From Phascolarctobacterium sp. ET69 (GTDB lineage: Bacteria > Bacillota > Negativicutes > Acidaminococcales > Acidaminococcaceae): a stretch of DNA of 64,000 nucleotides. Location of the stretch: positions 62,001-126,000 of the forward strand of contig NZ_JAMBLR010000003.1 in assembly GCF_023336935.1 (NCBI RefSeq). The letters run 5' to 3'. A program made the position numbers and the translations under genes. Below are positions 1 through 64,000 of this stretch, one piece after another (the stretch's first letter is position 1; each line of letters opens with the position of its first letter). The notes under the pieces are model-generated. The model was not told where the DNA came from. It ran no database searches and worked only from the letters and a program-made list of their open reading frames with translations.

Positions 1-24
1 CTGACTAATGTATTTAAATAAATG

Positions 25-810
25 TTATAACTCCAGCGTTTCACCGTCTGCCGGAATATAAAAATCTTTGTTAAGTTTATTGTCGGTGATAAATGCACGC
101 AGGCCGTCACGGCTTAAGGTTGCGTGCCCAACGGCATCCATATGGGTGGCAATTACTGCGGCATTGGGGGCATAGCTGCGCAGTGCGGCAATATCTTCCG
201 TACCCATAATAATCGGTCCGCTGTGTATAAGCTGTGCCGCCGCGGCGTTGACGATAATAATTTCCGGGGCAAATTTATCAACGGCATTTTTTACAAAATC
301 ACACCAAATGGTATCGCCTGCAAGATAAACGGTTTTTTCACCGGCGGCTTTAAATACAACGCCCATAGCGTCGGGACGGAAACCGAATTTTTTATAATAA
401 GGCATTGTTGTATCCGGTTTGCCGTGGATACATCCGGTTTTATAAAGTGTTATGCCGTTAAAAACAGTGCCTGTTTCTTTTAAAATTTCCACATCCGTAA
501 AGCCAAATTTACGCATAAAGTTTTTGTCATATTCGTCCTGAACAAAAATTTTTATGGCTTTTGGCAGGGTTTTGGCTGCAAATTCATCTATGTGATCGAT
601 ATGCGAATGTGTTACAATAACAGCATTAAGGTTTCTGGTTATTTCATCTTCAGGCATTGGCAGCTCAACAAGCGGCCAGCGTTTATCGGGTGTAAAGCAT
701 TCGGGGATGGGGTCAAAATAATCTTTGGGCGCAAACAGCGGGTCAATCAAAAATCTGCTGCCTGCGTAAGTAATAATTGCCGTTGCGTTTCTAATCTGCT
801 GAAAATTCAT
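25..810 (-). CDS. MBL-fold metal-dependent hydrolase (UlaG-like)
   Basis: A 261-residue metallo-beta-lactamase-fold hydrolase, a soluble cytoplasmic enzyme by the absence of a signal peptide or membrane segments. The metal-binding HxHxDH motif is seen at residues 68-73 (THSHIDHID), and a downstream AGDT segment supplies the usual further aspartate. Length and the N-terminal ITYAGSRFLIDP pattern match the UlaG-like subgroup, whose members hydrolyse lactones or phosphodiesters; the substrate cannot be read from the sequence. It starts at ATG 810 behind an AAGGAG site and lies 11 bp after the HMA protein gene, so the two are probably one operon under the operator-like palindrome near 1090. Confidence 0.85.
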   Translation of the reverse strand: MNFQQIRNATAIITYAGSRFLIDPLFAPKDYFDPIPECFTPDKRWPLVELPMPEDEITRNLNAVIVTHSHIDHIDEFAAKTLPKAIKIFVQDEYDKNFMRKFGFTDVEILKETGTVFNGITLYKTGCIHGKPDTTMPYYKKFGFRPDAMGVVFKAAGEKTVYLAGDTIWCDFVKNAVDKFAPEIIIVNAAAAQLIHSGPIIMGTEDIAALRSYAPNAAVIATHMDAVGHATLSRDGLRAFITDNKLNKDFYIPADGETLEL

Positions 811-821
811 AGTATAACTCC

Positions 822-1040
822 TTACGCTTTAACAGTAACGTCGGGCTCGATTTTGTTGATGAGCTTAACGGCTTCGTCAAGCACCTGTGCAAATTTGTCA
901 TCCGGTGCTTCCAGTGTCATTTTTTGTGCCATAAAGCTAACGCTGGCATTGGTTACGCCGTCGATTTTTTTAACGGCATCTTCAATTTTTGCGGCGCAGT
1001 TAGCGCAGTCAAGGTCAATAAGTTTAACAGATTTTTTCAT
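822..1040 (-). CDS. small heavy-metal-associated (HMA) domain protein
   Basis: A 72-residue stand-alone HMA domain with the CxxC metal site in the form DLDCANCAAKIE near residues 10-20. This variant of the motif (DCANC rather than GMTCxxC) is more typical of zinc/cadmium ATPase N-termini than of CopZ, so the metal is uncertain. The protein would act as a cytosolic metallochaperone or metal buffer. An AAGGAG site precedes ATG 1040. The gene heads a two-gene unit with the MBL hydrolase downstream and has an ArsR/SmtB-like palindrome in its promoter region. Confidence 0.85.
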   Translation of the reverse strand: MKKSVKLIDLDCANCAAKIEDAVKKIDGVTNASVSFMAQKMTLEAPDDKFAQVLDEAVKLINKIEPDVTVKA

Positions 1041-1080
1041 AGCGGAACACTCCTTAAATTTATATTGTTTATAATTTTAT

Positions 1081-1100
1081 ATTTGAGCAACTGCTCATGT
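1081..1100 (-). promoter_or_regulatory. candidate ArsR/SmtB-type operator
   Basis: The perfect palindrome TGAGCA-AC-TGCTCA (1084-1097) with AT-rich flanks sits about 45 bp upstream of the HMA gene. Form and spacing resemble the operators of metal-sensing ArsR/SmtB repressors. No ArsR gene is in the window, so the assignment is inferred from the site and the metal-binding product. Confidence 0.4.
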
Positions 1101-1203
1101 ATTTATTATAAATAAACGCCTGTCAGCTGCAAGGCTTTTACAGGCAGATTGTTCCGTTTGGGACAGGAAAAAATCTTTTTGGGGCTAAAAGGCGGTGTTG
1201 GTG

Positions 1204-2172
1204 ATGAATTATATAAAAGATAACGGTATGATGGAAAAACTGCCGTTTTGGAAGTTTGGCGGCAAAAGCAGCAGCGCTGAAAAATACCTGTTTGAAAATG
1301 AAAACGGCAGCGGGCAGATACTGCTTTATAATGTACTGCCGGGGCTTAAGCTGGCAGTAACCGAATTAAACGGCAGTACCATGAATTTTTATCATCCTGC
1401 CGTCAGCGGCGTTATGCAGGTTAATTACTGCCTGAACGGGCGTATGGGCTGGGTGATGCAGGGCGGCAGAAGCATTTATCTTGGCCAGGGTGATGTATCG
1501 TTCCATATGATGGACTGCTGCACCGTATCGGGCATAACCTTGCCTTTGGGGCATTACAGCGGTATTGCACTATTTGTGGATTTAAATATGGCTGCGCAGC
1601 CCTTTGCTGAAACGCTAAACCTTTCGGATGTAGATTTGCCTGAATGGGCAGAAAAGTTTTGCCGCGGCGGCGAAGTTACGGTTTGGCCGGGTGCTGCGGA
1701 AATTGCAGATATGTTTGCGCTTTTGCTGCGTGTAAAAAGTGAATACCGGCAGGCGTATTTTAAATTGAAAGCGCAGGAAATGCTTTTATTTTTGGTTATG
1801 TACGGTGTTCCGCATCTTAAAACGGCCGAAAGCTGCGAGGAACGTTATATGGAAATTATAAAAAAGATTCACGCCAAAATAACCGGCAGCTGGCAGGAGC
1901 ATTATACCATTGAACAGCTTGCCCGCGAACATTCCATTAATGCTTCTGTTTTGAAAAAAGTATTTAAAATGGTGTACGGCAAACCGATGGCACAGTATAT
2001 GAAGGAATACCGCATGAGGAAAGCGGCGGCACTTTTGGTTGCAGGCAGCAGCAGTGTGGCAGAAATTGCAGCGGCAGCCGGTTACGGCAGCCAAAGCAAA
2101 TTTGCGGCGGCGTTTAAGCAGGTAATGCAGCTTGCGCCGTTAGAATACCGTATGCGTTATGGTAAAAAGTAA
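1204..2172 (+). CDS. AraC-family transcriptional regulator
   Basis: A regulator of about 322 residues with a variable N-terminal sensing region (about 1-215) and a C-terminal double helix-turn-helix. The latter shows the AraC hallmark arrangement: YTIEQLAREHSINASVLKKVFK, then GKPMAQYMKEYRMRKAAALL and VAEIAAAAGYGSQSKFAAAFK. ATG 1204 is preferred to upstream GTG codons (1195, 1201) because AAGGCGGTG ends six bases before it. It reads away from the HMA gene. The target is unknown; the neighbouring metal genes and its own promoter are the obvious candidates. Confidence 0.88.
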   Translation: MNYIKDNGMMEKLPFWKFGGKSSSAEKYLFENENGSGQILLYNVLPGLKLAVTELNGSTMNFYHPAVSGVMQVNYCLNGRMGWVMQGGRSIYLGQGDVSFHMMDCCTVSGITLPLGHYSGIALFVDLNMAAQPFAETLNLSDVDLPEWAEKFCRGGEVTVWPGAAEIADMFALLLRVKSEYRQAYFKLKAQEMLLFLVMYGVPHLKTAESCEERYMEIIKKIHAKITGSWQEHYTIEQLAREHSINASVLKKVFKMVYGKPMAQYMKEYRMRKAAALLVAGSSSVAEIAAAAGYGSQSKFAAAFKQVMQLAPLEYRMRYGKK

Positions 2173-2198
2173 TTTGACAATGTTTTTACATAAATATC

Positions 2199-2243
2199 AA
2201 GCAGGCAAACTATCCGTTTAAACGGACAGAATGCCTGCTTTTA
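2199..2243. terminator. bidirectional terminator between convergent genes
   Basis: The outer stem AAGCAGGCA/TGCCTGCTT encloses an inner perfect palindrome TCCGTTTAAACGGA (2213-2226), followed by TTTTAGTTTTT on the plus strand. It separates the AraC gene from the convergent HxlR gene. Confidence 0.75.
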
Positions 2244-2279
2244 GTTTTTGGCGTTTTGCTACGGTATTTGAGTTTTGCT

Positions 2280-2657
2280 TTAATCCTTGCAGTGGCAGGT
2301 GCCGGGCTGCGCCGTCATGCTGCATGAAGGGCATTTTCCCTGGCTCTGCATTAAACCGCTGCCCCACTCGTACATGGCTTTAAGAATGGGAAAGAGGCTT
2401 TCGCCCAGTGCTGTAAGGGAATATTCCACTTTGGGCGGCACAACGGGGTAAACCTTGCGGTTAATAAGCCCGTCCTGTTCCAGTTCGCGCAGCTGCTGCG
2501 TAAGCATTTTGGGTGTTGCCTCCGGCACAAGCTGGCGCAGCTGGTTAAAGCGCAGCACGCGCCCCGATAAATGCCAAAGCAGAAGCGCTTTGTATTTGCC
2601 GCCGATAAGGTGCAGAGTGGCGGCAACGGGGCAGTTTACGTTAATGTTTTTTTCCAT
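2280..2657 (-). CDS. HxlR-family regulator with cysteine-rich tail
   Basis: A 125-residue winged-helix regulator of the HxlR family: conserved [22 protein letters not shown] at the N-terminus, then [33 protein letters not shown] 2657 is chosen over an upstream extension because TAGGAG lies just before it. The C-terminal tail carries CPSC and CHC clusters, which are not part of the core HxlR fold and could bind a metal or sense redox state. The gene is divergent from copA, with an operator-like palindrome between them, so it probably regulates itself and copA (inference). Confidence 0.88.
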
Positions 2658-2670
2658 AATTATGCTCCTA

Positions 2671-2688
2671 AGTATCTTTTTAGGTACT
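2671..2688. promoter_or_regulatory. HxlR-type operator candidate
   Basis: Imperfect palindrome AGTATCTTTTTAGGTACT between the HxlR start and the copA promoter. HxlR proteins commonly bind GTAC-containing dyads. It lies just downstream of a TATAGT-like element on the HxlR strand, which suits autorepression. Confidence 0.5.
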
Positions 2689-2709
2689 ATATCACCAAAT
2701 AGTGCATTC

Positions 2710-2738
2710 TTGATTAAAAGATATTGTCTTAATATAAT
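2710..2738 (+). promoter_or_regulatory. copA promoter
   Basis: TTGATT (2710-2715), a 17-bp spacer and TATAAT (2733-2738), about 50 bp upstream of the copA start. It faces the HxlR-type operator on its upstream side. Confidence 0.6.
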
Positions 2739-2791
2739 AATAACAGGAATAAAAAAGAGCGTCAATGTAGTGTTATATAAGGAGCAAAGCT

Positions 2792-5392
2792 ATGAAAAAG
2801 GAACAGTTTAACGTTACCGGCATGACCTGTGCCGCCTGCAGTGCCCGTGTGGAAAAAGCTGTTGGCAGACTGCCTGGCGTGGATAAAATAGCCGTTAATT
2901 TATTAAAAAACAGCATGGTGGTTGAATATGATGAAACGGCACTCGATACGCAGAAAATAATCGGTGCCGTTACGGAAGCCGGGTACGGCGCGTCGCTGAA
3001 AGAAGCTGCGCAGCAGGGCAAAGCCTCTAAATCAATGCAGGCCTCGGCAAACGATATTGCGCGGCAGGAATATGAGGCGGTGAAAAAACGCCTGAAACTT
3101 TCACTGGTGTTTGCCGTGCCGCTTTCGTATATTTCCATGGGGCATATGATGGGCTGGCCGCTGCCGGAGATTTTCCTCGGCGTGGAAAACGCCATGATTT
3201 TTTCGCTGACGCTTTTATTGCTGGTTATTCCGGTAGTGTTTATTAATTTTAAGTTTTTCCGCGTCGGTTTTAAAACTCTTTTTGCGGCTTCGCCGAATAT
3301 GGATTCCCTTATTGCCATTGGCGCGTCGGCTTCGCTTGTTTACGGCGTGTACGCGCTTTATAAAATTGCTTACGGCTTTGGGCACGGCGATTTGGCTCTG
3401 GTACACCGGTTCTCGATGGACTTGTATTTTGAATCCGCCGGTATGATTTTAACGCTGATTACCTTCGGCAAGTTTCTGGAAGCGCGTGCCAAAGGAAGAA
3501 CGAGCGATGCGATTACCAAGCTGATGGATTTGGCGCCGAAAACAGCCGTTGTTGAGCGCGACGGCGCAGAGCTGGAGGTGCCCGTTGAAGAAGTTGAAAA
3601 AGGCGATATTCTTGTGGTGCGCAGCGGCATGAGCGTGCCTGTGGACGGCGTTTTAACCGAAGGGCATGCAGCGGTTGACGAATCGGCAATTACCGGCGAG
3701 AGCATTCCTGTGGAGAAGGAACCCGGCAGCAAGGTTACCGGGGCAACGGTTGTAAAATCGGGCTTTTTTAAAATGCGTGCCGACAGGGTTGGCGAAGATA
3801 CCACGCTGGCACAGATTGTGCGGCTTGTGGATGACGCTACAAGTTCCAAACCGCCCATTGCCAAAATGGCGGACAAGGTAAGCGGCGTGTTTGTGCCTGC
3901 CGTTATCGGCATTGCGCTTGTAACGGCGGCAGTATGGCTTTTGCTTGGTGAAAGCTTTGAGTTTGCACTCTCCAACGCTATTGCAGTGCTTGTAATATCG
4001 TGCCCGTGCGCGCTGGGGCTGGCAACGCCTACGGCAATTATGGTAGGCACCGGGCGCGGAGCGGCCAGCGGCGTTTTGATTAAATCGGCGGAAGCGTTGG
4101 AAACGGTGCACGAAGTTAACACCATAGTGCTTGATAAAACCGGTACCATAACGCAGGGCGAGCCCGGAGTGACGGATGTTTTATACAGCAAAAGCGCCGG
4201 TGAAGCGCAGCTTGTTAAAACGGCGGCGTCGTTGGAAAAATATTCCGAACACCCGCTGGCGCAGGCGATTGTAAAATATGCGGAAGAAAAAAACGTGCAG
4301 CTTGTGCCGGTAACAGGTTTTGCGCAGCAGGCCGGGCGCGGCATTAAAGGCGTAATGGAAGGCAGACACTGTTTTGGCGGCAACCGCAGAATGCTGGAAG
4401 AAGCCGGGCTTTATGATGATAACGTAAAAATGCTGGAAGAAAAACTGGCGGCCGAAGGCAAAACACCGCTGTTTTTTGCCCGTGACGGCATATTGCTCGG
4501 CATTATTGCCCTGGCAGACAGGGTAAAACCGACAAGCCGTGCGGCCATAGAAGAAATGAAGCGCATGGGGCTGGAGGTAGTAATGCTTACCGGCGACAAC
4601 GCGCGCACGGCGCAGGCCATACAGAAAGAAGTAGGCGCTGACCGCGTGGTGGCAGAAGTTTTGCCGCAGGATAAGGAAACGGAAATACGCCGTTTGCAGC
4701 AGCAGGGCAAAAAAGTTGCCATGGTTGGCGACGGCATTAACGACGCACCTGCACTGGCGCGTGCCGATGTGGGCATTGCCATTGGCGCCGGTACGGATAT
4801 AGCCATTGAATCGGCAGATTTGGTGCTGATGAAAAATGACCTGCTGGATGTTGCCGGTGCTGTTCAGCTTGGGCACGCGGTAATACGCAACATTAAGCAG
4901 AACCTGTTCTGGGCGCTGTTTTACAATGCCATCTGTATTCCTGTGGCGGCGGGCGTGTTCTATCCGTGGCTCGGCATTAAGCTCAGCCCCATGCTGGGCG
5001 CGCTGGCCATGAGCTTCAGTTCCGTTTTTGTTGTAACCAATGCCCTGCGGTTAAGGTTCTTTAACCCGGTGTATGCGGCAGATACCGGCGCGGATATGCC
5101 CGGCGCTGCTGTGCACGAATGCAGGGTTGAGGCAGTAGATATATTAAACACCAACAAAAAAGAAAGGGTTGATACCATGAAAAAAGTACTTGATATTGAA
5201 GGCATGATGTGCCAGCACTGCGTAGCACACGTAAACAAAGCCTTAAGCGGCATTGAAGGCGTGGAAGCCGTTGAAGTTTCGCTTGAAAACAAAAACGCCG
5301 CCGTTACGCTGGCGGCGGATGTTGCCGATGACGTGCTGACCAAAGCCGTTGTTGATGCAGGCTACGAAGTAAAAGGCGTTAAAACTTTATAA
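2792..5392 (+). CDS. copA: copper-exporting P1B-type ATPase with C-terminal CopZ-like domain
   Basis: An 866-residue Cu(+) efflux ATPase of the inner membrane. In order: N-terminal HMA domain with GMTCAAC (Cys13, Cys16), paired membrane helices, the actuator TGES motif, the CPC transport motif at 404-406, the phosphorylation motif DKTGT with Asp448, the GDGINDAP hinge and final helices. Unusually, a second HMA domain (GMMCQHC, Cys807 and Cys810) is fused at the C-terminus after a hydrophilic linker. This part begins with an in-frame ATG at 5177 behind AGAAAGGG, so a free 71-residue CopZ-like protein may also be made. The SD AAGGAG precedes ATG 2792. Confidence 0.95.
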   Translation: MKKEQFNVTGMTCAACSARVEKAVGRLPGVDKIAVNLLKNSMVVEYDETALDTQKIIGAVTEAGYGASLKEAAQQGKASKSMQASANDIARQEYEAVKKRLKLSLVFAVPLSYISMGHMMGWPLPEIFLGVENAMIFSLTLLLLVIPVVFINFKFFRVGFKTLFAASPNMDSLIAIGASASLVYGVYALYKIAYGFGHGDLALVHRFSMDLYFESAGMILTLITFGKFLEARAKGRTSDAITKLMDLAPKTAVVERDGAELEVPVEEVEKGDILVVRSGMSVPVDGVLTEGHAAVDESAITGESIPVEKEPGSKVTGATVVKSGFFKMRADRVGEDTTLAQIVRLVDDATSSKPPIAKMADKVSGVFVPAVIGIALVTAAVWLLLGESFEFALSNAIAVLVISCPCALGLATPTAIMVGTGRGAASGVLIKSAEALETVHEVNTIVLDKTGTITQGEPGVTDVLYSKSAGEAQLVKTAASLEKYSEHPLAQAIVKYAEEKNVQLVPVTGFAQQAGRGIKGVMEGRHCFGGNRRMLEEAGLYDDNVKMLEEKLAAEGKTPLFFARDGILLGIIALADRVKPTSRAAIEEMKRMGLEVVMLTGDNARTAQAIQKEVGADRVVAEVLPQDKETEIRRLQQQGKKVAMVGDGINDAPALARADVGIAIGAGTDIAIESADLVLMKNDLLDVAGAVQLGHAVIRNIKQNLFWALFYNAICIPVAAGVFYPWLGIKLSPMLGALAMSFSSVFVVTNALRLRFFNPVYAADTGADMPGAAVHECRVEAVDILNTNKKERVDTMKKVLDIEGMMCQHCVAHVNKALSGIEGVEAVEVSLENKNAAVTLAADVADDVLTKAVVDAGYEVKGVKTL

Positions 5393-5420
5393 AAAACAGC
5401 CCTTCGGTGCGGAAGGGCTG
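5391..5420 (-). terminator. terminator of the first aldo/keto reductase unit
   Basis: Perfect stem CAGCCCTTC/GAAGGGCTG (5397-5420), followed on the minus strand by six T residues (5391-5396). Confidence 0.75.
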
Positions 5421-5428
5421 CAAAGAAG

Positions 5429-5463
5429 CAGTGCCGGGCGGTGTGTTCCGGCGCTGTTTTTTT
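5429..5463 (+). terminator. copA terminator
   Basis: Stem CAGTGCCGG/CCGGCGCTG with one G-U pair (5429-5456), followed by seven T residues. Confidence 0.8.
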
Positions 5464-5510
5464 ATGCTGTTTTATGGTGGTTTAAGTTATGGCAGCTTAA
5501 ACTTTGCCGT

Positions 5511-6359
5511 TTAAGCGTGCTTGCCCATGTTTGTTAAAAATTCAACCGTGGCAGGGTCATAATGAGAGAAGAACAGGCTCCTGCCGGTATCGAGCGCACG
5601 GATTTTTGCCATATCGTCATCGGAAAGTTTAAAATCGAAAATATCAAAGTTCTGTACCATGCGGTCTTTGTGTACGGATTTGGGTATAACAACCACGCCG
5701 CACTGAATTAAAAAGCGCAGGGCAACCTGTGCTGCCGATTTATTGTATTTTGCGGCAACTTCATTTAAAACGCCGTTGGTAAAAAAGCCGTTGCGCCCTT
5801 CGGCAAACGGGCCCCACGATTGGTGTGTTACGCCGTATTTCTGCATAATGGCGTGGGCGGTTTGCTGCTGCTGGAACACATGGGTTTCAACCTGGTTTAC
5901 CATCGGAGCAATTTCGGCAAACTGGCACAGGTCAATCAGCCTGTCGGGGTAAAAATTGGCAACGCCGATAGCGCGCAGCTGCCCGTTTTTATAGGCTTCT
6001 TCCATGGCGCGCCAGGTGCCGTAATAATCGCTGAACGGCTGGTGAATTAAGAGCAGGTCAATGTAGCCTGTTTTAAGTTTGTGCAGCGATTCGGCAATGG
6101 AGGCTTTGGCTTTTTCGTAACCGGCATTAGCAATCCAGATTTTGGTGGTAATAAAAAGTTCTTCGCGCGGCACGCCGGATTTTTCAATCGCATTGCCGAC
6201 GCCTTCTTCGTTGTGGTAAGCCTGCGCGGTATCAATGGAGCGGTAGCCGCAGCTGATGGCATCCAACACGCAGCGTTCGGTATCTGCTTCCGGTATCTGG
6301 TAAACGCCGTAGCCCAACATGGGCATTTTAATTCCGTTGCTTAAAGTTGCATATTCCAT
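5511..6359 (-). CDS. aldo/keto reductase (2,5-diketogluconate reductase type)
   Basis: A 282-residue NADPH-dependent aldo/keto reductase with the TIM-barrel family pattern. The catalytic tetrad is visible as Asp43 and Tyr48 (SIDTAQAYHNEE), Lys73 (TTKIW) and His106 (LLLIHQP). The C-terminal IPKSVHKDR segment is the usual 2'-phosphate-binding loop. It acts on aldehydes or ketones in the cytoplasm; the substrate is not predictable. It follows another reductase gene in the same direction after 16 bp, with TCCTCC (GGAGGA on the coding strand) just before the start. Confidence 0.92.
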   Translation of the reverse strand: MEYATLSNGIKMPMLGYGVYQIPEADTERCVLDAISCGYRSIDTAQAYHNEEGVGNAIEKSGVPREELFITTKIWIANAGYEKAKASIAESLHKLKTGYIDLLLIHQPFSDYYGTWRAMEEAYKNGQLRAIGVANFYPDRLIDLCQFAEIAPMVNQVETHVFQQQQTAHAIMQKYGVTHQSWGPFAEGRNGFFTNGVLNEVAAKYNKSAAQVALRFLIQCGVVVIPKSVHKDRMVQNFDIFDFKLSDDDMAKIRALDTGRSLFFSHYDPATVEFLTNMGKHA

Positions 6360-6375
6360 GGTTCTTCCTCCTGTT

Positions 6376-7377
6376 TTAACGTTTTATAACGCGGGTGCCG
6401 CCAAACACATTGCTCATTGTCATATTGTCCAGTGCTTCGTCAATGGCGGCAACTTCTCCGGCGGTCAGCACAATATCTGCGGCGCCGAGGTTTTCGGCAA
6501 GGCGGTTTAATTTGCGCGTGCCGGGAATTGGTACAATGTAAGGCTTTTTATTAAGCATCCACGCCAGTGAAATTTGCCCCGGCGCGGCGTTTTTGGCTTT
6601 GGCGGTTTCTTCAAGCAGTGCCAGCAGGTTTCCGTTCTGCGCAAAGGCCTCTTTTTTAAACTGCGGCATGGCGCTGCGGTAGTCTTCTTGGGGGTCAAAT
6701 TTGCTTTCGGCCGTGTATCTGGCGGTTAAAAAGCCGTTAGCCAGCGGGCTGAAAGCCACAAGGCCGATGTTTAATTCCTCCAGCACGCCAAAAAGAACTT
6801 CGTAATTGCGGAACATCATGGAATAACGGTTTTGAATGGCCGTTACCGGGCAGATTTTATGCGCGCGGCGGATGGTGTCTTCCGTTACTTCGGAAAGGCC
6901 CCAGTGGGTGATTTTGCCTTCTTCGATAAGCCTGCTCATTACGCCTGCCACTTCCTCCACAGAAACGGAGGGGTCCTGACGGTGCTGGTAGTAAAGGTCG
7001 ATATGGTCGGTCTGCAGGCGTTTCAGCGAACCTTCAACGGCTTTGCGGATGCTTTCGGGGCGTGAATCGGGAATAACCGGTTTGTTTACGTCTGGGTCAT
7101 TCCAGTCGAAGGTAATGCCAAACTTGGTGGCGAGTACAATTTTATCACGGTAAGGCTTTAAGGCAGGCCCCAGCAGTTCTTCGTTGTCGTGCGGGTTTTC
7201 CGGCGTGCCGTACAGTTCTGCGGTGTCAAAAAAGGTGCAGCCCATATCAACGGCACGGGCTAAAAGCTCCGTCATTTCTTTTTTATCCGCGGGAGCGCCG
7301 TAAGCATGGCTCATGCCCATGCAGCCAAGGCCAACGGCGCTGACGGTTAAGTCTTTTCCTAAAGTTCTGTATTGCAT
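6376..7377 (-). CDS. aldo/keto reductase (AKR13/Tas-like)
   Basis: A 333-residue aldo/keto reductase of the longer YhdN/AKR13-like type. The tetrad residues are Asp51 and Tyr56 (FFDTAELYG), Lys85 (VLATKFG) and His132 (LYYQHRQDP), followed by the VVAFSPLANGFL-like and IPGTRKLNRLAENL cofactor segments. AAGGAG lies upstream of ATG 7377. It is upstream of a second reductase gene and downstream of a small membrane-protein ORF, so all are probably cotranscribed. Confidence 0.92.
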   Translation of the reverse strand: MQYRTLGKDLTVSAVGLGCMGMSHAYGAPADKKEMTELLARAVDMGCTFFDTAELYGTPENPHDNEELLGPALKPYRDKIVLATKFGITFDWNDPDVNKPVIPDSRPESIRKAVEGSLKRLQTDHIDLYYQHRQDPSVSVEEVAGVMSRLIEEGKITHWGLSEVTEDTIRRAHKICPVTAIQNRYSMMFRNYEVLFGVLEELNIGLVAFSPLANGFLTARYTAESKFDPQEDYRSAMPQFKKEAFAQNGNLLALLEETAKAKNAAPGQISLAWMLNKKPYIVPIPGTRKLNRLAENLGAADIVLTAGEVAAIDEALDNMTMSNVFGGTRVIKR

Positions 7378-7396
7378 AGTCTGTTCTCCTTATTTT

Positions 7397-7567
7397 TTAC
7401 AGGCGTCCGGTTTCTCTTTGCCACAGCTGCCATGAGTTGACGATATTCTGAAAAAGTATGTAGCTGCTTGGGGCAATGGAAATTACCGGCGAAAGGTAGG
7501 TGTAAGCCACCCAGATGGCAAGCGGCAGCGTCCATTTTTTGGCAAAGGCAATCAGTTTTGTCATCAT
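7397..7567 (-). CDS. small putative membrane protein (56 aa)
   Basis: Reading ATGATGACAAAACTG from 7567 gives 56 residues: a basic start (MMTKLIAFAKKW), a hydrophobic stretch TLPLAIWVAYTYLSPVISIA and an amphipathic end with several Trp and Gln. It ends 20 bp before the downstream aldo/keto reductase. Its start overlaps the stop of a 20-codon ORF (ATGA), and no SD of its own is evident, so it would depend on translational coupling. The N-terminus resembles transporter starts such as those of bile-acid/sodium symporters, so it may be a transporter remnant rather than a functional small protein. Confidence 0.5.
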   Translation of the reverse strand: MMTKLIAFAKKWTLPLAIWVAYTYLSPVISIAPSSYILFQNIVNSWQLWQRETGRL

Positions 7568-7626
7568 AAACCATCAGGGCTTTGTGCTATATTGCTGCAA
7601 GTTTTAAGCTGCATTTTTAAAACCAT
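7564..7626 (-). CDS. 20-codon ORF, possible leader peptide
   Basis: ATG 7626 is preceded by a very good SD (ATGGAGG) and reads MVLKMQLKTC SNIAQSPDGL before a stop that overlaps the start of the 56-residue ORF. It could be a leader peptide coupling translation, or the debris of a decayed gene. No family is recognised. Confidence 0.3.
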   Translation of the reverse strand: MVLKMQLKTCSNIAQSPDGL

Positions 7627-7662
7627 AATAAAACCTCCATAATCAATTGCTTTTTTGTTTAT

Positions 7663-7692
7663 CTATCTGCCACTGCCAGAACGCGGCGGCAT
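7663..7692 (-). other. nine-codon ORF behind a strong ribosome binding site
   Basis: AAAGGAGGG (about 7699-7707) precedes ATG 7692, which reads MPPRSGSGR and stops. It lies just after the terminator of the upstream LysR gene and before the 20-codon ORF. It is either a leader peptide or a vestige of a lost gene; nothing else is coded in this stretch. Confidence 0.25.
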
Positions 7693-7716
7693 TGCCAGCC
7701 CTCCTTTATCAATATT

Positions 7717-7752
7717 ATAAAAAAACAGGGGCTTCATAAGAAGTCCCTGTTT
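7717..7752 (-). terminator. terminator after the LysR gene
   Basis: Stem AACAGGG(A)CTTC/GAAGCCCCTGTT with a four-base loop on the minus strand, followed by a run of at least seven T residues (7717-7724). Confidence 0.8.
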
Positions 7753-7775
7753 GTCAGTGAGCTTAAACCCTATGG

Positions 7776-8678
7776 TTATGCCCGGTTTTCCTTGTAAATT
7801 CTGGTAATGGCATTAATGCATTTCTGCACGTGCGGCGCAGGCTGCGGCGAATGCAGAAGCCCGAAGGGCATGGTAAAATCCCAGTCCACCGGAATTATTT
7901 TCAGCAGCGGATGCACGTCGCGCCAGGTTGGCACTGCCATTAAAAGGTTGTTGCCGTTTTCGCAGCTGTTAAAAACCTCGGTGTTGTAAAAATCAAAATC
8001 AATAATATTTACCTGCGGGTGTTTTACCGTCAGCCAGTCGCGCAGCGCGTCGGCTTCGCCAATCTGCCCGCGCGTAATCAGCATCAGGTTTTGCCCGTAC
8101 AAATCGCTTACGCTAAGTTTGTCTTTCTGCGCCAGCGGATGGTTAATGCCTGCGGCGCAGCACAGCGGTTCACGGCACAGCTCCAGCCCGGCGCACTGGC
8201 GGTAATTGAGCAGCGTGGCGTCGAAAATACCGGCAACCATGTCAATGTTCTGCCCCAGGTTCAGCAGTATTTCGCGTGCGTTTTGCGGCGTGTTGTCAAA
8301 CGGAACCAGCTTAAAATGTATTTCGGGGCACATGGCGTGGATTTTGGGCCACAGCTGCACCAGAATCTGCGCCGGCGTCATAGGTGAAGTGCCGATGCGT
8401 ATAATGCCGTTTTCTTTCTGCATGGCGTTTTTGGCGCGTTCCAGCGATTCGTGCGAATAACGGATAATGTATTTGGCGTCGCTGTAAAGCGATTTGCCAG
8501 CCGCCGTAAGGGTAAGGCCGCGGTGCGTGCGGTTAAACAGCTTTATATCAAGGTTGCTTTCAAGAATATTGATTTGCTTGATAACCGCGGTAGGCGAAAT
8601 ATAAAGCTTCTCGGCGGCTTTGGCAAAGCTGCCGCTTTCGGCAACGGTAATAAATGTTTTAAGCTGAGGGTTGTACAA
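7776..8678 (-). CDS. LysR-family transcriptional regulator
   Basis: A 300-residue LysR regulator. The N-terminal winged helix is clear (LKTFITVAESGSFAKAAEKL, then SPTAVIKQINILESNL and LFNRTHRGLTLT), followed by a two-lobed periplasmic-binding-protein-like effector domain (IRIGTSPMT onwards). It begins at TTG 8678 behind AAGTGA. It lies 15 bp downstream of the MerR gene and is probably in the same transcript. Its targets may be the downstream reductases, though a terminator separates them. Confidence 0.9.
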   Translation of the reverse strand: MYNPQLKTFITVAESGSFAKAAEKLYISPTAVIKQINILESNLDIKLFNRTHRGLTLTAAGKSLYSDAKYIIRYSHESLERAKNAMQKENGIIRIGTSPMTPAQILVQLWPKIHAMCPEIHFKLVPFDNTPQNAREILLNLGQNIDMVAGIFDATLLNYRQCAGLELCREPLCCAAGINHPLAQKDKLSVSDLYGQNLMLITRGQIGEADALRDWLTVKHPQVNIIDFDFYNTEVFNSCENGNNLLMAVPTWRDVHPLLKIIPVDWDFTMPFGLLHSPQPAPHVQKCINAITRIYKENRA

Positions 8679-8693
8679 AATAAATCACTTCTT

Positions 8694-9077
8694 TTAAATG
8701 CACTCGCAGCCCATGTTGTTGCTGCGGAATGCGCCCTGTTCGTAAAGTTCAATTTTATGGTTCAGGCGGCTCAGCGTTTCCTGCATGTGCTGCAAACGGT
8801 TTTCCAGCCTGTCGCGTTCTGCAATTAAAAGTTCTTCGCGTTCTTTTAAGGTGCTGTCGCCCTCTAAAAACAGGTGCATGTAACGGGTCAGCACTTCAAT
8901 GGAAAGCCCTGCTTCACGCATACATTTAATAAATTCTATGCGCTCGCAGTCAATGCTGCTGTAATCGCGGTTGCCGCTTTTGTTGCGCGCTATGGCCGGC
9001 AGCAGGCCAATGCGCTCGTAATAGCGCAGCGTGTCGGCCGTAAGGCCGAATTTTTTGCTTACTTCTGCAATGTTCAT
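8694..9077 (-). CDS. MerR-family transcriptional regulator
   Basis: A 127-residue MerR-family protein: winged helix at 1-70 (MNIAEVSKKFGLTADTLRYYERIGLLP and the GNRDYSSIDCERIEFIKCMREAGLS pattern), a dimerising coiled coil (about 78-112) and a short C-terminus ending GCECI. It resembles the AdhR/YraB group that answers to reactive aldehydes or thiol stress rather than metals, but the two terminal cysteines leave this open. A GAGGTGA site precedes ATG 9077. It follows the lipoprotein phosphoesterase and a 35-codon ORF, and likely acts on the divergent 19-bp-spacer promoters at 10539-10622. Confidence 0.9.
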   Translation of the reverse strand: MNIAEVSKKFGLTADTLRYYERIGLLPAIARNKSGNRDYSSIDCERIEFIKCMREAGLSIEVLTRYMHLFLEGDSTLKEREELLIAERDRLENRLQHMQETLSRLNHKIELYEQGAFRSNNMGCECI

Positions 9078-9108
9078 GTCTGGTCACCTCGTGTAAATTA
9101 GCCGCGCT

Positions 9109-9216
9109 TTAAGCGGACAGGATTTTATAGGCGCTGCATACGGCTACGCGCCCGCTGATGTTGATAATGGTGTAAATAACGGCAAGGGCTGCTGCGCATT
9201 GCAGTAAAACCTTCAT
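9109..9216 (-). CDS. small hydrophobic peptide (35 aa)
   Basis: ATG 9216 lies three bases after the stop of the phosphoesterase gene, with AGAGGGGGAA just upstream, and reads 35 codons: MKVLLQCAAALAVIYTIINI, then SGRVAVCSAYKILSA. A single hydrophobic helix fills the first 20 residues. The tight spacing to the genes on both sides (the MerR gene starts 32 bp further) suggests a coupled small membrane peptide of the operon. I recognise no family. Confidence 0.45.
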   Translation of the reverse strand: MKVLLQCAAALAVIYTIINISGRVAVCSAYKILSA

Positions 9217-9219
9217 AAA

Positions 9220-10494
9220 TTATTCCCCCTCTTTGGTGATGGTTACGGTATCAAATTCGGTTCCGTCCGGCAAAAATGCTTTAAAGGTTAATGTTTGCGG
9301 AGTTTTGCTGAGCGTTATGTAGTTGGCGTCCTCGGGCTGCGGCGCAAGGGCTGCGTCCGCCGTGTTGCGCTGCCACAGGTTGGCGTAGCGCACGCTTCCG
9401 GCAACGCCGGTTAAAATATAGGTTATGCCGGTGTTATCGGGCTTAAAGGCTTTTAAAGGCACGCGGCGGCGGTAGGTATGCAGGTGCGCCGTAAGCACGG
9501 CGTCTACATTATATTCTTCAAAAACGGGCATCAGCTGCTGCGCCCAGGGTGTAAACTGAATGCTTGCCGGGTCAAAGTTGTTGGGGCGGTCGGTAAAGGC
9601 ATAACGCAGAATGTCTTTATGCATCAGCACAATTTTCCATTTGCTTTGCGTGCCGGCAAGGTCGCTGCGCAGCCAGCTTAATTGCTGCTGCATTAAATCG
9701 GGGTTAAAGTCAGCCATTTCGTCGGTCTGCGTGTTCAGCACAACAAAATGCACATCGCCGTAGTCAAAGCTGTAATACTGGTTTTTATTGGCATCGGTGC
9801 CGTTTTCCGGCAGGTTAAACAGCGTTAAATACGGCGTCGGCGGGGCAATCTGCCAGTCCATATTGTAGGTTTCGTGGTTGCCCATTACCGGCGCAAACGG
9901 AATGTTTTCAATCATTGGCGCAACAGAATTAAACCAGGCGCGCCACTGCGAAAAATCGTAGCCGTTGTCAACCAAATCGCCCATGTTGATAAAAAAGGCG
10001 GCGTCTTCATTTTTGCTGTAGGCAGTTTGTGCCAGCTTGCGCCAGCCGCTGTAATCGGATGACTGCGAATCGGGAAATATCAGCGCTTTAAAGCTGTCCG
10101 GCTGAGCGGACGGAAGTTTGTGCCAGCCGGTGCGGCTGCCTTCGTAGCCTGCGCGGTATTCGTAGGCACTTCCGGGTTCAAGCCCTGTCAGCGCGGAGGT
10201 GTAAACATAAAGGGTGCCGCTGCCGGTGTTAAGCTCCTGCATGGAAGCAGGCACGGCTGTTATTTGCCCTGCGGCGTTTTTATATTCGGCCGCCGGGTTT
10301 TCAAGCTTTTCATCAGCCTGCCACATAATGGTGCGGCTTGTTGAAGCGTCGGCGGTAATCAGCTGGCGCAGAAAGCTTATTTTATCCGCGTCGGCGTAAT
10401 TTTCGGACTGTCCGGTTGCAGGTGCCGTATATACGGCGCAGCCCGCAGCCAAAAATACCGCCAGTACAATAATGTATTTAAGATATTTTTTCAT
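9220..10494 (-). CDS. lipoprotein metallophosphoesterase (purple acid phosphatase-like)
   Basis: A calcineurin-like phosphoesterase of about 424 residues, exported and lipid-anchored: basic start, hydrophobic stretch and lipobox LAAGC near residue 19. An N-terminal fibronectin-like part (YVYTSALTGLEPGSAYEYRAGY) is followed by the metal-site motifs FPDSQ, NMGDLVDNG, VMGNHETY, LMHKD and LTAHLHTYRR. This order is that of purple acid phosphatases, which hydrolyse phosphomonoesters. ATG 10494 is chosen because AAAGGAG is only two bases from the other ATG at 10500. It heads the operon with the 35-codon ORF, MerR and LysR genes. Confidence 0.88.
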   Translation of the reverse strand: MKKYLKYIIVLAVFLAAGCAVYTAPATGQSENYADADKISFLRQLITADASTSRTIMWQADEKLENPAAEYKNAAGQITAVPASMQELNTGSGTLYVYTSALTGLEPGSAYEYRAGYEGSRTGWHKLPSAQPDSFKALIFPDSQSSDYSGWRKLAQTAYSKNEDAAFFINMGDLVDNGYDFSQWRAWFNSVAPMIENIPFAPVMGNHETYNMDWQIAPPTPYLTLFNLPENGTDANKNQYYSFDYGDVHFVVLNTQTDEMADFNPDLMQQQLSWLRSDLAGTQSKWKIVLMHKDILRYAFTDRPNNFDPASIQFTPWAQQLMPVFEEYNVDAVLTAHLHTYRRRVPLKAFKPDNTGITYILTGVAGSVRYANLWQRNTADAALAPQPEDANYITLSKTPQTLTFKAFLPDGTEFDTVTITKEGE

Positions 10495-10538
10495 AGGCAT
10501 TACTCCTTTTAAAACAGCGTAATTTTGTGGCTAATATT

Positions 10539-10569
10539 AATATATCAGTTATAGTGAACTTCAAGTCAA
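10539..10569 (-). promoter_or_regulatory. MerR-type promoter of the lipoprotein phosphoesterase
   Basis: On the minus strand TTGACT (10564-10569) and TATATT (10539-10544) are separated by 19 bp. The spacer holds GAAGTTCACT, a dyad of the kind MerR proteins bind. The overlong spacer is the hallmark of MerR-activated promoters. Confidence 0.65.
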
Positions 10570-10591
10570 GCGGTTTTCAAAAATTTTTTAC

Positions 10592-10622
10592 TTGACTTAA
10601 AGTGCACTCCAAAGTATATATT
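10592..10622 (+). promoter_or_regulatory. MerR-type promoter of the membrane phosphoesterase
   Basis: TTGACT (10592-10597), a 19-bp spacer and TATATT (10617-10622). The spacer contains AAAGTGCACTCC, an imperfect dyad centred on GTGCAC. The arrangement mirrors the divergent promoter 23 bp away. Confidence 0.7.
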
Positions 10623-10652
10623 ATATAAAACGAACAATAAAGGAGAATGCCG

Positions 10653-11747
10653 ATGAACCTTTTTATGATTGTTATGTATTCGTATCTGGCCGCCATGGGC
10701 ATTGCCGTATGGTTTTACTACCGCACTCTTATTCCGGGGCTTACGTCATGGCTGTGGCCGCTTGCCGTAGTTGGCTGCACTGCAAGCTACCTTGTAAGCC
10801 ACAGCGGCTATATCGTTCACCCGGAGCCTCTTGCACGCGCACTGGCGTGGATTGGCAATGTATGGATTCTGTTCGGTTTTTACAGCCTTTTGCTGATGCT
10901 TTTAAACGGCGTTTTAATTATACCGGCCAAAATTTTCGGCGTGCATTACCGTTTCAGCACACCGCTGGCCGTGATTGGGCTTGTTGTTATAAGTGCTTCC
11001 ATTATTTTTGGCATTTATAAAGCCATGAACCCCATAGTGCGTACGGAAACGGTGGCTGCCACTAAAAATATTGAAGGCGATACCAAAATAGTGCTGGTAA
11101 CGGATTTGCACCTTGGGCATATTAATGCACTTGGCGCAGCGCAGGACGTTGTGCAGCGCATAAACACCCAAAAGCCGGATCTGGTTTTGATAGGCGGCGA
11201 TATTGTTGACGAAAAGCTCAGCTATGTGCTGGATAACGGTTCGCTGGAAGCATTGAAATTTGATGCGCCGCTGGGAACTTATGCCGTTTACGGCAACCAT
11301 GATTACCTTGACGGCGAAATGAAGGAAATACGCAGGATTTTAGGGTCAAACGGCATTACGCTGCTGGAAAATGAAAGCGCCGTGCTGCCGCAGGGCATAA
11401 AACTTACCGGCCTGCGAGATTACAGCCGCGACCGCGGTACGGAAGCTCTGGAACGCCTGGCAGAAGGCAATGCTGATTATTTCAGCGTTTTAATCGACCA
11501 TCAGCCGCGGCGCTTGTTTGAAGCCGCCAAGGCAGGATATGACTTGAGCGTTTCCGGGCATACCCATGCCGGGCAGGTATGGCCGTTCCGCTATATTACC
11601 CAAAGCATGTACCTGCTTGACTACGGCATGACCTATGTTGACGGCATGGCGGCAATAGTAAGCAACGGCAACGGCTTCTGGGGTCCGCCGGTGCGCATGG
11701 GCCCATACCCCGAAATTGTTGTTATCAACGTTAAAAAAGCAGGCTAA
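10653..11747 (+). CDS. membrane-anchored metallophosphoesterase (YkuE/YaeI-like)
   Basis: A 364-residue protein with four N-terminal hydrophobic segments (to about residue 125) and a C-terminal calcineurin-like phosphoesterase domain with DLHLGH, GGDIVDE, YGNHDYLDG and SGHTHAGQVWP. Relatives such as YkuE and YaeI are metal-dependent phosphoesterases at the membrane. ATG 10653 fits the AAAGGAG site better than the ATG two codons upstream. It is divergent from another phosphoesterase, and both have MerR-type promoters. Confidence 0.9.
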   Translation: MNLFMIVMYSYLAAMGIAVWFYYRTLIPGLTSWLWPLAVVGCTASYLVSHSGYIVHPEPLARALAWIGNVWILFGFYSLLLMLLNGVLIIPAKIFGVHYRFSTPLAVIGLVVISASIIFGIYKAMNPIVRTETVAATKNIEGDTKIVLVTDLHLGHINALGAAQDVVQRINTQKPDLVLIGGDIVDEKLSYVLDNGSLEALKFDAPLGTYAVYGNHDYLDGEMKEIRRILGSNGITLLENESAVLPQGIKLTGLRDYSRDRGTEALERLAEGNADYFSVLIDHQPRRLFEAAKAGYDLSVSGHTHAGQVWPFRYITQSMYLLDYGMTYVDGMAAIVSNGNGFWGPPVRMGPYPEIVVINVKKAG

Positions 11748-11754
11748 AATTCAG

Positions 11755-11779
11755 CACCGCTCAAACGGGCGGTGTTTTT
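11755..11779 (+). terminator. terminator of the membrane phosphoesterase gene
   Basis: CACCGC/GCGGTG stem with an eight-base loop, followed by TTTTT. Confidence 0.75.
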
Positions 11780-11885
11780 CTTTGTAAGAAACATGTTAAG
11801 CAAACCGTTAAACTGTAATTTTTTTAACAATGTATATTTAAAATTGCGTTTTGTACACAAAATCCTTACAAAAATAACAAAATAC

Positions 11886-11952
11886 TTGCCTGTAAAACGC
11901 TAAAGTGCTACAATTTATAATTATAAAAGTACACCATAATTTGCATTGTACT
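11886..11952 (+). promoter_or_regulatory. aminotransferase promoter with AGTACA inverted repeat
   Basis: TTGCCT (11886-11891), 17 bp, TACAAT (11909-11914). Just downstream is an inverted repeat AAAAGTACA (11925-11933) and ATTGTACT (11945-11952). The half-site AGTACAAT is the same as in the perfect operator of the XRE-cupin/LysE pair at 13832-13871, so the two loci may share a regulator. Confidence 0.5.
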
Positions 11953-11983
11953 GATTTTAAAAAGTATTTGGAGGGAAAGAAAA

Positions 11984-13165
11984 ATGAAATTTGCCAAACG
12001 TATGGAAAGGATGCAGGCATCCGAAATCCGTGAACTCTTAAAACTTACCGCACAGCCGGATATTATCTCTTTTGCAGGCGGCCTGCCCGCACCGGAACTG
12101 TTCCCGGTTGAAGAAATTGCCAAAGTTTCCCATGACCTGGTAGAAAAAGAAGGCCGTCAGCTGCTGCAATACGCAACTACCGAAGGCCGCCCGACCCTGC
12201 GCGCTAAAATTGCCAAACGCATGAAAGATAAATACCATACCGAAGTTGACCCGGACGACATTCTTATTACCACCGGCAGCCAGCAGTGCCTTGATTTTGC
12301 AGGCAAACTGTTCCTTGACCCCGGCGATGTTGTTCTGTGCGAAAGCCCGTCCTATCTCGGCGCATTGAACGCTTTCAATGCTTACGAGCCTAAATTTGTA
12401 GAAGTTCCGACCGATGACGGCGGCCTGATTCCGGAAGAACTGGATAAAATTCTTGCCACTACCCCGAACTGCAAATTCATTTATGTAATTCCTGATTTCC
12501 AGAACCCGACCGGCCGCACCTGGAGCCTTGAACGCCGCCATAAATTTATGGAAGTTGTCAACAAATATAACCTGCCGGTACTGGAAGACAATCCGTACGG
12601 CGAACTCCGCTACGAAGGCGAAATTCTTCCTTCCCTTAAATCCATGGATACCAAAGGCCTTGTTATGTTCCTCGGCACTTTCTCCAAAATCTTCTGCCCG
12701 GGCCTGCGCTTAGGCTGGGTTGCCGCAGAACATTCCGTACTGGAAGAATTTGTTAAAATCAAACAAAGCGCCGACCTGCATACTTCCAACTTCGACCAGG
12801 GCGTTGCCGACGCTTACATTGAAAACTACGACCTTGACAAACACGTTGAAGAAATTAAAGCGCTGTACAAAAAACGCCGCGACCTTATCCTGAAAACAAT
12901 GGAAGAAGAATTCCCCGAAGGCGTTGAATGGACTCGTCCTGAAGGCGGCCTGTTCCTGTGGGTAACCGTTCCGGAAGGTGTAAGCGCCAAAGAAGTATTC
13001 CATAAATGCATTGAAATGAAAGTTGCTGCCGTTATCGGCGATGCCTTCTATCCGAATGACAAAACCGACCGCAGCATGCGCGTAAACTACTCCAACATGA
13101 CCGAAGACAGAATTGTTGAAGGCGTTAAACGTATGGCTAAAGCCATTAAAGAATGCATGAAATAA
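11984..13165 (+). CDS. PLP-dependent aminotransferase (LysN/MocR-domain type)
   Basis: A 393-residue fold-type I aminotransferase of the subgroup that includes 2-aminoadipate transaminase and MocR C-terminal domains. Visible are the N-terminal ISFAGGLPAPELFP, the TTGSQQCLDF turn, IPDFQNPTGRTWS and the PLP lysine in GTFSKIFCPGLRLGW, where the Arg binds the substrate carboxylate. It probably transaminates branched-chain, aromatic or 2-aminoadipate substrates in the cytoplasm. Codon use is strongly biased, as for a highly expressed gene. GGAGGG precedes ATG 11984. Confidence 0.92.
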   Translation: MKFAKRMERMQASEIRELLKLTAQPDIISFAGGLPAPELFPVEEIAKVSHDLVEKEGRQLLQYATTEGRPTLRAKIAKRMKDKYHTEVDPDDILITTGSQQCLDFAGKLFLDPGDVVLCESPSYLGALNAFNAYEPKFVEVPTDDGGLIPEELDKILATTPNCKFIYVIPDFQNPTGRTWSLERRHKFMEVVNKYNLPVLEDNPYGELRYEGEILPSLKSMDTKGLVMFLGTFSKIFCPGLRLGWVAAEHSVLEEFVKIKQSADLHTSNFDQGVADAYIENYDLDKHVEEIKALYKKRRDLILKTMEEEFPEGVEWTRPEGGLFLWVTVPEGVSAKEVFHKCIEMKVAAVIGDAFYPNDKTDRSMRVNYSNMTEDRIVEGVKRMAKAIKECMK

Positions 13166-13171
13166 CTGCAT

Positions 13172-13210
13172 AAAAAATTATCCCTCTGCCCTAAGGCGGA
13201 GGGATTTTTT
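13172..13210. terminator. bidirectional terminator
   Basis: Stem ATCCCTCTGCC/GGCGGAGGGAT with a CTAA loop, T6 on the plus side and A6 on the minus side, between the convergent aminotransferase and LysE genes. Confidence 0.85.
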
Positions 13211-13793
13211 AATATCCGAACAGTGATGCGGCGCAGTAAACCAAAAGCAGCGCCATAATGGTGTTGACGCTTTTGGTATGGCGGCTGAACAAAAGGCGGA
13301 ATGCCGAACCAAACGCCGACCAGCACAGCGTAAATACAAAACCGATAAAGGCAAGCAGCAGCGCAAACAAGGTTAGTTTACAAGGCTCGCCCGTGTAAAA
13401 CGGCAGAATGTAGGCCTGCATGGACATAATGCAGTAAATGTAAATTTTAGGGTTGATAAACTGCAAAATAAGGCCGGAATAAAAGCCGCTGCGCGAGTGG
13501 TCTTCTGTAATAACGCCGTCGCTTTTATAAGTTGCCCGTGCCAGATGAAGCATATAGGCAGCACCGGCAATAAGCATCGGCGTTTTAACCGCAGGTATAA
13601 GTTCTGTAAGGGTGCTGCAAAAAGCGGTGCAGATAAGCATTACCGCAGCAAAGCCTGCCAGTATGCCAAAATTAAAGGGCAGCGCTCCCTTAAAACCCAG
13701 CCTGCCGCCGTTGATCATGGACATAATATTATTAGGCCCCGGCGTTGCTGCTGTTATAACAGCGTAGGTTAAAAATGCAAACCAGTTGAACAT
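13209..13793 (-). CDS. LysE-family amino-acid exporter
   Basis: A 194-residue, six-helix inner-membrane protein. The LysE/RhtB signature ATPGPNNIMSMINGGRLGFKGALPFNFGI is near the N-terminus, and the conserved LQFINPKIYIY is in the middle. Such proteins export amino acids in exchange for protons. The start at 13793 is chosen for its AAAGGAG site. It is divergent from a XRE-cupin regulator, with a perfect 15-bp inverted repeat between them. Confidence 0.9.
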   Translation of the reverse strand: MFNWFAFLTYAVITAATPGPNNIMSMINGGRLGFKGALPFNFGILAGFAAVMLICTAFCSTLTELIPAVKTPMLIAGAAYMLHLARATYKSDGVITEDHSRSGFYSGLILQFINPKIYIYCIMSMQAYILPFYTGEPCKLTLFALLLAFIGFVFTLCWSAFGSAFRLLFSRHTKSVNTIMALLLVYCAASLFGY

Positions 13794-13831
13794 AATTGAC
13801 GCTCCTTTGCGCTTATGATAATATAAAAGAA

Positions 13832-13871
13832 AAAAGTACAATATAATATATTTCTTTTATATTGTACTTTT
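13832..13871. promoter_or_regulatory. operator of the LysE/XRE-cupin divergent pair
   Basis: A perfect 15-bp inverted repeat, AAAAGTACAATATAA (13832-13846) and its complement (13857-13871), with 10 bp between. A further half-site TTATATTGT occurs at 13878-13886, in the leader of the regulator gene. This suits autoregulation and control of the exporter. Confidence 0.75.
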
Positions 13872-13902
13872 GGTTTGTTATATTGTCAAGAGGAGCCTTG
13901 TT

Positions 13903-14451
13903 ATGGATGTTAATAAGATTATTGCGCAGAATGTAAAAAAACTGCGTGAAAAAAGAAAGTTGACACTTGATGCAGCATCAGAAATTACCGGCGTATCGCG
14001 CAGTATGCTTGCGCAGATTGAAAAGGGTGATGTAAACCCAACGATTTCTGTTTTGTGGAAAATTGCCAATGGTTACAAGGTTTCGTTTACTTCCATAATA
14101 GAGGAGCCGCCGCAGGAAACAGTTTCCGTTTTGCGTGCGGCTGAGCCGCTGTTGGAGGACGGCGGGCGTTATTTAAACTATCCGGCTTTTGCTTTTGATG
14201 AAGCAAAACAGTTTGAAACTTACCGTATTGTCATTAAGCCGCAGGGCAGTTTAAGTGCGCAGCCGCATTTAAAAGGCGCGGAAGAATTTATAACCGTTTT
14301 TGAAGGTTCCGTTGCCATTACGGCGGGGGATAAAACTTATAACCTTAACACAGGCGATTCTATCCGTTTTATGGCTAATGTGCCGCATGCCTATGCCAAT
14401 ACCGGCAGCACGGATGCTGAGCTGCATATGCTGATTTATTACAATAAATAA
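13903..14451 (+). CDS. XRE-family regulator with cupin domain
   Basis: A 182-residue regulator with an N-terminal XRE helix-turn-helix (about 8-62, including LTLDAASEITGVSRSMLAQIEKG and NPTISVLWKIANG) and a C-terminal double-stranded beta-helix cupin (about 105-180). Members of this architecture sense small molecules, often amino acids or amines, and repress neighbouring exporters or catabolic genes. ATG 13903 follows GAGGAGCC; an upstream in-frame start at 13870 lies in the operator. It is divergent from the LysE exporter. Confidence 0.9.
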   Translation: MDVNKIIAQNVKKLREKRKLTLDAASEITGVSRSMLAQIEKGDVNPTISVLWKIANGYKVSFTSIIEEPPQETVSVLRAAEPLLEDGGRYLNYPAFAFDEAKQFETYRIVIKPQGSLSAQPHLKGAEEFITVFEGSVAITAGDKTYNLNTGDSIRFMANVPHAYANTGSTDAELHMLIYYNK

Positions 14452-14532
14452 CTGTCCGTGCCAAAGCACGGCTTGACTTATAGCAGGCTCAAAGGTTTAT
14501 AATATAAAAAAATTTAAAAGGATGATTGTTGT

Positions 14533-15717
14533 TTGAAAGCAAAAAAGCAATTATTAGGGTTTACTGCCGCCTCGCTTACTTTGGGGGCTGTTTTTATGGC
14601 GGGCGGCGCGCCGATACCGTTTTACCATACTTATGCCGAAACGCTTGGGCTTGATAAAGGCGTGCTTTCGCTGGCAACTGTGGCATATTTTGCCGGTACG
14701 GTTATTGCGCTTTTGTTTTTGCCGCGTTTAACCAACTACTGGGGGCGCAAGCGCGCAATTTATTTAACGCTGGCGTTTGGGTTGGCGGGCTGCTTTTTGT
14801 TCGGCAACGTAACCGGCGAATGGCGCATGCTGGCGGCGCGCTTTATGCAGGGGCTAAGCTGCGGGCTGGCCTCCAGCACGGTGGCGGCGTTTATTATTGA
14901 TAATGAGCCGCGCCGCTATAAGGGCCTTGCTGCGGTTATTATCGGCAGTGCGCCGAATATAGGCCTGCCGCTTGGCGCTATGGGCAGCGGCGTGTTCAAT
15001 ATGTTCAGCGATGCGATTGGCATGGTGTTTGTAATTGTTGCCGTGCTGCTTGTTGGCTGCGGCGCACTTGTTTTTGCAAGTACGGAAACAATTACCAAAA
15101 AGCAGAGCGGAGCGTGGCGCAGCCTTGTGCCCCAGCTTAAAATTACGCCGCGCGTAAAAAAACTTTTGCCTGCAGCGGCATGTGCCTTTGCAGGTACCTG
15201 GGCGGTAGGCGGTTTTTACCAGTCGTACAGCGCTGCTATCGGCATACAGGAGCTGGGGGTGCAAAGCACTTTTGTTGCCTCGCTTACCTTTGTATCGTTC
15301 ATTGCGCCGGTTGCGCTTGGTGCGGCGCTTTCGCGCGGGCGCGATAAATTTTTGCTGCAGCGTTTTTCCATGCTGGCCTTTTTTATAGCCGTTGCGGGCG
15401 TGGTATATGCCATTTACAGCCATTCGCTAAGCCTGTTTCTGGCGTTTAACGTAATGGCCGGCATTGCGGACGGCGCTGCTTTTACCGTCAGCATGGCCGG
15501 AATTGTGGAAGGCACAAGCCTGCAGGAAAGGGCGGGCGTATTATCTTTAATTTACGTTGTTGCCTATGGCGGCGCGGCACTGCCCAACCTTCTGGTAAGC
15601 CGCATTGCCCAGTATTTTTCGCTGCTGGAACTTACCGCAGGATACGCTGTTTTTACTGGCGTAATGTTTATTTTGGTGCTGCTTACCGCAAAGCGCAGCT
15701 ATTATTATGAAGCATAA
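14533..15717 (+). CDS. MFS transporter
   Basis: A 394-residue major-facilitator protein with about 12 hydrophobic helices. The motif A-like loop LPRLTNYWGRKRAIYLT lies between helices 2 and 3. It begins at TTG 14533 behind AAAGGATG; no better ATG exists. It probably exports a small molecule or drug at the inner membrane, but the substrate is not predictable. It lies downstream of the XRE-cupin gene with 81 bp between and upstream of a flavodoxin gene, so cotranscription is possible. Confidence 0.85.
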   Translation: MKAKKQLLGFTAASLTLGAVFMAGGAPIPFYHTYAETLGLDKGVLSLATVAYFAGTVIALLFLPRLTNYWGRKRAIYLTLAFGLAGCFLFGNVTGEWRMLAARFMQGLSCGLASSTVAAFIIDNEPRRYKGLAAVIIGSAPNIGLPLGAMGSGVFNMFSDAIGMVFVIVAVLLVGCGALVFASTETITKKQSGAWRSLVPQLKITPRVKKLLPAAACAFAGTWAVGGFYQSYSAAIGIQELGVQSTFVASLTFVSFIAPVALGAALSRGRDKFLLQRFSMLAFFIAVAGVVYAIYSHSLSLFLAFNVMAGIADGAAFTVSMAGIVEGTSLQERAGVLSLIYVVAYGGAALPNLLVSRIAQYFSLLELTAGYAVFTGVMFILVLLTAKRSYYYEA

Positions 15718-15759
15718 ACTGCCTTAGGGTAGAGGTTTTTACGGACGGAGGAGAGAAAA

Positions 15760-16224
15760 ATGGCTGATAAAATTTTAGTGGCATATTATTCCAAAACAGG
15801 GCACACCAAAGCCGCAGCGCAGAAAATTGCCAAAGCAGCAGGCGGCGCGCTGCACGAAATAGTTCCTACTAAAGAGTACCCGGCAAGTTATGTTGCCACG
15901 GTTGCCGTTGCCAAATGGGAACAGCTTAAAAACGAAAAACCGGCGCTTAATGATAAGGTGCAGGGCTTTGAAGATTATAATGTTGTGCTTGTAGGTTTTC
16001 CAATCTGGTGGTTTACCTGCCCGCAGCTGATTAAAACCTTTATGGAAAGCTATGATTTTACAGGCAAAACTGTTTATCCATTCTGTACGCACGGCGGCAG
16101 CGGCCCTAAAAACAGCACGCGCGATATCCGCTCCATCTGCCCCGGGGCAGATGTTAAAGAATGTTTTGACGCCACCAAAGATTTGACAGACGCCAAAATT
16201 AAAAACTGGCTGGGGCTTGATTAA
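15760..16224 (+). CDS. flavodoxin
   Basis: A 154-residue FMN-binding electron carrier. The phosphate-binding loop is YYSKTGHTKAAAQKIA near the N-terminus, and the isoalloxazine loops appear as VGFPIWWFTCPQ and FCTHGGSGPKNS. The form is that of the small flavodoxin_4-type proteins in anaerobes. It ends KNWLGLD. GGAGGAGAG precedes ATG 15760. Partners cannot be named from the context. Confidence 0.9.
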   Translation: MADKILVAYYSKTGHTKAAAQKIAKAAGGALHEIVPTKEYPASYVATVAVAKWEQLKNEKPALNDKVQGFEDYNVVLVGFPIWWFTCPQLIKTFMESYDFTGKTVYPFCTHGGSGPKNSTRDIRSICPGADVKECFDATKDLTDAKIKNWLGLD

Positions 16225-16242
16225 GGCTGAAAAACGCAGGGT

Positions 16243-16317
16243 ATGTCAAAAATCAGGGAAAGCGTATACGGCTACGTTGTGCGCAACGCTAAAGTTCCGG
16301 TTCTGGTTGTTAAATAA
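16243..16317 (+). pseudogene. C-terminal remnant of a universal stress protein
   Basis: A 24-codon frame reads SVYGYVVRNAKVPVLVVK at its end, which matches the conserved C-terminus of UspA-family proteins (GS-x-VL-x-x-A-x-x-PVLVV). The N-terminal nucleotide-binding part is absent, so this is a deletion remnant directly downstream of the flavodoxin gene. Confidence 0.6.
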
Positions 16318-16333
16318 ACTGTAAAAATAACGG

Positions 16334-16364
16334 CTTCCGCAGGTAATGCCTGCGGAAGTTTTTT
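16334..16364 (+). terminator. terminator
   Basis: CTTCCGCAGG/CCTGCGGAAG stem with a TAATG loop followed by TTTTTT. Confidence 0.85.
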
Positions 16365-16478
16365 ATTATATAAGCAAAAATAATAAATCATTCGCCTGCG
16401 CGGCTTGTTTAATGCTGGCGCGCGGCAGCTGCGCTGTGCTAAAATTAAAGTATAAACTGCACGGCAGAGGTGATGAAA

Positions 16479-16949
16479 ATGGAACTGCGTACACTGCAAT
16501 ATTTTTTAACGGTAGCACGCGAGGAAAATATTACAAGAGCCTCGGAAGTGCTGCACATTACGCAGCCTACTTTAAGCAGGCAGATGAAGCAGCTGGAACA
16601 GGAAAGCGTTACCTGCGCCGATTTGTTGAGCGTGCCTTTAATAACGCCCGCGCGCCTTTATGTGCAAAAGGAAATATCCAACTGGCTGGGCGCCGATATT
16701 AATAAATTAAACGTACTGGCAACGGTAAATATGATGACGCATGCGGCAATGTTTATCAACAGCGGCGTAGCCTGCGGGCTGACCATTGAAGGCGCCGTTG
16801 ATTTGTTTGAGGACAGCAAAATGGTTTTTAAACCGCTGAACCCGTGCCTTGAGCTTACGGCGGTATTGGCGTGGAAGCGCTTTCATTCCCTTTCGGGAGC
16901 GGCGGCGAAGTTTTTGGAGTACATAAAAAATATACGGAAAGCAGAATAA
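16479..16949 (+). pseudogene. LysR-family regulator with internal in-frame deletion
   Basis: About 156 residues. The first 45 are a normal LysR winged helix (LRTLQYFLTVAREENITRAS, LHITQPTLSRQMKQLEQE). The sequence then jumps to SVTCADLLSVPLITPARL, which belongs in the middle of the effector domain. Roughly half of a usual 290-300-residue protein is missing, including the rest of the wing and the first effector lobe. The frame stays open to AWKRFHSLSGAAAKFLEYI. It is most likely a decayed gene, though a short DNA-binding product cannot be excluded. GAGGTG precedes ATG 16479. Confidence 0.7.
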
Positions 16950-16980
16950 AAAACGCACCGTACAAAACAGTACAGTGCGT
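16947..16980 (-). terminator. xpt terminator
   Basis: ACGCACTGTAC/GTACGGTGCGT stem on the minus strand followed by a T-rich tail. Confidence 0.7.
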
Positions 16981-16996
16981 TAAAAAGGCGTATCAG

Positions 16997-17572
16997 TCAA
17001 TCTTCTTCAAATACAACTTTGCCGTCTTTAAAGGCTTTTATGCGCGCCAGCGATTCCAGATGGTAACCGGCGTCAACAATGCGCTGATGGCCCGGCTGGA
17101 AGGATTTTTCGATTACAATGCCGATGCCTGCAACTTTGCAGCCTGCCTGATGGGCAATATCGGCAAGGCCGAGCGCCGCTTCGCCGTTTGCCAGAAAGTC
17201 GTCAACAATAAGCACGGTTTCGCCTTCGTGCAGAAATTTTTTGAGGACGCTTACATCGCTGGTAACTTTTTTGGTGAAGCTGTAAACTTTGGTGGTGTAG
17301 GCCGGGCTGCTCATAAGTTCCGATTTTTGCTTGCGGGCAAAAACTACCGGCACATGCAGGCACAGTGCGGTTGTTAATGCGCAGGCAATGCCGGAAGATT
17401 CAATGGTGAAAACTTTGTCGATTTTGCATTCTTTAAATCTTTCCGCAAATTCTTTGCCGATAGCTACCATCAGTTCCGGGTCAATCTGATGGTTTAAAAA
17501 GGAATCTACTTTAAGTATGGCATCATTAAGCACAATGCCTTCGCTCATAATTTTGTCTTTCAACAGTTTCAT
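16997..17572 (-). CDS. xpt: xanthine phosphoribosyltransferase
   Basis: A 191-residue type I phosphoribosyltransferase that converts xanthine and PRPP to XMP in purine salvage. The PRPP-binding motif is [13 protein letters not shown]. The N-terminal [29 protein letters not shown] and the [12 protein letters not shown] segment are characteristic of Xpt. GGGGTGG precedes ATG 17572. No purine riboswitch was found in the leader, unlike in many Bacillota. Confidence 0.95.
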
Positions 17573-17698
17573 GCTGCCACCCCTGCTTTTCCGTTTATTT
17601 GTTAAATAATAGAATATGCTATTTTTGGCATTTAGTCCAGTATTTTGTTAAATAAAGTACAAAATTTGTTATCTTCTTAAAAAGTAATACAAAAAGGC

Positions 17699-17727
17699 TT
17701 GACATTACAAAAAAATGTTGAGATAAT
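17699..17727 (+). promoter_or_regulatory. promoter of the leucine operon
   Basis: TTGACA (17699-17704), 17 bp, GATAAT (17722-17727), immediately upstream of the T-box leader. Confidence 0.75.
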
Positions 17728-17734
17728 GTAAAGG

Positions 17735-17985
17735 CAACAAAAACATAGCAGCAATTATGTAATGATTAAAGGCGAAGAACGGGAACAGGCTGTTAAAACC
17801 GGCAAAGAGAAGCGGCGGATGGTGCAAGCCGCAGCGGCAAAGCAGCAAAAGCTCGCCCGGGAGCCGCGCTTTTGAACGGAGTAGGAAGCGACGCAGAGCA
17901 GCGTTAAGCATAATGAAGCCCCAATCAGGGTGGTACCGCGGTTAATAATCGCCCCTGTCTGCATTAGTGCAGGCAGGGGTTTTTT
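17735..17985 (+). ncRNA. T-box leader, probably leucine-specific
   Basis: The invariant T-box AGGGTGGTACCGCG is at 17927-17940. Upstream are the GATGGTGCAAGCCG apical part of stem I, the specifier region AAAAG-CTC-GCCCGGGAGCC with CTC (Leu) at 17852-17854, and GAACGGAGTAGGAAGC of stem III. The terminator CCCCTGTCTGC/GCAGGCAGGGG with T6 is at 17952-17985. Uncharged tRNA(Leu) would stabilise the antiterminator and allow leuCDB expression. The specifier choice agrees with the downstream genes. Confidence 0.93.
17952..17985 (+). terminator. T-box terminator
   Basis: Eleven-base stem CCCCTGTCTGC/GCAGGCAGGGG with one G-U pair and six T residues; the regulated terminator of the leucine T-box. Confidence 0.9.
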
Positions 17986-18025
17986 ATTTAGCTTTATGGA
18001 GTAAAAAATACAGGAGGCAGTTATT

Positions 18026-19288
18026 ATGGGAATGACAATGACGGAGAAGATACTGGCAAAACACGCCGGACGCCCCGAAGTATCGGCAGGCGACCTGTTG
18101 GTATCGCAGGTGGATTTGGTGCTGGCTAACGATATTACAGGCCCGCCGGCAATTAATGAGTTCAAAAAAATCGGCAAACCGGTTTTTGACAAAAATAAAA
18201 TTGCGCTTGTGCCGGATCATTTTTCTCCCTGCAAGGATATTAAAGCGGCTACCATGTGCAAAACCATGCGTGATTTTGCGCGTGAAAACGAAATTAAAAA
18301 CTATTTTGAAGTTGGGCGCATGGGTATTGAGCATACCCTGCTGCCGGACAACGGGCTTGTTGCGCCGGGCGAAATTGTTATCGGCGCGGATTCGCACACC
18401 TGCACTTACGGTGCGGTAAACGCGCTTTCTACCGGCATGGGTTCTACGGATATCGGCTGCGCCATGGCAAGCGGCACCAGCTGGTTTAAAGTACCGGCTG
18501 CCATTAAGGTTGAACTTACCGGCAAGCTGCCGCGCTTTGTAAAAGGCAAGGACGTTATTTTAACTTTAATCGGCATGATTGGCGTTGACGGCGCGCGTTA
18601 CCAGTCGCTGGAATTCTGCGGCGACGGCGTGGCAGAACTGGAAATGGCAGACCGCTTTACCATTTGCAACATGGCGATTGAAGCAGGCGCCAAAAACGGC
18701 ATTTTCCCGGTGGACGAAAAAACAAAAGCTTACCTTAAAGGCCGTGTAGACCGCGACTGGCAGGGCGTTGAGGCTGACGCCGACGCAAACTATGTGCGCG
18801 AAATTAAAATTGAACTTGATAAACTTGTACCTGTTGTTGCTTATCCGCACCTGCCGGAAAATACGCACCCGGCAGCGGAAGGGCGCGATATTAAAATCGA
18901 CCAGGTTGTTGTGGGCAGCTGCACGAACGGACGCCTTGAAGATTTGGCGCAGGCTGCGGAAGTGCTGAAGGGACGCAAGGTTCATCCTTCCGTACGCTGC
19001 ATTATCATCCCTGCAACGCAGGAAATTTATAAAGAAGCCATGAAACTTGGCTATATTGATACCTTTATTGATGCCGGTGCGGCTGTTTCCACCCCGACCT
19101 GCGGGCCGTGCCTTGGTGGGTATATGGGCATTCTGGCTGCGGGCGAAAGGGCTGTTTCCACAACCAACCGCAACTTCCGCGGGCGTATGGGCCATGTAGA
19201 CAGCGAGGTTTACCTGGCAAGCCCGTACACGGCGGCTGCAAGCGCAGTAACCGGTTATATTACCAGCCCCGAGGAGGTAATGAAATGA
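18026..19288 (+). CDS. leuC: 3-isopropylmalate dehydratase large subunit
   Basis: A 420-residue aconitase-family protein that binds the [4Fe-4S] cluster and, with LeuD, isomerises 2- to 3-isopropylmalate in leucine synthesis. Cluster cysteines are seen in [18 protein letters not shown] and [11 protein letters not shown]. The length matches the shorter archaeal-type (HacA-like) LeuC common in anaerobic Bacillota, not the roughly 466-residue enterobacterial form. An AGGAGG site lies upstream, and its stop overlaps the leuD start (ATGA). Confidence 0.95.
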
Positions 19289-19776
19289 GTAAAGTTTGGC
19301 GTTATGGCGACCATGTAGATACGGATGTTATCATTCCGGCAAGATATTTGAACATCAGCGATTTTAACGAACTGGCAGAACATGCCATGGAAGATTCCAA
19401 AGAAAATTTAACCGTTAATTTTGCCGCTAACGTAAAGCCGGGCGACATTGTTGTGGCAGGCAAAAACTTCGGCTGCGGCTCCAGCCGCGAGCACGCGCCC
19501 ATTGTGCTGAAAGTTAAAGGCGTTAAGTGCATTATTGCCGACAGCTTCGCGCGTATTTTTTACCGCAATGCCATCAACATCGGCCTGCCGGTGCTGGAAA
19601 TTGGCACTGACGTGGAAAAAATTGAAGCCGGTGACGAGCTTGACGTGGATATGGCCAAAGGCGAAATTAAAATTGTTAATAAAAACATTACCATTAAAAC
19701 AAAACCGCTGCCGGAATTTATTCAGAAAATTGCCGACTGCGGCGGGCTGATTAACTACCTTAAAGGAGAACAATAA
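19285..19776 (+). CDS. leuD: 3-isopropylmalate dehydratase small subunit
   Basis: A 163-residue swivel-domain subunit. The substrate-binding motif [12 protein letters not shown] and the N-terminal [16 protein letters not shown] are characteristic. The start at 19285 overlaps the leuC stop by four bases, with GAGGAGG upstream; the open frame extends further upstream but only as an overlap with leuC. Translational coupling would give the equal amounts needed for the LeuCD complex. Confidence 0.96.
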
Positions 19777-19777
19777 T

Positions 19778-20848
19778 ATGAAGATAACTTTACTGCCGGG
19801 CGACGGTATCGGCGTGGAAATTGTTGACGCTGCCGTTGAAGTACTGGACGCAGCGGCTAAAAAATATAACTTTACCGTTGAATACGATAAAAAACTGATT
19901 GGCGGTGCGGCTATTGACGCTTTCGGCACGCCGCTGCCGGAAGAAACTCTGGCAAGTGCCAAAGCAAGCGACGCAGTGCTTTTGGGTGCGGTAGGCGGCC
20001 CGAAATGGGATAATGTTGACCCTTCCATCCGCCCGGAAAAAGGCCTGTTAAACATCCGCAAAGGGCTGGGGCTGTACTGCAACCTGCGCCCGATGAAGGT
20101 TTCCAAATATACGGCGCATCTCAGCCCGCTTAAAACCGAACGTGCCGAAGGTGCTGACCTTTTAATTGTACGCGAACTGACCGGCGGTATTTACTTTGGC
20201 ACGCATAACGAAGCACATCTTAACGCCGACGGCGTGGAAGAAGCAAGCGACATTGAAATGTACACCCGCCCGGAAGTAGAGCGCATTGCCCGCTTTGCCT
20301 TTGAAGCGGCTCGCAAACGCGGCGGCAAGGTAACAAGCGTTGATAAAGCCAACGTGCTGGGCAGCAGCCGTATGTGGCGCAAAATTGTTACCGAAATGCG
20401 CGACAAGGAATACACCGACGTTGAACTGAACCATTTTTATGTAGATAACTGCGCCATGCAGCTGGTGCTGAACCCGAAACAGTTTGACGTTGTTTTAACC
20501 AATAACATTTTCGGTGATATTTTAAGTGACGAAGCAAGCACCATTGCAGGCAGCATCGGTTTACTGCCGAGTGCAAGCCTAGGCGACGGAGCAGGCATGT
20601 ATGAGCCTATCCACGGCAGTGCGCCTGATATTGCGGGGCAGGGCATTGCCAACCCGCTGGCTACCATTTTAAGCGTTGCCATGATGCTGCGCTATTCGCT
20701 GAACCAGGACGTAGCGGCAGACGCAGTTGAACGCGCCGTTGACGAAGTGCTGGAAGCAGGCTACCGCACGCCTGACCTGTGGGCGGAAGGCCTGAAGAAA
20801 GTAAGCACTGCCGAAATGGGCAAGCTTGTAGCGGAAGCAGTAAAATAA
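19778..20848 (+). CDS. leuB: 3-isopropylmalate dehydrogenase
   Basis: A 356-residue NAD-dependent beta-decarboxylating dehydrogenase for the third step of leucine synthesis. Evident are LLPGDGIGVEIV at the N-terminus, the substrate-binding RKGLGLYCNLRPMKV, VRELTGGIYFG, the metal-binding NIFGDILSDEASTIAGSIGLLPSASLG and the NAD-binding EPIHGSAPDIAGQGIANPLA. It follows leuD after one base with GGAGAA just ahead. Confidence 0.97.
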   Translation: MKITLLPGDGIGVEIVDAAVEVLDAAAKKYNFTVEYDKKLIGGAAIDAFGTPLPEETLASAKASDAVLLGAVGGPKWDNVDPSIRPEKGLLNIRKGLGLYCNLRPMKVSKYTAHLSPLKTERAEGADLLIVRELTGGIYFGTHNEAHLNADGVEEASDIEMYTRPEVERIARFAFEAARKRGGKVTSVDKANVLGSSRMWRKIVTEMRDKEYTDVELNHFYVDNCAMQLVLNPKQFDVVLTNNIFGDILSDEASTIAGSIGLLPSASLGDGAGMYEPIHGSAPDIAGQGIANPLATILSVAMMLRYSLNQDVAADAVERAVDEVLEAGYRTPDLWAEGLKKVSTAEMGKLVAEAVK

Positions 20849-20916
20849 AGCAGCCGTAAAATAAGGGAAACACAGATAAATTAGAGATATTATAAACAGT
20901 TATAAATAAGGGAAAG

Positions 20917-20952
20917 AAAAAGGGCGCAGACCGTATGGGTTGCGCCTTTTAA
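20917..20952 (+). terminator. leuCDB terminator
   Basis: AAAGGGCGCA (20919-20928) pairs with TGCGCCTTTT (20941-20950) with one G-U pair. Confidence 0.65.
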
Positions 20953-20959
20953 ACTGATG

Positions 20960-21092
20960 TTGCCAAAAAATTTTTAATGTGCTATACTTACATCAATCTG
21001 TTTAACGCCGGTTAAGCAGGTGCCTTTATTTATGTATCGCAGGCCTTAGAAGATACATAAATAAGGGCATTTTTTGTTTTAACCGCATTTTT
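20960..21092 (+). repeat. left copy of a 133-bp direct repeat (orphan leader)
   Basis: Identical to 26988-27120 except A21055 for G27083. It carries a promoter (TTGCCA, 17 bp, TATACT at 20983-20988), a small hairpin CTGTTTAAC/GGTTAAGCAG, a long terminator stem GCCTTTATTTATGTATC/GATACATAAATAAGGGC with T6, and a GTTTTAACCGC tail. No gene follows it in its own direction: the next ORF is on the opposite strand. It marks the left end of the AT-rich island. Confidence 0.93.
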
Positions 21093-21214
21093 GATAACAG
21101 ACGTCTATCAAAATATGTGAAGAAAGATGTTCAGTCATTTTCTTTGATGAGAGTAATTTGTTATATTCTACATAACAATCGTTTGACAACACTTTTTTTG
21201 TAAACAACAAAGAA

Positions 21215-21883
21215 TTATATAAACAAATATGTTAATTTATCGCAATAAATTTTATATGATTCATCGAACGAAATTTTTATACAAGTTATTTTTCCACCTA
21301 AGCTTGTAACTTCAGCTAATAATTGACCTGCTTTTTTTGTTGTATCAAATATTATTTTCTCAATTTGAGGTGCGAACGCTACTATAAAATATTCGGCTTG
21401 ATATCCTTTGGACAATAATGAGCAAATGCTTTGTAACTGGTTGATTGCTCTTTGACTTTTCATATTTGGTATCAACAAAACTTTATCTTCTGTAATTATA
21501 CTTTTTACTTCAACTATTGTTTTAGATGTATTTGAATAAAAATCGCACTTGTAATTATCAATAACTTGCTCTGGATAAAATAAATCTTTATATTCAGCTA
21601 AGTGTGCTTTTACAATATGATTTGCAAATCCTGTATCAACAATAAAATAATCTTTGTTGTTTCGAACCGCAAATAAAGTATATTTTAATCGTTTAGCTGC
21701 TTTGGTTGACGCTCTTATCAAAATATCTTTGTTATTCAAAGATATTAATTTACTAAGTTTGCACGTAATCGGAACATAACACTCAAAAACATCATCGTTA
21801 TATGAAATATTGCAAATGAATCTGCTTTTTCCTTCTGATATAAATACGGCTTTATATAGTTTGAAATCTATAATATTAAGCAT
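21215..21883 (-). CDS. SfsA-like protein with PD-(D/E)XK-type motif
   Basis: About 222 residues, recognisably but distantly related to SfsA (sugar fermentation stimulation protein): the ECYVPITCKLSKLI, KLKYTLFAV, YFIVDTGFANHIV and KSQRAINQLQSICSLLSKGYQ segments follow the SfsA order. SfsA has a nuclease-like fold, and here Asp114 and Glu125-x-Lys127 (IVEVKS) fit a PD-(D/E)XK site. Inside an R-M island it may act as a nuclease or repair factor (inference). ATG 21883 with AGAGGT is preferred to the TTG at 21904. It is divergent from the XRE gene. Confidence 0.65.
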   Translation of the reverse strand: MLNIIDFKLYKAVFISEGKSRFICNISYNDDVFECYVPITCKLSKLISLNNKDILIRASTKAAKRLKYTLFAVRNNKDYFIVDTGFANHIVKAHLAEYKDLFYPEQVIDNYKCDFYSNTSKTIVEVKSIITEDKVLLIPNMKSQRAINQLQSICSLLSKGYQAEYFIVAFAPQIEKIIFDTTKKAGQLLAEVTSLGGKITCIKISFDESYKIYCDKLTYLFI

Positions 21884-21887
21884 ATAA

Positions 21888-22012
21888 TCTACCTCTTGAT
21901 TCAAATTGTATCATAAAAATATATAATAATCAATCTCGAGCAACCGATAGCATGGAATAATTTTCCCTTAAATCATAAAAATATTGCATACTATCGAATT
22001 TAATGGTATAAT
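21888..22012. promoter_or_regulatory. divergent promoters with XRE operator candidate
   Basis: Plus strand: TTGCAT (21984-21989), 17 bp, TATAAT (22007-22012) for the XRE gene. Minus strand: TTGATT and TACAAT with 17 bp for the SfsA-like gene. The inverted repeat CGATAGCATG (21945-21954) and CATACTATCG (21987-21996) has one mismatch in ten, and its right arm overlaps the plus-strand -35 region, as expected for a controller (C-protein-like) site. Confidence 0.6.
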
Positions 22013-22045
22013 TTAATTGCTGTATTTGAAAGCGAGGTATCTGTT

Positions 22046-22252
22046 ATGGCTGTTTCGTACAATAAACTATGGAAACTTCTTATTGATAAGAATATGAAAA
22101 AAATGGAATTGAAAAAAGCTGCAGGTATTGGTTCTACAACTTTGTCAAAACTAAGCAAAAATCAGCCTGTGTCAATGGAAGTCATGATTAAACTGTGTGG
22201 TGTCTTGGGGTGTAATATTGGAGACATTATGGATGTTATTGAAAATAACTAG
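22046..22252 (+). CDS. small XRE-family regulator (possible R-M controller)
   Basis: A 68-residue protein that is almost only a Cro/C1-type helix-turn-helix: YNKLWKLLIDKNMKKMELKKAAGIGSTTLSKLSKNQPVSMEVMIKLCGVLGCNIGDIMDV. Such small regulators often control R-M genes and act as timing devices. It lies 15 bp before the first methyltransferase gene and has a dyad in its own promoter. GCGAGGT precedes ATG 22046. Confidence 0.88.
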   Translation: MAVSYNKLWKLLIDKNMKKMELKKAAGIGSTTLSKLSKNQPVSMEVMIKLCGVLGCNIGDIMDVIENN

Positions 22253-22267
22253 AAAGGAGAGTTTGTT

Positions 22268-23680
22268 ATGAGTCTTGCTCAAAACGCTTACATAGATGCT
22301 TCTAATGTATATGAAAACTCTCTTGAAAACAGTTATAAAAAAGTTAATGGAGTTTTTTATACAGACCTATCACTTGCCGAAAAAATGTTAACAGAACTGA
22401 AACTTCCAAAAGATACAATAATAATGGATCCTTGCTGTGGATCAGGAGTTTTTCTTTATGCCGCTAAAAAACATGGCTTTATCAATCTTTTTGGTGCAGA
22501 CAAAGATAAAAATGCTATCAAATTTTGCTTGAATAATATTAACAATGTTTCTTTTATCGTCTGCGATTCTATTGGCCAAACAGCTTCTACTCTGTTGAGT
22601 GAATTTGAAGAGATTAATCAACCTGATGTTGTTATAGGTAATCCACCTTATGTTCCTTTGTCTGGTGATATTGAATTAAACTGTGATTATCTTTTTAGAC
22701 GTAGAGTGTCTGATTTCGGTAACAATTTGTTTGTAGCAGCATTAGTACGAGCTTTTGAAATCGTAAAAACTAATGGTATTGTATCTTATATAATTCCAAA
22801 AAACTTTTTGCATGTTGCTGGATATAGCCTATTGCGGAGAACAATTCTTGAAGAAAAAACTATTGTTTCTATAATAGATATTGGAGCTTATTTCAAGAAT
22901 GTTCGAGGAGAGCAAATTATTCTTACAGTAAAAAATTGTGTAGCAGATAGAAAGCATAAAATCAAGTTGAAAAAGTTATCAAGTAATCGTTTTGTAACTA
23001 TGTGCAATATTCCTCAATCGTTTTACAAAGATGAAATACTAATTTTTAATTGTTCAGAAGATTATTCAACTTATAAAAAACTAATTTCCTCATATCAAAC
23101 ATTAGCCGATTTATGTAATGGTTATGTAGGTAGAGGAAAATCTGTTTCAACAGATGCGATAGCAGGGAAAGAAATACGTAAATTTGGATATAAAAATCAT
23201 ACTGTTCCCACAACTGGTAATAAGCTTTTCATCCAAAATATTTATAGTGCAGAAGCTGGTATAATAGCTGCTTTTGGCGGTAATATGGAAGCAACACAGA
23301 CGGTTACTGTATTCACAGATGGTGACGAGAAAATGTGTCGTTACATATTGGGCATACTTCATTCACGGTTGTGTAATTTTTTCTTGTACAAATACTGTTA
23401 TAATTACTCTAAACTTACAATGCATACAGATGCAAAATACTTAAAGAAAATACCACTTCCGTCAACTAATCAACAAGAAATATATTTTGATTCTATACTC
23501 AGCTTAGTTAGCAGATTAGAAAGCAATGATTATATGAGTCAAGAATGGTTCGACTGTTTAGAAGAATTAAATCAGATAGTATACAAAGCATACGGTATTA
23601 ATAAAAAAGAATCTGATTATATTGATTGTGAAGTAAAAAGAATTCAGTCTAAAAGGTGGATATCCGATGGTCAATTCTAA
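22268..23680 (+). CDS. N6-adenine DNA methyltransferase (TaqI/Eco57I-like)
   Basis: A 470-residue DNA methyltransferase. The AdoMet-binding motif I is DPCCGSGVFLYAA (from residue 54) and the catalytic motif IV is NPPY (125-128), in the order of gamma-class adenine methyltransferases. The C-terminal half (about 250-470) would be the target-recognition domain. AGAAAGGAG precedes ATG 22268. Its last 14 bases overlap the next methyltransferase gene, so both are coexpressed. Target sequence unknown. Confidence 0.9.
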   Translation: MSLAQNAYIDASNVYENSLENSYKKVNGVFYTDLSLAEKMLTELKLPKDTIIMDPCCGSGVFLYAAKKHGFINLFGADKDKNAIKFCLNNINNVSFIVCDSIGQTASTLLSEFEEINQPDVVIGNPPYVPLSGDIELNCDYLFRRRVSDFGNNLFVAALVRAFEIVKTNGIVSYIIPKNFLHVAGYSLLRRTILEEKTIVSIIDIGAYFKNVRGEQIILTVKNCVADRKHKIKLKKLSSNRFVTMCNIPQSFYKDEILIFNCSEDYSTYKKLISSYQTLADLCNGYVGRGKSVSTDAIAGKEIRKFGYKNHTVPTTGNKLFIQNIYSAEAGIIAAFGGNMEATQTVTVFTDGDEKMCRYILGILHSRLCNFFLYKYCYNYSKLTMHTDAKYLKKIPLPSTNQQEIYFDSILSLVSRLESNDYMSQEWFDCLEELNQIVYKAYGINKKESDYIDCEVKRIQSKRWISDGQF

Positions 23681-24440
23681 AAAATGCAATGATCTTACTG
23701 GAAAAGAGTGGCTTCAAAATTCTTTTAGCATTTGGCGAGATTTATCCAAAACAAAAGAAGAAAAAGATTTTAAGCATCCAGCATCTTATCCGGTTTCGTT
23801 ATGCGAAAAACTAATACGTACTTTTTCAAAAGCAAATTCGTGTGTATTAGATCCTTTTAATGGTATTGGCTCTACAACTGTAGCTGCACAAAAGCTTGGA
23901 TGTGAGGCTGTAGGGATTGATTTATCTGATGCTTTTTGTAATATAGCAAAACAACGTGTGGGAAAAGATGATAAAATTCAGATAATTAATGGTGATAGTT
24001 TTGAAGTGTTAAAAATGCTTCCTGCAAATCACTTTGATATTTGTGTCACATCTCCACCATATTGGGATATTCTCAATATGAAACGCAGCGCTGACCAAAA
24101 AGAGGCTATAAATTACTCTGATAAGACTAATGATATTGGAAATATTGCAAATTATAATGAATTTGTAAATACGTTATCAAACCTTTTTGTTTCAGTTAAT
24201 AGAGTTTTGAAAAAAGGTGGTTATTGTATTGTAAATGTAATGGATATTCGCAAAAAAAGCAATTTTTATCCTTTGCATAGTGATTTAGCTACAGCATTAC
24301 AAAAGGTCGGATTTATTTACGATGATCTAATTATTTGGGATAGACAAGCAGATTACAATAATATGCGTCCGCTAGGATATCCATACAAATTTCGTATCAA
24401 CAAGGTTCACGAATACCTTTTGATATTTATCAAGGAGTAG
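23667..24440 (+). CDS. second DNA methyltransferase (TSPPY type)
   Basis: A 257-residue methyltransferase with motif I LDPFNGIGSTTVAAQKLGCEAVGID (from residue 61) followed by TSPPYWDIL (128-136). SPPY is usual for N4-cytosine and some N6-adenine enzymes. Motif I preceding motif IV is the permuted order relative to beta-class enzymes. The N-terminal WLQNSFSIWRDL and KHPASYPVSLCEKLI segments are typical of R-M-linked members. A pair of methyltransferases suggests an asymmetric target modified strand by strand. Confidence 0.88.
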   Translation: MVNSKKCNDLTGKEWLQNSFSIWRDLSKTKEEKDFKHPASYPVSLCEKLIRTFSKANSCVLDPFNGIGSTTVAAQKLGCEAVGIDLSDAFCNIAKQRVGKDDKIQIINGDSFEVLKMLPANHFDICVTSPPYWDILNMKRSADQKEAINYSDKTNDIGNIANYNEFVNTLSNLFVSVNRVLKKGGYCIVNVMDIRKKSNFYPLHSDLATALQKVGFIYDDLIIWDRQADYNNMRPLGYPYKFRINKVHEYLLIFIKE

Positions 24441-24445
24441 ATGTT

Positions 24446-24901
24446 ATGACGTTGTTAAGTTCAAGGGCTTCAGATATTAATGTATCAATAGCCGAACTTT
24501 GCTTGATACTTGGATATATGAGCACTCCTGGAAGGGTAGGTTTGATTGAGGCGCAAATTCCAGAAGAGAAAGCATTTATGTTTGAACGAGAATTTCCAGG
24601 GGAGCCTTATTATCCAATAACTCAAGGTGAAACTACCGGTGGCAATATAATGAAACAAGGTTGTCAACTACGTATATATTTTTTAAACACAAGGAATTGT
24701 CCGATAATTCTATTACCACATCTTAAGGCTGGAGTTGGTAATTATGTAAATAGAATTAATCGAGGAAAATTTATTGAACGAATAGTTAAAAATTATGGTT
24801 TTTGTTTTGGTGAACATCAAAATGCTGCAACAATACGTGCCATTGTAGCACGTTTGCACCCTACAAACGTTGTAGATTTCGATCGTGGTTATAATTTGTA
24901 A
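24446..24901 (+). CDS. unknown protein of the R-M island (151 aa)
   Basis: I do not recognise this protein. It follows the second methyltransferase after five bases, with AAGGAG upstream of ATG 24446, so it is translated with it. No signal peptide or membrane segment is seen. Notable are the segments LCLILGYMSTPGRVGLIEAQIPEE, PYYPITQGETTGGN and GFCFGEHQNAATIRAIVARLHP; several charged residues could form a catalytic site, but no classical nuclease motif is evident. By position it is a candidate restriction subunit or accessory factor. Confidence 0.7.
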   Translation: MTLLSSRASDINVSIAELCLILGYMSTPGRVGLIEAQIPEEKAFMFEREFPGEPYYPITQGETTGGNIMKQGCQLRIYFLNTRNCPIILLPHLKAGVGNYVNRINRGKFIERIVKNYGFCFGEHQNAATIRAIVARLHPTNVVDFDRGYNL

Positions 24902-25233
24902 TTGATTAATTTACAATAGAAAGAATTTGAATTTTCTATATCATATTAAGCACAAAGGTGGATAATTCTTTGTAGAATCAAGGCGAGAAACAATAATCAT
25001 ATTTATTAATGACATGTGCCGCTATTACAATTGAGTTTGCTGGAATAATTGTATTGCAAAAAATGCTAATTTAAATTATATTTTGGAGTTCCTTCTTTTC
25101 AGTCTTCTAACATAGCTCAATTGTCCGAAAGAAGTAAAGTATAAAAGACCGATTGTTTGTGTTTTCTAAATAATAAATAATAATGTTTATTTTATTGGTA
25201 AAAAATAAGAATAAAATAAAAGGTTGTGATTGT
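24902..25233. other. AT-rich gap inside the island
   Basis: No supportable gene. Short open stretches are interrupted by stops in all frames. The segment before 25233 contains AT-rich promoter-like sequence and the AAGGTTGTG ribosome binding site of the next gene. The gap separates the methyltransferase unit from the nuclease unit, so the latter may have its own promoter. Confidence 0.5.
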
Positions 25234-26121
25234 ATGAATCGAGAAATGTCTTATCTTTTAGGTATGATTTGTGGCAATGGAGAAGTAAGACGTGGTGTAT
25301 CAGAAACCACCATATCTATTGAAATTCCACACAAAAAACTGGCAACAGAAAATAATAACGATGTTAGAATATATGTACGTGCAAGTATAACCGATATTCG
25401 CACAGTATTAGAACCATTAATTGGTACAGGATTAAACTTTACTCAGCAGGATAATTATTCTATTATTTCTTTTACTAAAAAAAATGATGAATATATGATG
25501 AGAGAGATTTTACGTTATATTGACAATGCTGTATCTCATGAAAATATAAGAATTGATGAAGAAGTGTTTTCTTTTACTCGTGATGAAAAAATTTCTTTTT
25601 TACAAGGCTTTGCTGATGTTACAGGTTATATTCGTAGAAGCAACTATTTCTTTAAAACCTATATGCATCGAGTTTACTTAGAGGTACCACATAATTGGTA
25701 CTTGGTAAGTGATATTTGTCGTTTACTTAAAGATGTCAATATTCCTGTACAAGCAATAGATTGGGCTCATCCTAATATGCGTGACGGAAATCTTGTTAAA
25801 TACGAAGAAGGAAAATCTGACTTTTGGAAAAAGGAACATCAAATTAAAATATGGGCAAATGAATTTTTGCCCATAGGATTTGCTGTTTTACACAAAAGAG
25901 AAGCTCTTGCTCAGTTTGCAACAGAATTAGTTGATGGTATTCAATCAGAGGGTAAAATCCCCAAAGAAGTAACTCACAAATTCTATTGGGATGGTCGAGA
26001 AAGAATTAGAATCAAACCACATCATCCATGTGAAAATGATGAATTTATTCCATTAGAAATTAGGGGAAAACACTATGATTCGTGGAAGCAGATAGCTAAA
26101 GATTTAGGATACGGAGAATAA
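25234..26121 (+). CDS. LAGLIDADG-like DNA-binding protein, catalytic acids substituted
   Basis: A 295-residue protein with two segments matching LAGLIDADG helices: YLLGMICGNGE (7-17) and FLQGFADVTGYI (122-133), about 115 residues apart as in a single-chain double-motif homing endonuclease. Aligned to LAGLIDADG, the catalytic eighth-position Asp is Asn in the first and Thr in the second, so canonical cleavage looks lost. DNA recognition by the fold may remain. It is translated four bases ahead of a PD-(D/E)XK nuclease gene. ATG 25234 is chosen over an upstream start by its ribosome binding site. Confidence 0.65.
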   Translation: MNREMSYLLGMICGNGEVRRGVSETTISIEIPHKKLATENNNDVRIYVRASITDIRTVLEPLIGTGLNFTQQDNYSIISFTKKNDEYMMREILRYIDNAVSHENIRIDEEVFSFTRDEKISFLQGFADVTGYIRRSNYFFKTYMHRVYLEVPHNWYLVSDICRLLKDVNIPVQAIDWAHPNMRDGNLVKYEEGKSDFWKKEHQIKIWANEFLPIGFAVLHKREALAQFATELVDGIQSEGKIPKEVTHKFYWDGRERIRIKPHHPCENDEFIPLEIRGKHYDSWKQIAKDLGYGE

Positions 26122-26125
26122 TGTT

Positions 26126-26605
26126 ATGAGGGAATTTGACTTATATCCACCAATGCAATTATGGCTTAAAACATATCTGAAGAATAAATACAAATCTGCT
26201 GATGAAATAATTGTCGTGGACGCACATAGTGAACGGTTGGACAGAGTTCTTAGAAAGTATAATATAATTCAAGAGGAAGCTATCGGTGTAGATATTCAAA
26301 TTGATGTTCTCGGCATTGTAAAGAACGCAGATAAGTTCAAACTATTTTTTATTGAAGCAAAAAAGACAAGTTTAACTTTACGTGATTTAGGCCAACTGTG
26401 GGCGTATTGCAAACTGATTGATCCGGAAGAAGCATTTTTAATGACTTCTGCGAACTTGGGATCATTAAATAAACTTTTCAATGTTTACAAAAGGGATGAT
26501 TTACTTGATTTTGGTGATGGTAAACGTATTAAAAAGATGAAAATAGCTATTTGGAATATGCAAACCAATGCACCGGATTTTGCAAGTATGATTCCCAAAA
26601 TTTAA
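26126..26605 (+). CDS. PD-(D/E)XK nuclease-fold protein
   Basis: A 159-residue protein whose core reads VDIQIDVLGIV then KLFFIEAKKTSLTLRDLGQLWAYC. Asp60 and Glu77-Ala-Lys79 form a PD-(D/E)XK site, and the following Gln/Trp helix is usual in restriction-type nucleases of this fold. It follows the LAGLIDADG-like gene after four bases. I infer that it is the cutting subunit of a two-gene restriction enzyme, with the partner providing DNA recognition. Confidence 0.72.
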   Translation: MREFDLYPPMQLWLKTYLKNKYKSADEIIVVDAHSERLDRVLRKYNIIQEEAIGVDIQIDVLGIVKNADKFKLFFIEAKKTSLTLRDLGQLWAYCKLIDPEEAFLMTSANLGSLNKLFNVYKRDDLLDFGDGKRIKKMKIAIWNMQTNAPDFASMIPKI

Positions 26606-26987
26606 TTATTAAATAAAAATGCAGAGATGGTTTTACTGTATCATTTCATGAATTATTGGAATATCACAAAATTATATATAATTTTATTAACCGTGTTGAT
26701 TCTGTCGTGGTTTTCAAGTACTCTTTTAAAAGAATGAAATTTTGAGTTTTTCATTAATCTGTTATAACGATTGATATATTAGTGTTATATTCTTTTATGT
26801 ATTATTTGTAATTTATCAATATTAGTAATATTACCAGATAAAGTACGGTTTATCAACAAATTTGTATTAAATATTTTCTGTTTATATGTTATACCCATTT
26901 GTTCAAATACTTTTTTACAATTTTAAACCGTTGTGCGCAAACTATTTGGTTTATACTTTGTTAGATATTTAATTTCAGATACGTTGT
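26606..26987. other. AT-rich non-coding right end of the island
   Basis: No convincing gene. A stretch of about 44 open codons on the minus strand (roughly 26795-26930) has no ribosome binding site and is not recognisable; it may be gene debris. The right-hand copy of the 133-bp repeat starts at 26988. Confidence 0.5.
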
Positions 26988-27120
26988 TTGCCAAAAAATT
27001 TTTAATGTGCTATACTTACATCAATCTGTTTAACGCCGGTTAAGCAGGTGCCTTTATTTATGTATCGCAGGCCTTAGAAGATGCATAAATAAGGGCATTT
27101 TTTGTTTTAACCGCATTTTT
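26988..27120 (+). repeat. right copy of the 133-bp direct repeat: attenuator leader of the SMR gene
   Basis: Promoter TTGCCA (26988-26993), 17 bp, TATACT (27011-27016), then a structured leader: hairpin CTGTTTAAC/GGTTAAGCAG, terminator GCCTTTATTTATGTATC/GATGCATAAATAAGGGC (27050-27096) with T6 (27098-27103), and a tail whose TTAACCG (27107-27113) can pair with CGGTTAA (27037-27043). AAGGAGG of the SMR gene begins one base after the repeat. This is a transcription attenuator and a candidate riboswitch; because the gene encodes a guanidinium-type exporter, guanidine is the natural ligand to test. I could not match it to guanidine-I, -II or -III consensus. Confidence 0.75.
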
Positions 27121-27137
27121 AAGGAGGTTTTTAATTC

Positions 27138-27458
27138 ATGGCATGGTTAGATTTATTTATAGCGGGTATTTTTGAGGTTGTATGGTCTACCTGCTTAAAG
27201 TACTCGCACGGATTTACCAATGTAATGTTTACGGTTTTAACATTTATCGGCATGGGTTTCAGTTTCTGGTTTCTGGCGCACGCGGTTAAATCGCTGCCGA
27301 TGGGCACGGCTTATGCCATCTGGACTGGCATTGGCGCGCTGGGAGCCGTTATAGTGGGCGTTATTTTGTTTAAGGAACCGGTTACGCTGGTGCGTTTATT
27401 TTTTGTGGCAATGCTTTTAACAGGCATTATCGGCTTAAAATTAACATCCGGTCAGTAA
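27138..27458 (+). CDS. SugE/Gdx-type SMR exporter (guanidinium)
   Basis: A 106-residue, four-helix small multidrug resistance protein of the inner membrane, working as an antiparallel dimer. The first helix GIFEVVWSTCLKYS (Glu13, Trp16) and the later AYAIWTGIGALGAV match SugE/Gdx guanidinium/proton antiporters rather than EmrE-like polyspecific pumps. AAGGAGG lies 10 bases before ATG 27138. It is preceded by the attenuator leader, a copy of which lies 6 kb upstream beyond the island. Confidence 0.9.
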   Translation: MAWLDLFIAGIFEVVWSTCLKYSHGFTNVMFTVLTFIGMGFSFWFLAHAVKSLPMGTAYAIWTGIGALGAVIVGVILFKEPVTLVRLFFVAMLLTGIIGLKLTSGQ

Positions 27459-27483
27459 ATTAAATAAGGAAGGATTATGCAGG

Positions 27484-27510
27484 GCTGCCGTTATTAGCGG
27501 CAGCTTTTTT
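27484..27510 (+). terminator. SMR gene terminator
   Basis: GCTGCCG/CGGCAGC stem with a seven-base loop followed by TTTTTT. Confidence 0.85.
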
Positions 27511-27560
27511 ATTATGCGCTGCCCGTTTTTTGGGCAAATGTATCATTTGATACGGAAAAT

Positions 27561-27574
27561 TTTTGTATACAAAA
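27561..27574. promoter_or_regulatory. palindromic operator candidate upstream of the ABC operon
   Basis: Perfect palindrome TTTTGTATACAAAA in the 225-bp region between the SMR terminator and the ABC transporter. A second dyad GTATCATTTGATAC lies just upstream. Both could be operators; no dedicated regulator is adjacent. Confidence 0.35.
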
Positions 27575-27738
27575 TAAAAGACAGATGTGTTTGCATTTTT
27601 CTGAATAATGTGTTAAATTAATGTTAAATATTAGTTAAATAAAAGTAAAAATACAGTTAAATTTTTAACTTTTATTTTGACGCACAATATTTTAAGCTGC
27701 CTTGGCGTTACGCAGGGCAGGAAAATTAAGGAGGTTTT

Positions 27739-28767
27739 ATGATGTTAAAGAAAACAACGTTGTGGCTGCTTTCTGTGATGATGCTGTTAATGATGCTGGT
27801 TGCAGGCTGCGGCGGCGGAGAAGAAAAGAAAGCTGCCAATGACAGCCAGAAGCTCATCGTTTACACATCCATGAAGGAATCGCTTATTAAAGGCATTGTA
27901 GACGGCTTTAAAAAAGCCAACCCCGGCATTGATGTTGACTACCAGTCTGCCGGTGCAGGCAAGCTGATGGCGAAAATTGCCGCAGAACGCCAGAGCGGCA
28001 AAATTTTGGCCGACGTTATCTGGACAAGTGAAGTTCCTGACTTCTATAACATGAAAAACGAAGGCATTCTTTTAAATTACAAGAGCCCTGTTGAACCCGA
28101 AACCGTAAATCCGTTCAGTGATTACGACGGTTCTTTCCATGCAGCACGCCTTGGTACTCTTGGCATTGTTATTAATACAGATAAAATTAAAACCGCTCCT
28201 ACCCAGTGGTCTGATTTGATGAAACCTGATTTTAAAGACCGTTTCGGCATTGCCAACCCGGCTCTTTCCGGCACCTCTTACATGAGCGTTGCGCTTCTGG
28301 AAAAACAGTTCGGCTGGAAATTTTTTGAAGACATTAAAGCCAACGGCGGCCGTATCGGCAAAGGCTCCGGCCAGGTTATCGACGATACTGCTTCCGGCGA
28401 ACTTTCCGCAGCTTTGGCAGTAGACTATATTACCAATGCTAAAATTGAAAAAGGTGCGCACCTGCAGCTTTGCTATCCGCCCGAAATGCTGGTAGTTCCG
28501 AGCCCGGTTGCTATTTTTAAAGACAGCGCCAAAGCTGAAGCAGCTAAAAAGTTTGTAGATTATCTGCTCAGCAAAGAAGCACAGACTCTCGTTGCACAGC
28601 AGGGCACCATTCCTGTACGTGAAGATGTAGAAATTCCGGCTAAATTCAATCTGCCTGCTCCGAAAGAAGCTTTGGAAAAATCCATTAAGATTGACTACAT
28701 TGAAGCAATTAAAACCAAAGAAGACACCATTAAGAAATTCTCTGACATTATGCAGATGAAACAGTAG
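27739..28767 (+). CDS. ABC transporter solute-binding lipoprotein (ferric-iron type)
   Basis: A 342-residue class-2 binding protein, lipid-anchored through the lipobox LVAGC near residue 28. The mature start KLIVYTSMKESLIKGIVDGFKKANPGIDVDYQSAGAGKLMAKIAAE and ADVIWTSEVPDFYNMK are typical of AfuA/FbpA iron(III) and related 2-aminoethylphosphonate binders. Substrate is inferred as ferric iron or a chelate. It begins a four-gene unit with two ATPases and a fused permease. AAGGAGG precedes the ATG pair at 27739/27742. Confidence 0.88.
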   Translation: MMLKKTTLWLLSVMMLLMMLVAGCGGGEEKKAANDSQKLIVYTSMKESLIKGIVDGFKKANPGIDVDYQSAGAGKLMAKIAAERQSGKILADVIWTSEVPDFYNMKNEGILLNYKSPVEPETVNPFSDYDGSFHAARLGTLGIVINTDKIKTAPTQWSDLMKPDFKDRFGIANPALSGTSYMSVALLEKQFGWKFFEDIKANGGRIGKGSGQVIDDTASGELSAALAVDYITNAKIEKGAHLQLCYPPEMLVVPSPVAIFKDSAKAEAAKKFVDYLLSKEAQTLVAQQGTIPVREDVEIPAKFNLPAPKEALEKSIKIDYIEAIKTKEDTIKKFSDIMQMKQ

Positions 28768-28872
28768 TTCCGGCATAAGAAGGCTAATTAAATAATGGGC
28801 TAAGAAAGGCGGCGGAGCGGGGTTGCCCGTTTCGCCGTTTTTGCAGTTAATACATTTACAGGAGGTTGCCTT

Positions 28873-29970
28873 ATGGAAGATATCATTAAGGTTGAAGGCG
28901 TTGCCAAAGCCTACGGCAAGCATCAGGTACATAAAGGCCTTGACCTTGGCATAAAAAAAGGCGAGTGCTTTACTCTGCTTGGCCCTTCCGGCTGCGGCAA
29001 AACGGTTTTGATACGCCTTATTGCCGGGCATGAAGTTCCGGATGAAGGCCGTATTATTATTGATAATACCGTTGTTGCCGACAGCGCCAGCGGTGAGTAT
29101 ATTCCGCCCGAAAGGCGCGGGTTGGGCATTGTGTTCCAGGATTATGCGGTTTGGCCGCACATGACGGTTTACGATAACATTGCGTATCCGCTGAAAATGG
29201 AAAAACGCCCGAAAGAAGAAATTGATAAATTAGTAATGAAAATGATTGATATTGTCGGCATGAAAGGGCTTGACAAGCGCCTGCCTTCAGAGCTTTCAGG
29301 CGGGCAGCAGCAGCGTGTTGCTCTTGCACGCGCACTGGTTGCAGACCCTTCGGTTATGCTTCTGGATGAGCCGCTTTCCAACCTTGACGCTAACCTGCGT
29401 GAGGAAATGCGCTTCGAGATTAAGGCTTTGCAGCGTCAGTTCGGCATAACGGTTATGTATGTAACGCATGACCAGGAAGTTGCGCTTGCCATCAGCGACC
29501 GCATTGCCATTATGGACAACAACGGCCATATCCGCCAGATTGGCACGCCGTACGAAATTTTTGAAAAGCCTGCCGATTTGTTCATTTTTAAATTTATGGG
29601 CATCGCCAATTTCCTTGGCGTACGCGAAGAAAACGGCGCTTACCTTGTCGGCAGCGGCACGCAGCAGGTGCCGTGGGAAAAACCGCAGGGCAGCGGCATT
29701 AAAAACTGGGTTGCGGCTTTCCGCCCGTCGGATGTTATTATTAGCCGCGGTGGCACAGGGCTGAAGGGCATTATTAAACGTGCCAACTTCCTTGGCGCAA
29801 CCATGGACTATATGATTGAAATTGACGGTGAACATCTGCGTACGGAAATTGTAACGCATGAAGCGATTTCCGAGAAACTGATGTTTAACGAGGGCGAGGA
29901 ATGTGTTGTTAATTTCCGTGCCTTGTACTGGTTTGATGCGGCTCAGATGAAGGAGGTGGAAGAATTATGA
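28873..29970 (+). CDS. ABC transporter ATPase 1 (FbpC-like)
   Basis: A 365-residue ATPase of the CUT/ferric-iron family. Walker A is GPSGCGKT (followed by VLIRL, not the usual TTLR), the signature is LSGGQQQR and Walker B VMLLDEPLSNLD, and a TOBE-like C-terminal domain covers about 245-365. It powers import through the permease encoded next; the genes overlap by four bases. AGGAGG precedes ATG 28873. Confidence 0.92.
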   Translation: MEDIIKVEGVAKAYGKHQVHKGLDLGIKKGECFTLLGPSGCGKTVLIRLIAGHEVPDEGRIIIDNTVVADSASGEYIPPERRGLGIVFQDYAVWPHMTVYDNIAYPLKMEKRPKEEIDKLVMKMIDIVGMKGLDKRLPSELSGGQQQRVALARALVADPSVMLLDEPLSNLDANLREEMRFEIKALQRQFGITVMYVTHDQEVALAISDRIAIMDNNGHIRQIGTPYEIFEKPADLFIFKFMGIANFLGVREENGAYLVGSGTQQVPWEKPQGSGIKNWVAAFRPSDVIISRGGTGLKGIIKRANFLGATMDYMIEIDGEHLRTEIVTHEAISEKLMFNEGEECVVNFRALYWFDAAQMKEVEEL

Positions 29971-31658
29971 GTACAATTAAAAAGGATTCCGGTTTTGGCG
30001 TAGCTCAGATAATTCTTTTAATTTCTATTGCCGTACTGGTTATTTTTGTTGCGTGGCCTGTACTTTTAATTCTGTTTAACGCCTTTTTTGTTGACGGTAC
30101 TTTTAACAGCAGCGACTTTTACGCTGTACTGACAGAGCCTGAAACTTTCCAGGCATTGAAAAACTCGCTGATTATTGCCAGCATGACGACGATTGGCAGT
30201 ACGATTGTAGGCACGTTTTTTGCGTGGCTTGTTACCCGTACCGACCTGCCGTACAAAACTTTTATGAAGAGCCTGTTCCTTGTGCCGTTTATGCTGCCGA
30301 GCTTTATCGGCGCTTTGGCGTGGAAGATGCTGCTTTCTCCGAACTCCGGCTATATTAATACGTTCTTTATGGAAACCTTTGGCCTTACGGAACCTGTATT
30401 TAATATTTACAGCTACTTCGGCATCAGCCTGGTAGAAGTTATGTACTTATTCCCGTTTGTATTTATACAGGTTTGCGGCGCGCTGGAACGCATGGACCCG
30501 ACTTTGGAAGAATCGGCGCGTATTTCCGGTGCAGGCCTGTTTACCATTACCCGCAAAATTACAATTCCGCTGGTGCTGCCTTCCATTATGTCGGGCGCGC
30601 TGCTGATTATGCTGTACTCCATGGCACATTTCGGCACGGTTGCGGTACTTGGCATTGAGCAGGGCATTTACAACATCCCGACGCTTATTTACGAAAAAAT
30701 TCACCAGAGCGGCGGCAGCTTCGATTCTATCCGTACCGGTACGGTACTTGCAACGGTGCTTGTTGTAACGGCTGCGCTTATCATCTGGGCACAGCAGAAG
30801 GTTTTGAGCCGCGGCCATTATCAGATTATCGGCGGCAAGAGCTTCCGCCCGATGGAACTGAAACTGCGCGGGCTGCGTTATCCGCTGCTGTTCTTCTGCC
30901 TGGCTTATATTGGCTTTACCATCCTTCTGCCTACCGTGGTTATCTTCCTCGTTGGCGGCGTAAGCACTTACGGTTTGCCGCTTACCTGGGAAAACCTGTC
31001 GCTTGATAACTACAAATACATTCTGTTTGAATACGAAGTAACCAAAGACGCTATCTTCAACAGCGTAACTTTAGGCCTTGCAGCAGCTGTTATTACCATG
31101 TTTGCAGGCGTAATGATTTCTTACGTTATTGTTAAGATGAAAGTACGCGGCAAAGGCATTTTGGAATTCCTCGGCATGCTGCCGTTCTCCGTACCGGGCT
31201 CCGTTATCGCGCTGGGCGTTATTTTGGCGTGGAGCGGTAAATTCGGCATCAACCTGTATAACACGGTTTGGATTATCCTCGTTGCCTATATTGCCCGCTA
31301 CATGGCATTCAGCTTAAAGGCTAACAGTGCCGCGCTGGAACAGGTACACGATTCTTTGATGGAAGCATCGCGTTCCTGCGGCGCTACCATGTGGCAGTCC
31401 TTAAAAGATATTGTTATTCCGCTGGTTCGCCCGGGTATGATTAGCGCGTTCTTCTTAATCTTCCTGCCGGCACTGCGTGAACTTACCGTATCCATTATGC
31501 TGTATGCGCCTACCACAAGAACTATCGGCGTTGCCATTTATACTCTTAACGAGGATGGCGAAACCGTTATGAGTACCGCGCTGGCAGGTATTGCCCTTAT
31601 CATCATCGTCTGCGGGCAGATGCTGATTAACCATTTTACCAAGAAAGTGAGTGAGTAA
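29967..31658 (+). CDS. ABC transporter permease (FbpB-like, fused two-half)
   Basis: A 563-residue inner-membrane permease made of two homologous halves of about six helices each. EAA loops are seen as DPTLEESARISGAGLFTITRKITIPLVLP in the first half and HDSLMEASRSCGATMWQSLKDIVIPLVRP in the second. Such fused permeases serve iron(III) and related importers. The ATG lies within the end of the ATPase gene behind GGAGG, and a second ATPase gene starts five bases after its stop. Confidence 0.93.
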   Translation: MSTIKKDSGFGVAQIILLISIAVLVIFVAWPVLLILFNAFFVDGTFNSSDFYAVLTEPETFQALKNSLIIASMTTIGSTIVGTFFAWLVTRTDLPYKTFMKSLFLVPFMLPSFIGALAWKMLLSPNSGYINTFFMETFGLTEPVFNIYSYFGISLVEVMYLFPFVFIQVCGALERMDPTLEESARISGAGLFTITRKITIPLVLPSIMSGALLIMLYSMAHFGTVAVLGIEQGIYNIPTLIYEKIHQSGGSFDSIRTGTVLATVLVVTAALIIWAQQKVLSRGHYQIIGGKSFRPMELKLRGLRYPLLFFCLAYIGFTILLPTVVIFLVGGVSTYGLPLTWENLSLDNYKYILFEYEVTKDAIFNSVTLGLAAAVITMFAGVMISYVIVKMKVRGKGILEFLGMLPFSVPGSVIALGVILAWSGKFGINLYNTVWIILVAYIARYMAFSLKANSAALEQVHDSLMEASRSCGATMWQSLKDIVIPLVRPGMISAFFLIFLPALRELTVSIMLYAPTTRTIGVAIYTLNEDGETVMSTALAGIALIIIVCGQMLINHFTKKVSE

Positions 31659-31663
31659 CCGTC

Positions 31664-32734
31664 ATGTCTTATATACGCTTAGTTAACGTTACAAAACGCT
31701 TTGGCAATGTTACTGCCGTAGATAACCTGAACCTTGAAATCGGCAAAGGCGAGTGCTTCTCCATGCTTGGTCCTTCCGGCTGCGGAAAAACAACTACCCT
31801 GCGTATGGTGGCAGGCTTTGAGGATTTAAGTGACGGCGAAGTATGGGTTGGCGACCGTCTGTTGTCATCTCCTAAAAAGCATCACTATACACCGCCCGAA
31901 AACCGCAATTTTGGCATGGTGTTTCAGGCTTTTGCCGTATGGCCGCATATGAGCGTTTATGAAAATGTTGCTTTTCCGCTGAGGCTGCGCAAACTGCCTG
32001 CGGCAGAAATTGAGCAGCGCACTAAAGACGCGCTTACGGCAACAAACCTTTTAAAATCAGCCAACGAAAGCCCTGCAAGCCTTTCCGGCGGCGGCAAACA
32101 GCGTGTTGCGCTGGCGCGTGCGCTTGCCATTAACCCTGACGTTATGCTGCTGGACGAGCCTCTTTCCAGCCTTGACCCGCACCTGCGCGAGGAAATGCGC
32201 TTTGAAATTAAAGACTTGCAGCGTAAATACGGTTTTTCCATTATTTACGTTACGCACGACCAGTCGGAAGCCATGGCGCTTTCTGACCGCATTCTTGTTA
32301 TGAAGCTGGGCGTAATGCAGCAGATTGATTCGCCGCTTGATGTATATAACAATCCGGCAAATAAATTTGTATTCAGCTTCATAGGCGTGTCGAGCTTTAC
32401 CGATGTGGTATGGCAAAGCGGCGCAGCCTGCATTAAGGGCGATAACCGCCCGCTGCCGCAGGGGCTTGTTGTTCCGGCGCGCATGCAGGGTGAAGCCGTA
32501 TTTAACCTTGCCAGCCGCCCGACTGAAATAAGGTTCACAAATGAAAACGATATCAACGCAGTACGCGGTGTTGTAATGCGCAAAGCCTTCCTTGGCGAAA
32601 TTATCGACTACCTTGTAAAAATAGGCGACCAGGAAGTGCGCGTACAGATTGGACGCCGCGACCCGGGACCGGAAACCGGCGAAGTATGCTATCTGCATTT
32701 CCTGCGTCCGTTCTGGTACAAGGTTGATGAATAA
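31664..32734 (+). CDS. ABC transporter ATPase 2
   Basis: A 356-residue ATPase, clearly a paralogue of the one before the permease. Walker A is GPSGCGKTTTLRM, Walker B VMLLDEPLSSLD, and the signature is LSGGGKQR instead of LSGGQQQR. It has a TOBE-like C-terminus. Two ATPases flanking one fused permease suggest a heterodimeric motor with one EAA loop for each. It is the last gene of the unit. Confidence 0.92.
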   Translation: MSYIRLVNVTKRFGNVTAVDNLNLEIGKGECFSMLGPSGCGKTTTLRMVAGFEDLSDGEVWVGDRLLSSPKKHHYTPPENRNFGMVFQAFAVWPHMSVYENVAFPLRLRKLPAAEIEQRTKDALTATNLLKSANESPASLSGGGKQRVALARALAINPDVMLLDEPLSSLDPHLREEMRFEIKDLQRKYGFSIIYVTHDQSEAMALSDRILVMKLGVMQQIDSPLDVYNNPANKFVFSFIGVSSFTDVVWQSGAACIKGDNRPLPQGLVVPARMQGEAVFNLASRPTEIRFTNENDINAVRGVVMRKAFLGEIIDYLVKIGDQEVRVQIGRRDPGPETGEVCYLHFLRPFWYKVDE

Positions 32735-32762
32735 TTAAAAACATATAGCCCGAAAGGGCGAA

Positions 32763-32794
32763 AGAGGCATACCCAAATAGTATGCCTCTTTTTT
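32763..32794 (+). terminator. terminator of the ABC operon
   Basis: AGAGGCATAC/GTATGCCTCT stem followed by TTTTT. Confidence 0.85.
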
Positions 32795-32796
32795 AC

Positions 32797-32830
32797 GCAA
32801 AAATACCCCGCCTGTAAAGGCGGGGTATTT
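32797..32830 (-). terminator. pyruvate carboxylase terminator
   Basis: AAATACCCCGCC/GGCGGGGTATTT perfect stem with a six-base loop, followed on the minus strand by a short T tail. Confidence 0.75.
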
Positions 32831-32852
32831 TATACTACTTTACTGTTTATTT

Positions 32853-35800
32853 TTATGCCTTGATTTCTATTTCCATCAGGCAGTCGCCGCTTTCGATACG
32901 GCTGCCGGCCGCTACATGGATTTGCGATACAATGCCGCTGATAGGTGCGGCGATGGTGGTTTCCATCTTCATTGCTTCGGTTACGATAAGCGGGGTGCCT
33001 TTTTCGACAGCCTGGCCTTTTTCAACCAGCAGTTTAACAACGGAACCGGAAAGGGTTGCGCCGATTTCGCCGGGGTTGGTTTTATCGGCTTTTTTGCGCG
33101 TTACGTTGGTAGATTTAACATTTCTGTCTTTAATATCAATTTCACGCGGCAGGCCGTTGAATTCGAAGAAGATGGTACGGATGCCGTCTTCGTTTGCTTC
33201 GCCTATCTGCAAAAGCTTGATAACGAGCATTTTGCCCTGTTCGATTTCAACTTTAATTTCTTCGCCGGTTTTCATGCCAAAGAAGAAGGTAGGCGTATCA
33301 AGTACGGAAACATCGCCAAATTCGGCATGGCGTACTGCCCAGTCGCTGAATACTTTCGGGTACAGGCAGTAGCTGCTTACAGCTTCGTCGCTGGTCGGAG
33401 CGCCCATTTCCGCAAGGCTGGCGCGTACTTTTTCAAAATCTGCCGGGGGCAGTGCAGCACCGGGGCGGCCTTCGATAGGTTTGCGCCCTTTAAGAATAAT
33501 TTGCTGCAATTTCTGCGGGAAGCCCTGATACGGTACGCCCAGGCGTCCTTCAAAGAATTCTACAACGGAAGCAGGGAAACTGAGCGAATCGCCTTTGGCA
33601 TAAATATCTTCTTCGGTAAGGTCGTTCTGCACCATAAACAGTGCCATATCGCCAACCATTTTGGAAGACGGCGTTACTTTAATAATATCGCCGAACATCA
33701 TGGAAACGCGGTGATACATATCTTTAATGTCTTCCCAGCGTTCGCCGAGGCCTACTGCTTTAGCCTGCTGCTGCAGGTTGCTGTACTGGCCGCCCGGCAT
33801 TTCGTGGATGTAAACTTCCGGGTTGGGGTAAGAAACGGTGTTGTCGATTGCTTTATAATACGGACGCACACTTTCCCAGTAACGTGACATTTCGTTAAGT
33901 GCGTTAATGTCAAGGTGCGGCTGGCGCGGATGGCCGGAAAGTGCGTAGTACAGGCTTGCGCCGCTCGGCTGGGAAGTGCCGCCGCTCATAGCGCTCATGG
34001 CTACGTCAACAATATCTACGCCGGCGTCAATAGCGCGGGCATAAGTGTAAATGCTGTTGCCGCTGCCTTCGTGCGTATGCAGGTGGATAGGCACGTTAAC
34101 GGCTTCTTTAAGGGCAGAAACAAGCTGGTAAGCTGCTTCCGGCTTCAAAAGGCCTGCCATATCCTTAATGCAGATGGAGTTGGCACCGGTTTTTTCCAGT
34201 TCTTTCGCCATGGTTACATAATATTTAAGGTCGTATTTATCACGGCGCGGGTCTAAAATATCGCCGGTGTAGCATAATGCAGCTTCGGCAAATTTGCCTG
34301 CGTCGCGTACAGCATCCAGTGAAAGGCGCATGTTTTCAATGCCGTTAAGGCTGTCGAATACGCGGAACACGTCAACGCCGTTTTTCGCGCTGAGGCGGAT
34401 AAATTCTTTAACAACGTTGTCCGGATAGCTGGTGTAGCCAACGGCATTGGCACCGCGCAGCAGCATCTGGAACAGAATGTTCGGGCATTTTTCGCGGAAC
34501 TGGCGCAGGCGTTTCCAAGGGCTTTCGTCAAGGAAGCGGTAAGCAACGTCAAAAGTTGCGCCGCCCCAGCATTCAAAGCTGAACAGGTTAGGCAGCTTGG
34601 CTGAGGTAGTGCCGATAACTTTCAGCATATCGTTGGTGCGCATGCGGGTTGCAAGCAGCGACTGGTGCGCGTCACGGAAGGTGGTATCCGTAAACAGCAC
34701 TTCTTTCTGGTCCATAACCCATTTGGAAAGCCCTTCCGGACCCTGCAAATCCAAAATCTGCTTGGTGCCGTCGGCAGGGGTGCCTTTAAACGCTTTGGGC
34801 AGGCTGAGCGGGGCAAATTCCGGTTTGGGCTGTACGCCTACATTGTTGTAGCCATTAACGGTTACATCGGCAATGTAGTGCAAAAGCCTGGTGCCGCGGT
34901 CCAGTGTTTTCGGGAAGATGAAAAGTTCGGTGTTTTCATCAACAAACGAAGTATTGTAGCTGCCGTCAAGGAAACTGGGGTGAGCCAGTACGTTTTCAAG
35001 GAACAGAATATTGGTTTTAACGCCGCGGATGCGGAATTCTTTTAAGCAGCGCAGCATTTTGGTAATGGCAATTTCGTGGGTAAGGCCGTGGGTGGTTGCC
35101 TTAACCAAAAGCGAATCGTAATACGGAGTAATAACAGAACCCGTAAAAGCATTGCCGCCGTCCAGACGCACGCCAAAGCCGCCGCCGCTGCGGTAAGCAA
35201 TCAGCTTGCCGGTATCGGGCATAAAGTTGTTGGCAGGGTCTTCAGTGGTAATACGGCACTGAATGGCATGGCCGAAGCTGGTAATTTTATCCTGTTCGGG
35301 AATGCCGATTTCCGGGCTGTGCAGGGAATAGCCTTCGGCAATTTTAATCTGGGTCTGCACAATATCAAAGCCGGTAATTTCTTCGGTAACGGTATGTTCA
35401 ACCTGAATACGCGGGTTAACTTCAATAAAGTAGAAGTTGCCGTCCGGGGTAACGAGGAATTCAACCGTACCGGCGCTGAGGTAATTAACGTTTTTCATCA
35501 GCTTAACGGCTGCGTCGCAGATTGCCTTGCGCAGTTCGGGCTTAAGCGAAAAGGCCGGGGCGATTTCCACCAGTTTCTGGTGACGGCGCTGCACGGAGCA
35601 GTCGCGCTCGAACAAATGCACAATGTTGCCCTGCGTGTCGCCCAAAATCTGAACTTCGATATGTTTCGGGCTTTCAAGGTATTTTTCAAGGTAAATTTCA
35701 TCGCTGCCGAAAGCCTTCATAGCTTCGGATTTAGCCATGTTGTATACGGTTTCCAAATCTTCGTTGCTGTTTACCATGCGCATGCCGCGCCCGCCGCCGC

Positions 35801-36293
35801 CGTTAACGGCTTTAAGCATAACGGGGAAGCCGTGCGCCTGCACAAAACGGTAAACGTCTTCAACGCTGTCAATCGGGCCGTCGCTGCCCGGAATCATCGG
35901 AATGCCGGCAAGCTTGGCCTGTTCGCGCGCATTAACTTTGTCGCCGAACATAATAAGGTGTTCAAGGCGCGGGCCGATAAAGATAATGCCTTCTTCGGCG
36001 CAGCGTTTTGCAAGGTCGCTGTTTTCGCTTAAAAAGCCGTAGCCGGGATGGATGGCGTCTACATCGTGCTCATGCGCGATACGGATAATGTCTTCAATAT
36101 CAAGGTAAGCATCGATAGGGCCTTTGCCTTCGCCGACAAGGTAGGCTTCGTCAGCTTTGTTGCGGTGCAGTGAAAGTGTGTCTTCTTTTGAATAAATTGC
36201 CACTGTGCGGATGCCGAGTTCGTTGCAGGCACGGAAAACGCGGATAGCGATTTCGCCGCGGTTGGCAACCAGTACAGACTTAATTTTTTGCAT
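32853..36293 (-). CDS. pyc: pyruvate carboxylase
   Basis: A 1146-residue single-chain biotin enzyme converting pyruvate, bicarbonate and ATP to oxaloacetate. The N-terminal biotin carboxylase (KSVLVANRGEIAIRVFRAC, with ATP-grasp GGGGRGMR), the carboxyltransferase barrel (LFTDTTFRDAHQSLLATRMR) and the C-terminal biotinyl domain with TEAMKMET (biotin lysine 1109) are in the usual order. ATG 36293 is preferred to an upstream extension because AAGGAGGG lies just before it. It stands alone between terminators. Confidence 0.97.
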   Translation of the reverse strand: MQKIKSVLVANRGEIAIRVFRACNELGIRTVAIYSKEDTLSLHRNKADEAYLVGEGKGPIDAYLDIEDIIRIAHEHDVDAIHPGYGFLSENSDLAKRCAEEGIIFIGPRLEHLIMFGDKVNAREQAKLAGIPMIPGSDGPIDSVEDVYRFVQAHGFPVMLKAVNGGGGRGMRMVNSNEDLETVYNMAKSEAMKAFGSDEIYLEKYLESPKHIEVQILGDTQGNIVHLFERDCSVQRRHQKLVEIAPAFSLKPELRKAICDAAVKLMKNVNYLSAGTVEFLVTPDGNFYFIEVNPRIQVEHTVTEEITGFDIVQTQIKIAEGYSLHSPEIGIPEQDKITSFGHAIQCRITTEDPANNFMPDTGKLIAYRSGGGFGVRLDGGNAFTGSVITPYYDSLLVKATTHGLTHEIAITKMLRCLKEFRIRGVKTNILFLENVLAHPSFLDGSYNTSFVDENTELFIFPKTLDRGTRLLHYIADVTVNGYNNVGVQPKPEFAPLSLPKAFKGTPADGTKQILDLQGPEGLSKWVMDQKEVLFTDTTFRDAHQSLLATRMRTNDMLKVIGTTSAKLPNLFSFECWGGATFDVAYRFLDESPWKRLRQFREKCPNILFQMLLRGANAVGYTSYPDNVVKEFIRLSAKNGVDVFRVFDSLNGIENMRLSLDAVRDAGKFAEAALCYTGDILDPRRDKYDLKYYVTMAKELEKTGANSICIKDMAGLLKPEAAYQLVSALKEAVNVPIHLHTHEGSGNSIYTYARAIDAGVDIVDVAMSAMSGGTSQPSGASLYYALSGHPRQPHLDINALNEMSRYWESVRPYYKAIDNTVSYPNPEVYIHEMPGGQYSNLQQQAKAVGLGERWEDIKDMYHRVSMMFGDIIKVTPSSKMVGDMALFMVQNDLTEEDIYAKGDSLSFPASVVEFFEGRLGVPYQGFPQKLQQIILKGRKPIEGRPGAALPPADFEKVRASLAEMGAPTSDEAVSSYCLYPKVFSDWAVRHAEFGDVSVLDTPTFFFGMKTGEEIKVEIEQGKMLVIKLLQIGEANEDGIRTIFFEFNGLPREIDIKDRNVKSTNVTRKKADKTNPGEIGATLSGSVVKLLVEKGQAVEKGTPLIVTEAMKMETTIAAPISGIVSQIHVAAGSRIESGDCLMEIEIKA

Positions 36294-36590
36294 AGTATAC
36301 CCTCCTTCGGATAGCACTGTACCTATTTTATTAAAAAAAGTTACTAATTGCAATGGTTTCAGCGTAAGTATTTCTGTATACAGAAAAACATAACGGCATG
36401 CAGGAAAACATGCCGTTTAAAACAGTTAATTTTTTAAATATTTGTCAAAAAAAGCGGTAATAACATCAAGCACCGGCTGCTGAACCCCAAACGTGCCGCA
36501 TAACAAACCCTCCTTAAAGTAACGTACATATTTATTATAATACCGCTTTATTACGCGTGGCAAATTGTAGGCAGCAGGAAAGGTGCTGAT
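36294..36590. other. intergenic region upstream of pyc with operator and gene debris
   Basis: Contains the pyc promoter and the perfect palindrome TTTCTGTATACAGAAA (36371-36386), a likely operator. The hairpin AACGGCATG/CATGCCGTT (36392-36417) is followed on the minus strand by ATGTTTTT and may be a weak terminator. On the minus strand AAGGAGGG precedes an 11-codon ORF at 36466-36501, whose +1 frame continues PVLDVITAFFDKYLKN, possibly the frameshifted tail of a lost gene. Confidence 0.4.
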
Positions 36591-36625
36591 AAAAAAGAGT
36601 TTGGCATTGTGCCAAACTCTTTTTG
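36591..36625. terminator. MATE gene terminator (bidirectional)
   Basis: AAAGAGTTTGGCA/TGCCAAACTCTTT perfect stem with a short loop and A/T runs on both sides. Confidence 0.85.
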
Positions 36626-36651
36626 CGTATATGCAGTTAACTTTGCAGATG

Positions 36652-38004
36652 TCACTCCAGCAAATTATTTTTGCGCCAGCCTTCGCTTTTCCAGCGGTAA
36701 ATAAATACCAGCGCGCGCAGGCATTCATCAAGGCACATGGCAAGCCATACGCCCACGAGGCCCCAGCCAAGGTGCAGGCCAAAGAACCACGCGCCAAGCG
36801 TTGCCACGCTCCACATGGAAACAAGCCCCGTCGTTACCGGCCATTTAATATCGCCCGCCGCCTGCAAACTCATAACCATTACCATGTTCACGGCGCGCCC
36901 TGCTTCCAAAAACACTTCTATTAAAAAGATGTGCCGTCCCAGCTCCAGCACTTCGGGGTTATCGGTAAAAATGCCGTAAATGCTGTCGCTGTTAAAAAAT
37001 AAAAGCAGCGTTACCGTTGTGCTGATGGTAACGGCAATGCGGATGGTTTTCCATACGCGCTGTTCAACGGCGTCAAGGTCGCCCGCGCCGATTAAAAAGC
37101 CGACGATAATCTGCGTTGCCATGGCAAGCGCCTGTGAATAGATGTAGGAAAACATGGCGATGATGTAGGCGTAAATTTTGGTGGTAATAACCACAATGCC
37201 CATTACGTTAACAAAGCGCATAATAACCATCTGCGAAATCTGGTAGGAAAGCGATTCGCCGCCGGATGGCAGACCCAGGTACAAAATTTTATACAGCGTG
37301 TTTTTGGGGAAGGGGCGCAGGTATTTAAACGAAAGGCGGATATCAATAAATTTGCGGAAAAAGTATAAAATTAAAAGCAGCCCCAGTACCTTACTGGTGT
37401 TGGTGGATATGGTTACGCCCAAAACGCCGAGTGACGGTATCGGCCCCAGGCCATGAATTAAAATGCAGTTGCCCGCGATATTGATAAGGTTCATTACTAC
37501 GGAAGTAATCATGGTAATTTTTAGCAGGGAATAACCGCGGAAGAACGAAATAAAAGAGATATAGGCAGACTGCACTACAATAAAAAGACCTATGTAGCGC
37601 AAAAAGAGCGAGGCTTCGGCCCAGATGTCTGCCGGTACATCCAGGAGGCTTAAAAAGAAACCGTCAAAAATAAACAGTGCCGCGCTGATGATAACGCCGA
37701 AAACCATATTGGCAAGCAGGGCAACGGTGCAGACTTCGGCAACTTTTTCGCGGTTGCCCGCGCCGCGGTGCTGGGCAATTAAAATGGTAGCTGCCATGCT
37801 GATTACGCTTAAAGCGAGGATAACGATATTGATAATCTGGTTGGCGTTGCCTACGGCGGCAACAGAGTGCTGCGAGTAATGGCTGAGCATGAACTGGTCG
37901 ACATTGCCGACCATCATCTGCAAAAGTATTTCAATAAAAATTGGCCAGGTCATTTTAAAAACGGAAAGTTTTTGCGTGCCTTCGGCGTTTTTTACTGCGG
38001 ACAT
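36652..38004 (-). CDS. MATE-family efflux transporter
   Basis: A 450-residue, 12-helix inner-membrane exporter of the MATE family (NorM/DinF-like), driven by Na+ or H+. The family pattern is visible in the first helix region (WPIFIEILLQMMVGNVDQFMLSHYS) and its repeat in the second half (GLPSGGESLSYQISQMVIMRFVNVMG). The substrate is not predictable. AAGGAG precedes ATG 38004. It is a single-gene unit divergent from the biotin-type operon. Confidence 0.92.
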   Translation of the reverse strand: MSAVKNAEGTQKLSVFKMTWPIFIEILLQMMVGNVDQFMLSHYSQHSVAAVGNANQIINIVILALSVISMAATILIAQHRGAGNREKVAEVCTVALLANMVFGVIISAALFIFDGFFLSLLDVPADIWAEASLFLRYIGLFIVVQSAYISFISFFRGYSLLKITMITSVVMNLINIAGNCILIHGLGPIPSLGVLGVTISTNTSKVLGLLLILYFFRKFIDIRLSFKYLRPFPKNTLYKILYLGLPSGGESLSYQISQMVIMRFVNVMGIVVITTKIYAYIIAMFSYIYSQALAMATQIIVGFLIGAGDLDAVEQRVWKTIRIAVTISTTVTLLLFFNSDSIYGIFTDNPEVLELGRHIFLIEVFLEAGRAVNMVMVMSLQAAGDIKWPVTTGLVSMWSVATLGAWFFGLHLGWGLVGVWLAMCLDECLRALVFIYRWKSEGWRKNNLLE

Positions 38005-38139
38005 GATTGTGCTCCTTATTTTTAAAAGTTTTTAAACAGAGAAAATAACTATATTATAGCAGTTTGCATTGTATTTACAAGCAGAAAAGTGTAAAATAAA
38101 CAGCAAAAAATAAATTCGCAAAAGTCTGAAAAAAATGAA

Positions 38140-38191
38140 GTTAACCATAAATACATAAAAGGTTGACAATAAAAACGGCAAAACTTATAAT
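38140..38191 (+). promoter_or_regulatory. BirA-like operator overlapping a consensus promoter
   Basis: GTTAACC (38140-38146), 14 bp, GGTTGAC (38161-38167) matches the BirA box arrangement of Bacillota (TTAACC spaced by about 14-16 bp from GGTTAA). The right arm overlaps the -35 TTGACA (38163-38168), which is 17 bp from TATAAT (38186-38191). Biotin-bound BirA would thus block transcription of the four genes that follow, one of which is bioY. Confidence 0.8.
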
Positions 38192-38215
38192 TAAAAAGTA
38201 AAGGTGTGGTGAACT

Positions 38216-38749
38216 ATGTTAAAACTTATCAGGGCATTATCAGAATACAACGGCCCGACTTATGACGGAGCGGTAATGGCAAGAGCCGTTATTAAAGCAT
38301 CCGCGCTGGAAAATACAGATTACGCAACGCGCCCGGTAAAAATGGCGCCGCCGCGCATGGGCATTATCGAGGCTTATAAAGAAGGCGCTGCTTCGCTGAC
38401 GGTAACGCTTCTGCGCCCGCTGGTGCGTGCCGGTGAAATGCCGGAAACGGTGCCGCAGGGCGAAAAACAGCTGAGCTTTGTTATTGATAAGCCGGAAATT
38501 AACGCTTATCTTGATGCCGTGGACGATACTAATTCCATTCACCGCGGCGAAAACCCCGTTGTACCGGGGCTGTGCATGATTGAGCATTTGTGGCGCGCTT
38601 TAAATAAGCCGCTGCCGCTGAACTGGGACGTTAAATTTAAAATGCCTGCTTTTGCGGGAGAACAGATTGACATATACAAAAACGGCATGTCGCTTGACGG
38701 TTACTGCGGCGGGCGCGAGCTGTTTACGGTAGGTATAAAGGAGAGTTAA
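38216..38749 (+). CDS. MaoC-like hotdog-fold protein
   Basis: A 177-residue protein whose second half carries the hydratase signature INAYLDAVDDTNSIHRGENPVVPGLCMIEHLW; Asp104 and His109 correspond to the catalytic pair of (R)-specific enoyl-CoA/ACP hydratases. It could dehydrate a 3-hydroxyacyl thioester. As the first gene behind the BirA-like operator, ahead of bioY, a thiolase and an acyl-CoA ligase, it may act in formation of a biotin precursor such as pimeloyl-CoA (inference). AAGGTG precedes ATG 38216. Confidence 0.7.
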   Translation: MLKLIRALSEYNGPTYDGAVMARAVIKASALENTDYATRPVKMAPPRMGIIEAYKEGAASLTVTLLRPLVRAGEMPETVPQGEKQLSFVIDKPEINAYLDAVDDTNSIHRGENPVVPGLCMIEHLWRALNKPLPLNWDVKFKMPAFAGEQIDIYKNGMSLDGYCGGRELFTVGIKES

Positions 38750-38753
38750 AACA

Positions 38754-39308
38754 ATGAATGGCACAAACAGGCCGGACGGTGTCCGCGAGATGGTAAAAAT
38801 GGCGCTTTTAATGGCGATGAACTGCGTATCGGCATATGTAATAATTCCGCTGCCGTTTTCGCTGTCGCCAATATCGCTGCAAACGGTGTTTGTAAATCTT
38901 TTGGGCTTTTTGCTTACGCCGCGGCAGGTGCTTATTACCATGTGCGCATACCTTTTAATGGGGCTTGCGGGGCTGCCGGTGTTTACGGGCGGCACGGCAG
39001 GGCCCGGCAAACTGTTTGGGCCTACCGGCGGATATATTTTCGGCTTTTTAGTGGCAGCGCTTATCATCAGCTGGCTGCGCGGCAATAACTATGGTTTTAA
39101 GCGCTGCGCGTTTTTGGGCGTTGTTATTGGCATACCGGTAATTTACCTTCTGGGCGTGGCGCAGCTTAAATTCATTACCGGCATCGGCTGGGAAGAAGCC
39201 GTTGTTACCGGCGCTTTGCCGTTTATTCCGATGGATATTGTTAAGTGCATAGCGGCGGCGTATATTACGGCGCCCATTCAAAGAGCGATTGGCGGCGGCG
39301 GGCGCTGA
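38754..39308 (+). CDS. bioY: biotin transporter BioY
   Basis: A 184-residue, six-helix S component for biotin uptake. The family pattern FSLSPISLQTVFVNLLGFLLTPRQ and the GLPVFTGGTAGPGKLFGPTGGYIFGF block are clear. It works alone or with an ECF energising module, which is not in this window. AAAGGAG precedes ATG 38754. Its stop overlaps the start of the thiolase gene (TGATG), and the operon has a BirA-like operator. Confidence 0.96.
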   Translation: MNGTNRPDGVREMVKMALLMAMNCVSAYVIIPLPFSLSPISLQTVFVNLLGFLLTPRQVLITMCAYLLMGLAGLPVFTGGTAGPGKLFGPTGGYIFGFLVAALIISWLRGNNYGFKRCAFLGVVIGIPVIYLLGVAQLKFITGIGWEEAVVTGALPFIPMDIVKCIAAAYITAPIQRAIGGGGR

Positions 39309-40438
39309 TGGATAAGGTTTGTTTAATTGGCGGGCTGCGCAGCTATATTGGGCTGACGGGCGGCTTGTACAGGCACGTGCCGGCGGAGCTTTTGGGCGCA
39401 GCGGTGCTGAAAGCGGTAACGGAAAAATATAATGTTGTGCCGCAGCAGATAATTTGCGGCAACGGCGTGGGCGCTGGCGGCAACATTGCGCGCCTGGCGG
39501 CATTGGAAGCAGGGCTGCCGGAAAGCATACCCGCCGTGAGCGTGGATGTGCAGTGCGGCAGCGGGTTGGAAGCCGTGGCAATGGCGGCGGCCAAAATTGA
39601 AGCAGGCGAGGCGGAGGTAATTATTGCCGGCGGGTTTGAAAGCACATCTACCCAGCCGCGGCGCGGCTACAACGCCAACCACCCTGATTATAAGGGCGAA
39701 GAAACTTACAGCGTGGCCAAGTTCATGCCGGGCATTCACCGCGAAACGGTAATGCTGGAGGGCGCGGAACTTACGGCAGAGCGTGAGCACATCAGCCGTG
39801 CGGAAAGCGACCCCTGGGTACTGCGCAGCCATAAGCTGGCGGCACAGGCAGCGGCAGACGGAGCGTTAAGCGATATTATAGTGCCGTGCTTCGGCGCGGT
39901 GCGCGATGAAGGCATACGCCCCAAAATGAGCCAGCGCCTTTTGGACAGGCTGCCCTGCGTGCTGGAAGGCGGCAGATTTACCAATGCTGCCAATGCCTGC
40001 CTGACTAATGACGGCGCGGCGTTTGTGCTGCTTGCAAGCGAAAGTTATGCCAGAGCGCATAACCTTGCGGTGCAGGCCAAAGTGCGGCACAGTGCGGCAG
40101 CAGGCGGCGACCCTTTGGTAAGCCCCAAAAGCGCAATACTTGCGCTTAATGCGCTGCTGCAAAGGGCAGGGCTTTCGCATACGCAGATAGACTGCTTTGA
40201 ACTGAACGAAGCCTTTGCCGTTATCGACGTTATGTTCAGCCGTGCCTTTCCGGGGCATGAAGACGGTTATAATGTTTTCGGCGGCGCGCTGGCGTACGGG
40301 CACCCTTACGGCGCTTCGGGAGCAATTATTTTGCTGCACCTGCTAAAATCGCTGCAAAAGCGCGGCGGCAGGTTCGGTGCGGCATCCGTAGCGGCGGCTG
40401 GCGGCGTTGGCACGGCACTTTTGATTGAGAGATGTTAA
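39308..40438 (+). CDS. YhfS-like thiolase, second catalytic Cys replaced
   Basis: A 376-residue thiolase-fold protein. The nucleophile Cys83 is in SVDVQCGSGLEAV, with NEAFAV and YGHPYGASGA later. At the C-terminus, where thiolases have CxGxGxG, this protein reads SVAAAGGVGTALLIE, so the second cysteine appears to be Ala. Together with bioY and a ligase the order matches the B. subtilis yhfU-yhfT-yhfS gene set, which is predicted to belong to the biotin regulon. It starts at ATG 39308, inside the bioY stop. Confidence 0.85.
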   Translation: MDKVCLIGGLRSYIGLTGGLYRHVPAELLGAAVLKAVTEKYNVVPQQIICGNGVGAGGNIARLAALEAGLPESIPAVSVDVQCGSGLEAVAMAAAKIEAGEAEVIIAGGFESTSTQPRRGYNANHPDYKGEETYSVAKFMPGIHRETVMLEGAELTAEREHISRAESDPWVLRSHKLAAQAAADGALSDIIVPCFGAVRDEGIRPKMSQRLLDRLPCVLEGGRFTNAANACLTNDGAAFVLLASESYARAHNLAVQAKVRHSAAAGGDPLVSPKSAILALNALLQRAGLSHTQIDCFELNEAFAVIDVMFSRAFPGHEDGYNVFGGALAYGHPYGASGAIILLHLLKSLQKRGGRFGAASVAAAGGVGTALLIERC

Positions 40439-40439
40439 T

Positions 40440-41666
40440 ATGGACTATTTGCAGTTGATTGCAGAAAAGCCGCCCGAAAAGGCGGCTTTAATAACAGAAG
40501 AACATACTTATACCTACGGCGAACTTACCGCCCTGGCGCAGCAGCGCAGGCAGGAAGTAACCAGCGGGCGCAGGGTGTATTTTATAAAAAAATCCGCAAT
40601 AGCGCAGCAGCTTATTGAATTTATTGCCTTTGCCGGAACGGACAATGTGCCGGTGCTGGCACCGCAGGAAGCGGATACGGAGCATTTAAAGGATATTGTG
40701 CCGCCGCCTGAAGCCTGCATGGGTGCCATGACGAGCGGCACAACCGGCAGAGCCAAAGTGCTGTTCCGCACTTATGAAAGCTGGGCAGGCTTTTTTGAGG
40801 AGCAGAACCGCGTGTTTGGCGTAACGCCGGACAGCTGCATGTTTGCGCAGGGCAGCCTGGCTTTTACCGGCAACCTTAATTTATATATGGGCGCGCTTTA
40901 TGCCGGTGCTTCGGTGGCTGCGGCCGGTAAATTCCGCCCGCGCCTGTGGCAGGAAATGATTTTAAAGCACAGCTGCGATGTTGTTTATTTAATACCAACC
41001 AAACTGCGGCTTTTGGCGCGCGGCTGCAAAGCGCCGCTGAACTGCGTTAAAAGCATTATTGCCGGTTCGCAGGGGTTTGATAAAAACGATTTGGACGCAG
41101 TAAAAGCCGTACTGCCAAATGCGGAAATGACGCTGTATTACGGCGCGAGCGAGTTAAACTATATAACCTACATTAAAGACAGCGAAATGACCGGCGACCG
41201 CACGTTGATAGGCCGTCCATTTAAGGGCGTTGGCGTAAGCGTGCGCAATGGTGAAATTTATATCGACACCAAATTTCACGTTGCCGGCGTAAAATGCCCG
41301 GCAACGCTTGGCGACTGCGGCAGCATTGATGAAAACGGCATGCTGCACTTTTTAGGGCGCCGCGACGATATGTATAACATTAACGGTATTAAAGTTTCCG
41401 GCTTGAAGGTTGAAAGCGCGCTGCTTGACTGCGGCGGCGTGGAGGATGCGGCGGCGCTTGCGGAAAAAAGCGGCGGCAAAGATTTGCTGACGGTATTTGT
41501 AGTTGGCCGCGGGCTGAATAAAACCGGCCTTTTGCAAAGCCTGCGCACGCGCCTTACGGAACACGAACTGCCAAAGCGCATAATTTTTACGGACGCCCTG
41601 CCGAAAAACGAAAGCGGCAAAACGGACAGGAAAAAACTAAGCCTAATATTGGAATCTTGTAAATAA
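40440..41666 (+). CDS. YhfT-like AMP-forming acyl-CoA ligase
   Basis: A 408-residue adenylate-forming enzyme, shorter than typical fatty-acyl-CoA ligases (around 500). Visible are the ATP loop TSGTTGRAKVLFRT, YYGASELNYIT, the hinge GDCGSIDENGMLHFLGRRDDMYNINGIKVSG, and the catalytic lysine in NESGKTDRKKL. It activates a carboxylic acid, possibly a fatty or dicarboxylic acid feeding biotin synthesis (inference from operon). ATG 40440 follows the thiolase stop by one base; an upstream in-frame start lies inside that gene. Confidence 0.87.
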   Translation: MDYLQLIAEKPPEKAALITEEHTYTYGELTALAQQRRQEVTSGRRVYFIKKSAIAQQLIEFIAFAGTDNVPVLAPQEADTEHLKDIVPPPEACMGAMTSGTTGRAKVLFRTYESWAGFFEEQNRVFGVTPDSCMFAQGSLAFTGNLNLYMGALYAGASVAAAGKFRPRLWQEMILKHSCDVVYLIPTKLRLLARGCKAPLNCVKSIIAGSQGFDKNDLDAVKAVLPNAEMTLYYGASELNYITYIKDSEMTGDRTLIGRPFKGVGVSVRNGEIYIDTKFHVAGVKCPATLGDCGSIDENGMLHFLGRRDDMYNINGIKVSGLKVESALLDCGGVEDAAALAEKSGGKDLLTVFVVGRGLNKTGLLQSLRTRLTEHELPKRIIFTDALPKNESGKTDRKKLSLILESCK

Positions 41667-41683
41667 AAATATAATTGTTAAGA

Positions 41684-41725
41684 AAGCTTCTGTATGATAT
41701 ATTAATTATATGCAGAAGCTTTTTT
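41684..41725 (+). terminator. terminator of the biotin-type operon
   Basis: AAGCTTCTGTAT/ATGCAGAAGCTT stem (one G-U pair) followed by TTTTT. Confidence 0.8.
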
Positions 41726-41755
41726 ATTAAATAAAATTTTGAAGGAGATATACTT

Positions 41756-41965
41756 ATGGCTACATATAAAGACATTCAGTCATATATAAAATTGAATTAT
41801 GACTGTACAGTAAAGACTTGTTGGATTGCTCATATGAAAAGCATTTGTGGTTTACCTGTTCGGCAGGCCTATAATAGAAAAGACCCTGAAAAAAGAGTTT
41901 TTTTGTGTCCGGATTCTAAAAAAGATATTATAAAAGCTGCATTTAAACATTTTAATATGATTTAG
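41756..41965 (+). CDS. small conserved protein linked to restriction genes
   Basis: A 69-residue protein (MATYKDIQSYIKLNYDCTVK, TCWIAHMKSICGLPVRQAYN) of a type I recall as widespread and often beside restriction or DUF262 genes; it has no assigned function that I can name. The basic, compact sequence would suit nucleic-acid binding. GAAGGAGA precedes ATG 41756. It lies 26 bp before the DUF262 gene and shares its AT-rich composition. Confidence 0.75.
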   Translation: MATYKDIQSYIKLNYDCTVKTCWIAHMKSICGLPVRQAYNRKDPEKRVFLCPDSKKDIIKAAFKHFNMI

Positions 41966-41991
41966 TATATAAATGACGAAAGGATAAAATT

Positions 41992-43797
41992 ATGTCGCAA
42001 TATCAGGTAAATAATACGTCTATTCAAGATTTATTATCGTGGATTCGCTGTGGAGAAGTAGCAATTCCAGAAATACAACGTCCTTTTGTATGGGATGCAA
42101 CTAAAGTTCGTGATTTAATAGATTCGTTATATGCAGGTTTTCCGGTAGGCTATATTATTATTTGGAAAAATCCAGATATTAAATTGAAAGATGGTAGCAT
42201 TTCTCTAGGTAAAAAAATTTTAATTGATGGACAGCAACGTATAACCGCTTTGCAGGCTGCAATTGTAGGTTCTCCTGTTGTGACTAGCAATTATAAAAAG
42301 AAACGTATAAAAATTGCATTTAATCCAATGACAGAATGTTTTGAAGTATCGAACCCGGCTATTGAAAAAAATAATGCGTGGATATCTGATATTTCTGAAT
42401 TATATCAAGTTGGTTTTGATTCATTTAATTTTGTTATTAATTATTGTAAAAGTAATAATTTAAATGCTGATAATGAACGAAGTAAAATAAATTCTATAAT
42501 TACTAAATTACAGCAAATTCAAAATAATAATATTGGAGTTATAGAATTATCTCATCAACTTGATATAACGCAGGTAACAGAAATTTTCATACGTATAAAT
42601 TCTAAAGGAGTTGTATTATCTCAATCTGATTTTGCTATGTCTAAAATATCTGCTGATGAAAATTTTGGAGGTAATGATATTAGAAAAATTATTGATTATT
42701 TTTGTCATTTAATGCAAAAACCTGAAGATTTAGGCATCATTCAGGAAAATGATAGTGATTTTGTAAAATCAGAATATTTTTCTAAAATAAAATGGATTGT
42801 TAAAGAAAATGAAGATATATTTATGCCTGACTATACTGATGTGCTAAGGGTTGCATTTACGTTTAAATTTTTACGCGGGCGTATATCTGATTTGGTGAGT
42901 TTATTATCAGGACGTGATTTTGCGACCAGAGAATATCAGGAGAGTATTGCAGAAGAATCATTTAATAATTTAAAAGAAGGAGTATTGGAGTTTGTAAATC
43001 AAACTAATTTTCAAAGATATTTAATGATTGTAAAATCCATAGGAATAATATCTCCGGCTTTAATTCGTTCTCAAAATGTACTTAATTTTGGATATGCCCT
43101 TTATCTTTTATTAAAAAATAAAAATACTGATTCTGCGATAATAGAGAAAATTGTTAGAAGATGGATATTACTCTGTATTTTAACAGGAAGATATTCTGGA
43201 TCACCTGAGTCAATGTTTGATTATGATATTAAGCGTTTTTATAATAGTGATCCGATAAGTATTTTAGAACGTACTGAAGCAGGTGAATTATCAGATGCAT
43301 TTTGGAATAATATACTGATTACAAAATTAGAAACTTCAGTGGCAAGCAGTCCTATGTTTCATGTATTTTTGATGACGCAGATCAGAAATAAAGATAAAGG
43401 ATTTTTATCGGAAGAAATAGATGTACAATCTCTAATTGAACAGCGTGGTGATATTCATCATATATTCCCCAAAAAATATTTACAAAAAAATGGTATTAAT
43501 GAGCGTGGACGTTATAATCAAATTGCTAATTATGTTTATACCCAATCTGAAATTAATATCAAGATAAAAGACCAAGCACCTAAAGAATATATGAATAAGG
43601 TTAAAGAACAGTGTGAAGGGAAAAATAATGGTTATGGGGGAATAGATTCAATGAAAGAATTACAAAAAAATCTTAATGATAATTGCATACCGGAAGAAAT
43701 TTTCAATATGGATTATTCTAATTATGATGAATTTTTAAATAAACGTAGAATTATGATGGCTGAAAAAATAAAAAAATTTTATAATTCATTTAAATAA
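41992..43797 (+). CDS. GmrSD-like DUF262/HNH restriction protein
   Basis: A 601-residue protein with an N-terminal DUF262 domain (AIPEIQRPFVWD and ILIDGQQRITAL at 76-87, the ParB/Srx-like nucleotide-binding motif) and a C-terminal HNH-type nuclease core: DIHHIFPKKYL (from 487), followed by conserved Asn residues and DQAPKEYM. This is the architecture of type IV GmrSD-like enzymes that attack modified DNA, and of related anti-phage proteins. Its AT-rich composition differs from the genes on both sides, indicating acquisition. GAAAGGA precedes ATG 41992. Confidence 0.88.
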   Translation: MSQYQVNNTSIQDLLSWIRCGEVAIPEIQRPFVWDATKVRDLIDSLYAGFPVGYIIIWKNPDIKLKDGSISLGKKILIDGQQRITALQAAIVGSPVVTSNYKKKRIKIAFNPMTECFEVSNPAIEKNNAWISDISELYQVGFDSFNFVINYCKSNNLNADNERSKINSIITKLQQIQNNNIGVIELSHQLDITQVTEIFIRINSKGVVLSQSDFAMSKISADENFGGNDIRKIIDYFCHLMQKPEDLGIIQENDSDFVKSEYFSKIKWIVKENEDIFMPDYTDVLRVAFTFKFLRGRISDLVSLLSGRDFATREYQESIAEESFNNLKEGVLEFVNQTNFQRYLMIVKSIGIISPALIRSQNVLNFGYALYLLLKNKNTDSAIIEKIVRRWILLCILTGRYSGSPESMFDYDIKRFYNSDPISILERTEAGELSDAFWNNILITKLETSVASSPMFHVFLMTQIRNKDKGFLSEEIDVQSLIEQRGDIHHIFPKKYLQKNGINERGRYNQIANYVYTQSEINIKIKDQAPKEYMNKVKEQCEGKNNGYGGIDSMKELQKNLNDNCIPEEIFNMDYSNYDEFLNKRRIMMAEKIKKFYNSFK

Positions 43798-43800
43798 TTA

Positions 43801-43838
43801 AAACCCTGTATATAAGAATATACTTATATGCAGGGTTT
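43801..43838. terminator. bidirectional terminator
   Basis: AAACCCTGTATATAAG/CTTATATGCAGGGTTT stem between the convergent DUF262 and ogt genes. Confidence 0.75.
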
Positions 43839-43845
43839 ATGCTTT

Positions 43846-44379
43846 TTACAGCGCTGTGCCTTTAGCGGGTATGGTAAAATTTGCGGTATCAATTCCTTCC
43901 AGTTTCAGCAACGCCAGTTTTTTAGCCAGGCCGCCTGCGTAGCCTGTTAGGCTGCCGCCTGTGCCAACTACGCGGTGGCAGGGCACAATAATGCTTATGG
44001 GGTTATGCCCAACCGCGCCGCCAACTGCCTGTGCGGACATCCGTTTTAAGCCGTTATGCGCGGCAAGCTGCGCAGCAAGTTCGCCGTAAGTAATGGTTTC
44101 GCCGTAGGGAATTTGCAGCAAAAGCTGCCATACTTCTTTGCGGAAGGCGGTTCCTTCCAAATTCAGCGGCGGCGTAAAATCCGGCCTGCGGCCGCCAAAA
44201 TAAATATCCAGCCAGCGCACGGCTTCATCAAAAACTGGCAGAGTTTTGGCTGCGGCAGTTTCTGCCAGCCCTTCGGCAAAATATTTTTGCCCGTTAAACC
44301 ACAGCCCGGTTAAGGCAGTACCGTCGCTGGCCATGGTTATGCCGCCTAATGGCGATTTATAAAAACAGGTGTATAACAA
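43846..44379 (-). CDS. ogt: methylated-DNA-protein cysteine methyltransferase
   Basis: A 177-residue O6-alkylguanine repair protein that transfers the alkyl group to its own cysteine in IIVPCHRVVGTGG. The C-terminal helix-turn-helix core PYGETITYGELAAQLA and MSAQAVGGAVGHNP is clear. It begins at TTG 44379 behind GAGAGGTGA. It is convergent with the acquired DUF262 gene and downstream of the UvrA-like gene, so a DNA-repair pairing is possible but not shown. Confidence 0.94.
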   Translation of the reverse strand: MLYTCFYKSPLGGITMASDGTALTGLWFNGQKYFAEGLAETAAAKTLPVFDEAVRWLDIYFGGRRPDFTPPLNLEGTAFRKEVWQLLLQIPYGETITYGELAAQLAAHNGLKRMSAQAVGGAVGHNPISIIVPCHRVVGTGGSLTGYAGGLAKKLALLKLEGIDTANFTIPAKGTAL

Positions 44380-44452
44380 GGCGTATCACCTCTCTTAAAA
44401 TTTGCTTTTCCAAAATTGATATTTTAGTGTTTATAAGCACTGCGCGGCGTTT

Positions 44453-46927
44453 TTATATAAATTTGCCGGTAACGCTTTCAGGTGCGGCTTTAATTTGCGC
44501 AGGCGTGCCGCAGGCAACAACTGTGCCGCCTTCGTTGCCGCCGCCCGGACCCATGTCTATGATGTAGTCGGCGTTTCTGATAACATCAAGGTCGTGTTCG
44601 ATAACGATAACGGTTGCGCCGCTGTCAATCAGCCGCTGAAATACATCAAGCAGCGTTCTTACATCAAGCGGGTGCAGCCCGATGGTTGGTTCGTCGAAGA
44701 TGAAAACGGCGTCGCTCTGGCTTTTGCCCATTTCGCTGGCCAGTTTCAGCCTTTGCGCTTCGCCGCCCGAAAGGCTTGGTGTTTCTTCGCCGAGCGTAAG
44801 GTAGCCGAGCCCCAAATCTTTTAAAACCTGCAAGCGCTGGCGCACGGTTTTTAAATCCGCACAGGCGGTAAGCGCGGTACTGATGTCCATGTCCATTAAA
44901 TCAGGCAGGGAGCAGTTCTGCCCGTTGGCGGCCAGGTATTTTACTTTGGCGGCGTCTTTGCCGTAGCGGCTGCCGCGGCAGTCCGGGCAGGGTATTTCCA
45001 CGTCCGGCAGAAACTGCACGTCAAGGTTAATTACGCCGGTGCCGTCGCAGGTGGGGCAGCGCAGCTTGCCGGTGTTGTACGAAAAATCGCCTGCTTTAAA
45101 GCCGAGTGTTTTGGCGTCTTCCGTTCTGGCAAAAATTTTGCGCAGTTCGTCATGCACGTTGGCGTAAGTTGCAACGGTGGAGCGTACGTTAATGCCAATC
45201 GGCGTGGCGTCAATAAGTTTTACGCTGCGTATGCCGTCAGCCTGCACGTTAAGCACGTGCTCCGGCAGTTTTTGCCCGCTTGTGGCGGCGGTAAGCCCGG
45301 GTACAAGGCTTTCCAGAATCAGCGTTGTTTTGCCGCTACCGCTTACGCCGGTTACAACCGTAAGCCTGCCTTTGGGTATGTCAACCGCAAGCGGCTTTAC
45401 GGTATGGATGGCGCCAGTTTCAAGGTGGATGCACCCTGCGGCAAACATTTCTTTTTCTGCTGCTTGTTTGCGTATTACGGAGCTTTCCGCCTTTAAAAAC
45501 GGGCCTATTTTGGAATTTTTATTCTGCGTAATTTCCGCTATGGTTCCTTCGGCAATAACCTGCCCGCCTTTGGCACCTGCTTCCGGCCCCATTTCAATCA
45601 GCCAGCCCGCTTCTTTTAAAATCTGGGTGTCGTGGTCAACCAGCACAACGGAGTTGCCGTCTGCCACCAAATCGTGCATAACGCCGGTAAGCCCAACAAT
45701 GTTGGAGGGGTGCAGCCCTATGGAAGGTTCGTCAAGCACGTATAAAACGCCGGTGGTGCGGTTGCGCACGGCGCGGGCAAGCTGCATGCGCTGGCGTTCG
45801 CCGGTGGAAAGTGTACTGCTTGCGCGGTCGAGCGTTAAATAGCCAAGCCCCAAATCCATCAGCCTTTTGGCTGTCGTTTGGAAGCTTTCGCAGATGCTGG
45901 CTGCCATGGGGCGCATTTCCGGCGGCAGGGTGCCGGGAACGCCGTTTACCCAGCCGGTAAGTTCTGTAAGCGTCATGTGGCAGGCTTCGTCAAGCCCAAT
46001 GCCGCGCAGACGCGGGGCGCGTGCAGCGTCCGAAAGGCGGGAGCCGCCGCAGTCCGGGCATGTTTCCTGCTTTAAAAATTTTTCCACGCGCTTCATGCCT
46101 TTTTCGTCCTTAACTTTGGCAAGTGCGTTTTGTACGGTGTAAACGGCGTTGTAATAGGTAAAATCAAGCTCGCCGGCCTGGTTGCTGCTTTTGGCTTTGT
46201 AAAAAATATGCTTCTTTTCGGCAGGGCCGTGATAAACTATTTCTTTTTCTTCCGGCGTAAGGTCGTGGAAGGGCACGTTGGTGCGCACGCCCATTGCCCG
46301 GCAGACATCTGTCATCAGTGACCACATCAGTGTATTCCATGGGGCAACCGCGCCTTCGTCGATAGTAAGGCTTTCATCCGGCACAAGTGTTGTAAGGTCA
46401 ACATTGCGTACAAGGCCGGTGCCGTCACAGGTGCGGCATGCGCCCTGGCTGTTAAAGGCTAGCTCCTCCGCACCGGGCGGCCAGAACCTGGCGCCGCATT
46501 CCGGGCAGGTAAGCTGCTGCTCGGCGGCAACGGCAAGCGTTGGCGGCACGTAGTGTCCGTTGGTGCAGCGGTGGCTTGCCAGGCGCGAAAACATCAGGCG
46601 CAGACTGTTTAAAAGCTCGGTGCCAGTGCCAAAGGTGCTGCGTATGCCCGGCACGCCGGGGCGCTGGTGCAGTGCAAGCGCAGCAGGCACGTACAAAACT
46701 TCGTCCACCTGCGCTTTGGCGGCCTGCGTCATGCGGCGGCGCGTATAGGTGCTGAGCGCCTCAAGATAGCGGCGTGAGCCTTCGGCGTACAGCACGCCCA
46801 GTGCCAGCGAAGATTTGCCGCTGCCGGAAACACCGGCAATGGCCGTTATGGTGTTCAGCGGCACGTCAACATTTATGTTTTTTAAATTATGCACGCGCGC
46901 TCCGCGGATTTTAATTTTATCAATCAT
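44453..46927 (-). CDS. UvrA-like ABC ATPase (UvrA2 type)
   Basis: An 824-residue UvrA paralogue with two ABC modules: Walker A GVSGSGKSSLALGVLYAEG near the N-terminus and GVSGSGKTTLILES in the second half, with signatures LSTGERQRMQLARAV and LSGGEAQRLKLASEM. Zn-binding CPECG and CPTCDGTG cysteine modules are present. It is about 115 residues shorter than housekeeping UvrA, as in UvrA2/DrrC-type proteins that lack most of the UvrB-binding part and are linked to drug or DNA-adduct resistance. GGAGAAAACC precedes ATG 46927. Confidence 0.9.
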   Translation of the reverse strand: MIDKIKIRGARVHNLKNINVDVPLNTITAIAGVSGSGKSSLALGVLYAEGSRRYLEALSTYTRRRMTQAAKAQVDEVLYVPAALALHQRPGVPGIRSTFGTGTELLNSLRLMFSRLASHRCTNGHYVPPTLAVAAEQQLTCPECGARFWPPGAEELAFNSQGACRTCDGTGLVRNVDLTTLVPDESLTIDEGAVAPWNTLMWSLMTDVCRAMGVRTNVPFHDLTPEEKEIVYHGPAEKKHIFYKAKSSNQAGELDFTYYNAVYTVQNALAKVKDEKGMKRVEKFLKQETCPDCGGSRLSDAARAPRLRGIGLDEACHMTLTELTGWVNGVPGTLPPEMRPMAASICESFQTTAKRLMDLGLGYLTLDRASSTLSTGERQRMQLARAVRNRTTGVLYVLDEPSIGLHPSNIVGLTGVMHDLVADGNSVVLVDHDTQILKEAGWLIEMGPEAGAKGGQVIAEGTIAEITQNKNSKIGPFLKAESSVIRKQAAEKEMFAAGCIHLETGAIHTVKPLAVDIPKGRLTVVTGVSGSGKTTLILESLVPGLTAATSGQKLPEHVLNVQADGIRSVKLIDATPIGINVRSTVATYANVHDELRKIFARTEDAKTLGFKAGDFSYNTGKLRCPTCDGTGVINLDVQFLPDVEIPCPDCRGSRYGKDAAKVKYLAANGQNCSLPDLMDMDISTALTACADLKTVRQRLQVLKDLGLGYLTLGEETPSLSGGEAQRLKLASEMGKSQSDAVFIFDEPTIGLHPLDVRTLLDVFQRLIDSGATVIVIEHDLDVIRNADYIIDMGPGGGNEGGTVVACGTPAQIKAAPESVTGKFI

Positions 46928-46950
46928 GGTTTTCTCCTGTTAAAGCCTGC

Positions 46951-46990
46951 AAAGAACAAAACGGCGCATGGATATACCATGAGCCGCCTG
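46951..46990 (-). terminator. probable terminator of the BMP gene
   Basis: CGGCTCATGG/CCATGCGCCG stem with one mismatch and a TTTTGTTCTTT tail on the minus strand. Confidence 0.5.
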
Positions 46991-47001
46991 TTGAAAATGT
47001 G

Positions 47002-48096
47002 TTATTTGTTAATCTGTCCGTCTACGCCTTTAACAAACCAGTCGATGGAGAGCAAATCCTTATCGGTAAGAGCCTGCCCTGCCGGTACGCGTTCTGCACC
47101 GGTCTGGTCATACAGAGGGCCTGCAAAAACAACAAGTTTGCCGTCGATAATATTCTGTTTGGCAGCGTCAGCCAGTTTTTTGGTTTCGTCCGTTACAGCC
47201 GGGCCGTAGGGGGCAATATCTACAACTTTGTCTTTCATGCCGCCCCAGTAAGCGGAAGATTTCCAGGTGCCTGCCTGTACTTCTTTAATGGTTTTTTCAT
47301 AGTAAGGGCCCCAGTTCCAGATGGCGGAAGTAAGGGAAGCCTTCGGTGCGTTGGCAGACATATCCACGTTGTAGCCAATGCCGTAAACGCCGCGTTCTTC
47401 GGCAGCCTGCTGCGGGCCGGGGGTGTTCTGGTGCTGGGCAATAACGTCTGCACCGGCATCAATCAGCGTTAACGCTGCCTGTTTTTCGGTGGAGGGGTTA
47501 TACCAGGTGTTGGTCCACAGAACTTTTACTTTAGCGTCTGGGTTAACGCTCTGCACGCCAAGGGTAAAGGCGTTAATGGCGCGGATAACTTCCGGAATCG
47601 GGAATGCGGCTACAAAGCCGATAGTGTTGGTTTTGGTCTGTTTGCCCGCAACAATGCCGGTTACATAACGCGCTTCATACATGCGGCCAAAGTAGGTGCC
47701 AACGTTGGGCGCGGTTTTAAAACCGGAGCAGTGCAGGAAGGTAATATCCGGGAATTTTTTGGCTACGTTAATGGTGGGGTCCATATAACCGAAGCTTGTG
47801 GTGAAGATGATTTTGTTGCCCTGTGCGGCAAGCTGGTTGATAACACGCTCGGAGTCGGCGCCTTCGGGTACCGATTCCATAAAGGATGTTTCTACATCGG
47901 GCATGTTTTTGGCAACGTACTGGCGGCCGAGTTCATGCGCCATGGAATAGCCGCCGTCTTTGGCGGAACTTACATAAACAAAAGCGGCCTTGGTTTTGCC
48001 TGCGGCAGCTTCGTCTTTTTTATCTCCGCCGCAGCCGGCCAAAAGCGCGCCGCATGCCAGCATGGCAATAAGGGAACAAGCAAGGAATTTTTTCAT
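47002..48096 (-). CDS. BMP-family solute-binding lipoprotein
   Basis: A 364-residue lipoprotein (lipobox LLAGC, Cys22) of the basic membrane protein/PnrA family, which binds purine nucleosides or related compounds for ABC importers. Evident are AAFVYVSSAKDGGYSMAHELGRQ, the FTTSFGYMDPT loop and NTWYNPSTEKQAALTLIDAGADVIAQHQNTPGPQQAAEE. Unusually, no ATPase or permease gene is adjacent, so its transporter must be encoded elsewhere. GGAGG precedes ATG 48096. Confidence 0.92.
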   Translation of the reverse strand: MKKFLACSLIAMLACGALLAGCGGDKKDEAAAGKTKAAFVYVSSAKDGGYSMAHELGRQYVAKNMPDVETSFMESVPEGADSERVINQLAAQGNKIIFTTSFGYMDPTINVAKKFPDITFLHCSGFKTAPNVGTYFGRMYEARYVTGIVAGKQTKTNTIGFVAAFPIPEVIRAINAFTLGVQSVNPDAKVKVLWTNTWYNPSTEKQAALTLIDAGADVIAQHQNTPGPQQAAEERGVYGIGYNVDMSANAPKASLTSAIWNWGPYYEKTIKEVQAGTWKSSAYWGGMKDKVVDIAPYGPAVTDETKKLADAAKQNIIDGKLVVFAGPLYDQTGAERVPAGQALTDKDLLSIDWFVKGVDGQINK

Positions 48097-48272
48097 TGTT
48101 TAACCTCCGTCCATAATTTTATATTTTAATTGTAGCAATTTGCAGCCTAAAGTGCAATAACCACGGCGGCAACACGCAACATTTTGTGAAAAAACTATAA
48201 AGGGCTTGTCAAAAAAGGCTTTTAAAGCGATAATTATAATGAGTATTTATTTTTAGGATTAGGACGGCGCGT

Positions 48273-49886
48273 ATGTCAGAAAATAACGGCAGTACAGGCA
48301 ATAAAAAATTTTTAAAGGGCACGTTAATACTTACGGCTTCCAGTATGGTGGTTAAGGTTATCGGCTCCGTAAACTGGATTATTTTATCACGCATTCTGGG
48401 CGGCGAAGGCATTGGGCTGTACCAGATGGGCTTTCCGATTTATTTAATGGCGATAACGGTATCGTCGGCAGGCATACCGGTGGCAATTTCCATCATCACG
48501 GCGGAGAAAGTGGCGGAAAACGACTTTTTCGGTGCCAAAAGGGTGTTTAACGTATCGCTGAGGCTGCTTTTTATCAGCGGTTTGGTGTTTTCTTCGGCGC
48601 TGTGGTTCGGCGCAGGCTGGCTTATCGAAAACCACTGGATTCGCGATGCCCGCGCTTATTATTCCATTATCGCGCTGGCGCCGGCAGTATTTTTTGTAAC
48701 CTTCCTGGCCAGCTTCCGCGGTTATTTGCAGGGCTGGCAGATTATGATGCCGACAGCGGCTTCCGAGGTTGTGGAGCAGCTGATGCGCGTTGTTACCATG
48801 ATTGTGTTTGCCTACATGTTTATGCCTTACGGGCTGGAATATGCGGCAGGCGGCGCAAGCATGGGCGCGGGCGTTGGTGCGTTCTGCGCGCTGCTGGTGC
48901 TGATGTGGTTTTACGCACGCCTTAAACGCAGCCTGAAAGATAAAATGCAGGGCGCGGTGGCGGCCAAAAAGCCGGAGGCGGCGGGCAAAATTATTATGCG
49001 CCTGCTTAAACTGGCGCTTCCGGTATCGCTTTCGAGCCTGATGCTGCCGGTTGTGGCAAACCTTGATTTGCTGATTGTGCCGCAGCGCCTTGAAGCGGCG
49101 GGGTTCAGCGTCGGCGAATCGACGGAGCTGTTTGGTTATTTAACGGGCATGGCGGTGCCGCTTGTTAACCTTGCCACTATTTTTACGGCGGCCATGACGA
49201 TAAACCTTGTGCCTGCCATTTCCGAATCGCGCACATTAAAGGATGCGGCCGGCATTAAGGCCAAAATAAGCACGGCCTTCCGTGTGGCAATGATTATAAC
49301 CATGCCGTGTTCCGTGGGGCTGTATTTTTTAGCGGGCGATGTTGCAGCCTTAATTTACAATGCGCCGGGCGCGGCGGGGGCAATCCGCACCATGAGCTTC
49401 GGAATTTTTCTTTTGGGTCTGCACCAGATAAGCACCGGCATTTTGCAGGGGCTTGGCAAAACCGCACTGCCTGTTATTGCCATGATACTTGCCGCAGCCA
49501 TTAAAGTTTGCTTAAGCTGGGTTCTTACCGCACAGCCTGAACTTGGCATTAACGGCGCTTCGCTGGCAACGCTTGCCGATTTTGGCATTGCGGCGCTGCT
49601 TAATATGGTATTTATTTATAAACATGCACATTATTCGCTGAGCCTTGACGGCATTTTTAAACCGGCGCTTGCTTCGGCGCTGATGGGCGCTGCCGTATAT
49701 GGCGTGCTTGTGGCGGCGCAGGGTTTTGGCGCGTGGGCCATTCTTGCGGCAATGATTGTTGCCGTGCCGGTTTACGCAGTTGCCCTGGCAGGCTTCGGCG
49801 GCCTTACCAAAGAAGACCTGGAGGACATTCCCTTTATTGGCCGCAGAGTGCTGGCAGTGGGCAGGCGTTTTGGTTATTTTAAATAA
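48273..49886 (+). CDS. SpoVB/MurJ-like flippase
   Basis: A 537-residue inner-membrane protein with about 14 helices of the MOP exporter superfamily. The N-terminal KGTLILTASSMVVKVIGSVNWIILSRILGGEGIGLYQMGFPIY is characteristic of SpoVB/YtgP-like lipid-linked precursor flippases. It would act in cell-wall or polysaccharide export. A promoter (TTGTCA, 17 bp, GATAAT) lies just upstream. An M23 peptidase gene follows after 12 bp, which supports an envelope role. Confidence 0.9.
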   Translation: MSENNGSTGNKKFLKGTLILTASSMVVKVIGSVNWIILSRILGGEGIGLYQMGFPIYLMAITVSSAGIPVAISIITAEKVAENDFFGAKRVFNVSLRLLFISGLVFSSALWFGAGWLIENHWIRDARAYYSIIALAPAVFFVTFLASFRGYLQGWQIMMPTAASEVVEQLMRVVTMIVFAYMFMPYGLEYAAGGASMGAGVGAFCALLVLMWFYARLKRSLKDKMQGAVAAKKPEAAGKIIMRLLKLALPVSLSSLMLPVVANLDLLIVPQRLEAAGFSVGESTELFGYLTGMAVPLVNLATIFTAAMTINLVPAISESRTLKDAAGIKAKISTAFRVAMIITMPCSVGLYFLAGDVAALIYNAPGAAGAIRTMSFGIFLLGLHQISTGILQGLGKTALPVIAMILAAAIKVCLSWVLTAQPELGINGASLATLADFGIAALLNMVFIYKHAHYSLSLDGIFKPALASALMGAAVYGVLVAAQGFGAWAILAAMIVAVPVYAVALAGFGGLTKEDLEDIPFIGRRVLAVGRRFGYFK

Positions 49887-49898
49887 GAGGGCATAAAA

Positions 49899-50816
49899 AT
49901 GAAAAGCAGCAAGTTTTATACATTCACCGTTCCCAATGGCAAAAACTATAAAATACCTGCGCTTGTGTTTAAGGCAGGCGCAGTATTTGCCGCTGCCGCC
50001 GTATGCTTTGGCGTTTACGCGGCGTTTGCCTTTGTGCGCTACCATGCGCAGCAGCAGGAATTTGCCGAGTACCGTGCGCACAAGGCAGAGTACGAAGAAC
50101 GCATGCAGGGGCTTTTGGATGATAACGAAAAAATGCTGCGCGACATAAACGAAATGGCTACTTTGGAAAGCCGCCTGCGCCGCGCGCTGATACGCGACCC
50201 GGAAGCAGGAATGAAGCTTGCAGCGCCGCAGCAGGAGAACGCTCCGGCAGATGTTAAGCCCGGCTACACAGGGCAGGGCGGCCCGGCAGAACTTGGCATG
50301 ATTGAAATGCTTGACATTTTAACCGTGCAGAACAAAAACATAAAACAGCAGATTGACGACAAGAAAACTTCCATGAAAGAGCTGCTTCTGGCGATGGAAA
50401 AACGCAGCAATTCGCTGAATGCTTTTCCGGATTTATGGCCGGGTGAAGGAGGCACAATCAGTTCGCCTTACGGCGGGCGCATGGCTCCGGTTGGCGGCGG
50501 CTATGACTGGCATCCGGGAATTGACATTGCCGTTGATTTCGGCACGCCGGTATATGCTTCGGCAGCCGGTACGGTAGAACAGGCATGCTGGAACGGCGGT
50601 TACGGGCGCTATGTAAAACTTGACCACGGCAACGGCTACGAAACTGCGTACGGGCATATGAGCGGCATTGCCGTAACGGAAGGCGAAGCCGTGCGTAAAG
50701 GCGATATTATCGGTTTTGCAGGCAGCAGCGGTTACAGCACCGGCCCGCACATCCACTTTGAAGTGCTGGTAGACGGGCAGTTTGTAGACCCCATGTACAT
50801 GTTAAGCAGTAAATAA
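49899..50816 (+). CDS. membrane-anchored M23 peptidase
   Basis: A 305-residue envelope protein: one N-terminal membrane anchor (about 23-48), a long coiled-coil-rich region (about 50-175) and a C-terminal LytM/M23 zinc endopeptidase domain. Zinc ligands appear in WHPGIDIA (HxxxD) and GPHIHFEV (HxH), so the enzyme should be active on peptidoglycan cross-links, or regulate amidases as EnvC-like proteins do. Cotranscribed with the flippase gene. Confidence 0.93.
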   Translation: MKSSKFYTFTVPNGKNYKIPALVFKAGAVFAAAAVCFGVYAAFAFVRYHAQQQEFAEYRAHKAEYEERMQGLLDDNEKMLRDINEMATLESRLRRALIRDPEAGMKLAAPQQENAPADVKPGYTGQGGPAELGMIEMLDILTVQNKNIKQQIDDKKTSMKELLLAMEKRSNSLNAFPDLWPGEGGTISSPYGGRMAPVGGGYDWHPGIDIAVDFGTPVYASAAGTVEQACWNGGYGRYVKLDHGNGYETAYGHMSGIAVTEGEAVRKGDIIGFAGSSGYSTGPHIHFEVLVDGQFVDPMYMLSSK

Positions 50817-50861
50817 TCCGCATAAGCGGAAAATATAAAATAATTAAGCGGAGGCGATTTT

Positions 50862-51290
50862 ATGAAAAAATTTATTTTGCTATTAACCATGGTTTTAACG
50901 CTGGCTTTTGCTGCAAGCTGCTTTGCAACCGAAAACAGCAGCGCGCTGAATGATGCGGAAGGCTCTGCGCAAAAAGTTATTACCGCGCTGGTTGCCAGCG
51001 ACACTTTGGGCTACAAGGATGCTGAAAAAGCCATGTCGGCAGACCTTGCCAAACAAATGAACGTTAACACTTTTATTGCCATGCAGCGTCAGGTGCAGGA
51101 AAAATTCGGCAAACATAAGGAAACCAAGTTCTTTTCGTTTGAACGTTTTGACAAAGCCGACCGCCTTACCTACATTGCAGGTTTTTCTAAAGAACCTGCC
51201 GTAAGCATTGTGTTTACGCTTGACAAAAAAGGAAAAATTACCGAGTTCAGCCTGGCTGCACTGGAAGTACAGCAAAACGAGAAACAATAA
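50862..51290 (+). CDS. secreted DUF3887-like protein
   Basis: A 142-residue protein with an N-terminal signal (MKKFILLLTMVLTLAFAASC; a lipid attachment at that Cys is possible, but SPI cleavage after CFA is equally likely). The mature part (VITALVASDTLGYKDAEKAM, then FAGFSKEPAVSIVFTLDKKGKITEFSL-like strands) resembles DUF3887, a small cone-shaped extracytoplasmic domain of unknown function. AGCGGAGG precedes ATG 50862. Confidence 0.75.
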   Translation: MKKFILLLTMVLTLAFAASCFATENSSALNDAEGSAQKVITALVASDTLGYKDAEKAMSADLAKQMNVNTFIAMQRQVQEKFGKHKETKFFSFERFDKADRLTYIAGFSKEPAVSIVFTLDKKGKITEFSLAALEVQQNEKQ

Positions 51291-51455
51291 AATATTTTTA
51301 CGGGCATGCGCCAATAGCGTGTGCCTTTTCTTTTTGCAGGAATACGTTAAATTTGGCAGTTTTCAGCTAAAATTTAACATATCCTTAATGGCGGCTGAAT
51401 AATCCTCCGTTATAATCAGAGTATCTTGTAATACGTTTGATTTGGAGGAGTAAAA

Positions 51456-52592
51456 ATGACTAATCTGAATGAAAAAATTTCCCGCAGAAAATTTTTACAG
51501 CTTACAGCCGGTGCTGCCATCGGCGCCGCTATGCTTAACGTGCCGGGTATGACCTTTGCCGCAGGCGCAAAAGTAAAAGCCGCAAATTACAATAAGCTGC
51601 CTGACACAGTGCCTCTTGCCAAAGAGGCGGAGCTGGTGCAGCTTTCGTACAAAAAAATTCAGGATGCAGTCAGCAGTATTAAAGACAGCACTTTAAGAAG
51701 CATGACGGCAGAAATTATCAATAACCCCAATCCGGCATTTATGGAAAATTATCAGCTGCCGGGCAGCAAACGCGCGCTGTACAATAAGCTGGCAGCTGCC
51801 GGTTTGCTTGATACTTCCAAAATTTTCGCCGAACAGCTGCTGCCTCCGTACAGCGGCAAGCTGCCCCAGCCGTTCTATTCCGCACCTGGCAGCGGCTACG
51901 CAAGCCACCATGCTTATCCGGGCGGGCTGGCAACGCATACGGCCGCTAACCTGTGCATTTCCGAAGGCATTTACAATACCTATAAGGACATTTTTAACAG
52001 CGACATCAGCCGCGATATTATCATTTCCGCACAGGCGTTGCACGATTTGGCAAAACCGCTGGTATTCCAGTGGCAGAAAGACCAGGCTTCGCTGCCTGAA
52101 TACACCATTGCCGCTACCGGCGCACACCATATTTTAAGTATTGCCGAAGTTATTTACCGCGGGTTCCCGGTGGAAGAAGTTGTTGCTCAGGCCTGTGCAC
52201 ATACCATTCCGACAGGCAAAGACGAGCAGGTTGTTGCCGGTTACTTAAAGGCAGCTGCCATTATCGCCGGTAAGGATGCCGTAAAACTCGGCCTTGTAAA
52301 CAGCGACAACACTATTCCTACTCCGCATAAGCAGGAAGGTTACATTGTAAGCCTCGGCGACCACGACTTTGTACTCAGCAGCCCGGCCTGCCAGAAATCC
52401 GTTGCCATTCTTAAACAGATTGCAGCCAAAGATTACGGTATGACGAAAGCTGAGCTGGAAGGCGAACATTTCAACCGCTTCCGCAACTACATCGGCGCGC
52501 AGTATTCAATGATGTATATCGACAGCCTTGCATCTACCAAAAACGGCATGGAAAGAATCCGCCAGGCGGTGAAGAACGTAATTGTTAAATAA
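51456..52592 (+). CDS. Tat-exported HD-domain phosphohydrolase-like protein
   Basis: A 378-residue protein with a twin-arginine signal (ISRRKFLQLTAGAAIGAAML), so it is exported folded. The body has HD-domain features: HHAYPGGLATHTAANL, then ALHDLAKP with His196-Asp197, and a later AHTIP. This pattern resembles the HD domain of YhaM-type nucleases and phosphohydrolases that bind a divalent metal pair. An HD enzyme outside the cytoplasm is unusual; its substrate is unknown. GGAGGAG precedes ATG 51456. Confidence 0.8.
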   Translation: MTNLNEKISRRKFLQLTAGAAIGAAMLNVPGMTFAAGAKVKAANYNKLPDTVPLAKEAELVQLSYKKIQDAVSSIKDSTLRSMTAEIINNPNPAFMENYQLPGSKRALYNKLAAAGLLDTSKIFAEQLLPPYSGKLPQPFYSAPGSGYASHHAYPGGLATHTAANLCISEGIYNTYKDIFNSDISRDIIISAQALHDLAKPLVFQWQKDQASLPEYTIAATGAHHILSIAEVIYRGFPVEEVVAQACAHTIPTGKDEQVVAGYLKAAAIIAGKDAVKLGLVNSDNTIPTPHKQEGYIVSLGDHDFVLSSPACQKSVAILKQIAAKDYGMTKAELEGEHFNRFRNYIGAQYSMMYIDSLASTKNGMERIRQAVKNVIVK

Positions 52593-52603
52593 GCCTGCGG
52601 TGC

Positions 52604-52702
52604 TTGACAAACGATTGAAGTAGCATTATTATAATTATACAAACGGTTAAATAACCACCAATGGTTAACGAAATTAGGGCGTGTTGCAGCACGTCCTTTT
52701 TT
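52604..52702 (+). ncRNA. candidate small RNA with own promoter and terminator
   Basis: TTGACA (52604-52609), 17 bp, TATTAT (52627-52632) predicts a start near 52640; the terminator GGGCGTGT/GCACGTCC with T6 ends at 52702. The RNA of about 65 nt contains GGTTAAATAACC and GGTTAAC elements and no ORF with a ribosome binding site. It reads towards the type I toxin locus but ends before it. Confidence 0.5.
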
Positions 52703-52716
52703 CATGCAAAAAATAA

Positions 52717-52741
52717 AGCCGTACAGTTGCAGCTGTACGGC
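52717..52741 (-). terminator. terminator of toxin mRNA 1
   Basis: GCCGTACAG/CTGTACGGC perfect stem; on the minus strand it is followed by a T-rich tail. It would end the mRNA of the holin-like toxin at 52894-52968. Confidence 0.65.
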
Positions 52742-52761
52742 AAAAAGTTACTTTGTGTTAT

Positions 52762-52887
52762 TTGACAAGAGTAAACAGTTTGATATAATATAAGCAAAGA
52801 GATAGCTGGTAGTGGTTCACCGGCTCTCCTGTGATTAATTAAAAATTAAGTGAAGAAGACCGTGTAACCGTGTTATACGGTTTTTTT
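52762..52887 (+). ncRNA. antisense antitoxin RNA 1
   Basis: TTGACA (52762-52767), 16 bp, TATAAT (52784-52789) and a terminator ACCGTGTAA/TTATACGGT with T7 (52859-52887) define an RNA of about 90 nt. It is transcribed against the 3' part of the toxin mRNA. Near its start it contains GAGATAGCTGGTA, also present at the 5' end of the toxin mRNA. Confidence 0.75.
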
Positions 52888-52893
52888 CATGCC

Positions 52894-52968
52894 TTATTTA
52901 CGGTATGAAATGAGAACTATGAGTGTGGCAAAAGCTATCATAAGTGATAAAGCTTCGTATACAGTCAC
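52894..52968 (-). CDS. holin-like type I toxin 1 (24 aa)
   Basis: GTG 52968, with AGGTGA five bases upstream, reads 24 codons: VTVYEALSLMIAFATLIV followed by LISYRK. It matches the Hol-Tox family of small membrane toxins (M-x-x-YE-x-LSLM-x-AF, hydrophobic helix, basic end). The mRNA would start near 53016 from a TATAAT box (53023-53028) and end at the hairpin 52717-52741. Its 5' GAGATAGCTGGTA is complementary to its own 3' region (52798-52810), a long-range lock typical of type I toxin mRNAs. Confidence 0.8.
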   Translation of the reverse strand: MTVYEALSLMIAFATLIVLISYRK

Positions 52969-53054
52969 AGAAATCACCTGCCTTGGCAGGAAAACCGATA
53001 TACCAGCTATCTCGCAGAGATAATTATAGCATACGAATATCTGATTGAAAAGAT

Positions 53055-53099
53055 AAAAACGCCATCAGGAATAATTGGTAATTACTCCCGGTGGCGTTT
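53055..53099 (-). terminator. terminator of the heme operon
   Basis: AAACGCCA/TGGCGTTT stem extended by further pairs, with a T-rich tail on the minus strand, 17 bp after hemL. Confidence 0.65.
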
Positions 53100-53116
53100 A
53101 AAAATTTTTAAATATT

Positions 53117-54415
53117 TTATTTTTTGCTTGCCGCTACATTGCTGAAGGCTTTTTCGGCGGCAGCAATGGTTTTTTCAATATCTTCCGGCGTATGGGCCAG
53201 CGAGATAAAGTTGGTTTCAAACTGGGAAGGCGGCAGGTAAATGCCCTGTTCCAGCATGCTGTGGAAGTAGATGCGGAAGGCATCTAAATCGCTGGTAGCG
53301 GCAGATGCGTAATCCGTAACGGGTTTGTCGTTAAAGAATACGGTGAACATGGAACCGAGGCGGTGGCACTGTACGGGCACACCTGCTTTTTCTGCCGCGC
53401 GTTGCAGGCCGCCAACCAAAATGGCTGTGTGGCTTTCAAGCGCTGCGCATACATTGTGTTCTTCCATGTAGGTAAGGTTGGCAATACCGGCAGCCATAGC
53501 CAGCGGGTTGCCGCTTAAGGTGCCTGCCTGGTACATGGGGCCGACGGGGGCAACCATTTCCATAATGGCGCGTTTGCCGCCGTAGGCAGCTACCGGCAGC
53601 CCGCCGCCGATAACTTTACCTAAGCAGGTAATATCCGGGTCGATGCCGTATAAGCCCTGCGAGCCGCCCTGCGAGGAGCGGAAGCCGGACATAACTTCGT
53701 CGCAGATGAGAAGTGCACCGTATTGTTTTGTAATTTCGCGTATTTTGGCAAGGTAGCCGTCGTGCGGAAGCACAAGGCCCATATTGCCGGGTGTGGGTTC
53801 CATAATAACGGCGGCAATGGTTTCGCCCTGCGTGCGGAACACTTCTTCCAGTGCAGTTTCGTCGTTAAACGGAATGGTAATGGTGTTGACGGCAACGTTT
53901 TTTGGTACGCCCGGGCTGTCGGGCACGCCAAGCGTTGCAGCGCCGCTGCCTGCCTTAACGAGCAGGCTGTCGTGGTGGCCGTGGTAGCAGCCGATGAATT
54001 TAACAATGTTGTCACGTCCGGTATAGGCGCGTGCCAGGCGCAGTGCGCTCATGGTGGCTTCGGTGCCGCTGTTTACCATGCGTACCATGTCCATGGAAGG
54101 AACAAGGCGGCATACGAGTTTGGCAAGTTCGGTTTCGGCAAGTGTCGGTGCGCCGTAGGAAGAACCTTTTTCGGCAGCTTTTTTAATGGCTTCGGTAACA
54201 ACCGGGTGCGCGTGGCCCAACAGCAGCGGGCCGTAGCTTAAAACGTAGTCGATATATTCGTTGCCGTCGATATCGGTAAGTTTGCTGCCTGCGCCGCCGG
54301 CAATAATGGGTGGTACGCCGCCTACGCTGCGGAACGAACGTACGGGGCTGTTAACGCCGCCGGGAATATATTGTTTTGCTTCTTCAAAAGCGGCTTCGGA
54401 TTTTGCGTGCTGCAT
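53117..54415 (-). CDS. hemL: glutamate-1-semialdehyde 2,1-aminomutase
   Basis: A 432-residue PLP enzyme that converts glutamate-1-semialdehyde to 5-aminolevulinate. Characteristic segments are [51 protein letters not shown] and the PLP lysine in [17 protein letters not shown]. It is the last gene of the operon. AGGAGG overlaps the end of hemB and serves its start. Confidence 0.97.
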
Positions 54416-54424
54416 GTCGTCCTC

Positions 54425-55405
54425 CTATTCTCCGCGCAGCCAGCGTGCTGCGTCAAGGGCGTGGTAGGTAATAATCATTTTGGCACCGGCGCGTTTAAAA
54501 CCGGTAAGGGTTTCCATAACAATGCGTTTTTCGTCAATCCAGCCTTTTTCGGCAGCTGCTTTAACCATGGCGTATTCGCCGCTTACGTTGTAAACGCACA
54601 GCGGGCGGTTAAAGGTGTCCTTTACGCGGCGGATGATATCCATAAAGGCCAAAGCCGGTTTTACCATAACAATGTCGGCGCCTTCTTCAATGTCAAGTTC
54701 AACTTCGCGCAGTGCTTCGTCGCTGTTGGCGGGGTCCATCTGGTAGCCTTTGCGGTCGCCGTGCTCCGGTGCGGAATCGGCTGCGGCGCGGAACGGGCCG
54801 TAATATGCGGAAGCAAATTTTGCGGAATATGCCATGATGGGAATATTGGTAAAGCCTTCTTCATCAAGCGCGGTGCGGATGGCTTTAACGTAACCGTCCA
54901 TCATATTGGACGGAGCGATAATATCGGCGCCGGCTTTGGCGTGGGATACTGCAACTTTGGCTAAAAGCGGCAGGGTTGCGTCGTTATTAACGGTGCAGCC
55001 GTTTTCCAGTACGCCGCAGTGACCGTGTTCGGTGTATTCGCACAGGCATACGTCGGTAACGATTACAAGGTCGGGGTATTTTTCTTTAATCAGGCGGCAG
55101 GCCTGCTGTACAGGTTCTTCCATGTCCCAGGCGCTGCTGCCGGTGGCGTTTTTGTAAGAAGGAATGCCGAACAGGATAACTGCCGGGATTTTCAGTTCGG
55201 TAATTTCGTCCAGCACTTCCGGCAGGCGGTCGAGCGACCAGTGATAGTTGCCGGGCAGGGATTCGATTTCGTGTTTAACGTTTTTGCCGGGAACGACAAA
55301 AAGCGGATAGATTAAGTCATTGACGGAAAGCTCTGTTTCGCGGATCATGCTGCGCAGGTTTTCGGTTGCGCGTGTGCGGCGCGGGCGGTAAATGGGAAAG
55401 CCCAT
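54425..55405 (-). CDS. hemB: porphobilinogen synthase
   Basis: A 326-residue 5-aminolevulinate dehydratase joining two 5-aminolevulinate molecules. The zinc-type cysteine motif [14 protein letters not shown] is present, as are the Schiff-base lysine regions [16 protein letters not shown] and [14 protein letters not shown] 55405 is chosen over GTG 55414 because AAGGAG is eight bases upstream. The start overlaps the end of cobA/hemD by about three codons' distance, giving coupling. Confidence 0.96.
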
Positions 55406-55410
55406 GGTGA

Positions 55411-56931
55411 TCACTCCTTAATATAATAGCTTTTTATGGCATCCGTTAAACCGTCAATGGTAAAGGTACCGGCGGTTACGGCGGGTGTTAAACCGTTTTT
55501 ACGGCAGGTTTCGGCGGTTACGGGGCCGATTGCAGCAAGGGCAACGCCTTCAAGCAGTTCTTTGCTGCCGCCCAGCACTTTTAAAAAGTTGGTAACGGTG
55601 CTGGAGCTGGTAAAGGTAACCATGTCAACTTCTTTGTTTTGCAGCGCTTCCATAAGTTCTGCTGCGTTTTCGCATACTGCCGCAGTTTCGTAGGCGGTAA
55701 TAACGTCTGCTTCCGCACCGAGCTTGCGCAGGGTTTCGGGCAGTACTTCGCGCGCTTCTTTGGCGCGGGGAATAAGCACTTTGTCGCCCTTTTCAAGCTG
55801 GGGCGCAAGGGCTTCGGCAAGTTCTTCCGCCTTATAGGTGCAGGGAACAAGATCGGCTTTAACGCCGCAGCTTTGCAGTGCTTTGGCGGTGCCGCAGCCG
55901 ATGGCGGCAATTTTTACGCCTGCCAGAGCGCGGGCATCAAGCCCTGCGTGGCCAAGGCGTGCAAAGAAGGCTTTAACGCCGTTAGCACTGGTAAGCACCA
56001 GCCATTTATAGGTATGAATGTTTTTGATTGCTTCGTCAAGCGGGGCGTAGGTTTCGGGCGGCACAATTTTAATGGAAGGTGCTTCGATAACCTTTGCTCC
56101 TTCTGCTTCCAGCTGTTTGGTAAGGGCACTGGCCTGAGAGCGTGCACGTGTTACAACAATGGTTTTGCCAAACAGCGGCTTGTTGTCGTACCAGCGCAGC
56201 TGCTCACGCAGTTTTACCACGTTGCCTACAATAAAAATGGCAGGCGGCTTCAGCCCTGCGGCGGCAACGTCTGCGGCAGCAGTGCCGACGGTGGTAACAA
56301 GGGTTTGCTGTTCGGGGTGGGTGCCCCAGCGGATAACGGCGGCCGGGGTATCGGCGCTGCGTCCGTTTTCAATAAGTTTCTGCGTAATTTTGGGAATGTT
56401 TTCCACGCCCATTAAAAATACCAGTGTATCAACAGCGGTGGCAAGGCCCTGCCAGTTAATGGTGCTTTCGCCTTTGGTGGGGTCTTCGTGGCCGGTAATA
56501 ACGGCAAAGCTTGTGGCAACGCGCCTGTGCGTTACGGGGATGCCGGCATATTCGGCAACGGCAATGGCGCTGGTTACGCCCGGTACAAATTCAAAGGGCA
56601 GTCCTGCTTCCAGAAGCTCAATGGCTTCTTCGCCGCCGCGGCCAAATACAAAGGGGTCGCCGCCTTTAAGGCGGGCAACGGTTTTGCCTTCGGCAGCAAG
56701 TTTTACCAACAGTTTGTTAATATCCGGCTGGCGCATGGTATGGTTGGCAGAGGCTTTGCCTACGTAAACCATTTCCGCATCCGGGCGGGCATAGGCTAAA
56801 ATGCGCGGGTCGGCCAGACGGTCGTACACAACGGCGTCTGCCGCTTTTAAACATTCCATTGCCTTAATGGATAAGAGGCCCGGGTCGCCGGGGCCTGCGC
56901 CGATGAGATATACTTTTCCTTGTTTTGTCAT
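55411..56931 (-). CDS. cobA-hemD: fused uroporphyrinogen-III C-methyltransferase/synthase
   Basis: A 506-residue fusion. The N-terminal half (1-245) is SUMT/CobA ([43 protein letters not shown]), which makes precorrin-2. The C-terminal half (about 255-506) is HemD ([25 protein letters not shown]), which closes hydroxymethylbilane to uroporphyrinogen III. The fusion is common in Bacillota that route tetrapyrroles to siroheme and cobalamin. AGGAGAGGA precedes ATG 56931. Confidence 0.96.
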
Positions 56932-56943
56932 ATATTCCTCTCC

Positions 56944-57864
56944 TTACAGGATAGCGGCAAGAATTTCTTTGCCGCCGTTATCAAGCATTTTTTGTCCAAG
57001 CGTGCGCCCTAAAGTTACGGCGTCGGCTGCATTGCCTTCTGCGGTGTCGCGCAGCACGGTGCTGCCGTCCAGAGAAGCAATAACTGCTTCCATGGCAATG
57101 CGCCCTTCGTTAACTTCGGCGTGCACGCCGATAGGCACCTGGCAGCCGCCTTCGAGCAGGCCCAGAAAGGCGCGTTCGGCGTCGGTTGCCTGTTTGGTGG
57201 CTGTATCGTTTAAAAAGTCCAGCATCTGGCGGACTTTAAAATTATCGGCGCGGCATTCAATGGCAAGCGCACCCTGGCCGACGGCAGGCAGGCAGTAGCT
57301 CTGCGGAATGATTTCCTTAATTCTGTCTGCATGGCCGAGGCGTGTAAGACCTGCGGCGGCGAGGATGATGGCATCCATCTGTCCTTCGTCAAGTTTTTTG
57401 AGGCGGGTGTCTACATTGCCGCGCAAATCAACAATTTTTAAGTCCGGGCGTCTGGCAAGAAGCTGCGCGCGGCGGCGCAGGCTGCTTGTGCCAAGTACGC
57501 TGCCTTCGGGCAGTTCTTCAATGCTGTTATATTTGTTGCTTACAAAAGCGTCGCCGGCGTTTGCGCGCTCGGTAATCGCCGTCAGGCACAGCCCTTCCGG
57601 CAGTACGGTGGGCATATCCTTCAAGCTGTGCACGGCAAGGTCAATGGTGCCGTCCAAAAGTTCCTGTTCTATTTCTTTGGTAAACAGGCCTTTGCCGCCT
57701 ATTTTCGCCAGCGGCACATCCAAAATCCGGTCGCCTTTGGTAACTATCTTTTTAAGCGTTACCTCGCAGCCGGGGTATTCTTCGCGCAGGCGTCCGGCAA
57801 TATAGTTGCTCTGCCACATGGCTAAAAGGCTCTGCCTAGTCCCAATAATCAAATTTGTTTTCAT
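56944..57864 (-). CDS. hemC: hydroxymethylbilane synthase
   Basis: A 306-residue porphobilinogen deaminase. Clear signatures are IGTRQSLLAMWQSNYIAGRL, VHSLKDMPTVLPEGL, LGTSSLRRRAQLLARRPDL, IVDLRGNVDTRLKKL and the dipyrromethane-binding cysteine in LLEGGCQVPIGVHA. Its start lies 29 bases inside the end of hemA, so the two are translationally coupled. Confidence 0.97.
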   Translation of the reverse strand: MKTNLIIGTRQSLLAMWQSNYIAGRLREEYPGCEVTLKKIVTKGDRILDVPLAKIGGKGLFTKEIEQELLDGTIDLAVHSLKDMPTVLPEGLCLTAITERANAGDAFVSNKYNSIEELPEGSVLGTSSLRRRAQLLARRPDLKIVDLRGNVDTRLKKLDEGQMDAIILAAAGLTRLGHADRIKEIIPQSYCLPAVGQGALAIECRADNFKVRQMLDFLNDTATKQATDAERAFLGLLEGGCQVPIGVHAEVNEGRIAMEAVIASLDGSTVLRDTAEGNAADAVTLGRTLGQKMLDNGGKEILAAIL

Positions 57865-59143
57865 CGCCGATGTAGTCCTCTCCTTTATCGTTCAGCAAAA
57901 ACAGCTCGCAAATCACTTTGCGCAGGCGTTCTTCGTCCGGCGTTCCGGCAGCGGCGTTCATGGCCGTCATCGGCTCGCGCAGAAATTTATGTTCCAGGCG
58001 CTGCGTCATAATGTCGATAATGCGGCGTTCATGCTCCGTAAGTTCCGGCATTTTGGCAAAGGCGCGTTTCAGCACCTTTTCACGCAGAAAGTTCATTTTT
58101 TCGTGCAGCTGCACCATAACGGGGCGCATGGTTAAATAACGCAGGCGCTCTTTAAGCTCGGAAATTTCTTCTTCAATAATAGCTTCCGCCATTTTGGCTT
58201 CGTGCGTGCGGAAATGTTTGTTGGTATCAACAACGCCTTCCAAGTCGTCGATATTATAAAGCGTAATGCCTGGCAGCTGCGCAACTTTGGGGTCAACGTC
58301 GCGCGGCACGGCAATATCAATCAAAATCAGCGGCCTGCCTCCGCGTTTGGCGGTTACTTCGCGCATATCCTTTTCGTGGATAACGTAATGCGGCGCGCCG
58401 GTACTGGTAATGATGATGTCCGAAGTTTCGGCCTGCTCCAGATATTTATTGTAGGCAATGGCCGTGCCGTTAAACTTGTCGGCAAGCTCTTTGGCGTGGT
58501 CAAAATTGCGGTTGCTTACAAAAATCGTTTTGGCGCCTTTGTCAATTAAATGGCGCGCGGTAAGTTCGCTCATGCGCCCTGCGCCAAGCACTAAAATATT
58601 GGCGTCTTCAATGCTGCCCAAAACATCCATGGCAAGGTCAACAGCGGCGCTTGATACCGATACCGAGCTGTAAGCGATTTTGGTTTCGGTGCGTACGCGC
58701 TTGCCGGTGGCGATGGCGCGGTTGAAAATGGTATTAAAAATCGTGCCCGTCATGGAGTTTTCGCGGGCAATCTGGTAAGCGTTTTTAATCTGGCTTAAAA
58801 TCTGCCCTTCGCCGATAACCAGCGAATCGAGGCTGGAAGCCACTTTAAACAGATGGCGCACGCAGTTGACGCCGCTCAAGTTGTAAAAGTATTCTGTTTT
58901 GTAACCGTCGCCCGCCAGATGCTTAACCAGCGTCTGGATGAACTTCATGCCGCTTACGGGTTCTTCCAGCACCATGTAAAACTCGGTGCGGTTGCAGGTG
59001 GAAAGCAGCACTGCTTCATCGAGGTTGTCATAATTGCGCAGGCGGCGCAGAATGCGGGCTATGCGGTCGGCGCTGAAGTTAAAGCCCTCGCGGACTTCAA
59101 CCGGCGCGGTTTTATGGTTCAGCCCTAAAACTATTAATTGCAT
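57836..59143 (-). CDS. hemA: glutamyl-tRNA reductase
   Basis: A 435-residue NADPH-dependent reductase that starts C5-pathway tetrapyrrole synthesis from glutamyl-tRNA. The catalytic cysteine is in LLSTCNRTEFYMVLE, and the conserved GLNHKTAPVEVRE, GEGQILSQIKNAY and NADPH-binding LVLGAGRMSELTARHL segments are present. AAAGGAG is 10 bases before ATG 59143. It overlaps sirC by 32 bases at its start and hemC at its end. Confidence 0.97.
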   Translation of the reverse strand: MQLIVLGLNHKTAPVEVREGFNFSADRIARILRRLRNYDNLDEAVLLSTCNRTEFYMVLEEPVSGMKFIQTLVKHLAGDGYKTEYFYNLSGVNCVRHLFKVASSLDSLVIGEGQILSQIKNAYQIARENSMTGTIFNTIFNRAIATGKRVRTETKIAYSSVSVSSAAVDLAMDVLGSIEDANILVLGAGRMSELTARHLIDKGAKTIFVSNRNFDHAKELADKFNGTAIAYNKYLEQAETSDIIITSTGAPHYVIHEKDMREVTAKRGGRPLILIDIAVPRDVDPKVAQLPGITLYNIDDLEGVVDTNKHFRTHEAKMAEAIIEEEISELKERLRYLTMRPVMVQLHEKMNFLREKVLKRAFAKMPELTEHERRIIDIMTQRLEHKFLREPMTAMNAAAGTPDEERLRKVICELFLLNDKGEDYIGDENKFDYWD

Positions 59144-59753
59144 TTGTAATGCGCTCCTTTAATATATTCAGATGGCCTTCGTGCAAAAGGCCAATACTTT
59201 CTTCATCAAGCATTTCCCGCCAGAAGGCAGTGCGCTGTGCGGGTGTCAGCGGCAGCTGCTGCACTTTTTGGCGTGCCTCTGCCAGAAAATCCGCAAAAGC
59301 GGCAAAATTACCGCCGTAGGTTTTTGCCATATCCTGTGCCAAAAGGCGTGAGAATGCAGGCAGCCCTCCGCCGAAAGCGGTAAAGGTTAACCTGCCGCTG
59401 CTGCGTTGGGCGGGTACGCTGAAATTGCCAAGTTCCGGCTCTGTTATAACGTTAACAAGGCACGGCGCATCATGTGCAATAATGCGGTTCAGTGCTGCGT
59501 CGTCAGTTGCGGCAACCGCTAAAAAGCAATCGGCATCGCCTTTTTGGTAGCCTCGCAGGTTTAGGGCAATGCGGCCTTCACCGGCCAGTTTTATTAAAGC
59601 TGCATCCGCCGCAGGCGCGGTAACCGTAACCTGTGCGCCGGAAGCAAGAAGCGTGCGTACTTTGCGCAGGGCAACCTTGCCGCCGCCGATAACGGCGCAG
59701 CGTTTGCCGTTAAGGTTGAGCACTGCCGGATAGCTGAACAGATTTTCTTCCAT
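59112..59753 (-). CDS. precorrin-2 dehydrogenase (SirC/CysG N-terminal type)
   Basis: A 213-residue NAD-dependent enzyme that oxidises precorrin-2 to sirohydrochlorin. The Rossmann motif CAVIGGGKVALRKVRTLLASGAQVTV is at the N-terminus, and FLAVAATDDAALNRII and VPAQRSSGRLTFTAFGGG follow. It is the first gene of the operon, pointing the shared precursor to siroheme or cobalamin as well as heme. Its ribosome binding site is weak. Confidence 0.9.
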   Translation of the reverse strand: MEENLFSYPAVLNLNGKRCAVIGGGKVALRKVRTLLASGAQVTVTAPAADAALIKLAGEGRIALNLRGYQKGDADCFLAVAATDDAALNRIIAHDAPCLVNVITEPELGNFSVPAQRSSGRLTFTAFGGGLPAFSRLLAQDMAKTYGGNFAAFADFLAEARQKVQQLPLTPAQRTAFWREMLDEESIGLLHEGHLNILKERITNAINSFRAEP

Positions 59754-59958
59754 ATTATAAGCCTGCCTTGCTGTGACTTTTGTTTAAAAAATTACATAAA
59801 GATACAAGTACAATAATACCATAAAATAGGAAGTATTTCCAGTTAAAAATAGGTTGCAGGGCAGTGAAAATGTGTAAAAAAGTATCAATTAAGATAAGAG
59901 GATTTAAAGGCGCTGCCGCAGAATAATAACAAGGCAGGCAGCGGAGGAGGGATTTATT

Positions 59959-60555
59959 ATGAATTGTGCATTTTGCCCGCATCACAAATGCTACACGGAG
60001 GGCCAGAACTGTACAAAATATTCACATGAGGAGGTCTGCGGTTTTTACAGTGAAGATGACCGCAGAATGATGCGTGCCTCATCGGCAACCGAAAGCCGCA
60101 ACTATATGAAAATGACGCGCCTTGAAGAAAGTGCGTTTTTTGCCAAAGAACTTGGCGTGAAGAAAATAGGCATTGCCTTTTGCATAGGCCTTGCCAACGA
60201 AGCGCATTTTTGCGCGCAGTATTTTAAAAACCAGGGCTTTGTGGTGGAATCGGTTTGCTGCAAGGTCTGCTCGGTTGATAAAGATATGCTGGAGCTGGAA
60301 AAAATTAAGCCCGGCAAGCATGAAGCAATGTGCAACCCCAGAACGCAGGCGCAGCTTTTAAACAGCGCCGGTACGGAACTGAATTTTATTGTAGGCTTAT
60401 GCGTTGGGCATGATATGCAGTTTACCATGGCCAGCAAAGCGCCGGTATCGTGCCTTATTACCAAAGACCGCGTGCTTGCCAATAACCCGGCAGGGGCGGT
60501 GTACAGCCGTTACTGGCGGCGCAAACTGGGAATTTTAGAGGACGGAACGGTGTAA
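59959..60555 (+). CDS. DUF1847-type cysteine-rich protein
   Basis: A 198-residue protein rich in cysteines: CAFCPHHKCYTEGQNCTKYS at the N-terminus, then IAFCIGLANEAH, VCCKVCSVDKD, MCNPRTQA and FIVGLCVGHDMQF. This is the DUF1847 pattern, a presumed metal-binding or redox protein of anaerobes without an established function. No signal or membrane segment is seen. GGAGGAGGG precedes ATG 59959. It is divergent from the heme operon. Confidence 0.88.
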   Translation: MNCAFCPHHKCYTEGQNCTKYSHEEVCGFYSEDDRRMMRASSATESRNYMKMTRLEESAFFAKELGVKKIGIAFCIGLANEAHFCAQYFKNQGFVVESVCCKVCSVDKDMLELEKIKPGKHEAMCNPRTQAQLLNSAGTELNFIVGLCVGHDMQFTMASKAPVSCLITKDRVLANNPAGAVYSRYWRRKLGILEDGTV

Positions 60556-60556
60556 A

Positions 60557-60589
60557 TAAAAAAAGGTGCAGCGTAATGCTGCATCTTTT
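60557..60589. terminator. bidirectional terminator (DUF1847 gene and toxin mRNA 2)
   Basis: AAAAGGTGCAGC/GCTGCATCTTTT stem with a GTAAT loop. The minus-strand exit is a long T run, so it also ends the toxin mRNA that reads from 60858. Confidence 0.75.
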
Positions 60590-60718
60590 GACATTGATAG
60601 TTATAAAGGTTATAATAATGAAAGAGAGATAACCTGATGTTGGCGCGTCAGTCCTCTCCTCTGAATTTTTTGAGAATTGAAAGAAAGGCTGCCGGCCACG
60701 GTGGCCTTATTTCATTTT
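60588..60718 (+). ncRNA. antisense antitoxin RNA 2
   Basis: TTGACA (60588-60593), 17 bp, TATAAT (60611-60616) is a consensus promoter with a start near 60623. A terminator-like AAGGC...GCCTT stem with TTATTTCATTTT ends it near 60718. The RNA is antisense to the 3' part of the toxin mRNA and carries AGATAACCTGATG (60627-60639). Confidence 0.75.
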
Positions 60719-60726
60719 AATGCTGT

Positions 60727-60804
60727 TTAGCGTTTAGCAGAAATAATGGTAGCAACAAGAATACCGAAAGCTACCATTAACGATAACGTTTCGTAAGTGC
60801 TCAT
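60727..60804 (-). CDS. holin-like type I toxin 2 (25 aa)
   Basis: ATG 60804, behind a strong GAGGTGGTG site, reads 25 codons: MSTYETLSLMVAFGILVATI followed by ISAKR, a clear Hol-Tox family membrane toxin. A TATAAT box (60865-60870, minus) gives an mRNA starting near 60858. Its 5' sequence (complement of 60842-60854) pairs with its own 3' region (60627-60639) with one mismatch. The antisense RNA at 60588-60718 completes a type I toxin-antitoxin module like the one at 52.9 kb. Confidence 0.88.
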   Translation of the reverse strand: MSTYETLSLMVAFGILVATIISAKR

Positions 60805-60870
60805 TGCTTCACCACCTCTCCATAACAGGAGAGAAGCCGACCATCAGATTATCTCATAGGCGATATTATA

Positions 60871-61544
60871 GCATAATAATATATTTTATAAAAGCGAACA
60901 GCAGGCAAATATTTTGCTTGTTGTTTTTTGTTTTATTTGCTTTTTATTTACGTTGCGTCTTTGCATGTACTTTATTATATTTTTATTTACTTTTTTTACT
61001 GCTTAATTTAGTATATTCTGACTTTGTATCGTCTTTTGCTTCTACTTTTTATCAAAGATATTATGAAACTTACGGTATTGTAGTATTTAAAAATTACGGT
61101 AACATTGTTGTTTTTTGAAAGAAATAATCAAAGTGCGAATTTTGCCAAAACGCGACATTCAAAAAATAGGCAAACCAGAATTAAGGCACTTGCAGCATTG
61201 GCCGAGGACTGTTTGAGTTTGCGCAGCAAACGAGTTCCGCAGGCGCTGCAAGTGCCAGCTTATCTATTGCATTTGCCGTTTATTTTTTGTTGGAGCGAAA
61301 ACTTTTTGGTTACTTTTTAGTTATAAAAAGTAACATGAGTAAAAAGTAAATAGAAAATAATTAAAGTATCATCAAAGACGAAAACTAAAGAATAAACATA
61401 ACTAATAAAGGAAATGTAGAAAATAAAGCGTAACTGTAAAATCGAAACTCCAAAAACAAATCATTATGGAATTATCTGAAAACTATTTTACAAATGTTCT
61501 GACAAATGTTAAAATTAAATTATCATAATAGTGAGGTGGATGTA
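60871..61544. other. long intergenic region with structured repeat-like element
   Basis: No supportable gene. A strong 12-bp inverted repeat GGCACTTGCAGC (61185-61196) / GCTGCAAGTGCC (61245-61256) encloses a second hairpin GTTTGC-GCA-GCAAAC (61217-61231) and the sequence GAGTTCCGCAGG. A further perfect 10-bp hairpin GTTACTTTTT/AAAAAGTAAC lies at 61309-61334. Such a nested structure suggests a dispersed intergenic repeat. The rest is AT-rich and precedes the dhaL start. Confidence 0.5.
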
Positions 61545-62171
61545 ATGTACGTATTAACTTTACCGGTATTGCGTAAAATGCTGCACACCGCAGCAGTTGA
61601 CCTGAAAGAAAATGTTCAGTATTTGTGCGAGCTGGACAGCGTTGCCGGTGACGGCGACCACGGCATTGCCATTGGGCATATTGCCGATATTTTAAAATCG
61701 CACAGCGACGATACTACCATTGCCACCATGAACCTTCTGCTGGAAGGCATTGGCGACGCATTTATGGGCGTTAATGCAGGCAGCAGCGGCCCGCTTTGGG
61801 GCACAATTTTCGCCGGCATGGCAGACGGCATTGACGACCAGCAAGAGCTGACGGAAATTGAGTTTAAGCGTATGTTTGCGCAGGCTAAAGAAGATTTTAT
61901 GGACGTAAGCAAAGCCAAAGTGGGCGATAAAACTCTGGTAGATGCTTTTTACCCGGCAGTAGGCGCCATTGCCGAAACCGAAGGCAGCATTGAAGCGCTA
62001 CTGGACGCTGCGGCAGAAGCTGCCAAAAAAGGCGCCGATGCAACGGCAGACATGACCGCTAAATTCGGACGCGCCAAAAATGTTGGCGAACGCAGCCTCG
62101 GCCATAAAGACCCGGGCGCCGTATCCATGGCAATTTTCTTTGCCGGGCTTGCCAAAGGCGCAAGAGCATAG
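61545..62171 (+). CDS. dhaL: dihydroxyacetone kinase subunit L
   Basis: A 208-residue ADP/ATP-binding subunit. The Mg-binding aspartates are in LDSVAGDGDHGIAIG (Asp31, Asp36, Asp38), with VNAGSSGPLWGTIFAG and DKTLVDAFYPAV characteristic of DhaL. ATG 61545 follows GAGGTGG; an upstream in-frame start at 61506 has no such site. It precedes dhaK, with no DhaM phosphotransfer gene visible, so the phosphate donor is unclear from this window. Confidence 0.94.
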   Translation: MYVLTLPVLRKMLHTAAVDLKENVQYLCELDSVAGDGDHGIAIGHIADILKSHSDDTTIATMNLLLEGIGDAFMGVNAGSSGPLWGTIFAGMADGIDDQQELTEIEFKRMFAQAKEDFMDVSKAKVGDKTLVDAFYPAVGAIAETEGSIEALLDAAAEAAKKGADATADMTAKFGRAKNVGERSLGHKDPGAVSMAIFFAGLAKGARA

Positions 62172-62230
62172 TTCTTTAAAAAGCGGCGGCTTTTTAAAAA
62201 TAAATTACGCATTAATGGAGGTTGTAAACA

Positions 62231-63223
62231 ATGAAAAAATTTATCAATGACCCTGAAAATTTAACATCGGAGCTTTTGGAAGGCCTTGCCCTGAGCAATC
62301 CCGACATTGTATCTCTGGAAGACGGCAACCTTGTAGTTAATAAAAAATTAAAAGACGCAGACCGCGTAACAATCGTTACCCTTGGCGGCACCGGCCATGA
62401 ACCTGCCATCAGCGGTTTTGTAGGCGAAGGCATGATTGATATTTCCGTAGCAGGCAATATTTTTGCAGCCCCCGGCCCGCAGTCCTGCGTTGAAGCCATT
62501 AAAATGGCAGATAAAGGCCACGGCGTACTGTTTGTTGTATTAAACCATGCCGGCGATATGCTTACCGGCAACCTGACCATGAAACAGGTTAAAAAACTCG
62601 GCATTAAAGTTGCCAAAGTTGTTACCCAGGAAGACGTTGCCAACGCACCGCGCTCCAATGCAGATGACCGCCGCGGTCTGGTTGGCTGCATTCCTCTGTA
62701 TAAAATTGCCGGTGCTGCCGCAGCACAGGGCAAATCCCTTGAAGAAGTTGCCGAAATCGCTCAGCGCTTTGCCGATAACATGGCAACCATCGCCGTTGCC
62801 TGCGTAGGCGCAACTCATCCGGCAACCGGCATGGAAATTGCCAATATTGAAGACGGCATGATGGAAGTTGGCATGGGTCAGCACGGCGAAGGCGGCGGCG
62901 GAAGCATGCCGCTGAAATCTGCGGACGAAACCGCCGTTATTATGATGGACGCACTTTTGAAAGACCTTGACGTTAAGAGCGGCGAAAAATTAATGGTTAT
63001 TATCAACGGCAGCGGCGCAACCACCTTAATGGAACAGCTGATTGTATTCCGCAAATGCCATAAATACCTTGCCGAAAAAGGCATTGAAGTTGTGGCAAGC
63101 CATGTAGGCGAACTTTTAACCGTACAGGAAACCGCAGGCTTCCAGATGTTCATTGCCCGCATGGATGACGAACTGACAGCTTTATGGAATGCTCCGTGCC
63201 GCACTCCGTATTACAGAAACTAA
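62231..63223 (+). CDS. dhaK: dihydroxyacetone kinase subunit K
   Basis: A 330-residue substrate-binding subunit that holds the ketose covalently as a hemiaminal with His218 (GMGQHGEGGGGSMP). The N-terminal TLGGTGHEPAISGFVGEGMIDISVAGNIFAAPG and later INGSGATTLMEQL are typical. GGAGG precedes ATG 62231. With DhaL it phosphorylates dihydroxyacetone or a related ketose. The adjacent LsrF-like aldolase suggests a specific carbohydrate route. Confidence 0.95.
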   Translation: MKKFINDPENLTSELLEGLALSNPDIVSLEDGNLVVNKKLKDADRVTIVTLGGTGHEPAISGFVGEGMIDISVAGNIFAAPGPQSCVEAIKMADKGHGVLFVVLNHAGDMLTGNLTMKQVKKLGIKVAKVVTQEDVANAPRSNADDRRGLVGCIPLYKIAGAAAAQGKSLEEVAEIAQRFADNMATIAVACVGATHPATGMEIANIEDGMMEVGMGQHGEGGGGSMPLKSADETAVIMMDALLKDLDVKSGEKLMVIINGSGATTLMEQLIVFRKCHKYLAEKGIEVVASHVGELLTVQETAGFQMFIARMDDELTALWNAPCRTPYYRN

Positions 63224-63234
63224 GGTGAATTACT

Positions 63235-64000
63235 ATGGCAGATAAAGAAGGCAATGTTATAGCAAAAGATTACGGCATCGGCATTAAGCCGCCTGCGCAG
63301 ACCTTTCATGTAAAAGGGCTGGGGCACGCTGAATGGGGCATGAAAACAAGGCTTTCGCATATTTTTGCGGAAGACGGCCGCACCATTATGCTGGCATTTG
63401 ACCACGGCTACATTATGGGCAGCACGGCAGGGCTGGAAAGGCTCGATTTGGCAATTCCGCCGCTTATGGAATACGCCGACTGCCTGATGGCAACCCGCGG
63501 CGCGCTGCGTGCCTGTATTCCGCCCGACTGCCGCAAGGCCATTGCCCTGCGCTGCACGGCTGATACCTCCGTTTTGAAAGACGATATGAGCCATGGCGTT
63601 ATCGGTGTCGGCATTGAGGACGCTATCCGCATGAATGCCTCCTGCATGGCAGTACAGTGCTTTGTTGGCGCTGACGGCGAGCTCGGTTCGCTGGAAAATT
63701 TAGTGCGCACCGTTGATGCCGGCGAGCGTTACGGCATTCCCGTACTCGGTGTTGTGGCCGTTGGCAAGGAAATGGAACGCACCACGCGCTATTTTGCACT
63801 GGCAACACGCCTGCTTGCCGAACTTGGCGCGCACATGATTAAAACCTACTATTGCGAAAACTTCGAGCAGATTACAGCTGCCTGCCCCGTGCCTATCGTT
63901 ATTGCGGGCGGCAAAAAAATACCCGAACTTGACGCTCTTAAAATGGCGTACCGTGCCATCAGCGAAGGCGCTGCCGGTGTGGACATGGGCCGCAACGTAC
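63235..64000 (+). CDS. LsrF-like aldolase/thiolase, cut by window end
   Basis: The first 255 codons of a class I aldolase-type protein related to LsrF (3-hydroxy-5-phosphonooxypentane-2,4-dione thiolase of autoinducer-2 breakdown). Seen are HIFAEDGRTIMLAFDHGYIMGSTAGLERLD, CLMATRGALRACIP, the likely Schiff-base lysine in HMIKTYYCENFEQI and IVIAGGKK. AAGGTG precedes ATG 63235, 11 bp after dhaK. The C-terminus lies beyond the window. Confidence 0.85.
   Translation, partial: MADKEGNVIAKDYGIGIKPPAQTFHVKGLGHAEWGMKTRLSHIFAEDGRTIMLAFDHGYIMGSTAGLERLDLAIPPLMEYADCLMATRGALRACIPPDCRKAIALRCTADTSVLKDDMSHGVIGVGIEDAIRMNASCMAVQCFVGADGELGSLENLVRTVDAGERYGIPVLGVVAVGKEMERTTRYFALATRLLAELGAHMIKTYYCENFEQITAACPVPIVIAGGKKIPELDALKMAYRAISEGAAGVDMGRNV

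What the first reader, a model, noticed from the sequence alone, without database searches (positions are those of the whole stretch)
20960..27120. 133-bp direct repeat of an exporter leader brackets an AT-rich R-M island
Positions 20960-21092 and 26988-27120 are identical in 132 of 133 bases and consist of the promoter, attenuator and tail of the SMR leader, ending one base before the gene's ribosome binding site. The left copy is an orphan with no gene downstream. Between them lie about 5.9 kb of foreign-looking DNA with no recombinase. The likely history is capture of the island by recombination at a duplicated leader, with the functional copy kept on the exporter side. Regulatory leaders used as a repeat boundary for defence DNA would be an unusual integration mode.
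Basis: partly seen in the sequence, partly recalled or inferred. Interest (0 to 1): 0.85.

Follow-up and report, generated by a model that had tools for sequence, protein, structure and literature searches.

The report
Restriction-island insertion duplicating a riboswitch leader
A 5.9-kb block of foreign DNA-defence genes has inserted in front of a guanidine-exporter gene and left a second copy of that gene's promoter and RNA switch behind, a way of inserting already described for restriction-modification genes, so the event is a new example of a known kind with unusual cargo.

Summary
Window 20960-21092 and 26988-27120 match at 132 of 133 bases and are the only two copies in the genome. Five congeners have one copy each and no island; in three of them leuB-leader-exporter is contiguous. 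The window is therefore an insertion that duplicated 133 bp of its target. This matches 'insertion with long target duplication' of R-M genes, reported with duplications of about 100 bp (passages in PMC3874152, PMC1643837).

The leader is a guanidine-IV-like riboswitch of a Gdx/SugE exporter. The duplicated segment runs from the first base of the -35 box to just before the ribosome binding site, so the exporter keeps a complete unit.

The leader is the target, not part of the element. The same cassette (84% DNA identity) lies in a mobilizable element of Merdimmobilis, relatives lie on plasmids, and 24 of 25 relatives with 1 kb on both sides lack such a repeat (the other is an apparently circular contig).

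Mechanism is unresolved: homology-assisted integration of a circular or linear donor is my preference. The cargo may be the more novel part: two methyltransferases with a LAGLIDADG-fold protein lacking its catalytic acids, paired with a PD-(D/E)XK protein.

The parts
20960..21092 (+). Left, orphan copy of the 133-bp target duplication (promoter, guanidine-IV-like leader, terminator)
26988..27120 (+). Right copy, in front of the exporter gene; one base differs (G at 27083)
20960..20988 (+). Promoter-like TTGCCA-17-TATACT; its first base is the first base of the repeat
   Evidence: a consensus match only
20998..21073 (+). Two hairpins of the leader (left copy); the second is followed by a T run
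27026..27101 (+). Two hairpins of the leader (right copy)
21093..26987 (.). Inserted AT-rich island, 5,895 bp, 30.4% GC; 21115-26877 is 84% identical to the cassette of Merdimmobilis hominis An559 (L018)
21215..21904 (-). SfsA-like protein (optional member of the cassette)
   Evidence: PF03749 42.8 bits; found in 11 of 61 related loci
22046..22252 (+). Small HTH regulator (HTH_26), possible controller
   Evidence: found in 7 of 61 related loci
22268..23680 (+). M1: N6-adenine DNA methyltransferase, Eco57I/TaqI-like, with NPPY
23667..24440 (+). M2: N6_N4 DNA methyltransferase, with SPPYW
24446..24901 (+). U5: protein of unknown family, optional in the cassette
   Evidence: no Pfam, PADLOC or NCBIfam match; 18 of 61 related loci
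25225..26121 (+). LAG: LAGLIDADG-fold protein lacking acids at both catalytic positions
   Evidence: model pLDDT 90.0, best Z 14.9 to PI-SceI; N18 and T133, never D or E in 38 sequences
26126..26605 (+). PD: PD-(D/E)XK nuclease-like protein, D60...E77-x-K79
   Evidence: model pLDDT 96.1
26659..26916 (-). Decayed TnpV pseudogene (internal gap and a stop)
   Evidence: tblastn; TnpV identity of the L018 gene
27138..27458 (+). SMR exporter, Gdx/SugE type
   Evidence: PF00893; best PDB-sequence match 6wk5, E 3.1e-39; SugE model 117.6 bits, cut-off 126
19778..20848 (+). leuB, left chromosomal flank
   Evidence: PF00180 469.7 bits; name recalled from the leu operon order

Best explanation
A 5.9-kb restriction-modification cassette inserted in the short gap between leuB and a Gdx/SugE exporter gene, and the insertion duplicated 133 bp of the target. 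Shown: the single-copy empty site in congeners, the exact duplication with no loss of flanking bases, the foreign cassette, its relatives on mobile DNA. The duplicated part is the exporter's whole 5' control unit (promoter, guanidine-IV-like leader, terminator), so the right copy keeps the exporter regulated and the left copy is an orphan. Inferred: the likely route is homology-assisted integration, either one crossover between a circular molecule that already carried a leader copy and the chromosomal leader, or, from a linear donor, a homologous joint on the exporter side and an illegitimate joint at the end of the recipient's leader. Selection for exporter expression would favour an event that leaves a complete leader on the right. 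The repeat should also allow loop-out back to the empty site, or amplification. The confidence given is for the insertion with target duplication; for the homology-assisted route alone I would say 0.5.
For: Five of five other congener genomes have one leader copy and none has the island. In G001, G002 and G005 leuB, leader and exporter are contiguous. Window left flank plus leader plus right flank, joined, matches G005 at 932 of 953 positions without a gap. The left copy differs from G005 at 1 of 133 positions, the right copy at 2. The island is 84% identical over about 5.8 kb to a cassette in a Merdimmobilis element with serine recombinase, relaxase and TnpV, and the window still holds a decayed TnpV. 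Long duplications of about 100 bp at R-M insertions are described. In E. coli, single crossovers of a circular plasmid gave duplications of 109-950 bp (passage in PMC3240628). The flank from about 18.0 to 27.44 kb is mostly 95-99% identical to G005, against 78-92% just beyond it and 86-88% in a distant region, so this locus has recently been exchanged between species by homologous recombination.
Against: No intermediate (circle, or island without the duplication) was found, so the route is inferred. No relative of the cassette was seen to carry this leader. The A/G difference between copies fits every route. No strain of the same species was available, and most relatives are draft genomes. No reads were available to exclude an assembly fault at the repeat.
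Confidence: 0.85

Rival explanations
1. The leader was first duplicated in tandem, and the island later entered between the two copies without duplicating anything.
For: It gives the same final structure; nothing in the window excludes it.
Against: It needs two events; none of five congeners has two leaders. The copies differ by one base only, so both events would have to be recent.
Confidence: 0.08
2. The island is a site-specific element that recognises the leader, or whose attachment site is the 133 bp.
For: Exact repeat at both ends; related cassettes ride on elements with recombinases.
Against: No recombinase among the genes tested between the copies; no terminal inverted repeat beyond chance (best 12 of 16 matches, reached in 47 of 200 shuffles); of 25 related cassettes with 1 kb on both sides, none has such a repeat apart from one apparently circular contig.
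Confidence: 0.04
3. The duplicated structure, or the empty site, is an assembly artefact.
For: Draft genomes; a 133-bp repeat can mislead short-read assembly.
Against: The two copies differ by a base; the island lies inside a 357-kb contig; the empty site is seen in three separate congeners; the LAG gene is missing from all five.
Confidence: 0.03

Closest known systems
Insertion with long target duplication of R-M genes (Nobusato et al. 2000, Helicobacter pylori; Furuta et al. 2010)
   Same: R-M genes inserted relative to a relative's empty site, flanked by a direct repeat of about 100 bp that is single in the empty site, no transposase.
   Different: Here the duplicated target is a complete promoter-riboswitch-terminator unit, outside Helicobacter. 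The two primary papers were not read; known here from passages that cite them.
Single-crossover integration of a circular plasmid with target duplication (E. coli, PMC3240628)
   Same: One homologous joint duplicates a target stretch of 109-950 bp.
   Different: There the plasmid carried a cloned homologous fragment; here no donor with a leader is known.
Guanidine-IV (mepA, GGAM-1) riboswitch
   Same: Two hairpins with complementary loops, terminator in the second, in front of sugE; the model built here also finds copies before an SMR gene and a MATE-type gene in other families.
   Different: No Rfam match; ligand untested; one copy here is an orphan.
Tn4451-like mobilizable elements (name recalled)
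   Same: The nearest relative of the island sits in an element with a serine recombinase with DUF4368, relaxase and TnpV.
   Different: The window keeps only the R-M cargo and a broken TnpV.

Membership tests
Insertion with long target duplication | Empty site in a relative with a single copy of the repeated sequence | tested here: met
Insertion with long target duplication | Direct repeat of the order of 100 bp at both ends of the insert | tested here: met
   133 bp, 132 identical
Insertion with long target duplication | R-M genes in the insert | tested here: met
   two DNA methyltransferases, nuclease-like proteins
Insertion with long target duplication | No transposase or terminal inverted repeats that would explain a classical transposition | tested here: met
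   only a decayed TnpV
Guanidine-IV riboswitch | Two hairpins, complementary conserved loops (GCC / GGC) | tested here: met
   all 28 pairs keep standard pairing in at least 6 of 7 sequences, 4 pairs with changes on both sides; loops conserved in other families
Guanidine-IV riboswitch | 3' hairpin is a terminator, gene downstream is sugE or a MATE exporter | tested here: met
Guanidine-IV riboswitch | Match to the published consensus or an Rfam model | tested here: inconclusive
   no Rfam match; I do not know whether Rfam 15 holds this class; the published alignment was not at hand
Guanidine-IV riboswitch | Guanidine binding and guanidine-dependent read-through | not testable with these tools
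   needs an experiment
Type II R-M system | DNA methyltransferase with intact motifs | tested here: met
   dN/dS 0.066 and 0.067 against L018
Type II R-M system | Cognate restriction endonuclease | tested here: inconclusive
   LAG and PD are the conserved partners (53 of 56 LAG hits followed by PD); activity untested
LAGLIDADG homing endonuclease | LAGLIDADG fold | tested here: met
   Z 14.9, rmsd 3.5, 189 residues to 1vde_A
LAGLIDADG homing endonuclease | Acidic catalytic residue at the end of each LAGLIDADG motif | tested here: not met
   N/K/R/S and T/A/G in 38 of 38 sequences; which position is catalytic is recalled
Mobilizable transposon with serine recombinase | Recombinase and relaxase present | tested here: not met
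   absent among the window island's genes, present in L018

The most novel reading that the evidence does not exclude
The island carries a new architecture of restriction enzyme. A LAGLIDADG-fold protein that has lost both catalytic acids serves as the DNA-reading subunit, and a small PD-(D/E)XK protein encoded directly after it cuts. This LAG-PD pair is kept while the methyltransferases are exchanged: two separate enzymes here, an EcoRI-type N6 methylase fused to a C5 methylase on a Lactiplantibacillus plasmid and a Lachnospiraceae phage. The pair moves across phyla on plasmids, phages and mobilizable elements, and here entered by target duplication that preserved a guanidine-exporter switch.
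Probability: 0.5. Interest if true: 0.75.

Novelty: new member of a known kind. Interest (0 to 1): 0.45.

Why it matters
It is a clean case, with empty sites in relatives, of an R-M cassette entering a genome with a long duplication of its target, a mode that the passages read here describe mainly from Helicobacter and without a proven mechanism. The duplicated target is a complete, self-contained switch. That shows how such an event can spare the neighbouring gene, and it leaves an orphan guanidine switch pointing at the island. The cargo, a LAGLIDADG-fold protein paired with a PD-(D/E)XK protein, is a testable candidate for an undescribed kind of restriction enzyme.

Tried and rejected
Rfam on the window and, at loose thresholds, on both leader copies: only a T-box elsewhere; no riboswitch match to the leader. 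Profile searches of LAG and PD against PDB sequences gave nothing usable; only the fold searches did. For PD the Foldseek hits are weak (best E 0.012) and the best Z is 9.0, so the fold call rests on these plus the conserved D...ExK. Terminal inverted repeats at the island ends: none beyond chance. Flanking direct repeats around related cassettes: of 25 with 1 kb on both sides, 6 gave any at E <= 1e-3; five are 19-67 bp (the longest only 76% identical) and not treated as meaningful, one is the end overlap of an apparently circular contig (L038). A chance origin of the repeat is rejected. Papers: search listings; passages only in PMC7736828, PMC11611296, PMC9788692, PMC3031569, PMC1643837, PMC3874152, PMC4978471, PMC11997821, PMC3240628, PMC2749054, PMC3154945. 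The two primary papers on long target duplication were not read: the 2010 paper is not held, the 2000 paper was not looked up. That no paper describes a LAGLIDADG restriction subunit rests only (9 and 11 papers listed, passages read in one). The name of the organism was not established.
Full report
Observation. The two 133-bp copies are at the stated coordinates and differ at one base, A at 21055 and G at 27083. A search of the whole genome finds these two and no other. The repeat begins on the first base of TTGCCA of a promoter-like TTGCCA-17-TATACT and ends directly before AAGGAGG. The fold is a small hairpin and a long hairpin followed by a T run (z-score -4.2 against shuffles). The A/G difference falls in the long hairpin and keeps pairing as a wobble.

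What the leader is. The gene behind the right copy is an SMR exporter of the Gdx/SugE type: best PDB-sequence match 6wk5 with E 3.1e-39 (that this entry is Gdx-Clo is recalled), SugE model 117.6 bits against a cut-off of 126. Leaders from five congeners share both hairpins, with 4 of 28 pairs changed on both sides, and conserved loops that hold GCC and GGC. A covariance model of the leader, searched in 299 genomes of the phylum sample, matched 5, own genome included. Of the four others, one match lies before an SMR gene, one before a MATE-type exporter and one before a gene that looks like pyruvate phosphate dikinase (gene names by eye); the fourth is weak (28.7 bits) and its first hairpin fits poorly. 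This agrees with the described guanidine-IV class: two hairpins joined by a pseudoknot, terminator in the 3' hairpin, sugE as commonest gene (passages read). Rfam gave no match, so membership stays a strong inference.

History of the locus. The genus sample holds five other genomes; each has one match to leader plus exporter. In G005, G001 and G002 leuB, leader and exporter are contiguous. In G003 and G004 a gene of about 520-530 codons for a membrane-anchored binding-protein-like product lies between leuB and the single leader (domains of the G004 copy). Joining the window's left flank and leader to its right flank reproduces the G005 empty site at 932 of 953 positions without a gap. None of the other 58 genomes of the family sample has the LAG gene (1 of 59, own included). 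The ancestral state is therefore one leader and no island, and the insertion duplicated 133 bp without losing a base of the flanks.

The flanks are mosaic. From about 18.0 to 27.44 kb the window is mostly 95-99% identical to G005, then 78-92%. Another part of the window is 86-88% identical to all congeners, G005 included, and G001 reaches 95-100% over 19.2-20.4 kb. This stretch has thus been exchanged recently between species, which makes homologous recombination a natural agent here. The genome has a ComEC-type gene, but 10 of 14 control genomes do too, so this says little.

The cargo. The island holds an SfsA-like protein, a small HTH protein, two DNA methyltransferases (M1, M2), an unknown protein (U5), LAG and PD. 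One scan of public genomes with M2 gave 61 loci from many phyla. All four core genes are found in 40 of 61, and 38 have them on one strand in the order M1-M2-LAG-PD. The nearest, L018 of Merdimmobilis hominis, is 84% identical in DNA over about 5.8 kb. There the cassette lies beside a serine recombinase, ParB, relaxase, NikA-like protein and TnpV. The window retains a broken TnpV, so its island probably descends from such an element. L038 is a contig whose ends overlap by 4,975 bp, consistent with a circular molecule of about 9.9 kb, with a Mob_Pre relaxase and a Toprim/DUF927 protein. LAG relatives also occur on two Lactiplantibacillus plasmids and two phages. dN/dS against L018 is 0.07-0.08 for M1, M2, LAG and PD (Nei-Gojobori, codons aligned by protein), so the core genes are under purifying selection.

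LAG and PD. A model of LAG (pLDDT 90.0) has the LAGLIDADG fold: best Z 14.9, rmsd 3.5 over 189 residues to PI-SceI. The residues at the catalytic position of the two motifs are N18 and T133; across 38 sequences they are N/K/R/S and T/A/G, never acidic (the catalytic position is recalled). PD (pLDDT 96.1) has D60 in 42 of 42 and E77 and K79 each in 40 of 42 sequences; its structural matches are restriction and repair nucleases among others (best Z 9.0). A PD gene directly follows 53 of 56 LAG hits in 69 loci. On the plasmid L092 and the phage L093 the partner methyltransferase is instead an EcoRI-type methylase fused to a C5 methylase, and PD relatives follow LAG there too. This suggests that LAG and PD together are the restriction part. 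Most of the 69 loci were collected by their M2 gene, so the co-occurrence with M2 is biased; the LAG-PD pairing is not.

Mechanism. The leader is not a feature of the element. Of 25 related cassettes with at least 1 kb on both sides, 6 have any flanking direct repeat at E <= 1e-3: one is the end overlap of an apparently circular contig, the other five are 19-67 bp. Long and variable target duplications of the order of 100 bp are described for R-M insertions (PMC3874152). An E. coli study found duplications of 109-950 bp from single crossovers of a circular plasmid (PMC3240628). My preferred reading is homology-assisted integration, by a circle or by one homologous and one illegitimate joint. 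The exact start of the repeat at the -35 box may be partly chance, but an insertion in this leader without such a duplication would have cut the exporter off from its promoter, so selection can explain why a complete copy is seen on the right. The left copy may still make short RNAs, and read-through with guanidine would run antisense into the SfsA-like gene; this is speculation.

Verdict. The event is a new member of a known kind. The cargo may deserve separate study.

Noticed in passing
window 25225-26605; L092 4429-5806; L093 2751-4110: LAG (LAGLIDADG fold, no catalytic acids) is followed by PD (PD-(D/E)XK-like) in 53 of 56 hits in 69 loci, with different methyltransferase partners; a candidate split restriction enzyme.
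   Followed up: partly
window 41992-43797: Second AT-rich island of about 2 kb with a GmrSD-like gene (GmrSD_N 112.2 bits); no long direct repeat around it.
   Followed up: partly
window 18000-27440: Recombinant tract: mostly 95-99% identical to congener G005, whereas regions outside are 78-92%.
   Followed up: yes
L010 4817-6379; L013 4991-6589: Two congeners have a gene of about 520-530 codons for a membrane-anchored binding-protein-like product in the same leuB-leader gap, without leader duplication: a recurrent insertion or loss site.
   Followed up: partly
L038: Cassette on a contig with 4,975-bp overlapping ends, apparently a circular molecule of about 9.9 kb with a Mob_Pre relaxase, binned as Saccharibacteria.
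   Followed up: partly
L080 1501-1578 (minus strand): Guanidine-IV-like leader before what looks by eye like a pyruvate phosphate dikinase gene, an unexpected target gene.
   Followed up: no
window 17766-17959: T-box leader (101.1 bits) upstream of the leu genes.
   Followed up: no
L018 9235-9594; window 24902-25182: A 119-codon gene between U5 and LAG in L018 has no open counterpart in the window.
   Followed up: partly

What the first reader, a model, noticed from the sequence alone, without database searches (positions are those of the whole stretch)
26988..27120. Candidate riboswitch/attenuator upstream of a SugE/Gdx exporter
A consensus promoter is followed by a small hairpin, a very long terminator stem with T6, and a tail (TTAACCG) that can pair with CGGTTAA in the small hairpin. 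SugE-type genes are classic guanidine riboswitch targets, but I see none of the ACGR-type motifs of guanidine-I to -III. The terminator loop GGCC-containing sequence and the hairpin-loop GCC could form a loop-loop contact. It may be guanidine-IV or an undescribed class.
Basis: partly seen in the sequence, partly recalled or inferred. Interest (0 to 1): 0.75.

Follow-up and report, generated by a model that had tools for sequence, protein, structure and literature searches.

The report
Guanidine-IV riboswitch before guanidine exporter
The leader before this gut bacterium's guanidine-export gene is almost certainly a guanidine-IV riboswitch, an already described RNA switch; the unexpected part is that a foreign restriction-modification-like island inserted here and left a second complete copy of the switch on its other side.

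Summary
At 26988-27120 there is a sigma-70-like promoter, a small hairpin (P1), a 19-bp terminator hairpin (P2) with T6, and a Gdx/SugE gene. The leader folds 6.1 SD better than shuffles. The guessed loop-loop contact (GCC 27035-27037 with GGC 27070-27072) is supported by covariation: over 61 distinct rows the variable pair is A-U in 31, G-C in 22, G-U in 7, never broken. Homologues occur in Negativicutes, Clostridia and Bacilli samples, upstream of SMR, MATE, PnuC, PNPOx-like and GNAT genes. Architecture, genes, conserved loop residues and spacing match the published guanidine-IV (GGAM-1/mepA) riboswitch, a ligand-ON termination switch. It is not guanidine-I or -II (Rfam, with positive controls), nor Gd4v as its text defines it. 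None of 13 such loci scanned matched an Rfam 15 guanidine family. The proposed TTAACCG pairing is not conserved. So: a new member of a known class.

Beyond the finding: the given coordinates are exactly a 133-bp direct repeat. A second copy (20960-21092) lies 6,028 bp upstream. Between them is a 30%-GC restriction-modification-like island absent from the sister species, which has one copy: apparent insertion with long target duplication of a whole promoter-riboswitch-terminator.

The parts
26988..27016 (+). sigma-70-type promoter, -35 TTGCCA (26988-26993), 17-nt spacer, extended -10 TGC-TATACT (27011-27016); transcription start inferred near 27024
   Evidence: consensus match only; duplicated intact at 20960-20988
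27026..27047 (+). P1 hairpin: arms 27026-27034 / 27039-27047, loop GCCG; the GCC at 27035-27037 is the 5' side of the kissing loop
   Evidence: fold; covariation (5 of 6 P1 pairs change on both sides; extra pair at alignment columns 11-16 is CG:52 UA:7 UG:1, never broken)
27048..27098 (+). P2 hairpin = intrinsic terminator: 19 bp (27048-27066 / 27080-27098), apical loop GCAGGCCUUAGAA (27067-27079); GGC 27070-27072 is the 3' side of the kissing loop; zero-nt linker to P1 when fully formed
27098..27108 (+). U tract of the terminator (T6, G, T4)
   Evidence: sequence
27121..27127 (+). Shine-Dalgarno AAGGAGG, outside the terminator and outside the duplicated unit
   Evidence: sequence
27138..27458 (+). 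SMR-family exporter of the SugE/Gdx type (106 aa), presumed guanidinium exporter
   Evidence: SugE model best, 117.6 bits, just below its cut-off of 126; best PDB chains 6wk5/6wk8, E 3e-39
20960..21092 (+). second copy of promoter + riboswitch + terminator (riboswitch 20996-21076), 132/133 identical, no exporter behind it
21093..26987 (.). inserted AT-rich island (30% GC versus 47-49% in the flanks) with two DNA methyltransferase genes, absent from sister genome G018
21114..26689 (.). part of the island also found (85-88% nt identity) in a genome drawn from the Clostridia sample, i.e. the probable mobile cassette
21215..21904 (-). SfsA-domain protein gene of the island, antisense to read-through from the upstream riboswitch copy
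22268..23680 (+). N6-adenine DNA methyltransferase (Eco57I/N6_Mtase type)
23667..24440 (+). N6_N4-type DNA methyltransferase
26126..26605 (+). ORF of the island with a nuclease-like motif by eye (candidate restriction endonuclease, no Pfam or PADLOC hit)
   Evidence: inference

Best explanation
A guanidine-IV (GGAM-1/mepA) riboswitch that controls transcription of a Gdx-type guanidinium exporter. Without guanidine the nascent RNA forms P1 and then the complete P2 terminator stem, and transcription stops at T6. With guanidine the P1 loop (GCC) and P2 loop (GGC) kiss around the bound ligand. P1 and P2 abut with no linker, so the kissing complex should be incompatible with closing the lower P2 pairs; the terminator is then not completed and RNA polymerase reads through into sugE/gdx. 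Shown here: the promoter-like sequence, the predicted fold, the conserved kissing loop, the terminator, homologues and gene contexts. Inferred from the published class: guanidine as ligand, the ON direction and the steric anti-termination. Separately, the 133-bp unit was duplicated, most likely when a restriction-modification-like island inserted, leaving sugE with a complete promoter and riboswitch.
For: Fold z = -6.1. A covariance model from 11 SugE leaders finds homologues in 48 of 300 genomes of the class, 66 of 291 of a Clostridia sample and 6 of 398 of a Bacilli sample. On 61 distinct rows 95.5% of cells are paired, 494 both-side-changed cells versus 139 in shuffles, 0/500 shuffles as high; kissing pair A-U 31, G-C 22, G-U 7, none broken. 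Genes behind 90 homologues: SMR 19, PNPOx-like 19, MATE 18, PnuC 16, radical SAM 5, GNAT 3; SugE, MATE, PnuC and GNAT are genes reported for guanidine-IV (PMC7736828, PMC9788692). The numbered residues of L. lactis 95 Lla (G62, U63, G66, U67, A71, G72) fit by identity and spacing the loop GUAGGUCUUAG of family member L137; the window has G, C, G, C, A, G there. P1 and P2 abut with zero linker, as the published steric model needs. The exporter is nearest 6wk5/6wk8.
Against: No experimentally verified guanidine-IV sequence could be aligned: paper figures and supplements are not held, no locus scanned matched an Rfam model of the class, and the residue match is by numbering in the text. The window differs from the homologue consensus in P1 (A-U, A-U instead of G-U, C-G next to the loop) and has a one-nt shorter P2 loop (shared by about 10 of 61 rows, congeners included). 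No binding or termination data for this sequence.
Confidence: 0.94

Rival explanations
1. A Gd4v-type variant: same fold, but tuned to an unknown ligand rather than guanidine.
For: Gd4v shares the two-hairpin/pseudoknot/terminator architecture and is reported from gut bacteria including Dialister and Mitsuokella (PMC9788692), which are Negativicutes like the window's organism (prior knowledge).
Against: Gd4v is never found upstream of sugE/COG2076 and its D1 position is never G in the transaminase-linked set. In the window the residue mapped to D1 (G66 of Lla = G27071) is G, as in all 61 rows. The extra hairpin on top of P2 (D2) is absent from the fold. The gene is a Gdx-type exporter.
Confidence: 0.03
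2. A ligand-independent attenuator, or an undescribed riboswitch class that happens to precede sugE.
For: No Rfam family matches the leader above its cut-off.
Against: The family has invariant loop residues and a covarying kissing loop across several classes and diverse transporter genes, matching the published class. Absence from Rfam is explained: none of the 12 family loci scanned gave a hit at the leader, while guanidine-I and -II models did hit control loci.
Confidence: 0.02
3. The tail UUAACCG (27107-27113) pairs with CGGUUAA of P1 (27037-27043) as the antiterminator.
For: Perfect 7-nt complementarity; 0 to 2 of 200 shuffles of the tail reach it.
Against: Seen only in the window copies and the sister species; congeners L111, L112, L114 and all other homologues lack it. 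The tail is transcribed after the U tract, too late to prevent termination there.
Confidence: 0.02
4. For the repeat: the two copies are an old functional duplication, or the sister lost the island, rather than a target duplication caused by insertion.
For: Only one genome carries the island at this site, so the direction rests on comparison with congeners that have a single copy each, of which G018 has the matching flanks.
Against: The copies differ at 1 of 133 sites. G018 joins the window's left flank (1,592 bp ungapped, 97.4%) to its right flank with one copy. The island is 30% GC and its methyltransferase was not found elsewhere in 300 genomes of the class, but is 94% identical in protein to one in a genome of the Clostridia sample.
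Confidence: 0.1

Closest known systems
Guanidine-IV riboswitch (GGAM-1; mepA motif), PMC7736828
   Same: Two hairpins joined by a loop-loop pseudoknot, second hairpin a terminator, conserved second-loop residues with the same spacing, single CG dimer whose C is paired, upstream of sugE/MATE/PnuC/GNAT genes, found in Firmicutes
   Different: P1 loop is closed by two A-U pairs in this genus; P2 loop one nt shorter than most homologues; ligand response untested here
Gd4v motif (guanidine-IV variant, unknown ligand), PMC9788692
   Same: Overall fold and terminator platform
   Different: Window has G at the residue mapped to D1, no extra P2-top hairpin, and sugE rather than transaminase downstream
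Guanidine-I (RF00442), guanidine-II (RF01068) and guanidine-III riboswitches
   Same: Same kind of target gene (SMR exporters)
   Different: No Rfam match at the leader, while the I and II models hit other sugE leaders
Insertion of restriction-modification units with long target duplication (Nobusato et al. 2000; Furuta et al. 2010, as summarised in PMC3874152)
   Same: Restriction-modification-type island flanked by a direct repeat of the order of 100 bp, single copy at the empty site
   Different: Here the duplicated target is a complete promoter-riboswitch-terminator; no paper in the held library holds all three terms searched for this combination

Membership tests
Guanidine-IV riboswitch | Two hairpins linked by a loop-loop pseudoknot | tested here: met
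   kissing pairs 100% formed in 60 rows, one pair covarying A-U/G-C
Guanidine-IV riboswitch | Second hairpin is an intrinsic terminator | tested here: met
   19-bp stem followed by T6
Guanidine-IV riboswitch | Highly conserved second-loop nucleotides (L. lactis G62, G66, U67, G72; C. botulinum G71) | tested here: met
   Spacing and identity fit member L137 exactly; the window keeps G62, G66, A71 and G72 and has C at U67, which pairs with G27035. Mapping is by numbering in the text, not by an aligned sequence
Guanidine-IV riboswitch | Upstream of sugE, MATE, PnuC and GNAT genes | tested here: met
Guanidine-IV riboswitch | Spread over several phyla with conserved core | tested here: inconclusive
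   Found in Negativicutes, Clostridia and Bacilli samples; other phyla not searched
Guanidine-IV riboswitch | Binds guanidine and relieves termination | not testable with these tools
   needs in-line probing and a transcription-termination assay
Gd4v variant | D1 position never G | tested here: not met
   mapped residue G27071 is G (mapping inferred)
Gd4v variant | Extra hairpin on top of P2 (D2) | tested here: not met
   13-nt loop unpaired in the window fold
Gd4v variant | Not associated with sugE/COG2076 | tested here: not met
   Gdx-type exporter directly downstream
Guanidine-I, -II, -III riboswitches | Match to the Rfam covariance model | tested here: not met
   no match; I and II models positive on control loci; no control locus gave a guanidine-III hit
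GGAM-6 (Selenomonas sugE leaders) | Consensus structure of GGAM-6 | not tested
   the consensus is in a figure that is not held; reported from a single species only
Insertion with long target duplication | Restriction-modification-type unit flanked by a direct repeat of about 100 bp, single copy in the empty site | tested here: met
   133-bp repeat, G018 empty site, two DNA methyltransferases inside; no restriction enzyme identified by a database

The most novel reading that the evidence does not exclude
The island's insertion copied a complete guanidine-responsive promoter-riboswitch onto its left edge. That copy now makes guanidine-induced read-through transcript antisense to the island's SfsA-domain gene (21215-21904), so a foreign restriction-modification-like island has come partly under guanidine control while sugE keeps its own regulated promoter.
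Probability: 0.1. Interest if true: 0.5.

Novelty: new member of a known kind. Interest (0 to 1): 0.35.

Why it matters
It places a guanidine-IV riboswitch and Gdx-type exporter in Phascolarctobacterium-like gut bacteria, and shows that none of the loci with this leader that I scanned gave an Rfam 15 hit there, so Rfam-based annotation is likely to miss it. The wide alignment supports the kissing loop by covariation. The duplicated copy suggests how a restriction-modification-like unit can insert at a regulated gene without breaking its regulation: the long target duplication carried the whole switch.

Tried and rejected
Rfam scan of the leader at E up to 10: only sub-threshold sRNA hits such as SpF19, judged chance. 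TTAACCG antiterminator: not conserved. Looking for an experimentally verified guanidine-IV sequence: none printed in the held papers; plasmid and phage collections gave only one unannotated Subdoligranulum plasmid hit; supplements not available. Gd4v contrast set: no clear Gd4v homologue was recovered by the model, so Gd4v was judged by its published text features only. Relatives of the island methyltransferase on plasmids and viral contigs: none. Inverted repeats or a tRNA gene at the island: none found. Long direct repeats around the related cassette in the Clostridia-sample genome: none.

Full report
What is there. The window lies in contig C3 of a 1.88-Mb genome whose named nearest relatives are uncultured Phascolarctobacterium / Acidaminococcaceae. 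At 26988-27016 there is a promoter-like TTGCCA-17-TATACT with an extended -10. It is followed by a 9-bp hairpin P1 (27026-27047), a 19-bp hairpin P2 (27048-27098) with T6, an AAGGAGG ribosome-binding site and a 106-aa SMR protein (27138-27458). The leader folds at -36.1 kcal/mol against -17.3 for shuffles, z -6.1.

The gene. SugE is the best NCBIfam model although the score is just under its cut-off. The nearest solved structures are 6wk5/6wk8, labelled SMR-family multidrug resistance protein, with E 3e-39; EmrE is at 1e-10. I recognise 6wk5/6wk8 as the guanidinium exporter Gdx-Clo from prior knowledge.

Conservation and structure. Leaders of SugE homologues in the family and in Clostridia (L032, L035, L037) carry the same motif. 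An 11-sequence alignment has 23 of 27 pairs with changes on both sides. A covariance model built from it finds homologues in 48 of 300 genomes of the window's class, 66 of 291 of a Clostridia sample and 6 of 398 of a Bacilli sample. On 61 distinct aligned rows, 95.5% of cells are paired, with 494 both-side changes against 139 in shuffles and 52-113 in slid controls. The kissing pair at columns 12-61 is A-U 31, G-C 22, G-U 7 and never broken; an extra pair inside the P1 loop (columns 11-16) is C-G 52, U-A 7, U-G 1. Invariant residues of the P2 loop region are C54, A58, G59, G60, C62, G67, A69 and G70. The sequences are related, so counts overstate independent events, and the alignment was fitted to the model.

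Pair failures within P2 are common near the middle of the stem (columns 44-81 and 45-78) as well as at its very base. This suggests an upper aptamer part and a lower terminator part; the window's own P2 is continuous. In predicted folds of 64 homologues P1 and P2 are separated by a median of 3 nt, and by 0 nt in the window. That fits the published steric model in which the completed terminator and the kissing loop exclude each other.

Membership. Guanidine-IV (GGAM-1, mepA motif) is defined in PMC7736828 by two hairpins with a pseudoknot, the second a terminator, conserved loop residues, and location upstream of sugE, MATE, PnuC and other genes. The features I could test are met; the ligand is not testable here. 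The genes behind 90 homologues are SMR 19, PNPOx-like 19, MATE 18, PnuC 16, radical SAM 5, GNAT 3 and a few others. The numbered residues of the L. lactis RNA fit family member L137 in identity and spacing; I could not align the L. lactis RNA itself. Rfam 15 gave no match above cut-off for the window leader and none at the leader of the 12 family loci scanned (the one hit there is a TPP riboswitch elsewhere in L190), while guanidine-I and -II models hit control sugE leaders. Gd4v is disfavoured by G at the D1-equivalent residue, no extra hairpin and the sugE context; the Gd4v paper's text and legend disagree on its residue 57, so the D1 mapping is an inference.

The promoter, hairpins, terminator, loop-loop contact and guanidine-IV guess are right. 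The TTAACCG tail pairing is present but only in the window and its sister, and that tail is made after the termination point.

A second copy. The model also hit 20996-21076 in the window. The unit 26988-27120 is a 133-nt direct repeat of 20960-21092 with one mismatch. In sister G018 one copy joins the window's left flank (1,592 bp ungapped, 97.4%) to its right flank (98%); five congeners each have a single copy. The 5.9 kb between the copies is 30% GC against 47-49% around it. It encodes an SfsA-domain protein (minus strand), an HTH regulator, two DNA methyltransferases and three ORFs without a significant family match. The first methyltransferase was not found elsewhere in 300 genomes of the class, but a 94% identical protein and 85-88% identical DNA over 21114-26689 occur in a genome of the Clostridia sample, in a different context with neighbours that look by eye like mobile-element genes and without long repeats. 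The arrangement matches insertion of restriction-modification units with long (order of 100 bp) target duplication (PMC3874152). No restriction enzyme was identified by a database, so 'restriction-modification' is partly inference. The duplicate starts at the -35 hexamer and ends just before the ribosome-binding site, so sugE keeps a complete switch; the upstream copy faces the antisense strand of the SfsA-domain gene.

Verdict. An ordinary, well-supported new member of the guanidine-IV class, with an unusual local history. Misassembly of the repeat cannot be excluded from sequence alone.

Noticed in passing
window 20960-21092 and 26988-27120: 133-bp direct repeat (one mismatch) carrying promoter, riboswitch and terminator, flanking a 5.9-kb low-GC island with two DNA methyltransferase genes; sister genome G018 has one copy and no island.
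   Followed up: yes
L205 (G1000:C2:66000-85900), about 6458-12082 on the reverse strand: The same methyltransferase cassette at 85-88% nt identity in a genome of the Clostridia sample, next to genes that look by eye like mobilisation (relaxase) and TnpV-like proteins: probably recent transfer between classes.
   Followed up: partly
window 17766-17959: T-box leader (RF00230, 101 bits) directly upstream of a leuC-like gene (18026-19288) and a leuB-like gene (19778-20848).
   Followed up: no
L199 (about 1575 onward): A Bacilli-sample genome with the same riboswitch motif followed by a SugE-like reading frame that has an in-frame TAG early on, by eye a decayed exporter gene.
   Followed up: no
L122, L123, L126, L128-L132, L134, L135 and others: In one Negativicutes family the same riboswitch mostly precedes PNPOx-like flavoprotein genes, and in others radical SAM genes (L133, L136, L138, L185, L187), hinting at further guanidine-linked functions.
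   Followed up: partly
window 27483-27601: Sub-threshold Rfam hit (SprD, 25 bits versus cut-off 100) just after sugE; its first part is a GC-rich hairpin with a T run, likely the sugE terminator.
   Followed up: no
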